From: Nevskia sp.
Lineage (GTDB): Bacteria; Pseudomonadota; Gammaproteobacteria; Nevskiales; Nevskiaceae
Direction of reading: 5' to 3'
Assembly (NCBI RefSeq): GCF_023266035.1
Contig: NZ_JAHFRY010000031.1
Location: 1-34,709 of the forward strand
Length of the DNA: 34,709 bases
Under the pieces are notes generated by a model that did no database searches, had not been told where the DNA came from, and worked only from the letters and a program-made list of their open reading frames with translations. Shown one piece after another: positions 1-34,709 of the stretch (its first letter is position 1; each line of letters begins with the position of its first letter). Position numbers and translations under genes: made by a program.

Positions 1-26
1 GCGGGTTCAACCGGTCAGCGCAACAC
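1..26. repeat. Left terminal inverted repeat of the IS30 element
   Basis: It begins GCGGGTTCAACCGGTCAGCG and is the exact reverse complement of 1200-1225 over 26 bases; identity stops at base 27. It may extend left of the window. Confidence 0.92.
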
Positions 27-1164
27 ATTGGTTGAAATGCTCCGCGGGTGAAAGATAGCGCAGTGTCTTCCTCGGGCGACGATTGAGCTTCAGCGCAATT
101 TCATTCAATTGTTCTTGCGTATACAGCCCGAGGTTCGTCTTCTTCGGAAAGTACTGTCGTAGTAATCGATTAGTGTTCTCGTTTGTTCCGCGTTGCCATG
201 GACTGCTTGGATCGCAGAAGTAAATCTTCATATCCGTTTCCATCGACAGCCGCGCGTGGGCCGCGAGTTCCGAGCCCCGGTCCCAGGTGAGTGACTGCCT
301 CAGCGCGAGCGGCAACGTCAGGATTTGATCGGCCAAAGCCCTCACCACTGACTGTGTGTCACGTGCGCCAACTTTGATCAGCATCGTGAACCTGGATTGA
401 CGCTCGACGAGCGTTGCGATGTGGGTATTTCCTGAGCCTGCTACCAGGTCACCCTCCCAATGCCCTGGCACTGCACGGTCTTCGATTTCTGGCGGGCGCT
501 CCGAGATCGAGACAGCGTCCTTGATCGAGCTGCGCATCGTGCCGAGATTGCCGTGCCGAGACTGGCGGAAGACACGCTTGGTTCTCAGGTGCTTCTGCAA
601 CTCCTTACGCAGCACACCGCGAGCTTGAATGTACAAAGTTCTGTAGATCGTCTCGTGGGAAACCTGCATGGCCGGTTCATCGGGATAGGTCCGTTTTAGC
701 CAGCCTGCGACCTGCTGGGGTGACCAGTCGTGAGCGAGCTTCAGGGCTACCGTATCGCGCAGGGAAGTGTTCTGTGCAAGCAAACAGGGCTTGGGTCGTT
801 TGGCGTCGTCCCAAGCCACCTCGTCAGCACGAGTCGCACGATACCTCCGTCGACCTCCGTGGCGGGACACCTCGCGACTGATGGTCGATGGCGCGCGTCC
901 CAGTTCGCGTGCGATGTCTCGAAGCGAGCGATCAGCTGCCAACCCGCGAGAGATGCACTCTCTATCGCCAAGCGTCAGCGCCAGCCTCGATCGTCTTCGG
1001 GTCGCTGGTCGGATTCCGCCATGCAGCCGAAGCACGCCGAAAATCGAAGCTGGGAACTTGCCCAGAACCCGCGCAATCTCGCTCTGGAACTCACCGCGCT
1101 GCCATCGATCCCACAGTTCGGTCTTCTGAGCGTCAGTGAGCCCAGGCCGCCCCAGCTTGACCAT
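7..1164 (-). CDS. IS30-family transposase
   Basis: DDE transposase of 385 aa that would catalyse cut/copy transposition of its own element. The N-terminal part (about residues 1-110) holds helix-turn-helix DNA-binding segments, including a stretch reading LRDIARELGRAPSTISREV that is typical of IS30. The catalytic acidic triad is visible as D239 (HWEGDLVAG), D295 (TWDRGSE) and E329 (RGTNENTNRL), with 33 residues between the second Asp and the Glu. The ATG at 1164 is preferred over an in-frame TTG three bases upstream because a strong GGAGGTGAT Shine-Dalgarno lies at good spacing before it. The reading frame is intact, so the element could be active. Confidence 0.95.
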   Translation of the reverse strand: MVKLGRPGLTDAQKTELWDRWQRGEFQSEIARVLGKFPASIFGVLRLHGGIRPATRRRSRLALTLGDRECISRGLAADRSLRDIARELGRAPSTISREVSRHGGRRRYRATRADEVAWDDAKRPKPCLLAQNTSLRDTVALKLAHDWSPQQVAGWLKRTYPDEPAMQVSHETIYRTLYIQARGVLRKELQKHLRTKRVFRQSRHGNLGTMRSSIKDAVSISERPPEIEDRAVPGHWEGDLVAGSGNTHIATLVERQSRFTMLIKVGARDTQSVVRALADQILTLPLALRQSLTWDRGSELAAHARLSMETDMKIYFCDPSSPWQRGTNENTNRLLRQYFPKKTNLGLYTQEQLNEIALKLNRRPRKTLRYLSPAEHFNQCVALTG

Positions 1165-1199
1165 CAATCACCTCCCTCGACAATTCGTCGAATCTTGAA

Positions 1200-1225
1200 G
1201 TGTTGCGCTGACCGGTTGAACCCGC
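1200..1225. repeat. Right terminal inverted repeat of the IS30 element
   Basis: It ends ...ACCGGTTGAACCCGC and is the exact reverse complement of bases 1-26. It lies upstream of the transposase start, so it probably also overlaps the transposase promoter region. Confidence 0.92.
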
Positions 1226-1769
1226 CCTGCAGCCGAGGCATTCTCGGTGAAGGCGAGCAGAGCGGTCCACGAAACAGTCAGTATCTGAGGGTGGGACTGC
1301 GCCGACATCAGCTTTACTCTCAAGCGGTCACGCGGGGAGGCGACCGTGAGATCGCTTTTCATTTGCAACGTGCCTGTTGATGACGGAGTGGCGTTCGGGG
1401 TTGAGCGTGACGGCGAGCACCGGCGACCAGTTTCGGGTTATGCCTGACCATCGCGGGGTTGTGGTCGCGGGCCTGTTTGTAGAAGCCATGACGCGTGGCC
1501 AGGATCGGACAGTCAGCCTCTCCACTGCAGCTTCCGCTTCTCGGCAAAGGCCTTGGATAATTCCTGAGGCCATCGCGGCGAATTACTATTTCACGAAACG
1601 TATCCGGCCGAGGCCTGTGCAGCAGATGCTCTTCACGATCGAAGCGCGAGGCGTTCAGGCTGGCCAGTCTGAAATCGCTCGCTCGCGCCGCAGATAGGCG
1701 TTCCTGCACATTGGCAACCGGACCGTAACAGGCGCGAATCTGTCGAAGGCGAATGCAACGCTGCTAGAT
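1226..1769. other. Intergenic region with no convincing gene
   Basis: Between the IS30 end and the stop of the hydrolase operon there are about 540 bp. Overlapping open frames of up to about 116 codons exist on both strands, but none has a recognisable domain, a clear ribosome-binding site or a composition like the neighbouring genes. It may be decayed sequence or the 3' flank of the operon. I see no clear terminator in it. Confidence 0.5.
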
Positions 1770-2711
1770 TCAGTGCGTGACGGAGACTTGGAATCTTGCG
1801 TGAAAAGCGAGGTAGTCCAACGCGGTCTCCACGGGCGCTTCGAGCATCGGCACATGTCCAATGCCGCGCAGAATGGTATGGCTGGCCTGTGGCAGGAGCC
1901 GGCATTGCACCGCCACGCAGTCCACGTTAATCAGACGGTCCTCGTCGCCCCATAGAATGTGCGTCGGCGTCTGCAGCCCCACCAGCACGTCTTCCAGGTG
2001 GGGCGAGTGTTCGATGATGTCCACAAACTGTTTGAGCCGCAGCTCGCGGGCTACAAGGGCGCGACGGCCGAGCACGTCGAGTACTGCGCCGGGGAAATAG
2101 GGAGGCTTGGACATCACCATGCGCAGCAGACTGCGAAACTGTTCCAGCGTGGCCGGGATCAGCGGATTTTCGCCGCCGGATTCCAGGTTCTTGAGCAGTT
2201 CGCTGGGCGTGGCGCTGAAGGCACCGGCGTTGTTGATCAGCCACAGGCTGGCGGTGTTGGTAGGGTAGGTCGCGGCGTACAGCGCCGCGATGTAGCCGCC
2301 CATGGAATTTCCCGCGAGATGCGCGCGGGTCACACCCAGCGAGGCGAGGAAGGCATGTAGACGTTCCACTTCGTCCTGCACGCGGTAGCGCGCGCCCAGC
2401 GGTGCGTCGCTTTCGCCGTAGCCAGGCAGGTCCGGTGCAATGATGCGGAAGCGGCCGCGCAGTTGCCGCGCGAGGCGATTCCAGTTGTCCTTGTCGGCGC
2501 CGAACCCGTGCACCAGCACCAGCGGCTCACCGCTGCCGCCGCTGTCCAGATAGGCCCAGTTGAAATCCCCAACCCGGCGTTCGTGACGGCGCAGGCTGGC
2601 GCGCGAGCGCTCTGCCTGCACGGCTAGGTGCACCAGCCTCTCGGGCGCGAGCCAGTAGACCAGCATCAGGACCGCAATCAGGGTTAGCAGGATCAGCAGC
2701 AGGGTTTGCAC
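1770..2711 (-). CDS. Membrane-anchored alpha/beta hydrolase (ABHD6-like)
   Basis: A 313-aa serine hydrolase predicted to split an ester or thioester. A hydrophobic segment at about residues 3-22 with few charges looks like an uncleaved signal anchor, placing the catalytic domain outside the cytoplasm or on the membrane surface. The alpha/beta-hydrolase features are in order: oxyanion HGFGAD (69-73), nucleophile S136 in GNSMGG, D258 in WGDEDRL, and H286 in GIGHVPM. The anchor-plus-domain layout resembles monoacylglycerol-lipase-type ABHD6 proteins. It is the last gene of the minus-strand operon, 30 bp after the acyl-CoA ligase stop. The start is GTG with a GGAG about 9 bases upstream. Substrate unknown; release of a free acid from an ester for the adjacent ligase is an inference. 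Confidence 0.85.
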   Translation of the reverse strand: MQTLLLILLTLIAVLMLVYWLAPERLVHLAVQAERSRASLRRHERRVGDFNWAYLDSGGSGEPLVLVHGFGADKDNWNRLARQLRGRFRIIAPDLPGYGESDAPLGARYRVQDEVERLHAFLASLGVTRAHLAGNSMGGYIAALYAATYPTNTASLWLINNAGAFSATPSELLKNLESGGENPLIPATLEQFRSLLRMVMSKPPYFPGAVLDVLGRRALVARELRLKQFVDIIEHSPHLEDVLVGLQTPTHILWGDEDRLINVDCVAVQCRLLPQASHTILRGIGHVPMLEAPVETALDYLAFHARFQVSVTH

Positions 2712-2741
2712 GGCGGACTCCGGAATTTGCGGGACGATGCT

Positions 2742-4355
2742 TCAGGCGCTGTCAGTGGAAGATGCGGTGTACAGGTCGCGGTACTGGTCGCGCAGCGGAT
2801 GCTTCTGCACCTTGCCGGTCGCGGTCATTGGTAGTGCGGTGAGTATGCGGATCGCTTTGGGCACCTCGAAGCCGCCGAGGTGTTCCTTGCAGTGGCGGAT
2901 CAGTTCGGCCTCGTCGGTCTTGGTGCCGGGCTTGAGCACGACGAAGGCAGTGATCGCCTCGATCCAGCGCGGATGCGGCAGCCCTACGACGACGGCATTG
3001 CCGACGGCGGCGTGGCGCAGCAGCGCGGACTCGACCTTGATCGAGGGCACGTTCTCGCCGCCGGTCTTGATCATGTCCTTCTTGCGGTCCTTGAACATCA
3101 GCAGACCGTCATCCCACATGCCCAGATCGCCGGTGTGGTGCCAACCGAAGGTGCGCGCCTCGGCGGTGGCCTCCGGGTTCTTGTAGTAGCCCTCCATCAC
3201 GTTCGGGCCGCGATGCACGATTTCGCCGATTTCGCCTGGACCGAGGATACGACCCGCGTCGTCCATGATGGCGGTGTCGTTGAGGATGGAGGTGACGCCC
3301 CAGTACGGGCCGAAGCGGCGCAGTTGTTCTTCGGGCCGGAACATCACGGTCATCGGGTACATCTCGGTCTGGCCCGAGCCCAGGGTGAAGTTGGGGCAGA
3401 ACTCGCTGATCAGGCGACGCAGCAGGTTTTCGGCCATCGGCGCCATTGCATAGAAGCACAGGCGCAGGCTGGACAGGTCGCGTGACGGCCGCGAGGGATG
3501 ATCCAGCATCGCCTGGTACATCAGCGGCAGGGCGAAGATGAAGGTCATGTGTTCGCGCTCGATGTCTGTGAGCAGGCGATCGGCGTCGAAGCCGCGATGC
3601 AGGATCGCGGTGGCACCCACCACCATGAACGTGAACAGGAAGGTGTGCTGTGCGCAGTGGAACAAGGGCATCATCGCGTTGCCGATGTCCTCGCGCCGCA
3701 AGCCCATCTCCATCGCGTTGGCCAGCGCCGCCATCACCACCGCCTGGTGCGTCTGCATCACGCCCTTGGGCCGGCCGGTGGTGCCGCTGGTGTACATGAT
3801 CTGCGACACGTCGCGGTCGTGGATCTCGACGTCCGGCTCGTTCGCTGGCTGCGCGTCCAGCGCGGCGTTGAAGGCGCGCAACGCACCCGCAGCGGGCCCC
3901 TCGATGACCAGTCCGCAGCCGGGTTGGGTTTCCAGCAGCATGCGCAATTCCGGCCGCAGCAGCTGGGCGGAATCCACGATCGCGTAGCGCGCCTCGGCGT
4001 GTTCGACGATATAGCGCACATCGTCCAGCCCCAGGCTGGTGTTGATCGGCACCCAGATCAGCCCCGCACGCTGGATGCCGAAGAAGGCCACCACGAAATC
4101 CAGCGAGTTGTTGCACAGCGTGACGACGCGCTCGCCCGGCAGCAGGCCGTCGGCGATCAGGGCGTTGGCGCAGCGGCTGACGCGCGCATCGAGTTGTCCG
4201 TAGGACAGCCGCACCTCGCCGTCCACCAGCACCGTCTTGTCCGGATCGCGTTGCGCGGCGCGACGCAGGAAGTCGCCGATGCTCACGCGGCTGATGGCAC
4301 CGGGAGCTGGCACGCCGAGCGCAACGAGCGAAGAGGTTTTTCGATTCGGGTTCAT
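2742..4355 (-). CDS. AMP-forming acyl-CoA synthetase (ligase)
   Basis: This 537-aa protein belongs to the adenylate-forming ANL superfamily and should activate a carboxylic acid with ATP and CoA. The P-loop-like motif YTSGTTGRPKG is at 188-198, the hinge/ATP motif HHTGDLGMWDDG follows in the C-terminal third, then KTGGENVPS, and the catalytic lysine is K515 in TATGKVQKH. Length and motifs suit medium/long-chain or cyclic acid ligases (FadD/AtuH-like); the exact acid cannot be read. The ATG has a GGAG about 8 bases upstream. It lies between the transglutaminase-like gene (54 bp upstream) and the hydrolase. It is the only ligase in the window, so it is the likely entry step for the operon's substrate. 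Confidence 0.93.
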   Translation of the reverse strand: MNPNRKTSSLVALGVPAPGAISRVSIGDFLRRAAQRDPDKTVLVDGEVRLSYGQLDARVSRCANALIADGLLPGERVVTLCNNSLDFVVAFFGIQRAGLIWVPINTSLGLDDVRYIVEHAEARYAIVDSAQLLRPELRMLLETQPGCGLVIEGPAAGALRAFNAALDAQPANEPDVEIHDRDVSQIMYTSGTTGRPKGVMQTHQAVVMAALANAMEMGLRREDIGNAMMPLFHCAQHTFLFTFMVVGATAILHRGFDADRLLTDIEREHMTFIFALPLMYQAMLDHPSRPSRDLSSLRLCFYAMAPMAENLLRRLISEFCPNFTLGSGQTEMYPMTVMFRPEEQLRRFGPYWGVTSILNDTAIMDDAGRILGPGEIGEIVHRGPNVMEGYYKNPEATAEARTFGWHHTGDLGMWDDGLLMFKDRKKDMIKTGGENVPSIKVESALLRHAAVGNAVVVGLPHPRWIEAITAFVVLKPGTKTDEAELIRHCKEHLGGFEVPKAIRILTALPMTATGKVQKHPLRDQYRDLYTASSTDSA

Positions 4356-4409
4356 CAGGATTCTCCGCCGCTGAGTGATTCGCTTGGCGCGACTAGGACC
4401 TCGCAGGGC

Positions 4410-5099
4410 TCAGGCTGCGGACAAGTCGCTGACGACTTCCTGCTCGAAGTTCGCAGCCGCACTCTGCTGCCCCCAGGTCGCCATCTTCGGGTAGAACTTT
4501 TCCCAGGACGCGAGGATTTCCGCTACCGGTACGTCGGGCCGGCTGCCGTGATCGCGCAAGTATTCCATGTGCTTGCGGCCCGATTGGTCGAGTGGGTGGA
4601 ACAGCGAGTCGGTCTGGCCGTCGAACTCCAGCGGCCGCACGCCGGCCTTGTCGCACAGGGAGCGGTTGAATGCAGGCGTGGCCTTGACCCAGCGCCCTTC
4701 GATCCACAACTCGGTGTAACCGTGGTAGACGAACTCGTCGGAGTCCATCAGCTCGCGCAGGCGCGGACTGGTCAGATGGTTTTTCACGTCGGCGAAGCCC
4801 ACGCGCGCTGGAATGCCCGCAGCTCGCGCGGTCGCCGCCAGCAGCGCCGCCTTCGAGATGCAGAAGCCGCTGCCGGTCTCGACCACGACGCTGGCGGTGA
4901 AACAGCGACCGACGGCCTGGATGGCGTAAGGGTCGTAGCGGAATCCGTCGCGCACGACGTAGTACAACGCCACTGCCTGTTCGCGCACGGTGCCGAAGCC
5001 ATGCGTAGTCTGCTGCGCCAGCGCCCGTACGGCGGGATGATCCGAGTCCACATGCGGCCCTGCTTGCCGATAGAAGTGCAGCTCCTCGGGAGTGGTCAT
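4410..5099 (-). CDS. Transglutaminase-like cysteine protein
   Basis: A 229-aa protein of the transglutaminase-like (papain-fold) superfamily. With the ATG start, the likely nucleophile is C80 in GSGFCISKAALL and the partner histidine is H126 in VYHGYTELWIEGRW. The usual third residue, normally Asp in a DPT-like motif, falls in KATPAFN, so N145 is the best candidate. The following helix AATARAAGIPARVG is typical of the fold. The ATG overlaps the stop of the upstream SDR in an ATGA, implying translational coupling; a GTG three codons earlier is less likely. No signal peptide is evident, so it is probably cytoplasmic. Such proteins may be amidases, proteases or acyltransferases; its role in a CoA-thioester operon is unknown. 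Confidence 0.8.
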   Translation of the reverse strand: MTTPEELHFYRQAGPHVDSDHPAVRALAQQTTHGFGTVREQAVALYYVVRDGFRYDPYAIQAVGRCFTASVVVETGSGFCISKAALLAATARAAGIPARVGFADVKNHLTSPRLRELMDSDEFVYHGYTELWIEGRWVKATPAFNRSLCDKAGVRPLEFDGQTDSLFHPLDQSGRKHMEYLRDHGSRPDVPVAEILASWEKFYPKMATWGQQSAAANFEQEVVSDLSAA

Positions 5100-5956
5100 G
5101 ACAGGCACTTGGGCATCACCGACAGCGGAAAGCCATCGAAGGGCTGCGAGCGGTCGCTAGGGGCCGGCTCCCAGGTGTGTCGTGCATTGGGCACTCCACC
5201 GTCCACACGGATGCAGCTGCCGGTGATGAACGCTGCGCCGGGCGACAGCAGGAAGGCGATGGCGGCCGAGACCTCGGCCTCGTTGCCGAAACGGCCCAGC
5301 GGCACCTTGTCCTTGTAGCCGCGCAGTTTGGCCTGCATGTCGGCATCGTAGGTATCGAAGCCGCTGGAGGCGATCCAGCCCGGCGCCACCGCGTTGACGC
5401 GCACTGCCGACTGTCCCCATTCGCAGGCCGCGCTCTCGGTGAAGTTGAGCATGCCCGCGCGCGCCGCACCGGTATGCGCCATGGTCGGCATGCCGCCCCA
5501 GATGTCGGCGATGATGTTGACAATGCTGCCGCCGTGCGCGGCCATCCACTGGTTGTAGGCTTCCTTCGCCACGATGAAGCCGCCGGTGAGGTTGTTGCGG
5601 ATCACCGCTTCCCAGCCCTTCACCGAAAGATCCTTGACCGGCGAGGGATACTGACCGCCAGCGTTGTTGACCAGCGCGTGGATCGCGCCGTGCTGGCGGA
5701 TCACGTCGGCGATCATCTGCTTGACCGTTGTCTCCTCGCGGATATCGCAGACATGGCAGCTCACCTTGCCGCCGCGTGCTTCGATCTCGGCTTTCACGGC
5801 CTCCAGCTTGTCGATCTTGCGGCCGACGATGGCGACGGTGGCGCCGAGGCTGGCCAGCTCATGCGCGGTGCAGCGGCCGATGCCGCTGCCGCCGCCGGTG
5901 ACGATGTGGGTTTCGCCCTTGAACAGGTCGGGCTTGAACACGGAACGGTATTTCAT
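5096..5956 (-). CDS. SDR, PECR/DECR-type enoyl-CoA reductase-like
   Basis: A 286-aa short-chain dehydrogenase/reductase. The nucleotide-binding motif TGGGSGIG is at 20-27 and NNAG at 97-100. Instead of the normal YxxxK active site it has MAHTGAARAGML (about 159-170), with Thr162 and Arg166 where Tyr and Lys normally sit. This stretch and the later FLLSPGAAFITG closely recall peroxisomal trans-2-enoyl-CoA reductase (PECR), which in mammals reduces phytenoyl-CoA; related bacterial SDRs occur in citronellol (atu) clusters. This is recognition from memory, not a search. The likely role is NAD(P)H-dependent reduction of an enoyl- or dienoyl-CoA. It overlaps the transglutaminase-like gene by 4 bp and follows the thioesterase by about 43 bp. 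Confidence 0.85.
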   Translation of the reverse strand: MKYRSVFKPDLFKGETHIVTGGGSGIGRCTAHELASLGATVAIVGRKIDKLEAVKAEIEARGGKVSCHVCDIREETTVKQMIADVIRQHGAIHALVNNAGGQYPSPVKDLSVKGWEAVIRNNLTGGFIVAKEAYNQWMAAHGGSIVNIIADIWGGMPTMAHTGAARAGMLNFTESAACEWGQSAVRVNAVAPGWIASSGFDTYDADMQAKLRGYKDKVPLGRFGNEAEVSAAIAFLLSPGAAFITGSCIRVDGGVPNARHTWEPAPSDRSQPFDGFPLSVMPKCLS

Positions 5957-5999
5957 GATGTCTCCGGAAGGGCTTTTTTCGGGTGGTTGCGCGCAAGGC

Positions 6000-6431
6000 T
6001 CAGCGCATCAGCAGGTTCAGGGTGGCGACGACGACCGGCTTGTCCGGCGTGGTCTGCCAGGCTTCGATTCTCAGGTTGCTGACGCGCTTGCCCAGCTTGA
6101 CCATGTAGACGTTGGCATAAGTGTCCTGGGGTCGGCAGGACAGCAGGTAGTCGATGCTGAAATTGATGGTCTTGGGAATGGACGGCGCGTCCGTGCTCCA
6201 CAGCATGTGGAGGATGCCAGCGCATTCCAGAAATCCGCCAATGGCGCCGCCATGCAGGGCCGGTACCAACGGGTTGCCGATCAGGCTCGGCTCGTAGGGC
6301 AGCACGCTGGTGAAGGACTCCCCGCGCACATCGACGCGCAGCTTGAGCATGCGGGCAAAGGGAATGGCCTGAGGAAGGCGGCTCCAGTCGCCATGCCGGC
6401 GAATGTCGGCGACCGTCTGGGCGAGGCTCAT
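6000..6431 (-). CDS. Hot-dog fold acyl-CoA thioesterase (second of a pair)
   Basis: This 143-aa PaaI-type hot-dog protein should hydrolyse or bind an acyl-CoA. The family motif appears as LHGGAIGGFLECAG, with H60 and E69 where many PaaI-like proteins have Asp. The start ATG overlaps the stop of the upstream thioesterase in an ATGA, so the two are translationally coupled. The two adjacent proteins are diverged paralogues and could form a mixed hot-dog oligomer (inference). The likely job is to release CoA from dead-end acyl-CoAs produced by the pathway. Confidence 0.85.
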   Translation of the reverse strand: MSLAQTVADIRRHGDWSRLPQAIPFARMLKLRVDVRGESFTSVLPYEPSLIGNPLVPALHGGAIGGFLECAGILHMLWSTDAPSIPKTINFSIDYLLSCRPQDTYANVYMVKLGKRVSNLRIEAWQTTPDKPVVVATLNLLMR

Positions 6432-6886
6432 GCCGACTTCCCCTGCTCTCCGAACGACCGCTGGCCGGCGGTGAACATGAACACGCCGACGCAGGAGGCG
6501 AAGGGGTCGCTGGCGTCCTCCTCGTAACTGCAGCCGCGCACGAAAGCCAGTTCCGGTGTGACCTTGTAGCAGAGTGCCCGCGTATAGACCTTCGCGCCGG
6601 GCCTGGCCGGACGCAGGTAGTCTATGCGCAGGTCGAGTGTGGCCATGGGCTGGAACTGCTGGATGCGGAAGAACACCGCGAAACCGAAGGCGGTGTCGAT
6701 CAATGCAGTCACGGCGCCGCCGTGCAGCACTCCGCTGTCGGGGTCGCCGACCAGTTCCGGGCTATAGGGCAGGGCCAGGACGCAGCCGCCGTCCTCGGCC
6801 GATATCGCCTCAATACCCATGCGGCCGGTGTAAGGGGACACGCTTAGAAAGTGTGACCAGGCGCTGGCACCGTGAGAAGTTTGCAT
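6428..6886 (-). CDS. Hot-dog fold PaaI-type thioesterase (first of a pair)
   Basis: A 152-aa hot-dog protein with the PaaI signature GDPDSGVLHGGAVTALIDTA, giving H55 and D64 as likely active-site residues. The frame stays open upstream to 6973, but those codons overlap the metallo-hydrolase gene. The ATG at 6886 lies 4 bp after that gene's stop and gives the expected family length, so I chose it. No strong Shine-Dalgarno is seen, which fits translational coupling. It overlaps the following thioesterase by 4 bp. Confidence 0.85.
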   Translation of the reverse strand: MQTSHGASAWSHFLSVSPYTGRMGIEAISAEDGGCVLALPYSPELVGDPDSGVLHGGAVTALIDTAFGFAVFFRIQQFQPMATLDLRIDYLRPARPGAKVYTRALCYKVTPELAFVRGCSYEEDASDPFASCVGVFMFTAGQRSFGEQGKSA

Positions 6887-6890
6887 GGAA

Positions 6891-7931
6891 TCAGGCAAGG
6901 TGCAGGCTGGCAGGCAGCGCGCCGGTGGATGAAACGGTGTGAGGTAGTGGATACCAGCGCGCGTCGGCGTCACACCTGACCTCGGCCTGCTCCTGCAGGT
7001 ACTGAAGGTGAGCCAGCGATTCCGTCAGCGCGAGGAAGCGGTCGAGTACGTCGCGACGCCGGCCATACACGGCTGTGGCGACGTCCATGCCCTTCATGCC
7101 CGGCAGCAGGCGTGCGCGGAACTTCTCCAGTGCGCGCTCGTGATGATGGATCAGCCCGCGCGCGCGGGCCACGCCACCGGCATAGACCTCGTGATGCGCC
7201 GGCAGCACACAGCGCAAATCCAGCGCTGCCGTCTGTTCGAGGCTCGCGAGGTAATGGCGTAGCGGATGGCGGTCGCCCCAGGGCAGCAGGCTGAGATTGG
7301 GCGTGATGCGTTCCAGCAACTGGTCGCCGGTCAGCAGCAGGCCAGCCTGCGGTTCGTGCAGGCAGAACTGCGCCACGCTGTGACCGCCCTGCACCAGCAC
7401 CTGGAACCGGTAGCGGCCGACGTGCAGCACTTCGCCGTGTTCGAGCGACTGCGACTGGAAGCCTGTGTCGCAGGCCATGAAGCGGCGCAGCAGGTCGCTG
7501 GCGATGGTGCTCGCGTCGTCCGCAGGCATGCCGTGATGCTCGAAGTAGTGGCGGCAGGCGTCCATCGCCTTCGGTGTAGGCAGCGCGGTCTGTTCGGCCG
7601 AGTGGCGTTCTTCCGGACGCAGATACACGACGGCACCGGTGCGCTCGCGCAGCCAGCGCGCGAGACCCAGATGATCCGGATGATGGTGAGACACGACGAT
7701 GCGTGTCAATCCGCCCGCCAGCGGTCCGGCCAGCAGGCGCTCCCAGCAGGCGCGCGCGTGGGCGGTATCGACCCCGGTGTCGAACAGTAGCCAGCCTGCA
7801 CCGTCGCGTACGAGATACAGGTTGACGTGATCGATGCCCTCGTCCATCGGCAGGCGCAGCCGCAAGATATCCGGCGCGACCTCGATGAGGTCGTCCGGCA
7901 CCACGGCGGTCTCGGCGGTCGTCGCGTTCAA
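6891..7931 (-). CDS. Metallo-beta-lactamase-fold hydrolase
   Basis: A protein of about 346 aa with the metal-binding signature HxHxDH visible as SHHHPDHLG (H82, H84, D86, H87 from the TTG start). Further ligands are likely in QGGHSVAQF, TGDQLLE and LPAHHEVY. The overall layout resembles LACTB2/glyoxalase-II-like hydrolases with a C-terminal helical domain. The start is uncertain: TTG at 7931 overlaps the ACAD stop (TTGA), while GTG codons at 7904 and 7901 give slightly shorter products. In-frame sequence upstream of this lies within the ACAD gene and is not part of it. In this setting a thioester or lactone hydrolase role is plausible, but the substrate is not evident. Confidence 0.85.
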   Translation of the reverse strand: MNATTAETAVVPDDLIEVAPDILRLRLPMDEGIDHVNLYLVRDGAGWLLFDTGVDTAHARACWERLLAGPLAGGLTRIVVSHHHPDHLGLARWLRERTGAVVYLRPEERHSAEQTALPTPKAMDACRHYFEHHGMPADDASTIASDLLRRFMACDTGFQSQSLEHGEVLHVGRYRFQVLVQGGHSVAQFCLHEPQAGLLLTGDQLLERITPNLSLLPWGDRHPLRHYLASLEQTAALDLRCVLPAHHEVYAGGVARARGLIHHHERALEKFRARLLPGMKGMDVATAVYGRRRDVLDRFLALTESLAHLQYLQEQAEVRCDADARWYPLPHTVSSTGALPASLHLA

Positions 7932-9073
7932 AGTCGCTTGGCCACTTCTTCGAGCATGACCTCGGTCGCGCCGCCGCCGATGGACTGGATGCGCGCATCG
8001 CGGGCCATGCGTTCGATGGCGGTTTCGCGCACGTAGCTCATGCCGCCGTGGAACTGCTGGCAGGTGTACATCACCTCGTTCACCAGCTCGCCGCAGTAAG
8101 CCTTGACCATCGAGACTTCCTTCACGCACTCGCGGCCCTGCGCGTCCAGCCAGGCCGAGTGGTACGCAAGCTGGCGACCGGCCGCGACCTTGGCCGACAG
8201 CATCGCCAGTCGCTGGCGGATGGTCTGCTTGTCCCACAGCACGGCACCGAAGGCCTTGCGGTTGCGCACGTAATCCACCGTGAGATCCAGCGCCTTCTGC
8301 GCTTCGCCCATGGCCTGCGCGCCGAGTACGATGCGCTCGTTCTGGAAGTTGCGCATGATCGAATAGAAGCCTTTGTTCTCGCCGCCGATCAGGTTCGCGG
8401 TCGGTACGCGGCAGTGGTCGAACACCAGTTCCGCAGTATCCGAACTGAGCCAGCCGGTCTTTTTCAGGCTGCGACCGACACTGAAACCGGGTGTGCCTTT
8501 TTCCACCGCGAAGATCGAGATGCCGCGCGAACCCTTGACCGTGGCGTCGGTCTTGGCGGCGACGAAATACAGATCGCCGTGGACGCCGTTGGTGATGAAC
8601 ATCTTGCTGCCGGTCAGCACATAGTGATCGCCGTCGCGGACCGCGCGGGTCTTGATACCGGCCACGTCGGAGCCGGCATCGGGCTCGGTCACGGCGACAG
8701 CGCAGATAATCTTGCCGCTGACGATGCCCGGCATCCAGCGCGCAAGCTGCTCGGGCGTGCCGAAATTGCCCAGGTGCGGAGATGCCATGTCGGTATGCAC
8801 CAGCACCGTCACCGCGAAGCCGCCATAGCTGGAGCGGCCGAGTTCTTCGGCAAGGATGGCGCTGTACACCGTATCCAGTTCCGCGCCGCCATAGCTCGCC
8901 GGATAGCGGATGCCCAGATAGCCGAGTTCGCCGAGCTGGTGCAGCACTTCGCGCGGCACCTTGCCGACGTCCTCCCAGGCGTCGGCCTGCGGCACCACCT
9001 CGGTGTCGATGAAGCGGCGCAGGCTGTCGCGGAAGCGCAGGTGGTCTTCGGTGAGAAACGAGATCTCGCTCAT
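7928..9073 (-). CDS. Acyl-CoA dehydrogenase (isovaleryl/long-chain-type base)
   Basis: A 381-aa flavoprotein that should introduce an alpha,beta double bond into an acyl-CoA, passing electrons to ETF. The FAD/substrate motif VTEPDAGSD is at about 128-136 and KMFITNG at 157-163. The usual C-terminal catalytic Glu (YEGTS position) is Gly in SIGGGATEVM, but E246 in FQNERIVLG sits where isovaleryl- and long-chain acyl-CoA dehydrogenases place their base, so the enzyme should be active. The ATG at 9073 begins MSEISFLTED, a typical family N-terminus; longer frames run into the SDR gene. It follows the SDR by 28 bp. Confidence 0.93.
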   Translation of the reverse strand: MSEISFLTEDHLRFRDSLRRFIDTEVVPQADAWEDVGKVPREVLHQLGELGYLGIRYPASYGGAELDTVYSAILAEELGRSSYGGFAVTVLVHTDMASPHLGNFGTPEQLARWMPGIVSGKIICAVAVTEPDAGSDVAGIKTRAVRDGDHYVLTGSKMFITNGVHGDLYFVAAKTDATVKGSRGISIFAVEKGTPGFSVGRSLKKTGWLSSDTAELVFDHCRVPTANLIGGENKGFYSIMRNFQNERIVLGAQAMGEAQKALDLTVDYVRNRKAFGAVLWDKQTIRQRLAMLSAKVAAGRQLAYHSAWLDAQGRECVKEVSMVKAYCGELVNEVMYTCQQFHGGMSYVRETAIERMARDARIQSIGGGATEVMLEEVAKRL

Positions 9074-9101
9074 GTGAGGCGTCTGCAGTGGAGGAGGGAA
9101 T

Positions 9102-9857
9102 TCACATCGTGGTGTAGCCGCCATCGACGACCAGTTCGGCGCCGACGACGTAGGACGATTCATCCGAGGCCAGGAACAGCACGGCTTGCGAGACTTCTTC
9201 CGGGCGTGCGGGGCGGCCAGTCAGGGTCATCGCCAGCGCCGCGGCGCGGAACTGCGGCTGGCTCAACATGTCCTGGGTCATTGGCGTGTCGATCACGCCG
9301 GGGTGGACCGAGTTGACGCGAATCTTGAACGGCGCGAGGTCCACGGCGCAGGACTTCGCCATCAGCCGCACAGCGCCCTTGGAGGACTGGTAGGCGGTGG
9401 CGCCGGGCGCACCGATGAGGCCGTAGATGGACGAGATGTTGATGATGGAACCAGCACCCGCCTTCTGCATCGCCGGCACCACGGCGCGGATGCCAAAGAA
9501 GCAGCCGCGCACATTGACGTTGAACACGCGGTCCCATTCTTCGGTCGTGGTTTCGTGCACCGGCTTCATCAGCAAGATGCCGGCGTTGTTCACCAGCACG
9601 TCGATACGTCCGTAGCGGGCGATGGCGCCATCCACCACGGCCTTCCACTGGGTCTCGTCGGTGACGTCGAGCGGCACGAATTCCGCGCGGCCACCGGCCT
9701 TGCGGATGCCGGCGGCGACCTGCTCGCCGAGTTCGGCGTTCATGTCGCTGACGATGACCTGCCCGCCCTCGCGCGCCAGCAGCTCGCAGTGCGTGCGGCC
9801 CATGCCCATGGCGCCGCCGCTGACCAGAATCACCTTGTCCTGTACACGTCCCATCAT
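9102..9857 (-). CDS. SDR-family hydroxyacyl-CoA/alcohol dehydrogenase
   Basis: A classical SDR of 251 aa with an intact active site: nucleotide-binding SGGAMGMG (13-20), NNAG (90-93), catalytic S143, Y156 and K160 (YQSSK), and the C-terminal VVDGGYT. Asp38 after the second beta strand suggests NAD rather than NADP. Tandem ATG codons follow a GGAG; the second (9854) has the better spacing. The general look is that of 3-hydroxyacyl-CoA or hydroxysteroid-type dehydrogenases, and the substrate is probably a secondary alcohol on the pathway intermediate. It lies 15 bp after the HMG-CoA-lyase-like gene. Confidence 0.88.
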   Translation of the reverse strand: MMGRVQDKVILVSGGAMGMGRTHCELLAREGGQVIVSDMNAELGEQVAAGIRKAGGRAEFVPLDVTDETQWKAVVDGAIARYGRIDVLVNNAGILLMKPVHETTTEEWDRVFNVNVRGCFFGIRAVVPAMQKAGAGSIINISSIYGLIGAPGATAYQSSKGAVRLMAKSCAVDLAPFKIRVNSVHPGVIDTPMTQDMLSQPQFRAAALAMTLTGRPARPEEVSQAVLFLASDESSYVVGAELVVDGGYTTM

Positions 9858-9872
9858 CGTTCTCCTCGAAAA

Positions 9873-10862
9873 TTATGGAACGGACACACAGGCGCTGTCG
9901 GCTGTCTTGCCCTGTCGAAACGCCTTGAGCGAGCCGCTGTGCATCACGCGACCCATCAGCGGGCGGCCGATGATGTCCTCGGCCATGCGCGAGGCCTCGA
10001 TCAGTTTTTCCAGATCGATGCCGGTGTCGATGCCCATCTCCTGGCACATGAACACCATGTCCTCGGTGCAGATGTTGCCGGAGGTCTGACGTGCCTTGTG
10101 GCCGGCAAAGGGGCAGCCGCCGAGACCGGCGACCGAACCGTCGAGCAGGCTCACGCCCATCGACAGCGCGGCGTAGACGTTCGCGCCGCCGAGGCCGCGC
10201 GTGTCGTGCAGATGCAGGCCGATCTTCGCGTCCGGCGCCAGCTCGCGCACCGCACCGATGCGGCGCTTGACGTCTTCCGGGTTGGCCCAGCCCATGGTGT
10301 CGGCGAGGTATAGGGGCGGCAGTGGCAGCTTGCGCTCGCGGAACATGCCGATGGCGTGGCGGAAGGCATCGACGACCGTTTCCTGCGACACCGGCCCGCC
10401 CAGGTTGCAGCCCCAGGCAGTCATCACGTAGACCTTCTGCGGGAACGCGCCGTCGGCCAGGTAGCGATCCAGCCAGGCCTCCTGCTCGGCGCGCATCTCC
10501 ATTGCCGTGCGGTTGTTGTTCCGCATGGCAAAGGCATCGGTCAGGTAATACATCAGCGGCGCGTGGTTGAACGCGCCCTCGACCGCGCGCGCCCTGCAGT
10601 AGCCCGACTCGTTGAGCCAGAGCAGGGTGTAGCGCACGTTCGGGTTCTTCTTTATATCCGCGAACAGCTCCAGCGTGTCGGCCATCTGCGGCACCTTGCC
10701 CGGGTTGACCAGGGAGCCGACCTGGATCTGGCGCAGCCCGGTCTCGGACAGCGCATCGATCAGTGCGGCACGCTGCGCGCGTGGATAGGTGACCGGCTCC
10801 ATCTGGAAGCCTTCGCGCACGCCTTCTTCGTGAAACTCGACGAACTTCGGAAAATCACTCAT
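9873..10862 (-). CDS. HMG-CoA-lyase-like aldolase with altered motifs
   Basis: A 329-aa TIM-barrel protein of the DRE-TIM/HMG-CoA lyase group. Metal-binding HxH is present (H217 and H219 in GLHLHDTRG), as are the catalytic Cys C250 in GLGGCPFAG and an Asn (N263) in TSGNICTED. Two departures stand out. The N-terminal signature is EEGVREGFQ (R16-E17), where HMG-CoA lyase has an R-D pair whose Asp binds the metal. The loop between the Cys and the SGN motif is longer and basic (AGHKARQT). It probably cleaves a 3-hydroxy-3-methylglutaryl-CoA analogue with a larger side chain, following the adjacent carboxylase. It begins 31 bp after the carboxylase alpha-subunit stop. Confidence 0.85.
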   Translation of the reverse strand: MSDFPKFVEFHEEGVREGFQMEPVTYPRAQRAALIDALSETGLRQIQVGSLVNPGKVPQMADTLELFADIKKNPNVRYTLLWLNESGYCRARAVEGAFNHAPLMYYLTDAFAMRNNNRTAMEMRAEQEAWLDRYLADGAFPQKVYVMTAWGCNLGGPVSQETVVDAFRHAIGMFRERKLPLPPLYLADTMGWANPEDVKRRIGAVRELAPDAKIGLHLHDTRGLGGANVYAALSMGVSLLDGSVAGLGGCPFAGHKARQTSGNICTEDMVFMCQEMGIDTGIDLEKLIEASRMAEDIIGRPLMGRVMHSGSLKAFRQGKTADSACVSVP

Positions 10863-10893
10863 TGCCTTGCTCCGATAGAACCGCTGCCGGCCT

Positions 10894-12897
10894 TCACGTC
10901 GTCACTTCGCACAGCACGTCACCGCGGCCGACCATGTCGCCGGCCGCACAACGCAGGCCGCGCAGCGCGCCATCGCGCTCGGCCACGACCTGCAATTCCA
11001 TTTTCATCGACTCCATGACGAACACCGTCTGTCCCGCCTTCACCGCATCGCCCTCGGCGGCGAGCACCGCGACGACCTTGCCCATCATCGGCGCCTTGAG
11101 TTCGCTGCCGACCACGGCGGTCGCCGCGGAGGCGGCCAGCGGCGGGGTGGCGTCGAAGCGGCTGCTGCCGCGCGTGCTGTGAACCTCCACCGCCGCGCCA
11201 TCCGCGAACAGACGCAGTTCCAGGCTGATGTCGCCGCATTCCAGCAGTCGCGCGCCGTCGGCCGCATCCGACAGCCGTGCGCGCAGGTTCACTGTGGCCT
11301 GCGCGTCCGCCGCCAGCGCGATGTGGGTGTAGCCCTGCGCATCCGGCGCGGCGAAGTGCACCGCCCAGTTCACGTGGCCTGCGGCGAGCATCACCGAGGG
11401 CTGCGGCGAGGGCAGGCAAGGTCCGTCCTGGGTGCGCCAGCCGCTGAACCCGGGCTGTGTCCACACGCCCCAGTCGCTGCGGCCACGCTCTCGCACCAGC
11501 CACCACAGCGCCGCGGCGGCGAGGTGCTCGGCGGGCGTCTCTGGCGTGCGCGAAGATGGCCGCCAGCGCTCGTCGATCAGGCGCGTGTGCATCCGGCCGC
11601 TGCGCGTCTCTTCCCAGCCCAGCAGTTCGCGCAGGAAGCCGAGGTTGGTGGTCAAGCCCACGACGTCGCTGGACGCCAGACCGGCGCACAATCGGTCGAG
11701 GGCCTCGACGCGGGTGGCGCCGCGACTGACCAGCTTGGCGATCATCGGATCGTAGAAGGGCGTGATCTCGTCGCCCGCATCCACGCCGCTCTCGACGCGC
11801 AGGGACTCGGCCGGAAAGCGCAACCAGTGCAGCTTGCCGGCGCCTGGCAGGAAACCGGCTTCGGCGTCCTCGGCATAGACGCGCGCCTCGAAGGAATGGC
11901 CGGTGACCGTCACCTGATCTTGGGTGAGCCCCAGCGTGCCGGTCGCGGCAATGTGCAATTGCAGTTCGACCAGGTCGAGCCCGGTGATTTCCTCGGTGAC
12001 CGGATGCTCGACCTGCAGGCGCGGATTCACTTCCAGGAAGTAGTACTCGTCGCCGCTGACGATGAATTCCACGGTGCCGAGCCCGCGATAGTTCAGCGCT
12101 GCGGCCAGACGGCAGGCATCGTCGAGGATGCGCGCGCGCAGGCCCGCTTCCAGGCCTGCGGACGGTGCTTCCTCGATCACCTTCTGGTGACGGCGCTGCA
12201 GCGAGCATTCGCGCTCGTACAGATGAATCGCCCGGCCGTGGCCGTCGCCCGCGATCTGCACTTCGATGTGGCGCACCTGCGGCAGGTAGCGCTCGACGAT
12301 CATGTCGCCGCTGCCAAATGCTTGGGCGGCCTCGCGCATCGCGCTGTCCACGCGCGCGGGCAGATTCTCGAAGTTCTCGATCAGCGCCATGCCGCGCCCG
12401 CCGCCGCCGGCCACGGCTTTGAGCAGCGCCGGAAGGCCTGCGGCGCGCACCGCTTCGATCACGGCAGCCGGATCTGACAGGCCGGTAACATCGCCGGGCA
12501 CAGTCGGGATCCCAAGTTTCGCCGCCTCGCGCTTGGCCGAGGCCTTGCCGCCCAGGCGTTCCATGGTCTCGGCGGTGGGACCGACGAAGCAAAGCCCCGC
12601 CGCCTCGACCGCGCGCACGAACTCTGCATTCTCGGAGACGAAGCCGTAGCCGGGATGGATGGCATCGGCACCGGTCTTCTTCGCCGCCGCGATGATGGCG
12701 GGAATGTTGAGATAACTCGCTGCGGGTGCGGCGGTGCCGACCAGCACCGACTCGCCGAGCTCGCGGACATGGCGTGCCCGCGCATCGGCCTGTGAATGAA
12801 TTCCGACGACGGCAATGCCCAGTTGCCGCGCCGTGCGGGCGATGCGACAGGCGATTTCGCCGCGGTTGGCGATCAGCAGTTTGTGGATGGGTTTCAT
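10894..12897 (-). CDS. Biotin carboxylase/carrier (alpha) subunit of an MCC/GCC-type acyl-CoA carboxylase
   Basis: A 667-aa protein that charges biotin with bicarbonate and ATP for transfer by the beta subunit. The biotin carboxylase domain starts at KLLIANRGEIACRIA, has the ATP-grasp glycine loop AVAGGGGRGM and the EVNPRLQVEHPVTE signature. A BT-like linker follows, and the C-terminal biotinyl domain carries K632 in MESMKMEL, 35 residues from the end as usual (Ser replaces the more common Ala of AMKM). The true start is the ATG at 12897; the open frame upstream is antisense-phase sequence inside the beta gene. It lies 11 bp after the beta stop. Family members use 3-methylcrotonyl-CoA or geranyl-CoA; which applies here cannot be decided by eye. 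Confidence 0.95.
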   Translation of the reverse strand: MKPIHKLLIANRGEIACRIARTARQLGIAVVGIHSQADARARHVRELGESVLVGTAAPAASYLNIPAIIAAAKKTGADAIHPGYGFVSENAEFVRAVEAAGLCFVGPTAETMERLGGKASAKREAAKLGIPTVPGDVTGLSDPAAVIEAVRAAGLPALLKAVAGGGGRGMALIENFENLPARVDSAMREAAQAFGSGDMIVERYLPQVRHIEVQIAGDGHGRAIHLYERECSLQRRHQKVIEEAPSAGLEAGLRARILDDACRLAAALNYRGLGTVEFIVSGDEYYFLEVNPRLQVEHPVTEEITGLDLVELQLHIAATGTLGLTQDQVTVTGHSFEARVYAEDAEAGFLPGAGKLHWLRFPAESLRVESGVDAGDEITPFYDPMIAKLVSRGATRVEALDRLCAGLASSDVVGLTTNLGFLRELLGWEETRSGRMHTRLIDERWRPSSRTPETPAEHLAAAALWWLVRERGRSDWGVWTQPGFSGWRTQDGPCLPSPQPSVMLAAGHVNWAVHFAAPDAQGYTHIALAADAQATVNLRARLSDAADGARLLECGDISLELRLFADGAAVEVHSTRGSSRFDATPPLAASAATAVVGSELKAPMMGKVVAVLAAEGDAVKAGQTVFVMESMKMELQVVAERDGALRGLRCAAGDMVGRGDVLCEVTT

Positions 12898-12908
12898 TGG
12901 TGCACCCG

Positions 12909-14516
12909 TCAGAATCGGAACACGCCGAACTGGGTCTTCTGCGCCGGAACCCGCGCCGCCAGTTCCAGCAGCAGGGCCAGCGTGCCGCGCGTTTCCAGCG
13001 GCTCGATCACCCCGTCGATCCAGCCGTGCGCAGCGAAGTTGTGTGCGCCCTGGAGGTCTTCGTAAATTTTGCGCACGGGTGCCTTGAAGGCTTCGCGCTC
13101 CTCCTCGGTCCAGGTTTTCTTCTCGATCTTGAGATTGGTCTCGCGCACCAGCGACAGCACCATCGCTGCCTGTTCCGGCCCCATGATTCCGGAGCGGCCA
13201 TTGGGCCACGCGAACATGGCTGTGGGCTTGAACGCCCGCCCGCACATCGCCAGATACCCTGCGCCGTAGGAGGCGCCGATGTTGAGCGTGTACTTGGGCA
13301 CGCGCGCCGAGCTCATCGCGGTGATCATCTTGGCACCGTGCTTGGCGATGCCGGCCTGCTCGACATCCTGCCCGACCATGAAGCCGGTGACGTCGCTCAT
13401 GAACAGCAGTGGCACGTCGCGCTGGCAGCACAGGTTGATGAAGTGGGTGCCCTTCATCGCGCTGTCCGGGAACAGCACGCCATTGTTGGCGAGGATGCCG
13501 ATCTCGTAACCGTGGATGCGGGCGAAGCCGGTCAGCAGGGTCTCGCCGTACAGCGGCTTGAATTCCTGAAATTCACTGTCGTCCACCAGTCGCGCCAGGA
13601 TCTCGCGTGTGTCGGTCGGGTATTTCGGATCGCGCGAGATGATGCCGTAGATCTCCGCCGTATCGAAGCGCGGTGGCCGCGAGGGCTCCTGCTTGCGGCG
13701 CGACGGCGGCACCTGTCCCAGTTCGCGCACGATGTTGCGCGCGATCAGCAGGGCGTGGCGGTCGTCCTCTGCAATATGGTCGGTGACGCCGCTCTTGCTG
13801 CAATGCATGGCCGCGCCGCCGAGCGACTCGGCGTCGACGGTTTCGCCGGTGGCGGCGAAGGTGAGTTCGGGGCCGCCCAGGTACATGAAGCCCTGGCCGC
13901 GCACGATCACGACTTCGTCGCACAGCGCCGGGATGTACGCACCGCCGGCCGTGCAGGGGCCCATCACCACCGCGATCTGCGGAATGCCGTCGCCGGACAT
14001 GCCGACCTGGTTGTGGAAGATGGAGCCGAACTGGCCGTCGTCCGGAAAGATGTTGGCCTGATCGGGCAGGAAGGCGCCGCCGCTGTCCACCAGGGTGATG
14101 CAGGGCAGCCGGTGTTGCCAGGCAAAGGCTTGCGCACGGACGTGCTTCTTGCAGGTCAGCCCGAAGTAGGTTCCGCCTTTCACGGTGGCGTCGTTGGCGA
14201 TGATCATGCACGGGCGGCCGGAGACCAGACCGACGCCGGTGATGATGCCGGCACCGGGCGGAACGCCCTCGTAGCGGCCGTCGCCGGTGAGTTCGCCGAG
14301 CTCGAGGAACGGCGAGCCTGGGTCCATCAGCAGTTCGATTCGATGCCGCGGCAGCACCTTGTTGCGCGCCAGGTGTTTGGCGCGCATTTTTTCCGGGCCG
14401 CCGGCGCGCGCCTCGACGCGACGCGCGTGCAGGTTCGCGATGCGTTCGGCGTAGGCGGCCTGGTTGAGCGCGAAGGTCTCGCTGCGTGGCGAGACTCGGG
14501 ACGACAGGATGCCCAT
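12909..14516 (-). CDS. Carboxyltransferase (beta) subunit of an MCC/GCC-type acyl-CoA carboxylase
   Basis: The 535-aa carboxyltransferase moves CO2 from biotin to the gamma-methyl group of a 3-methyl-2-enoyl-CoA. Both crotonase-like halves are present: the N-terminal acyl-CoA site with LVDSGGAFLPDQ and CTAGGAYIPALCDE, and the C-terminal biotin site with GASYGAGYLAMCGRAF and FAWPNGRSGIMG. This arrangement and length match MCC and geranyl-CoA carboxylase rather than propionyl-CoA carboxylase. The ATG at 14516 has only a weak ribosome-binding site. It is second in the minus-strand operon, 72 bp after the first ACAD, and is followed at once by its alpha partner and the HMG-CoA-lyase-like gene, the same functional trio as in leucine and acyclic-terpene catabolism. 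Confidence 0.94.
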   Translation of the reverse strand: MGILSSRVSPRSETFALNQAAYAERIANLHARRVEARAGGPEKMRAKHLARNKVLPRHRIELLMDPGSPFLELGELTGDGRYEGVPPGAGIITGVGLVSGRPCMIIANDATVKGGTYFGLTCKKHVRAQAFAWQHRLPCITLVDSGGAFLPDQANIFPDDGQFGSIFHNQVGMSGDGIPQIAVVMGPCTAGGAYIPALCDEVVIVRGQGFMYLGGPELTFAATGETVDAESLGGAAMHCSKSGVTDHIAEDDRHALLIARNIVRELGQVPPSRRKQEPSRPPRFDTAEIYGIISRDPKYPTDTREILARLVDDSEFQEFKPLYGETLLTGFARIHGYEIGILANNGVLFPDSAMKGTHFINLCCQRDVPLLFMSDVTGFMVGQDVEQAGIAKHGAKMITAMSSARVPKYTLNIGASYGAGYLAMCGRAFKPTAMFAWPNGRSGIMGPEQAAMVLSLVRETNLKIEKKTWTEEEREAFKAPVRKIYEDLQGAHNFAAHGWIDGVIEPLETRGTLALLLELAARVPAQKTQFGVFRF

Positions 14517-14588
14517 GGATTCAACGCGCCTTGAATGGTGGATTGCGCAGCGGCTGGAACGCCGCGAGTTCCGCGCCGACGACCGCGC

Positions 14589-15755
14589 TCACTTCTTGCT
14601 GTCCCTGGCGTACTGCACCGCGACGCGGCCGACGCGCTCGCGGGCCACGATCAGCTTCATCACCTGGGCGGTGCCATCGCCGATCTCCAGGCCCATCACG
14701 TCGCGCAGGCGCTGCTGGTGCGGCAGGTCCATCGACCAGCCGTAGTGGCCGAAGGTCAGCAGGCACTGGTGAATCGCGTCGACAGAGGTCTTGGGTCCGA
14801 GCCACTTCACCATCGCGGCCTCGGCGGTGTGCGCCTCGCCCGCATCGCGCAGTTCCAGCGCGTGGTAGCAGAGCTGGCGGGTGGCGGCGATCAGCGTGTC
14901 GTATTCGGCCAGCGGAAAGCTTACGCCCTGGTACTGCGCCAGCGGCGCGCCGAAGGCGGTGCGTTCCGTGCTGTAGGCCCAGGCTTCATCGAGCGAGGCC
15001 TGCGCCGAGCCGATGCACTGCAGCGCGATCAGCACGCGGCTGTAATCGAAGCCCTGCATCACCTGCACGAAGCCCTTGTTCTCGTCGCCCAGCAGGTGGT
15101 CGGCAGGGATGCGCACGTCGTCGAAGAAGACCGAGCCGCGGCCGATGATCTTGCTGCCGGAGTCGTTGAAGTGCGTGCGCTGCACGCCGGGCAGCGTCAG
15201 CGGAACCAGGAAGGCGCTGATGCCGCGTGCGCCGTCCTCCACCGCGCCGGTGCGGGCGAACAGGACGATGGCGTCGGCCTGGTCGGCGAAGCTGATCGAG
15301 GTCTTCTCGCCATTGAGCACCCAGGAATCGCCGTCGCGGCGGGCCTTGAGGAGCAGGTTGGCGGCGTCCGAGCCGCCGCGCGGCTCGGTCAGACCCAGCG
15401 CGACGATGGATTCGCCGAGGATCATGCGCGGCAGCCAGTATTCGGCCAGCGCGGGTTTTGCATACCCCGCGATCACCTTGCCGGTCAGCGAGGCCATCAG
15501 CGGCACGTAGCTGACATTGATGTCGCCCCAGCCGATCTGTTCGATCAGGATGCCGGTGGTCAGGCCGCTGGCACCGAGACCTCCGTACTGCTCCGGCAGG
15601 TCGGGCGCGATAAGGCCTAGCTCGCCCATCTCGCGCACCAGGTCGCGATCCAGGCGCTCGGACTTTTCACGCTTCTGGTAGTCCGGCAGCAGTTTCTGTT
15701 CGGCGAAACGCCGGGCGGTGTCGCGTAGTGCGCGCTGGTCGTCGGTAAGAATCAT
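14589..15755 (-). CDS. Acyl-CoA dehydrogenase with Asp at the base position (cyclohexanecarboxyl-CoA DH-like)
   Basis: A 388-aa ACAD, first gene of the 14-kb operon. FAD/substrate motifs LTEPRGGSD (122-130) and the C-terminal EIGDGTAQVMKLIVARE are clear. At the position where medium-chain ACADs have the catalytic Glu (YEGTS) it has D360, and at the alternative isovaleryl-type position it has Ser239 rather than Glu. The GDGTAQ signature recalls cyclohexanecarboxyl-CoA dehydrogenases (AliB/BadJ) from memory. This suggests a bulky or cyclic acyl-CoA substrate, but that is inference. Translation starts at the ATG at 15755, about 72 bp downstream of operator site A and below a leader hairpin. Confidence 0.92.
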   Translation of the reverse strand: MILTDDQRALRDTARRFAEQKLLPDYQKREKSERLDRDLVREMGELGLIAPDLPEQYGGLGASGLTTGILIEQIGWGDINVSYVPLMASLTGKVIAGYAKPALAEYWLPRMILGESIVALGLTEPRGGSDAANLLLKARRDGDSWVLNGEKTSISFADQADAIVLFARTGAVEDGARGISAFLVPLTLPGVQRTHFNDSGSKIIGRGSVFFDDVRIPADHLLGDENKGFVQVMQGFDYSRVLIALQCIGSAQASLDEAWAYSTERTAFGAPLAQYQGVSFPLAEYDTLIAATRQLCYHALELRDAGEAHTAEAAMVKWLGPKTSVDAIHQCLLTFGHYGWSMDLPHQQRLRDVMGLEIGDGTAQVMKLIVARERVGRVAVQYARDSKK

Positions 15756-15783
15756 TTGAAGTCTCGGCTGTTCGGTGAGGCAG

Positions 15784-15808
15784 CGCCAACGATCGTTCGG
15801 CGTTGGCG
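15784..15808 (-). other. Leader hairpin in the 5' UTR of the minus-strand operon
   Basis: CGCCAACG (15784-15791) and CGTTGGCG (15801-15808) are perfect 8-bp complements with a 9-base loop. The left arm overlaps a second small palindrome AACGATCGTT. The hairpin falls between operator/promoter A and the first ATG, so it would be transcribed. It could stabilise the long mRNA, attenuate it, or be a second protein-binding site. Confidence 0.45.
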
Positions 15809-15826
15809 ACTGAGGGTTAAATATAA

Positions 15827-15847
15827 CAAACAGCCGTTAGAATTATA
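15827..15847 (-). promoter_or_regulatory. Promoter/operator site A of the 12-gene operon
   Basis: Read on the minus strand, a perfect TATAAT (15842-15847) is followed after one base by CTAACGGCTGTTTG (15840-15827). This 14-mer matches the perfect-arm operator at 18119-18132 at 11 of 14 positions. A repressor here would cover the transcription start. No good -35 is visible. The surrounding 15815-15856 is unusually A+T-rich for this DNA. Confidence 0.6.
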
Positions 15848-15953
15848 TCTAATATTTCCCTCGGGAGAGCCAGATGAGCGAGATGTGATGCGACGGCAGG
15901 GTGGCGATTCACCATAATGACGACACGCCTTTCGTGACAGACGCGCTGCAGCG

Positions 15954-15970
15954 GCCGCAGAGGCTGCGGC
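15954..15970 (-). terminator. Weak terminator-like hairpin after the EamA gene
   Basis: GCCGCAG and CTGCGGC form a 7-bp stem with a 3-base AGG loop just beyond the EamA stop codon on the minus strand. There is no following U-run, so Rho-independent termination is doubtful. Confidence 0.3.
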
Positions 15971-15973
15971 GGG

Positions 15974-16918
15974 CTACGGAACCAGAGGGGCGGGTCGAGA
16001 TGCCGGCTGCAGGGACGACAGCATCAGGATGCCGACGGTGACCAGGGCGGTGCCGGCGAGCTGGATGGCGGTGACCGGCTCGTGCAGCAGCCAGGCCGCG
16101 AGCAGCAGCGTGCTCGCGGGTCCGATCATGCCGGCCTGGGTGGCGTGTCCTGCGCCGATGGACCTTACCGCCATCATGGTCATGAAGATCGGCAGAGCCG
16201 TGCACAGCGTTCCGTTGGCCAGCGAAAGCCACCACACCGGCGCCGGCCATTCCAGCAGGCGTTCGATCGGGTGGATCAGCGGGTATTGCGCCACGCACAG
16301 GAATGTGGAGACGCACATCGCCAGCGCCACCAGACGCACCGCGCCCATGCCTTGCATCAGCCGCTCGCTGAGCAGCAGGTACACGGCGTAGAGCACGGCG
16401 CTGACGGCGATCAACGAGGCGCCCCAAGCCAGGTTGGGGCGTCCGAAGCTGCCCAGTTCGTGCCAGAACACGAGCACGATTCCGGCGTAGGCCAGCGCCA
16501 GCGACAACCATTGCCGGGGCTGTACCCGGCGCCGCAGGAACACGATGCCGAGCAGCAGCACGAAGCTGGGCGTGAGGAACAGGATCAGCCTTTCGAGTCC
16601 CGCACTGACATATTGCAGGCCGATCAGGTCGAGCATGCTCGACGCGTAGTAGCCTATGAATCCCAGCCCGGCGACGCGCAGCAGATCGACCGTCCGCAGG
16701 CGCGGGGCCTGCCGCCAGGTCCAGATCGCGACCGCCAGGAACAGCGGGCCCGCAGTGAGCATGCGCAGGGTGATGACGTCCACCGCGTCCAGCCCGTGCT
16801 GATAGAGCAGTTTGACGAAGACCACCTTGGCCGACAGCAGGACCGCGCCGCCAGCAGCCAGGGCCAGACCGCCGCGATGACCTAGGACCGGCTGTGCCGA
16901 AACGACAGCTGAGTGCAT
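15974..16918 (-). CDS. EamA/DMT-family transporter
   Basis: A 314-aa inner-membrane protein made of about ten hydrophobic segments arranged as two related five-helix EamA halves, the usual drug/metabolite transporter layout. Visible examples are LALAAGGAVLLSAKVVFVKLL in the first half and QAGMIGPASTLLLAAWLLHEP in the second. Such carriers export small metabolites, amino acids or toxic intermediates. It starts 52 bp after the alcohol dehydrogenase stop on the same strand, so the two are probably co-transcribed from the divergent promoter at 18.12 kb. Export or import of a pathway intermediate is plausible; the substrate is unknown. Confidence 0.88.
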   Translation of the reverse strand: MHSAVVSAQPVLGHRGGLALAAGGAVLLSAKVVFVKLLYQHGLDAVDVITLRMLTAGPLFLAVAIWTWRQAPRLRTVDLLRVAGLGFIGYYASSMLDLIGLQYVSAGLERLILFLTPSFVLLLGIVFLRRRVQPRQWLSLALAYAGIVLVFWHELGSFGRPNLAWGASLIAVSAVLYAVYLLLSERLMQGMGAVRLVALAMCVSTFLCVAQYPLIHPIERLLEWPAPVWWLSLANGTLCTALPIFMTMMAVRSIGAGHATQAGMIGPASTLLLAAWLLHEPVTAIQLAGTALVTVGILMLSSLQPASRPAPLVP

Positions 16919-16970
16919 GAACGCCCTGCGTGCGAATGCCCCTCGACCGGCAGGCAGATCGGAATGTGGA

Positions 16971-18068
16971 TTACCCGCGCCCAGGGACCAGGCAGGAGTG
17001 GATGGACTCGTCGCCGGGAATCTGGCGCGCGAGTGTCTTGATGGCGAGTTCGGCGTCCACCAGGTCGAAGTCGTGGGTGTGCATCTTCTCCACCGGCACG
17101 GTGCCGGATTCGATCAGGTCGATGGCGCTGCGATAGCCGCTGGAGGTCACGCCGATGGCGCCCTTGATGGTGATTTCTTTCATCACGATGTGATCGGACA
17201 CGAAGTCCGGAATAGGCTTGAAGCCCTTGACCCCGGCCAGCACTACGGTGCCTCCCGCCCGCACGAAGTACAGCGAGTCGAGCACCGGCCGCGTGGAATA
17301 CGAGGACACGTCCACCACCACTTCGGCGCCGACGCCGCCGGTGAGTTCGGCCACGCGCTTGCGCGCGTCCTCGTTCTCCACGTCGATGCAGTGATCGGCG
17401 CCAAACAGACGCGCGAGTTCCATCTTCTTCGCATCGGCCGCCAGCCCGGTGACGATGATCTTCTTGGCGCCCGCGCGGCGCGCCGCGATCACGCTGGACA
17501 GGCCGCGCTGCCCCGGCCCCATGATGACCACGGTATCGCCCGGCTTGGTACGCGGAATCTCGACCGCCCAGCGAAAGCCTGCGCCGAGCGGATTGAACAT
17601 CACCGCAATCTCGGGTTTCAGGGCCTTGCTCATCTTGTGCACGATGGCGTTCGGATGCAGGTACATGTACTCCGAGTACGCGCCCCACAGGCCCGGCGCA
17701 TCGCTGAGCGGGATGTAGGAATAGATGCGCCGGTCGCCGCACAGGTGATAGCGGCCCGACAGGCAGGTGTTGCAGCAGTGGCAGGCGATCATCGTCTCCA
17801 CGGCCACGCGATCACCTACGTCCACCTTCCAGCGTTTCGCGGCGCGGTCGCCGATCTTCTCGATGATGCCAAGCGGTTCGTGACCGGGTACCACGGGCAT
17901 GGGCATGCCCAGCACGTCTTCGAACTGTTCGTAGTCGCTGCCGCAGATGCCGCAGACCTCGACCCGCAGGATCGCCGAGTCCTCGTCGATGTCGGGCAGA
18001 GGAATGTCCATTTTCTCCAGCCGGCGTTTGGCGGTCAGCACCATGGCAAGACTGCTCTTGGGAAGCAT
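16971..18068 (-). CDS. Zinc-dependent alcohol dehydrogenase (MDR superfamily)
   Basis: A 365-aa medium-chain dehydrogenase. Catalytic zinc ligands C39 (CGICGSD) and H63-E64 (PGHEPLG) and the four structural-zinc cysteines C96, C99, C102 and C110 are all present. The Rossmann loop reads GPGQRG. It should oxidise an alcohol (or reduce an aldehyde/ketone) with NAD(P). The frame is open to 18113, but the ATG at 18068 follows a GAGGGG at ideal spacing and matches the normal N-terminus. It is transcribed divergently from the CMD gene, with operator B between them (about 50 bp upstream of its start). It could supply the aldehyde or acid for the pathway. Confidence 0.93.
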   Translation of the reverse strand: MLPKSSLAMVLTAKRRLEKMDIPLPDIDEDSAILRVEVCGICGSDYEQFEDVLGMPMPVVPGHEPLGIIEKIGDRAAKRWKVDVGDRVAVETMIACHCCNTCLSGRYHLCGDRRIYSYIPLSDAPGLWGAYSEYMYLHPNAIVHKMSKALKPEIAVMFNPLGAGFRWAVEIPRTKPGDTVVIMGPGQRGLSSVIAARRAGAKKIIVTGLAADAKKMELARLFGADHCIDVENEDARKRVAELTGGVGAEVVVDVSSYSTRPVLDSLYFVRAGGTVVLAGVKGFKPIPDFVSDHIVMKEITIKGAIGVTSSGYRSAIDLIESGTVPVEKMHTHDFDLVDAELAIKTLARQIPGDESIHSCLVPGRG

Positions 18069-18089
18069 GCCGATCCCCTCGTTCGGAAG

Positions 18090-18132
18090 TTGAATTCTGT
18101 CGCGAGCCAGCATACTGTCTAACAGTTGTTAG
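18090..18132. promoter_or_regulatory. Divergent promoter/operator site B
   Basis: CTAACAGTTGTTAG at 18119-18132 has perfect 6-bp inverted arms (CTAACA and TGTTAG) around GT, the best copy of the repeated operator. For the plus strand a -10-like CATACT (18111-18116) lies two bases before it, with a possible TTGAAT at 18090-18095 (spacing short). For the minus strand TATGCT (18114-18109) is a weak -10. The site sits between the divergent alcohol dehydrogenase and CMD genes, so one bound repressor could control both directions. Confidence 0.65.
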
Positions 18133-18216
18133 GGAAAGTGCGACGGTCCGCAACCCGCCAAATCTTTCCCGGATTTCGATGTTCCAACGCCAATAACGCC
18201 AATCAAGAGTGCCACC

Positions 18217-18825
18217 ATGACCGCAGCTCCCCCTGCGCGCGGCAGCGCGCTGCGTATTCCCATGATGAGTGTCGAGGAGGCCCGCGCCATCGCCGCGCGC
18301 GAAGGTCTCCCCGCGATCATGGCCCCGCTCAGCGTGTTCCGGGTGCTGCTGCACCACCCTGCCCTGGCGCGCTCGCTGGGTGGCTTGCTGAAGATGTTGC
18401 TGCTGGAGGGCAATCACCTGGATGGCCGTTTGCGCGAGCTGATCATCATGCGGATCGGCTGGCTCACCGGCTCCAACTACGAATGGACGCAGCACTGGCG
18501 CTTCGCCCGCGACATGGGCATTCCGGAGAACGTGCTGCTGGCCTGCCGGTCGTGGGAAAGCGCCACCGTTCTGAGCGCTGCGGATCGCGCGATCCTGCGC
18601 GCCACGGACGAAACCATGGACACCGGCCGGATATCGGAGTCCACCTGGGCAGAGTGCGAGCGTCACGTCACCAGCATCCAGGCGCGGCTGGAACTGGTGG
18701 TTGCCATCGGCAACTGGCGCACGTTTTCGCAACTGCTGCTGACGCTGGGGATCCCGCTCGAAGACGGTCTTGATAACTGGATGCCGGATGGCGTTCGCCC
18801 GGCGCGAGCGCCCGCCGACTTCTGA
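18217..18825 (+). CDS. Carboxymuconolactone decarboxylase (CMD/AhpD)-family protein
   Basis: A 202-aa helical protein of the CMD superfamily, recognised by RLRELIIMRIGWLTGSNYEW followed by TQHWRFARDMGI. The AhpD CxxC redox pair is absent: the equivalent stretch has Y88-E89 and H93 (YEWTQH), so a peroxidase-reductase role is unlikely. Proteins of this kind are common as first genes of catabolic operons and their reactions are mostly unknown; lactone, decarboxylase or dehalogenase-like chemistry is possible. It is the first plus-strand gene after operator B, about 85 bp downstream. Ribosome-binding site weak. Confidence 0.85.
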   Translation: MTAAPPARGSALRIPMMSVEEARAIAAREGLPAIMAPLSVFRVLLHHPALARSLGGLLKMLLLEGNHLDGRLRELIIMRIGWLTGSNYEWTQHWRFARDMGIPENVLLACRSWESATVLSAADRAILRATDETMDTGRISESTWAECERHVTSIQARLELVVAIGNWRTFSQLLLTLGIPLEDGLDNWMPDGVRPARAPADF

Positions 18826-18925
18826 GTCCGTCGTCCTCTGCTTTCACCTACTTCTGCGCGGCGACGTGCCGGCTGCGATGACCGACTGACAACCCTGAGA
18901 ACCCCATGAACCAAGGAGAAAACCG

Positions 18926-19687
18926 ATGAGATTCGGCAGCGTGAACTTCGAGAAGCGCGGCGCCGTGGCGCTGATCACCCTGGACGAGCCGGGCAAGCTC
19001 AACGCGCTGTCGGCCGGCATTCGCGAAGGCGTCACCGCGAGCCTGGCGCGCATCGAGACCGATCCCGAGATCCGCGTCGGCATCATCACCGGCAGCGGCG
19101 AGAAAGCCTTTTGCGCCGGTGCCGACATCAGCGGCTTCGACTTCGCCGCCAGCGCGGTCAAACAGTTCATCGAGGAGATCGTGACGTTTCTCGCCGCGCC
19201 GGAATCGTGCAGCAAGCCGCTGATCGCGGCGGTCAACGGCATGGCGTTCGGTGGCGGCTTCGAACTGGCCATCGCCTGCGACTTCATTCTTGCCTCGGAG
19301 CGCGCGAAGTTCGGCGTGCCGGAAATCCAGTTGGGCCTGCTGCCGGGCTTTGCGGTGGTGCGTCTGGCCGATATCGTCGGCCGGCCCAAGGCCAAGGAGA
19401 TGTCGATGCTTGGCGATCCGATCAGCGCCGAGGAAGCCGTGCGCCTCGGCATCGCGTTGCGCACGGTGGCTCCCGAACGTCTGCTCGAAGAAGCGATGGC
19501 GATGGCCGAAAGGATTGCCTCCAAGCCGGCCATGGCCGTGCGCATGGCCAAGTCCTTCTACAACCGTGGCCTGGGCGGCGACGATCTGCGCGCCGCGCGC
19601 GATGCATTCCCGTTCCTGTTCATGACGCCGGATGCGCGCGAGGGCGTTACCGCGTTCCGTGAGAAGCGCAAGCCAAACTTTTCCTGA
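18926..19687 (+). CDS. Enoyl-CoA hydratase (crotonase family)
   Basis: A 253-aa crotonase with both catalytic glutamates in place: E113 in GGGFELAIACD and E133 in FGVPEIQLGLLPG. The oxyanion-hole motif CAGADI is at about 63-68. It should add water to a 2-enoyl-CoA in the cytoplasm. An AAGGAG lies at good spacing before the ATG. It is second in the site-B operon, between the CMD gene and the citryl-CoA-lyase-like gene. It is one candidate for hydrating the product of the biotin carboxylase (the role of LiuC/AtuE), since it is the only canonical crotonase in the window. Confidence 0.93.
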   Translation: MRFGSVNFEKRGAVALITLDEPGKLNALSAGIREGVTASLARIETDPEIRVGIITGSGEKAFCAGADISGFDFAASAVKQFIEEIVTFLAAPESCSKPLIAAVNGMAFGGGFELAIACDFILASERAKFGVPEIQLGLLPGFAVVRLADIVGRPKAKEMSMLGDPISAEEAVRLGIALRTVAPERLLEEAMAMAERIASKPAMAVRMAKSFYNRGLGGDDLRAARDAFPFLFMTPDAREGVTAFREKRKPNFS

Positions 19688-19710
19688 AAACCCATCACTT
19701 CGGAGTTCCA

Positions 19711-20505
19711 ATGTCCAGCAAACGCAAGCCCATCCGCACCACGATGGGATTCTCCACGCCCGACCGCATCGTCGTCCGTGGCTTCGATCTGCCCGGTGAA
19801 CTGCTAGGCAAGATCAATCTTGGCGACATGGCTTTTCTGGAGATGATGGGACGCGTCCCGACGCCGCAGGAGTCCGTGCTGTTCAACGCGCTCGCCGTGA
19901 CCCTGGTCGAACACGGCCTGACGCCCAGCGCGCTCGCGGCGCGGCTTACCTATGCCGGGGCGCCGGAGTCGATTCAGGGAGCGGTCGCGGCCGGGCTCGG
20001 CGGCCTGGGCACGGTGTTCGTCGGGACCACGGAAGGGTCGGCCAAGCTGCTGCAGGCAGCGATTCCGGACCGCAGGAATCCCGGCGATCTGGATGCGATG
20101 GCGAAGAGCATCGTCGCCGACTGGCACGCGCGAAAAGCCATCATTCCGGGCATCGGACATCCGCTGCACAAGCCGATTGATCCGCGCACGCCGCGGCTGT
20201 TCGCGATTGCGCGCGAGAACGGCTTCGACGGCCCTTACATCGCGCTGATGGAGCGCGTCGCCGACGAGGCCGCGCGGGTCTACGGCAAGGTGCTGCCGAT
20301 CAATGCGACCGGTGCCATCGGTGCCTGCTGCTCGGAACTCGGGATCGCCTGGACGGCCTGCCGCGGGATCGGCGTGCTGGCCCGCGCGATCGGTCTGGTC
20401 GGTCACATCATGGAAGAAATGCACTCGCCCATTGCCAAGGAAATCTGGACCCGGGCCGAGGATGAAGCGCGCGAATACGCGCTTGGCACACCCACCGGCG
20501 GCTGA
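19711..20505 (+). CDS. Citrate-synthase-fold protein, citryl-CoA-lyase-like
   Basis: A 264-aa protein of the citrate synthase superfamily, much shorter than true citrate synthase (about 430 aa). The conserved PGIGHPLHKP gives H150, matching the citrate synthase histidine that binds oxaloacetate. By eye the other two catalytic residues are missing: the GPLHGGAN histidine falls in VGTTEGSA and the Asp of NVDFYSG falls in INATGAIG. Small citrate-synthase-like proteins are known to cleave citryl-CoA. Here a retro-aldol cleavage of a 3-hydroxy(-3-carboxy)acyl-CoA is inferred. It lies 23 bp after the crotonase and 43 bp before the thiolase. Confidence 0.8.
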   Translation: MSSKRKPIRTTMGFSTPDRIVVRGFDLPGELLGKINLGDMAFLEMMGRVPTPQESVLFNALAVTLVEHGLTPSALAARLTYAGAPESIQGAVAAGLGGLGTVFVGTTEGSAKLLQAAIPDRRNPGDLDAMAKSIVADWHARKAIIPGIGHPLHKPIDPRTPRLFAIARENGFDGPYIALMERVADEAARVYGKVLPINATGAIGACCSELGIAWTACRGIGVLARAIGLVGHIMEEMHSPIAKEIWTRAEDEAREYALGTPTGG

Positions 20506-20548
20506 TCGCGACAAGCCTTGCAACGGCCACACACAGGAACCCACCACC

Positions 20549-21754
20549 ATGCGGGACGCTTTTATCTGCGATGCGGTACGCACCCCTTTCGGCCGCTACG
20601 GCGGCATTCTTGCCAGCATTCGCGCGGACGATCTCGCCGCGTTGCCGATCCAGGCGCTCATGCGCCGCAATCCGGGGATCGATTGGTCTGCGCTCGATGA
20701 CGTGATCTACGGTTGCGTCAATGGCGCAGGCGAAGACAGCCGCAATGTCGCGCGGATGGCGCTGCTGCTCGCCGGGCTGCCGCAGGAAGTCCCCGGCGGC
20801 ACCATCAACCGGCTCTGCGGATCCAGCCTCGATGCGGTGGCGATTGCAGCGCGAGCGATCAAGGCCGGCGAGGGCGACCTGCTGATCGCCGGCGGCGTGG
20901 AGAGCATGACGCGCGCACCGTTCATCATGGCCAAGGCCGACGGCGCTTTTCCGCGCGCCGTGAAGATCGAGGACAGCACCATCGGCTGGCGCTTCATCAA
21001 TCCGTTGATGAAGGCGCGCTACGGCGTGGACAGCATGCCGGAGACAGCCGAGAACGTGGCCGAGCAGTTCAAGATCGAACGCGCCGCGCAGGATGCGTTC
21101 GCGCTGCGCAGTCAGCAGCGCTACGCCAGGGCGCTGGCAGAAGGCTTCTTTAAGGGTCAGATCGAGCCGGTGCTGCTGCCGCAGAAGAAAGGCGAGCCGC
21201 TGCGTCTGGACGCCGACGAGCCGCCGCGCCCGGACACCACGCTCGAAGGGCTGGCCAAGCTCAAGGGCATCGTGCGCCCGGACGGCTCGGTGACGGCAGG
21301 CAATGCCTCGCAGGTCAACGACGGTGCCTGCGCGATGTTGATCGCCTCGGCCGAGGGCGCCGAGCGTCACGGCCTCAAGCCGCGCGCGCGCGTGGTCGCG
21401 GCCACCAGCGTCGGCAACGCGCCGCGCATCATGGGATTTGCTCCGGCCCCGGCGGTGAAGAAACTGCTGGCGCGCACGGGCCTGAACATCGGCCAGATGG
21501 ACGTGATCGAACTCAACGAGGCCTTCGCCGCGCAGGGTCTCGCCGTGACCCGCGACCTGGGGCTGGCCGATGACGATGCGCGGGTCAATCCGAACGGCGG
21601 TGCGATTGCGCTGGGTCATCCGCTCGGTGCCTCCGGCGCGCGCCTAGTGATGACCGCCGTGGCACAACTGGAACTCAGCGGCGGACGATATGGCCTGTGC
21701 ACGATGTGCATTGGGGTCGGCCAGGGTATTGCGCTGATCGTCGAGCGCATCTGA
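20549..21754 (+). CDS. Acetyl-CoA acyltransferase (thiolase)
   Basis: A 401-aa degradative thiolase that splits a 3-oxoacyl-CoA with CoA. The nucleophile is C90 in NRLCGSSLDA; H357 is in GGAIALGHPLGASGAR and the second cysteine C387 is in CTMCIGVGQG. NEAFAAQ is also present. The sequence looks like the beta-ketoadipyl-CoA thiolase (PcaF/PaaJ) branch, whose substrates carry a distal carboxylate; this is recognition by eye. The ATG at 20549 begins MRDAFICDAVRTPFG, the usual thiolase N-terminus; upstream in-frame codons overlap the lyase gene. It is the only thiolase in the window. Confidence 0.95.
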   Translation: MRDAFICDAVRTPFGRYGGILASIRADDLAALPIQALMRRNPGIDWSALDDVIYGCVNGAGEDSRNVARMALLLAGLPQEVPGGTINRLCGSSLDAVAIAARAIKAGEGDLLIAGGVESMTRAPFIMAKADGAFPRAVKIEDSTIGWRFINPLMKARYGVDSMPETAENVAEQFKIERAAQDAFALRSQQRYARALAEGFFKGQIEPVLLPQKKGEPLRLDADEPPRPDTTLEGLAKLKGIVRPDGSVTAGNASQVNDGACAMLIASAEGAERHGLKPRARVVAATSVGNAPRIMGFAPAPAVKKLLARTGLNIGQMDVIELNEAFAAQGLAVTRDLGLADDDARVNPNGGAIALGHPLGASGARLVMTAVAQLELSGGRYGLCTMCIGVGQGIALIVERI

Positions 21755-21758
21755 GCCG

Positions 21759-23015
21759 ATGGAGACCGCCTCTGGAGTCGCGAGCACGCCGTCATCCGGG
21801 CACTTCGACCCGCGCGACGCGGAGGTGATCCAGAACCCGTTTCCGGCGCTGGCGCGGTTGCGTGAAAACGAGCCGCTGCACTTCAGCGAGGCGATGGCCG
21901 GCTGGGTCATCACGCGCTACGAGGACGTGCGCAATTCCATGCGCGATCCGCGCTACTCCGCCAACCGCCTGCGACCGTTCTTCGCACATATGGACCCGAC
22001 TCGGCGGGAGCGGCTGGCGGCGCTGGAGAAGAACCTTTCGCTATGGGCGGTATTCAACGATCCGCCCGATCACGGCCGCTTGCGCAATCTCATGAACAAG
22101 GCCTTCACCACTTCGGTGCTGGCGCACATGGAAGGGCCCATCGCGGAGATGGTGGAGTCGCTGGTGGATGAGCTCGCAGAGCAGGACGGCGAAGTCGATT
22201 TCATCCGCGCGTTCGCCTACCCGCTGCCGGCGATGGTGATCGCCGAAATTCTCGGCGTGCCGCGCGAAGACGTGGCGCACCTCAAGCGCTGGTCCGATGA
22301 ACTCGCATCCTTCGTGCTGACCTCGCGTCTGTCGCCGGATCGCTATGGCCGTGCCGACGCAGCGATCCGCGAGATGCATGACTATTTCGGGCAGATGGCG
22401 CAGCGGCTGCGCAAGCAGTCCGACGGCGGCATCATCTCTCGTATGGTGGTGGCGGAAGAAAAGGGCGATTTCCTGTCCGGTGACGAGCTCGTCGCTGCCT
22501 GCGTGCTGCTGCTGTTCGCGGGTCATGAGACCACCACGCAGTTGTTCGGCAACGGGCTCTACGCGCTGCTGCGCTGGCCGGAGCAGCTGCAAGGCCTGCG
22601 CGCCGGCCTGCATGACCGCAGGCAGGTCGAGAACGCCGTTGAGGAAATCCTGCGCTGGGATGGGCCGGGCCTTGCGGGCGTGCGCGTTCTCAACGAGGAC
22701 GTGGAACTGCACGGGCAGCGGATGCCGGCGGGCAGCCGCATCTTCCAGTTTGTGGCTGCGGCCAATCGCGATCCCGCCGTGTTCGATGATCCCGACCGCT
22801 TCGACATCTCGCGCGATCCGAATCCGCACCTGACCTTCGGCTACGGCATCCACTTCTGCCTCGGCGCCCCGCTGGCCCGCATGGAAGCGCGCATCGCCTG
22901 GCCGATCATCCTGAAACGGCTGCGCGACATCGAGCTGGTGGAGACGCCAAGGTTCAGCGACTCGATGATCGTGCGCGGGCTTGAGGGCTTGCGCGTGCGC
23001 TGCCGCAGAGCCTGA
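21759..23015 (+). CDS. Cytochrome P450 monooxygenase
   Basis: A 418-aa soluble bacterial class I P450. The heme-binding loop FGYGIHFCLG gives axial C367. The I-helix oxygen-activation motif AGHETT is at 254-259 and the K-helix ExxR is E296-R299. There is no membrane anchor. It starts 4 bp after the thiolase stop, so it is co-expressed with beta-oxidation enzymes. No ferredoxin or ferredoxin reductase gene is in the window, so electrons must come from elsewhere. It could hydroxylate a terminal or allylic carbon of the substrate; regiochemistry and substrate are not readable. Confidence 0.95.
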   Translation: METASGVASTPSSGHFDPRDAEVIQNPFPALARLRENEPLHFSEAMAGWVITRYEDVRNSMRDPRYSANRLRPFFAHMDPTRRERLAALEKNLSLWAVFNDPPDHGRLRNLMNKAFTTSVLAHMEGPIAEMVESLVDELAEQDGEVDFIRAFAYPLPAMVIAEILGVPREDVAHLKRWSDELASFVLTSRLSPDRYGRADAAIREMHDYFGQMAQRLRKQSDGGIISRMVVAEEKGDFLSGDELVAACVLLLFAGHETTTQLFGNGLYALLRWPEQLQGLRAGLHDRRQVENAVEEILRWDGPGLAGVRVLNEDVELHGQRMPAGSRIFQFVAAANRDPAVFDDPDRFDISRDPNPHLTFGYGIHFCLGAPLARMEARIAWPIILKRLRDIELVETPRFSDSMIVRGLEGLRVRCRRA

Positions 23016-23093
23016 TCGCTGCGGCGCCACGTCGATGCCGACGCTAGGTGCTGCTGGCCGATGCGGGTCGCAGGCGGCGCGCTCATCGTCGCG

Positions 23094-23139
23094 TTGCAGG
23101 CATCGACCCTGAGCGGATAGACTGTCGAACGCTTGTTAG
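23094..23139 (+). promoter_or_regulatory. Promoter/operator site C
   Basis: TTGCAG (23094-23099), an 18-bp spacer and TAGACT (23118-23123) form a plausible sigma-70 promoter. It is followed at 23126-23139 by CGAACGCTTGTTAG, which matches operator B at 11 of 14 positions. Including the preceding ACTGT, 16 of 19 bases are shared with 18114-18132. The layout (-10, two bases, operator) is the same as at site B. Confidence 0.62.
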
Positions 23140-23188
23140 ATGAATGGCGTGTTTGCCGTCTCCATCCACAACCCGAACCTTGACGTCC

Positions 23189-24355
23189 TTGAACTTCCAG
23201 CCCAACGAGCAACACGACAGCATCCGCGAGGCGGTGCGCACACTGTGCGCGCGTTTCGACGCGAATTACTGGCTGGACAAAGACAAGCACGGCGGCTTCC
23301 CGCACGACTTCCACCGCGTGATGGCCGATGCCGGCTGGCTCGGCATCTGCACGCCTGAAGCCTACGGCGGCTCGGGGCTGGGCATTACCGAGGCGAGCAT
23401 CCTGATGCAGACCATCGCCGAGTCCGGCGCGGGCCTGTCCGGTGCCTCGTCCATCCACATGAACATCTTCGGGTTGCAGCCGGTGGTGGTGTACGGCACC
23501 GAGGAGCAGAAACACCGTTACCTGCCACCGCTGGTGAAGGGTGAGCAGAAAGCCTGTTTCGGAGTGACCGAGCCCGATGCCGGCCTGGACACCACGCACC
23601 TCAAGACGCGCGCCGAGCGGGTCAAGGGCGGTTACGTGCTGCACGGGCGCAAGGTGTGGATTTCCACCGCGCAGGTCGCTGACCGGATCCTGATCCTCAC
23701 CCGCACCACGCCCATCGAGCAGTGCAGGAAGCCCACGCAGGGCATGACCCTGTTCTATGCGCCGCTGGATCGCCGTTATGTCGACATCCGCGAGATCGAC
23801 AAGATGGGCCGCCACTGCGTGGACTCCAACGAACTGGCCATCGACGGCCTGCCGGTGTCCGACGAGGACCGCGTGGGCGAGGAAGGTCGCGGCTTCGAAT
23901 ACATCCTGCATGGCCTCAACCCGGAGCGCGTGCTGATCGCCTCCGAGGCGGTGGGCCTGGGCCGCGCCGCGCTCAACCGCGCGGTGGACTACGCCAAGGA
24001 GCGCGTGGTGTTCGGGCGCCCCATCGGCCAGAACCAGGCGATCCAGCATCCGCTGGCGGAAAGCTGGATCGAACTCGAAGCCGCCGAGCTGATGACGCGC
24101 CGCGCTGGCTGGAAATACGACCAGGGTCTGCCTTGCGGGCCGGACGCCAATGCCGCCAAGTTCTACGCTGCGGAGGTAGGCTTTCGCGCCTGCACGCGCG
24201 CGATGGCGACGCACGGCGGCATGGGTTACGCCAAGGAGTATCACGTCGAACGCTACCTGCGCGAGATGATGATTCCGCGCATCGCACCGATCAGCCCGCA
24301 ACTGATCCTGTGCCACATCGCCGAGAAAGTGCTCGGCCTTCCCAAGAGCTACTGA
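23189..24355 (+). CDS. Acyl-CoA dehydrogenase
   Basis: A 388-aa ACAD from the TTG start. VTEPDAGLD lies at 126-134. The likely base is E246 in LNPERVLIASEAVG, the isovaleryl/long-chain position; the C-terminal position reads PRIAPISPQ and has no Glu. The start is a choice: TTG at 23189 begins MNFQPNEQHDSIREAV, the normal N-terminus, and its paralogue at 29994 also begins MNFE from TTG. An ATG at 23144 adds 15 unlikely residues and lies only 5 bases after the operator. It is the first gene of the site-C operon and ends in the same LGLPKSY-type tail as the ACAD at 29994-31157, showing a shared subfamily. Confidence 0.92.
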   Translation: MNFQPNEQHDSIREAVRTLCARFDANYWLDKDKHGGFPHDFHRVMADAGWLGICTPEAYGGSGLGITEASILMQTIAESGAGLSGASSIHMNIFGLQPVVVYGTEEQKHRYLPPLVKGEQKACFGVTEPDAGLDTTHLKTRAERVKGGYVLHGRKVWISTAQVADRILILTRTTPIEQCRKPTQGMTLFYAPLDRRYVDIREIDKMGRHCVDSNELAIDGLPVSDEDRVGEEGRGFEYILHGLNPERVLIASEAVGLGRAALNRAVDYAKERVVFGRPIGQNQAIQHPLAESWIELEAAELMTRRAGWKYDQGLPCGPDANAAKFYAAEVGFRACTRAMATHGGMGYAKEYHVERYLREMMIPRIAPISPQLILCHIAEKVLGLPKSY

Positions 24356-24369
24356 GGGCTACCAGACTG

Positions 24370-25533
24370 ATGACTGACAAACCCACTCCAGACGCCGCCG
24401 CCCTGGCCGAGCGCGACGACCAGGTTCGATTGCTGCGGGACAGCGTCATTGCGTTCGCGGCCGGCCGCCTGCCGCTGATGCGCGCGCGCAAGTTGCGCAA
24501 GGCGCAGCCGGAGTTCGATCCGGCGATGTTCGCGGAACTGGCGGGACAGGGCTGGGCCGGCCTGCTGCTGCCCGAGGAATTCGGTGGCTTCGGCCTGGGC
24601 TTCGCCGAAGCGCGCGTGGTCATCGAAGGGCTTTCGGCACAGCTCGCACCGGAGCCGCTGGTGCCGGTCGCCGTGCTCGCGGCCGGGGCGCTGCGGCGCT
24701 GCGCGAAGTCCGCGCGGCGCGATGAATTGCTCGGCGCCCTTGCCGAAGGAACGTCAGTGCCGGCGGTTGCCTGGCAGAACGTCGCGGGCAGCCTGGAACT
24801 GGAGCAGCCGCCGTTCACTGCGGTGCGCGCGGGCGAGGGCTGGACGCTCGAGGGCGAGGCGCGATTCGTGCGCCCGGGCAGCGGCGCGACCGTGTATCTG
24901 CTGCTCGCTTCAACGCCGGAAGGTGTCGCGCTGTTCGCGGTCGAACCGGGTAGCAGCGGACTCGAAATGAAAACCGAGGCGCAGGCCGACGGTACCTCAC
25001 TGGCACGCCTGCGCGCGACCCAGCTGCGGGTGAGCGCGGCTGCTGCGCTGACGTTGAAGCGCGAAGACCTGGCGGCCGCGCTCGATGAGGCCCTTGTGAT
25101 GAACGCGGTGGAACTGCTCGCGCTGATCGTGCGCATGCGCGCCATGACGCTCGACTACCTCAAGACACGCATGCAGTTCGGCAAGGCCATCGGCAGTTTC
25201 CAGTCCTTGCAGCACCGCTCGGCGGACATGCTGATCCAGGAAGAACTCACCCGTGCCGTGGTCGGCCAGGCCGTCGCCGCGCTCGATGACGACGTGCCGC
25301 AGCACACGCGTACTAGCATGGCCAGCCGCGCCAAGGCGCGTGCGGGCGAGGCCGCGATGTCCACCGCGCGCGAAGCGATCCAGTTGCACGGCGGCATTGC
25401 CGTGACCGACGAATACGACCTCAGTCTCTACGTCAACCGGGTGCTGTCGCTGGCACCCTGGCTGGGCAACGCCCAGGCGCATCGTCGGCGCTACGTGCGG
25501 CTGAATCCCCCCGTGGCCGCCAGCGAGGGCTGA
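24370..25533 (+). CDS. Acyl-CoA dehydrogenase-fold protein, probably a non-catalytic subunit
   Basis: A 387-aa protein with ACAD architecture: PEEFGGFGLGFAEA near residue 70, YLKTRMQFGKAIGSFQ and LHGGIAVTDEYDLSLY in the C-terminal half. The middle domain is diverged, with no TEPxAGSD motif. No Glu aligns clearly at either known catalytic position (the ERI segment is replaced by ALVMNAVEL, the YEGTS segment by APWLGNAQ). It starts 14 bp after one ACAD and ends 5 bp before another. Steroid-degrading actinobacteria use alpha2beta2 ACADs in which one subunit lacks the base; this gene and the next look like such a pair (inference). Confidence 0.85.
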   Translation: MTDKPTPDAAALAERDDQVRLLRDSVIAFAAGRLPLMRARKLRKAQPEFDPAMFAELAGQGWAGLLLPEEFGGFGLGFAEARVVIEGLSAQLAPEPLVPVAVLAAGALRRCAKSARRDELLGALAEGTSVPAVAWQNVAGSLELEQPPFTAVRAGEGWTLEGEARFVRPGSGATVYLLLASTPEGVALFAVEPGSSGLEMKTEAQADGTSLARLRATQLRVSAAAALTLKREDLAAALDEALVMNAVELLALIVRMRAMTLDYLKTRMQFGKAIGSFQSLQHRSADMLIQEELTRAVVGQAVAALDDDVPQHTRTSMASRAKARAGEAAMSTAREAIQLHGGIAVTDEYDLSLYVNRVLSLAPWLGNAQAHRRRYVRLNPPVAASEG

Positions 25534-25538
25534 ACACC

Positions 25539-26693
25539 ATGCAAAAGACCGACTGGAACACCCTGTCCGACGAGGACTTCCGCAGCCAGGTGCGAGCGTT
25601 CTTCCACGCGAACTACCCGGAACATCTGCGCTATCCCAAGACCCGCCTGCGCTGGGTGCAGGTGAAGGACTGGTACCTCACCCTGTCGAAGCAGGGTTGG
25701 CTGGCGCCGGCCTGGCCGCAGAAATACGGTGGCATGGGACTCACGCCGCCCAAGCTCCTCATCTTCATGGAAGAGCTGGAGTTGCACGGCATCGGCCGTG
25801 CGCCGGACATGGGCATCGTCATGGTCGGGCCGCTGCTGATCCAGCACGGCACTGAGGAACAGAAGGCCTACTACCTGCCGAAGATCCTTTCCGGCGAGCA
25901 CGTGTGGTGCCAGGGCGATTCCGAACCCAATGCCGGCTCCGACCTGGCCAGCCTGCGTACCGAGGCGGTGCTCGATGGCGACCACTTCATCGTCAACGGA
26001 CAGAAAACCTGGACCTCGCTGGCCCAGGACGCCACCCACATCTTCATGCTGGTGCGCACCGACAAGAAGGCCAAGAAGCAGGAAGGCATCAGCTTCCTGC
26101 TGGCGGAAACCAGCACGCCGGGCGTCGAATTGCGGCCGATCCGCAACCTCGCCGGCCACGAGGAATTCTGCGAGACCTTCCTGCGCGACGTGCGCGTGCC
26201 CGCAGCCAACATCGTCGGAGAATTGAATCGCTGCTGGACCATTGCCAAGGCGCTGCTGAGCTTCGAGCGCATCGGCATCGGCGGCCCCAAGCAGAGCCAG
26301 TACGCGATGGCGCGCCTGGAAGAACTGGCACTGCAACTGGGTCTGACCGAAGACCAGGGCTTCATGGATACCTACGCGCGCTACAAGCTCGACGTCCTGG
26401 ATCACGCGGCGCTGTACGAGCGCTTCGTCGACCAGGTGCGGCGCGGCGAGACGCTGGGCTCTGATGTCTCCATGCTCAAGATCGTCGGCACCGAGAACTA
26501 CCAGAAGATTTCGCAGTTGCTGGTAGAGACCGCCGGCAGCGCCGGCGGTCTGGTGGGCGACGTGGACATCGGCGGCGAGTCCTTCGACTGGCTGACCAGC
26601 TACTACAACGCGCGGCCCGCCACGATCTACGGCGGCTCCAACGAGATCCAGCGAAACATCCTGTCCTCGCAGGTGCTGGGCCTGCCGTCCTGA
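25539..26693 (+). CDS. Acyl-CoA dehydrogenase, probable catalytic subunit of a pair
   Basis: This 384-aa ACAD begins MQKTDWNTLSDEDFR and contains QKYGGMGLTPPK, DSEPNAGSDLASL (about 127-139) and QKTWTSLAQDA. E243 in SFERIGIGGPK is at the isovaleryl-type base position, while the classical position is Gly in ATIYGGSNEIQ. This kind resembles actinobacterial FadE26/FadE28-type subunits that pair with a partner lacking the base. It lies only 5 bp downstream of the diverged ACAD-fold gene, supporting a heteromeric enzyme, and 29 bp before the SDR. Confidence 0.92.
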   Translation: MQKTDWNTLSDEDFRSQVRAFFHANYPEHLRYPKTRLRWVQVKDWYLTLSKQGWLAPAWPQKYGGMGLTPPKLLIFMEELELHGIGRAPDMGIVMVGPLLIQHGTEEQKAYYLPKILSGEHVWCQGDSEPNAGSDLASLRTEAVLDGDHFIVNGQKTWTSLAQDATHIFMLVRTDKKAKKQEGISFLLAETSTPGVELRPIRNLAGHEEFCETFLRDVRVPAANIVGELNRCWTIAKALLSFERIGIGGPKQSQYAMARLEELALQLGLTEDQGFMDTYARYKLDVLDHAALYERFVDQVRRGETLGSDVSMLKIVGTENYQKISQLLVETAGSAGGLVGDVDIGGESFDWLTSYYNARPATIYGGSNEIQRNILSSQVLGLPS

Positions 26694-26722
26694 GTGCAAT
26701 ACGAATACGAGAGAGACACGCG

Positions 26723-27637
26723 ATGAACAAGATGATGGAAGGCAAGGTGGTGGTGGTCACCGGCAGCGGCCGCGGCATCGGTCGCGACATGGCCCTGCAG
26801 ATGGCCGCCGAAGGTGCGGCCGTGGTGGTCAACGACCTCGGCGTGTCGGTGGACGGCAGCGAATCCGGAGAAACGCCGGCCGCCGAAGTGGTGCGCGAGA
26901 TCGAGAGTCGTGGCGGCCGCGCGGTGGCCAACTACGAGAGCGTGTCGGATTGGGTGGCGGCGGGTCGCATCGTGCAGTGCGCGATGGATACCTTCGGCCG
27001 CATCGACGTGGTGGTGAACAACGCCGGCATCCTGCGCGATCGTTTCTTCTTCAACATGAGCGTGGATGAGTGGCGCGCCGTCATCGACGTGCATCTGCAC
27101 GGCAGCTTCTTTGTGTCGCGCGCCGCCGCACCGTATTTCAAGTCGCAGAGTTCAGGTGCCTATGTGCACATGACCTCGACCTCCGGCCTCATCGGCAACA
27201 TGGGCCAGGCCAACTACGCGGCAGCCAAGCTGGGTGTCGCAGCACTGTCCAAATCCATTGCACTGGACATGCGGCGCTACAACGTGCGCTCCAACTGCAT
27301 CTCGCCGTTTGCCTGGAGCCGCATGATCGGCGCGATTCCCACCGATACGCCGGCACAGCAGGCGCGCGTGGAGAAGCTCAAGAAGATGGAGTCGGGAAAG
27401 ATCGCACCGATGGCCGTGTTCCTCGCCAGCGACGCCGCCAAGGACGTGTCCGGCCAGATCTTCGCCGTGAGGGCCAACGAGATTTTCCTGATGAGCCAGC
27501 CGCGCCCCATCCGCAGCGTGCACCGCAGCGAGGGCTGGACCCCGCAGACCATTGCCGAACAGGCGTTGCCGGCGTTCAAGTCCAGTTTCTTTCCGCTGGA
27601 AATCTCTGGTGAAGTGTTCTCCTGGGACCCGATCTGA
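26723..27637 (+). CDS. SDR, (3R)-hydroxyacyl-CoA dehydrogenase (MFE-2/HSD17B4-type)
   Basis: A 304-aa SDR with TGSGRGIG (13-20), NNAG (99-102) and catalytic S152, Y165 and K169 (NYAAAK). The N-terminal region VVVNDLGVSVDG and the extended C-terminal tail match the dehydrogenase unit of peroxisomal multifunctional enzyme type 2, which oxidises (3R)-hydroxyacyl-CoAs. It ends 3 bp before a MaoC gene that supplies the matching hydratase-2 unit, so together they form a split MFE-2. A GAGAGA ribosome-binding site precedes the ATG. MFE-2 in animals handles branched-chain and bile-acid CoAs; a branched substrate here is inference. Confidence 0.9.
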   Translation: MNKMMEGKVVVVTGSGRGIGRDMALQMAAEGAAVVVNDLGVSVDGSESGETPAAEVVREIESRGGRAVANYESVSDWVAAGRIVQCAMDTFGRIDVVVNNAGILRDRFFFNMSVDEWRAVIDVHLHGSFFVSRAAAPYFKSQSSGAYVHMTSTSGLIGNMGQANYAAAKLGVAALSKSIALDMRRYNVRSNCISPFAWSRMIGAIPTDTPAQQARVEKLKKMESGKIAPMAVFLASDAAKDVSGQIFAVRANEIFLMSQPRPIRSVHRSEGWTPQTIAEQALPAFKSSFFPLEISGEVFSWDPI

Positions 27638-27640
27638 GTC

Positions 27641-28498
27641 ATGGCGGTCGATTACCAGAAGCTGCTGAATTACCCGATTCCGGACGTCCGGCAGAAGTAC
27701 ACGCGCAAGGACACCATGCTCTACGCCCTGGGTCTGGGACTCGGTGCGGACCCGATGGACGAACAGCAACTGCGCTTCGTCTACGAGGACGGCCTGCAGG
27801 TGCTGCCGACCTACCCGGTGGTGCTGGGCCATCCCGGCTTCTGGTGGAAGAAGCCGGATACCGGCGTGGACTGGGTGCGCATCGTTCACGGCGAGCAGGG
27901 CCTGATCATCCACAAGCTGCCGCCGCCCGAAGGCGAACTGATCGGACGCACGCGGGTGAAGAACATCGTCGACAAGGGGGCCGGCAAGGGCATCCTCGTC
28001 TACTCAGAACGAATCATCACCGACGCCGCCACCGGTGAGTTGCTGGCGACGCTGCCGAACACCACGTTCTGCCGCGGTGACGGGGGCATCGGCGCACCGA
28101 CCGGTCCGGTGCCGCCGGTGCATGAGCTGCCCACGCGCACGCCGGATATTTCAATCACGCTCGATACGCTGCCGCAGGCGGCGCTGATCTATCGCCTGTC
28201 CGGTGATGACAACCCGCTGCACGCCGATCCCAAGGTGGCGCGTGCGGCGAAGTTCGAGCGTCCCATCCTGCATGGCCTTTGCACCTTTGGCGTGGCCGGG
28301 CATGCGCTGGTCAAGGCGCTGGACTACGACGTGAGCCGCATCGCCTCGATGCACGCACGCTTCACTGCGCCGGTCTTCCCGGGCGAGTCGCTGACCACCG
28401 ACATCTGGCGCGACGGCGCGCTGTGGTCGTTCCGCACCCGCGTGGCCGCTCGCGACACCGTCGTGCTGAGCAATGGCCGCGTCCAGCTTCATTCCTGA
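27641..28498 (+). CDS. MaoC-family (R)-specific enoyl-CoA hydratase (hydratase 2)
   Basis: A 285-aa double-hot-dog MaoC protein. The active-site motif is SGDDNPLHADP, giving D189 and H194, equivalent to the Asp/His pair of peroxisomal hydratase 2; HGLCTFG follows. The N-terminal half is a degenerate hot-dog as in eukaryotic MFE-2. It hydrates trans-2-enoyl-CoA to (3R)-hydroxyacyl-CoA, which the preceding SDR would oxidise. The gene starts 3 bp after that SDR and is followed 27 bp later by a thioesterase. Confidence 0.93.
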   Translation: MAVDYQKLLNYPIPDVRQKYTRKDTMLYALGLGLGADPMDEQQLRFVYEDGLQVLPTYPVVLGHPGFWWKKPDTGVDWVRIVHGEQGLIIHKLPPPEGELIGRTRVKNIVDKGAGKGILVYSERIITDAATGELLATLPNTTFCRGDGGIGAPTGPVPPVHELPTRTPDISITLDTLPQAALIYRLSGDDNPLHADPKVARAAKFERPILHGLCTFGVAGHALVKALDYDVSRIASMHARFTAPVFPGESLTTDIWRDGALWSFRTRVAARDTVVLSNGRVQLHS

Positions 28499-28525
28499 TT
28501 TCCTTACCGACCCGAAGGTTTTTCC

Positions 28526-28957
28526 ATGTCTGAAAATTCCACACTGGCACCGCAGATCGCGGCGCTGATCGAGATGTTCCCCGGCATTGGCTTCCAGAAA
28601 GTGCTGGGCATCGAGGTGGTGGAGACCGCGATCGACCGCGCCGTCGTGCGCCTGCCGCACCGCATGGAACTCTGTGGCGGCGGCAACGCACTGCATGGCG
28701 GCGTGATCTCAAGCCTGCTCGATCTGACTGGCGCGCTTGCCGCCTGGTCGGGTCATGACATCGCACGCGGCATGAAGGCTTCCACCGTGACCCTCACGGT
28801 GAACTTCGTCGGTGCCGCGATGGGCGCCGCCATCGTTGCCACCGGCGCGGTGCGTCGTCGCGGCAAGGAACTGATCTTCTGCGACGTCGAGATCGTCGAA
28901 GACACCGAGGCGCGTCGCCTGGTCGCCACCGGCTCGATGATCTACCGCATCGTCTGA
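28526..28957 (+). CDS. PaaI-type hot-dog thioesterase
   Basis: A 143-aa single hot-dog domain with the motif ALHGGVISSLLDLTGALAAW, giving H57 and D66. It is the third hot-dog thioesterase of the window and has the usual PaaI family length. It sits between MaoC and the atypical crotonase in the site-C operon. Its likely role is to recover CoA from stalled intermediates or release a product acid. Confidence 0.87.
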   Translation: MSENSTLAPQIAALIEMFPGIGFQKVLGIEVVETAIDRAVVRLPHRMELCGGGNALHGGVISSLLDLTGALAAWSGHDIARGMKASTVTLTVNFVGAAMGAAIVATGAVRRRGKELIFCDVEIVEDTEARRLVATGSMIYRIV

Positions 28958-28999
28958 ATTCACCCACCCCAACGACTCATCCTTCATACCGAGATCGCC

Positions 29000-29800
29000 A
29001 TGACCTACGAAGACTTCCAGTTCCTCAAATTCGAACACCGCGCCAATGGCGTGCTCGTCATCACGATCAATCGTCCCGAGGTGATGAACGCCACCAACGC
29101 GCGCCTGCATTGGGAACTGACCAAGATCTGGCAGGTGGTACACGACGACGCCAAGACCAAGGTGGCGGTGATCACCGGATCCGGCGACCGCGCCTTCTCC
29201 GCGGGTGGCGATCTGGAATGGATCAGCAACATGGTCGGCAATCCGAAGGAGATCAGCGTCGTGATGCAGGAGGCCGCCGATGTGGTCTACAGCATCATGA
29301 ATTGCGAGAAGGTGGTGATCTCCGCCATCAACGGCGTCGCGGTCGGCGCAGGTCTGGCGGTCGCCATGCTCGCAGACATCAGCATCATGGCCGAGGAAGC
29401 CAAGATCACCGATGGCCACGTCAAGCTCGGCGTCGGCGCGGGCGACCATGCCGCCATCATCTGGCCGCTGCTCTGCGGCATGGCCAAGGCCAAGTACTAC
29501 CTGCTCACCGCCGAGTTCATCGACGGCAAGGAAGCTGAGCGCATCGGCCTGGTCAGCGCCTGCGTGCCGCGTGCACAGTTGATGGACAAGGCGCTGGCGG
29601 TGGCCGACAAGCTCGCCGCCGGCAGTCAGGGCGCCATCCGCCTGACCAAGCGCTCGCTCAACGGCTGGATGAACATGGCAAGGCCGATCTTCGAGAGTTC
29701 GCTGGCGATGGAAATGCTCTGCTTCCTCGGCGAAGACGCGCCGGAAGGCGTCAAGGCCGTGCGCGAGAAGCGGGCACCGAAGTTTCCATCGGCGCAGTAA
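29000..29800 (+). CDS. Crotonase-family protein lacking hydratase glutamates (6-oxocamphor-hydrolase-like)
   Basis: A 266-aa crotonase fold protein ([29 protein letters not shown]). Neither enoyl-CoA hydratase glutamate is present: the first is Ala in GAGLAVAML and the second is replaced in [16 protein letters not shown]. Instead H140 and D149, nine residues apart, match from memory the His145/Asp154 spacing of 6-oxocamphor hydrolase, a crotonase that hydrolyses a C-C bond. The following [18 protein letters not shown] also resembles that enzyme. It may therefore cleave a beta-diketone or cyclic ketone rather than hydrate an alkene. The annotation as plain enoyl-CoA hydratase is the alternative. 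It is 42 bp after the thioesterase. Confidence 0.82.
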
Positions 29801-29993
29801 GGGACCGCAAAGAAATGTGCATCGCCACGCCTGCCGTCAGGACGCATCGAGTTGGCGTCAAAGGGTGCCGGGGTCGCGAGCTGCCCGCTTCGCGACCTCT
29901 GCCATCCGCAATCTTTCTCAGCAGGCCGGAGCAATCAGGACGCCGATCCGGGCCGCAGGACAGACCCACTTTTTCACATCGGGAGATCGAACT
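29801..29993 (+). other. Intercistronic gap with hairpin
   Basis: This 193-bp gap is the longest inside the site-C operon. It contains a perfect 8-bp stem, GGTCGCGA (29872-29879) with TCGCGACC (29890-29897), and a 10-base loop. No U-run follows and no operator copy is present. It may be an RNA processing or stability element, or a weak internal terminator. A GGGAG before the TTG at 29994 serves the next gene. Confidence 0.35.
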
Positions 29994-31157
29994 TTGAATT
30001 TTGAACTGAGTGCCGAGCAGCGGATGATTCTGGAGTACGGCGACAAGGTGTCGCAGCAGTACGACCGCCGCTACTGGATGACGTATGCCGAGAAGCACCA
30101 GCCGCCGAAGGAGCTGCTCGCGCAGGTCGCTGCCGACGGCTTTCTCGGCCTGATGGTGCCGGAGGCTTATGGCGGTGCCGGGCAGGGCATGATGGAAATG
30201 GCCTTGTTCATGGAAGGCCTGTCCAACAATGGCATTCCCCTGCTCAGTCTGGTGACCAGTTCGACCATGTCGATGGCACTGATTGCCATGCACGGCACCG
30301 AAGAGCAGAAGCAGAAGTACTTGCCCGGTGCCTGCCGCGGCCAGATCCGTTTCTGCTTTGCCATCACCGAGCCGAACGCGGGTTCCAACACGATGGAGAT
30401 CACCTCCATCGCACGGCGCGAGGGCAAGGGCTTCAAGCTCAAGGGCCAGAAGACCTACATCACCGACGCCGATTCCGCAGACTACGCACTGGTGGTCAGC
30501 CGCACCAAGCCGCACGGCGAGGTCAGCCGCAAGACCGACGGCTTCACGCTGTTCATCATGGATATGCGCGCCAAGGGCGTGAGCAAGACCGTGATCCCGG
30601 TCAGCATTCCGATGCCGGAATCGCAATGGCAGTTGTTCTTCGACGACGTGGAGCTGAGCGAGGCCGATGCGCTGGGTACCGTCGACGAGGGCTTCAAGAT
30701 CCTGTTCGACACGCTCAATCCCGAGCGCATCATCCTGTCCGCCCTGTGCGTCGGCCTGGGACGTTTTGCGCTGCGCAAGGCGGTGGCCTACGCGAACGAG
30801 CGCAAGGTGTTCAACAAGGTGCCGATCGGCGCCTACCAGGGCCTTCAGCATCCGCTGGCGGTAGCGCACTCGGAAATCGAGATGGCCGGGCTGATGACGC
30901 ACAAGGCCGCCTGGGCCTTCGATCAGGGCCTGCCGGCGGGCGAATTCGCCAACATGGCGAAGTACGCTGCGGCCGAGGCCGGCATCCATGCGGTGGATGC
31001 GTCGCTGCAATGCTTCGGCGGCAACGGCTTCACCAAGGAATACGGCATCTTCGATCTGTACCCTATGGTGCGCCTGCTGCGCACCGCGCCGCTGAATCGC
31101 GAGATGGTGCTCAACTACATCGGCGAGAAGGTCATGGGCCTGCCGCGCTCGTACTGA
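29994..31157 (+). CDS. Acyl-CoA dehydrogenase
   Basis: A 387-aa ACAD. ITEPNAGSN is at 124-132 and the likely base is E244 in LNPERIILSALCVG; there is no Glu at the classical C-terminal site (LLRTAPLNREM). The sequence, including the GLPRSY terminus, follows the first ACAD of this operon and the two are likely paralogues. The start is TTG (MNFELSAEQR) with GGGAG eight bases upstream; longer in-frame readings run through the non-coding gap. Its stop overlaps the ATG of the CoA-transferase (TGATG), so translation is coupled. Confidence 0.92.
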   Translation: MNFELSAEQRMILEYGDKVSQQYDRRYWMTYAEKHQPPKELLAQVAADGFLGLMVPEAYGGAGQGMMEMALFMEGLSNNGIPLLSLVTSSTMSMALIAMHGTEEQKQKYLPGACRGQIRFCFAITEPNAGSNTMEITSIARREGKGFKLKGQKTYITDADSADYALVVSRTKPHGEVSRKTDGFTLFIMDMRAKGVSKTVIPVSIPMPESQWQLFFDDVELSEADALGTVDEGFKILFDTLNPERIILSALCVGLGRFALRKAVAYANERKVFNKVPIGAYQGLQHPLAVAHSEIEMAGLMTHKAAWAFDQGLPAGEFANMAKYAAAEAGIHAVDASLQCFGGNGFTKEYGIFDLYPMVRLLRTAPLNREMVLNYIGEKVMGLPRSY

Positions 31158-32365
31158 TGCTTACCTCGCCGCAGGAAGCCCGTGCCGGAGCGCTTGCCGG
31201 GCTGCGGGTTGTCGATCTGTCGCGTGTGCTGGGTGGCCCGTACTGCACGCAGATTCTGTCTGATCACGGGGCCGGCGTGATCAAGGTCGAGCCGCCGACG
31301 GGCGACGAGACGCGCACCTGGGGGCCGCCGTTTGTCGACGGTACCGCCTCGTATTTTCTCGGCGTCAACCGCAACAAGCAGGACATCGCGCTGGACCTGT
31401 CGCGTGACGAAGGCCGCGAGGTAGTGCTGCGCCTGCTCGCTGACGCCGACGTGCTGGTGGAGAACTTCAAGACCGGCACGATGGAGAAATGGGGCCTGGG
31501 CTACGAGGCGGTGCTGCGCGAGCGCTTTCCGCGCCTGATCCACTGCCGCGTGTCCGGTTTCGGCGCGGACGGCCCGCTGGGCGGCGCGCCCGGCTACGAC
31601 GCGGTGGCGCAGGCGATGGGTGGCCTGATGAGTGTCAACGGCGATCCCGCCAGCGGCCCGACGCGCATCGGCATTCCCATCGTGGACATGACGACCGGGC
31701 TTAATGCGGTCATCGGCATCCTGCTGGCGCTGGCCGAGCGGCAGCGCTCGGGGCTGGGACAGTTCGTTGATGCGACGCTGTTCGATACTGCCGTCGGACT
31801 GCTGCATCCGCATGCAGCGAACTGGTTCGTCAACGGCCAGGTGCCGGCGCTGGCCGGCAGCGGCCATCCCAACGTCGTGCCCTATGACAAGTTCGAGACC
31901 CGCAGCGGCGAGGTGTTCCTGGGTATCGGCAACGACGGGCAGTTCCGCAAGTTCTGCAACTTCGTCGGTGCGCCGGAACTCGCCGCCGATCCGCGTTACG
32001 CGAGCAATGGCGAGCGCGACCGTAATCGCGTCACGCTGCGCGCCTCGATCGGGATACTGCTGGCGGACCGCGACGCGGTGGAGCTGTGCGAGGCCCTGCT
32101 CAAGGCCGGTGTGCCCGCTGGTCCGGTCAATCTGCTGCCGCAGGTGTTGGAGCATCCGCACACCCGGCATCGCGAGATGGTCGTGGAATTCGACAACGGC
32201 GAGCGTGGCCTCGGCATTCCGGTGAAGCTGTCGCGTACCCCCGGCGCCGTGCGTGCGCCGGCACCGGGCCTGGGCCAACACACGCGCGAGGTGCTGGCAT
32301 CGCTGGGCTACACAGCGGAGCACGTAGACTCGTTACTTGATCAGGGCATCGCGCTAGGGCGCTGA
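31157..32365 (+). CDS. Class III acyl-CoA transferase (CaiB/BaiF)
   Basis: A 402-aa CoA-transferase that moves CoA between carboxylic acids. The N-terminal LRVVDLSRVLGGPYCTQ and VIKVEPPTGDETR are typical, and the catalytic Asp that forms the acyl anhydride is D177 in GIPIVDMTTGL. The interlocked-ring family length fits. The ATG overlaps the ACAD stop by one base. As the last enzyme of the site-C operon it could activate the incoming acid at the expense of a product CoA, which is economical, or move CoA onto a released dicarboxylic acid. Donor and acceptor are not readable. Confidence 0.93.
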   Translation: MLTSPQEARAGALAGLRVVDLSRVLGGPYCTQILSDHGAGVIKVEPPTGDETRTWGPPFVDGTASYFLGVNRNKQDIALDLSRDEGREVVLRLLADADVLVENFKTGTMEKWGLGYEAVLRERFPRLIHCRVSGFGADGPLGGAPGYDAVAQAMGGLMSVNGDPASGPTRIGIPIVDMTTGLNAVIGILLALAERQRSGLGQFVDATLFDTAVGLLHPHAANWFVNGQVPALAGSGHPNVVPYDKFETRSGEVFLGIGNDGQFRKFCNFVGAPELAADPRYASNGERDRNRVTLRASIGILLADRDAVELCEALLKAGVPAGPVNLLPQVLEHPHTRHREMVVEFDNGERGLGIPVKLSRTPGAVRAPAPGLGQHTREVLASLGYTAEHVDSLLDQGIALGR

Positions 32366-32433
32366 CGCCGGCCCATGCTGATTGCGCTCGTGGCGAGCCG
32401 TGCCATCCGTTTCGCGAGTCCCCGTCTCCGACC

Positions 32434-33669
32434 ATGACGCTGCAATCCCTGATGGCTGATTTCCAGACCCATGTCTGGGTGTATCTGGCGATCCCTTTGG
32501 TAGCCGCCTTCGTCGGCTACGTCACCAAGACGCTGGCGGTGGAGATGATCTTCCGGCCGATCAAGTTCGTCGGGATCGAACCCTGGCTCGGCTGGCAGGG
32601 CATCCTGCCGCGCAAGGCGCTCAAGATTGCGACGCATTCGGCCGACCTGATGGCCTCGCGCCTGCTGGATTCCAACGAGCTGTTCGAGCGCCTGGACCCG
32701 GAGCGCATGCTGCGCGAGCTCGAGCGGCCGGTGAACGATGCGGCCGAAGCGCTGGTGCGCGAAATCGGCGAGACCTACATGGCCGGCTTCTGGGGAAGGC
32801 TGCCGGCGTTCGCCCAGCGCAAGCTGGTGGAACGGCTGCAAGCCGAAATTCCCCTGGTGATGCGCGAATTCTGGAGCACCGCGACGGGGCATTTCGAGGA
32901 ATATTTCGACATCCGCCGCGTGATCATCGCCAACCTGGTGCGCGACAAGGAAAAGCTCAACGATATTTTCTGGCGCGTCGGCGGGCCCGAACTGACGTTC
33001 TTCCGGAATATCGGCTTCTGGTTCGGCTTTGTGCTCGGCGTGGTGCAGCTGGCCTGCTGGATGACCTGGCACGAGCCGCTGCTGATGCCGCTGTTTGGTG
33101 GCCTGATCGGCTTCGTCAGCGACTGGGTGGCGCTGCAGATCCTGTTTCGCCCGCTGCGCCCCAAGAAAATTCTCGGATGGACCTTCCAGGGCAAATTCCT
33201 CGCACGGCAGGACCAGGTTTCGAAGGACTACGCCACGCTGATGGCCTCGGAACTGCTGACCCCGGCCAACCTGATCGAAGAGCTGCTGCGCGGGCCGGCG
33301 CTGGACCGGATCGTGGACCTGGTCCACCGGCAGGTACGCGAGGCGATGGACGCGCGGCTTGGCATCGCGCTGCCGCTGGTCGTGCTCGCGCTGGGCCACG
33401 AGAGCTACGGTGAGATCCGCAAGCTGGTTGCGCGACGCATCATCGATCTGATTCCGGTGGCGTCGCGCGAGGTCGAGAAGTACGCGATGGATGCGCTCGA
33501 TATCAACGACACCATCCTGGGCCGCATGAACTCGTTGTCGCCGGAAGAGTTCGAGTCGGTCCTGCGTCCCGCATTCAAGGAGAACGAGATCATCATCGTT
33601 GTCGCGGGTGCCGTTCTGGGTGCCTTGGTTGGCGAGCTGCAGGTGTTTTTCATGCTGGGCGGACACTGA
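32434..33669 (+). CDS. DUF445 family membrane protein with internal duplication
   Basis: A 411-aa protein of the DUF445 family, function unknown. Membrane segments are likely at about 14-34, 190-210 and 215-236, with a final one at about 386-408. Two halves share a motif order: GYVTKTLAVEMIFRP, GWQG and DLMASRLL (28-78) recur as GFVSDWVALQILFRP, GWTFQG and TLMASELL (226-275). The long charged region between suggests a peripheral domain. It lies 68 bp after the CoA-transferase on the same strand, with a weak ribosome-binding site, so it may be co-transcribed, but it has no obvious catabolic role. Confidence 0.85.
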   Translation: MTLQSLMADFQTHVWVYLAIPLVAAFVGYVTKTLAVEMIFRPIKFVGIEPWLGWQGILPRKALKIATHSADLMASRLLDSNELFERLDPERMLRELERPVNDAAEALVREIGETYMAGFWGRLPAFAQRKLVERLQAEIPLVMREFWSTATGHFEEYFDIRRVIIANLVRDKEKLNDIFWRVGGPELTFFRNIGFWFGFVLGVVQLACWMTWHEPLLMPLFGGLIGFVSDWVALQILFRPLRPKKILGWTFQGKFLARQDQVSKDYATLMASELLTPANLIEELLRGPALDRIVDLVHRQVREAMDARLGIALPLVVLALGHESYGEIRKLVARRIIDLIPVASREVEKYAMDALDINDTILGRMNSLSPEEFESVLRPAFKENEIIIVVAGAVLGALVGELQVFFMLGGH

Positions 33670-33695
33670 GTAAGGTCCGTCTTCTCCTGCGATCT

Positions 33696-33724
33696 GGACC
33701 ATAGAATCACTATGGGCCTTTTAA
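33696..33724 (+). terminator. Rho-independent terminator candidate
   Basis: CCATAG (33699-33704) and CTATGG (33710-33715) pair around AATCA, with GG/CC extending the stem past one mismatch, and TTTT follows at 33719-33722. It lies 27 bp after the DUF445 stop and is well placed to end the plus-strand operon before the convergent CoA-transferase gene. Confidence 0.55.
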
Positions 33725-33912
33725 AATCGGCGAAATCGGTCCTCGCCCAGTCGCTTTTTCGCTTTCGATCACCCAGGCCCGACCGGCCCTAGGGCGCGCT
33801 TTATCCTGCTATCCAGCAGGGCTCAGTCCGGCTGGATCGCAGTCAGGCGGCTCTCGCTGGTTCCGGGTCGCAATGTCTGGTGACGGACTTGGGTAACTGG
33901 CGAAAATATGGG
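33725..33912. other. Convergent intergenic region
   Basis: No gene is seen. One inverted repeat, ATCCAGC (33811-33817) and GCTGGAT (33831-33837) with a 13-base loop, lies beyond the minus-strand CoA-transferase stop and might help terminate it, but no U-run follows on that strand. Confidence 0.4.
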
Positions 33913-34709
33913 TCAGGTCGGCGACGCGTCGAGAACTTCCGCATTGTGTTCGCCCAGGCGGGGACTGGGGGCCAGGGCGGGCCGCAGCGCGCCGTCGAAC
34001 TGGATCGGCATGCCGCAGGCGGGTTTGCCTTGGTGCCACTCGATCAGCCCGCGCACCTTGATCTGCGGGTTGTGCACGACCTCTTGCATGTCGAGGATCG
34101 CCGAGGCGCAAGTGTCTTCGTCGGCGAGCAGCGCTTCCCATTCGTCGCGTGTGCGCTGGCCGATCAGCTCCGCCACCGCCGTCCGCAGCGCCTCGCTCTT
34201 GCGACCCGGTTCATGGGGAAGTTCGAGCAGATCCTCGCGGCCCGCGAGCTTGCAGAAGTTGACGAAGAACTTGCGCTCCAGCGAACCCAGCGCGAGATAC
34301 CGGCCGTCCGCGCAGGGGTAAACGCCGTAATTCGGCATGGCGCCGGACAGCATGGCGGTGCCGCGCGCCGGCACGCGGCCGAGGGTGCGCAGGTCCGCCA
34401 GCGTGGCCACCTGCAGCGCAAGGGTGCAGTCGAGCATGGCCACGTCCACGAAGCAGCCGCTGCCGCTGGCGCGCGCGCCGATCACGGCAGCGAGGATGCC
34501 GATGACGCAGCTCAGCGCGCCGGCGAGGTCAGCGACCTGGAAGTCCCCGACCTGCGGCGAGCCGCCGCGCGGCCCGTTCTGCGCGAGTTCGCCCGCGTAG
34601 CCGCGATAGTTCATGTCGTGGCCGGGGCGGTTGCGGTGCGGGCCGGTGTGGCCGTAGCCAGTAAGCGCCGCGAAAACCAGGCGAGGATTGATCTGCTTGA
34701 GCGTCTCGT
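33913..34709 (-). CDS. Class III acyl-CoA transferase (CaiB/BaiF), 5' end off the window
   Basis: The visible 264 residues are the middle and C-terminal part of a CoA-transferase. The frame stays open to the window edge and reads INPRLVFAALTGYGHTGP then RPGHDMNYRGYAGELA, a classic CaiB stretch, so the Met at 34614 (in HDMNY) is internal and not the start. The catalytic Asp is in FQVADLAGALS. It is convergent with DUF445 and is not part of the site-C operon. Its C-terminal half is only distantly similar to that of the transferase at 31157-32365, so the two probably use different acids. Confidence 0.92.
   Translation of the reverse strand, partial: ETLKQINPRLVFAALTGYGHTGPHRNRPGHDMNYRGYAGELAQNGPRGGSPQVGDFQVADLAGALSCVIGILAAVIGARASGSGCFVDVAMLDCTLALQVATLADLRTLGRVPARGTAMLSGAMPNYGVYPCADGRYLALGSLERKFFVNFCKLAGREDLLELPHEPGRKSEALRTAVAELIGQRTRDEWEALLADEDTCASAILDMQEVVHNPQIKVRGLIEWHQGKPACGMPIQFDGALRPALAPSPRLGEHNAEVLDASPT

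Follow-up and report, generated by a model that had tools for sequence, protein, structure and literature searches.

Palindromes of the form CTAAC-N4-GTTAG mark a regulon in Nevskia sp. that is real and is larger than first proposed. Most likely they are the operators of a TetR-family repressor, encoded on contig C180 of the source genome, that would control one cluster of ~115 kb and be released by acyl-CoA. What the computational analysis presented here shows directly is that the sites exist, that they are conserved and that their motif is linked to a TetR family. The window, the whole stretch of 34,709 nucleotides that was analysed, is contig C151 of the source assembly (G000; 4.50 Mb, 243 contigs, 96.8% complete).

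The original prediction had described three 14-bp palindromes in the window, and all three are present where it placed them (Table 1). Operator A reads CAAACAGCCGTTAG on the forward and CTAACGGCTGTTTG on the minus strand, operator B (CTAACAGTTGTTAG) is a perfect palindrome with 6-bp arms CTAACA/TGTTAG, and operator C reads CGAACGCTTGTTAG; the claimed identity of the 15827 and 23126 copies to the 18119 copy, 11 of 14 positions each, was reproduced. Scanning the window for CTAACN4GTTAG with up to one mismatch returned exactly these three matches. With up to two mismatches there were 4 matches against 2.36 expected, a number reached by 18 of 100 shuffled sequences; within the window, the loose pattern therefore lacks significance by itself. 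A two-mismatch site at 15786 was dropped because the aligned region of a related genome, G016, holds no matching site. When the window was scored with a matrix built from sites of other bacterial groups, the three operators took the first three ranks (scores 23.8, 18.1 and 17.6; next 11.0), and none of 60 first-order Markov windows held three matches scoring as high; as the training sites had been chosen with the same CTAACN4GTTAG pattern, the arms are no independent evidence in this test. That the palindromes arose by chance would agree with the non-significant two-mismatch scan of the window alone, but is contradicted by the matrix ranks and by the genome scan, spacer controls, co-occurrence, homolog loci and promoter footprints described below, which leaves it a negligible probability.

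Table 1 Operators, transcription units and genome-wide sites (window positions for the first eight rows; contig:position in the source genome for the others)
Feature	Location	Strand	Description	Basis
Operator A	15827..15840	-	promoter of 13-gene minus operon	pattern scans; conserved in G016
TATATT hexamer	15820..15825	-	-10-like, downstream of operator A (offset 15); candidate alternative to TATAAT	kept in G016
Minus operon	1770..15755	-	13 genes under operator A	co-directional, small gaps
ADH/EamA unit	15974..18113	-	zinc alcohol dehydrogenase and EamA transporter, under operator B	domain checks
Operator B	18119..18132	.	between divergent ADH and CMD genes	pattern scans; 33-bp block identical in G016
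CMD operon	18217..23015	+	CMD, enoyl-CoA hydratase, citrate-synthase-like, thiolase, P450, under operator B	domain checks
Operator C	23126..23139	+	promoter of ACAD-to-CoA-transferase operon	scans; identical 14-mer in G016 and G061
ACAD-rich operon	23144..33669	+	under operator C, through MaoC, hydratase, CoA-transferase and DUF445	domain checks
Site	C108:5675		thioesterase / acyl-CoA ligase	<=1 mismatch
Site	C108:10989		ACAD / BadI- or MenB-like, below those models' cut-offs	<=1 mismatch
Two sites, one region	C113:7510 and 7712		MMPL-DUF1329 / aldehyde dehydrogenase	<=1 mismatch
Three sites	C151		operators A, B and C	<=1 mismatch
Site	C180:2837		ETF; core broken (CTAGC)	<=1 mismatch
Site	C243:9439		KASIII-ChsH2-like	<=1 mismatch
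Site	C243:15672		DUF445 (by eye) / MaoC-ACAD	<=1 mismatch

The transcription units under the three operators are rich in acyl-CoA genes. By the ORF list, in which several genes were named by eye, the minus operon comprises 13 co-directional genes instead of the 12 first counted: acyl-CoA dehydrogenase, carboxyltransferase, biotin carboxylase, HMG-CoA-lyase-like, SDR, ACAD, hydrolase/thioesterases, SDR, transglutaminase-like, acyl-CoA ligase and alpha/beta hydrolase (by eye for the carboxyltransferase, the SDRs, ACAD 7928 and the thioesterases). In the operon under operator C, the CoA-transferase, the SDR and the later ACADs were likewise named by eye. The P450 gene that ends the CMD operon (21759-23015) is without counterpart at the equivalent place in the otherwise matching G016 operon and was therefore gained or lost recently. 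An IS30-like transposase, identified by eye, occupies positions 7-1167 of the window, at the contig end, and may be the reason why the assembly breaks off at this point.

Extending the scan to the whole source genome, as the original prediction had proposed, located CTAACN4GTTAG with up to one mismatch at 12 places, 10 of them before acyl-CoA or lipid genes; the genes beside the sites were called with a simple script, and some were checked with Pfam and NCBIfam. The ten sites occupy nine intergenic regions, and eight of the promoters are kept in G016, so that the regulon exceeds the four units originally envisaged. The core is broken in the two other sites, C50:3997 (before an antitoxin-like gene) and C220:5905 (at the end of a gene), which were attributed to chance. 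The ETF site at C180:2837 was retained despite its broken core on account of its place, and the two-mismatch sites on C113 at 30810 and 39463 were left out of the count. As a control for the spacing of the arms, at up to one mismatch, CTAAC and GTTAG separated by 6 bp gave 4 sites in this genome against 12 with 4 bp, and exact arms with spacers of 0-12 occurred three times at spacer 4, once at 8 (containing the C243:9439 site) and once at 10. The looser pattern CNAACN4GTTNG proved useless as a detector, with 54 sites in the source genome against 55 for the reversed control. Within the spacer, 121 distinct sites of other groups, read on both strands, begin with a purine in 82%, which equals ending with a pyrimidine; by a count made by eye, the purine at the start and the pyrimidine at the end are both present in 9 of the 10 lipid-gene sites of the source genome, but not in the two odd sites.

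In Nevskia sp. MAG D1_Bin_22 (G016), the counterparts of genes on C243, C113, C180, C108 and C151 lie together on one unbroken contig (C1, ~56-172 kb), in a cluster of ~115 kb that includes some stretches without counterpart in the source genome. Eight of the 12 sites with up to one mismatch in G016 (C1 58156, 61097, 113825, 120239, 136491, 140382, 150567 and 159998) are inside this cluster, at promoters that bear sites in the source genome, and the remaining four were counted as chance, their core being broken; at the places in G016 that match C180:2837 and C113:7712, no site was found. Alignment of the three window promoters with G016 revealed each operator as a conserved block amid diverged flanks, with TTCTAACGGYTGTTTGTTATATTWAAC at operator A, 33 identical bases around operator B and TCGAACGCTTGTTAGA at operator C, where the 14-mer is identical to that of the window. 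Both the B and the C 14-mers are also present in the Polycyclovorans MAG G061, B between ADH and CMD. Over the cluster regions of six genomes, 3 of 32 sites fall inside called ORFs, one of which has just 80 codons, and sizeable ORFs hold two (G020 C2:146290 and G034 C4:146426); G020, G029, G034 and G032 entered as partial sequences only, and the G020 C3/C4 sites and stretches L113 and L114 were left out. The cluster encodes acyl-CoA ligases, ACADs, hydratases, thiolase-type enzymes with ChsH2-like domains, biotin carboxylases, an AtuA-family protein, MMPL/DUF1329 and ETF. A guess from this gene content is that the substrate may be a methyl-branched isoprenoid or sterol-type side chain.

The regulator missing from the window is probably the TetR-family protein encoded on C180. 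A TetR-type regulator encoded outside the window had been anticipated, and the motif leads to such a gene at C180 2933-3601 on the minus strand, adjoining the ETF site, with its G016 counterpart in the middle of the cluster. The protein carries the domains PF00440 (3.4e-18) and PF17932 (1.5e-18), and the AF2 model of the G016 ortholog shows a TetR fold of nine helices (mean pLDDT 86.8) whose nearest solved structures include PfmR, KstR2, AibR with isovaleryl-CoA and FadR, and also PfiT and DarR. The structure titles of DarR name cyclic dinucleotides or cAMP, so not every neighbour binds acyl-CoA.

Exact sites and this TetR occur in the same genomes. Among 61 genomes, at least three exact sites were found only in G000 (3), G016 (3), G020 (8), G029 (3) and G034 (3), the same five whose best TetR match has E <= 4.1e-82; the other 56 contain 15 exact sites in all, at most two each, and none reaches three. 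The source genome gave rise to the hypothesis and is no independent case in this comparison. In G032, whose TetR match is 43%, the single exact site lies ~1.2 kb from the matching gene. A second sample comprised 80 Hydrogenophaga-family genomes; here, at least three exact sites were present only in G067 and G126, the sole holders of a close ortholog, and in none of the other 78; G067 is the chosen centre of the sample, G126 is the independent case and has an exact site 165 bp from its tetR match, and G124, with a 41% TetR homolog, has no exact site. Since the TetR travels with the cluster, co-occurrence is unable to separate the one from the other. Genome-wide, ten TetR-holding genomes have 36 exact sites against 45 for the reversed pattern, a lenient control given that the 78 genomes without a close ortholog hold 9 exact sites in all. 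As a separate observation, six genomes (G017, G041, G051, G053, G057 and G058) each contain one exact site CTAACGACCGTTAG; in G053 and G058, another TetR gene, itself a weak match, is found ~90-100 bp away from it.

A link to the TetR gene itself emerged from homolog loci, for which genome contigs were searched with a TetR alignment and the best 80 of 229 loci were taken (gamma-, beta- and alphaproteobacteria; 1.457 Mb). These best 80 of 229 loci contain 88 exact sites and 170 with up to one mismatch, whereas spacers of 3, 5 and 6 gave no exact site and 3, 4 and 0 sites with one mismatch, swapped arms gave 0 exact and 8 with one mismatch, and the reversed pattern 2 and 29. Of the 170 sites in the best 80 of 229 loci, 164 are intergenic or fall within the first fifth of a called ORF. 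At 37 of these best 80 of 229 loci, the 350 bp upstream of the TetR match contain a site with up to one mismatch. The corresponding figures are 4.3% for 20,000 stretches drawn at random from these loci and 1 in 24 for weaker TetR matches, which were checked on both sides; L115 and L116, whose TetR is 75-76% identical, have no site with up to one mismatch within 10 kb. Loci L119-L194 (76 in all) yielded 227 cases of a first gene beside a site: 29 of these genes are homologs (62-73% identity) of ACAD 14589, the first gene under operator A, and 50 lack a match in the cluster contigs. Together with the genome scan, this link between TetR and motif supports the shared operator and the joint control of several units that the original prediction had set out. 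Two distant TetR matches in G034 (28-29% identity) also have motif sites with 0-1 mismatch directly upstream (C1:192110, 613369 and 613423), and the operator type may thus be common to a wider TetR group.

The original prediction had also proposed a search for a regulator gene with the same site upstream. Here the gene was found, and what precedes it is a two-mismatch variant: upstream of tetR in the source genome and four close relatives there is no site with up to one mismatch, and the divergent tetR/SDR region of these five holds a conserved overlapping variant, CTAYC(A/G)AATG(A/G)TAGTTAG, two mismatches away, which resembles C243:9435-9452 (CTAACAAACGAATGTTAG) and is a putative self-regulatory site. 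At G016 C1:61097 and 113825 and at G000 C243:9435, a third half-site recurs at a distance of 4 bp (CTAAC-N8-GTTAG is one example), which suggests overlapping dimer positions.

The source genome encodes a recent paralog of this TetR, 66-67% identical (C113:20604-21251, locus L015), and it is conceivable, though unlikely, that the sites are read by this second protein or are common to both. A single clade with support 0.999 unites both paralogs with proteins of Nevskia, Polycyclovorans, Solimonas and Algiphilus, their helix-turn-helix regions are nearly identical, and the TetRs that stand as first genes beside sites in other groups match the C113 protein best in 19 cases and the C180 protein in 16. 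Against a role of the C113 protein, no site with up to two mismatches lies beside its gene, a different palindrome, CTATCAAACGCTTGATAG (C113:30806-30823, locus L220), precedes the neighbouring carboxylase operon, and G016 has the regulon yet one close TetR, which groups with C180, if with a support of just 0.435. CTATCAAACGCTTGATAG is the only exact CTATCAN6TGATAG in the source assembly and is possibly the C113 paralog's own operator; by eye, the neighbourhood of this paralog is a carboxylase plus acetoacetyl-CoA-synthetase-like gene set. The C180 protein remains our preferred regulator.

The position of the sites relative to core promoters was only partly as predicted. Each site was thought to follow directly upon a -10-like hexamer, and the hexamers TATAAT, CATACT and TAGACT are indeed next to operators A, B and C, but placement directly after the -10 was not established as a rule. 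A consensus sigma-70 scan returned no promoter pair that uses any of the three; the sole consensus promoter near the sites is that of the ADH gene, with a -35-like TAGACA overlapping the end of operator B. The TATAAT at operator A (15842-15847, minus strand) is missing from the aligned G016 promoter; the predicted arrangement agrees with operator C, whose TAGACT reads TAAACT in G016, and perhaps with B. Among 83 sites flanked by a gene on just one side, a TATAAT-like hexamer starts 0-7 bases after the site in 40 (permutation median 21, rank 1) and ends 0-3 bases before it in 13 (permutation median 8, rank 6), as judged from 20 A/T permutations with unequal search widths of 8 offsets after and 4 before. 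When all 246 directed sites are taken, the excess is modest on both sides, with TATAAT at rank 3 of 20 both before and after the site.

Because the excess at one-sided sites is strongest just downstream of the operator, the regulator might activate instead of repress, a reading that we regard as quite improbable: an operator with the -10 just downstream lies within the footprint of RNA polymerase. It also counts against activation that most TetR proteins of this type act as repressors. The TetR fold neighbours, taken with operators on core promoters, point to acyl-CoA-released repression. In the mechanism that we propose, a TetR dimer would bind C[T/A/G]AAC-R-NN-Y-GTT[A/C/T]G at the promoters of about nine intergenic regions and block RNA polymerase, and acyl-CoA made from the substrate would release it. 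The TetR probably also controls its own gene, and in the source genome may do so through the variant site.

Several known systems resemble this one. PsrA of Pseudomonas and other bacteria is linked to fatty-acid metabolism and has, over a promoter, a palindrome whose core is AAC-N4-GTT, its sites being given as C/GAAACN2-4GTTTG/C in excerpts of PMC13104628, and the common core could suggest that PsrA reads the sites described here. This is very improbable. Position 2 is T in 77% and A in 10% of the 121 distinct sites (picked by the CTAAC pattern), with position 13 mirrored, unlike PsrA; the sites co-occur with a TetR other than PsrA; and this TetR scores 43 bits against the cut-off of 300 of the Vibrio PsrA model, which none of the 61 genomes passes, nor any of 14 control genomes, which leaves this comparison with no positive control. 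PsrA was set aside by model and site, and AtuR by operator: AtuR/RdmA (acyclic terpene utilisation), of the TetR type like the protein proposed here, represses a cluster that includes an AtuA gene (excerpts of PMC9973270), and an AtuA-family protein is encoded here, but the 13-bp operator reported in those excerpts (AGCAAGCGCTTGG/CCAAGCGCTTGCT; PMC9973270) is unrelated to CTAACN4GTTAG.

Similar in description, the level at which they were compared, are LiuQ (branched-chain amino acids) and FadP (fatty acids), which are predicted in RegPrecise. Excerpts of PMC5343134 describe both as predicted TetR-family regulators of betaproteobacteria with acyl-CoA catabolic targets, and FadP as occurring in Comamonadaceae (as a group), Burkholderia and Ralstonia. 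The similar class, taxa and target types (excerpts of PMC5343134) would suit an identity of our regulator with one of them, as would the carboxyltransferases and (by eye) acetoacetyl-CoA-synthetase-like genes beside sites in other groups. We consider such an identity somewhat unlikely; FadP, as far as these excerpts go, is Comamonadaceae-wide and thus looks more widespread than our TetR (PMC5343134), a close ortholog of which was found in 2 of 80 Hydrogenophaga-family genomes, the centre of the sample included. A LiuQ or FadP match, if true, would make the regulator already predicted.

KstR2, AibR, PfmR and FadR appear to share the modelled fold at 19-26% sequence identity in the listed alignments, and the PDB titles of AibR and Bacillus subtilis FadR name acyl-CoA ligands. 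Among the open-licence papers listed on PsrA/TetR, FadP/LiuR/LiuQ, AtuR, isoprenoid and steroid/sterol side-chain systems, we noticed no description of the regulon. With confidence a little short of even, we suggest that this is an undescribed TetR regulon, with the operator CTAAC-RNNY-GTTAG and a range from gamma- to alphaproteobacteria, in which a single repressor may switch a ~115 kb branched isoprenoid/sterol-like side-chain cluster in Nevskia-type bacteria, and in which the self-regulatory site would be unusual in that its half-sites overlap, at a distance of 4 bp. The findings link one regulator and its operator to a catabolic cluster of very large size; knowing the effector would reveal the substrate of this cluster, and the motif can be used to find remaining pathway genes in fragmented genomes. 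Set beside these known systems, the regulon is well supported, ordinary in mechanism and notable in extent.
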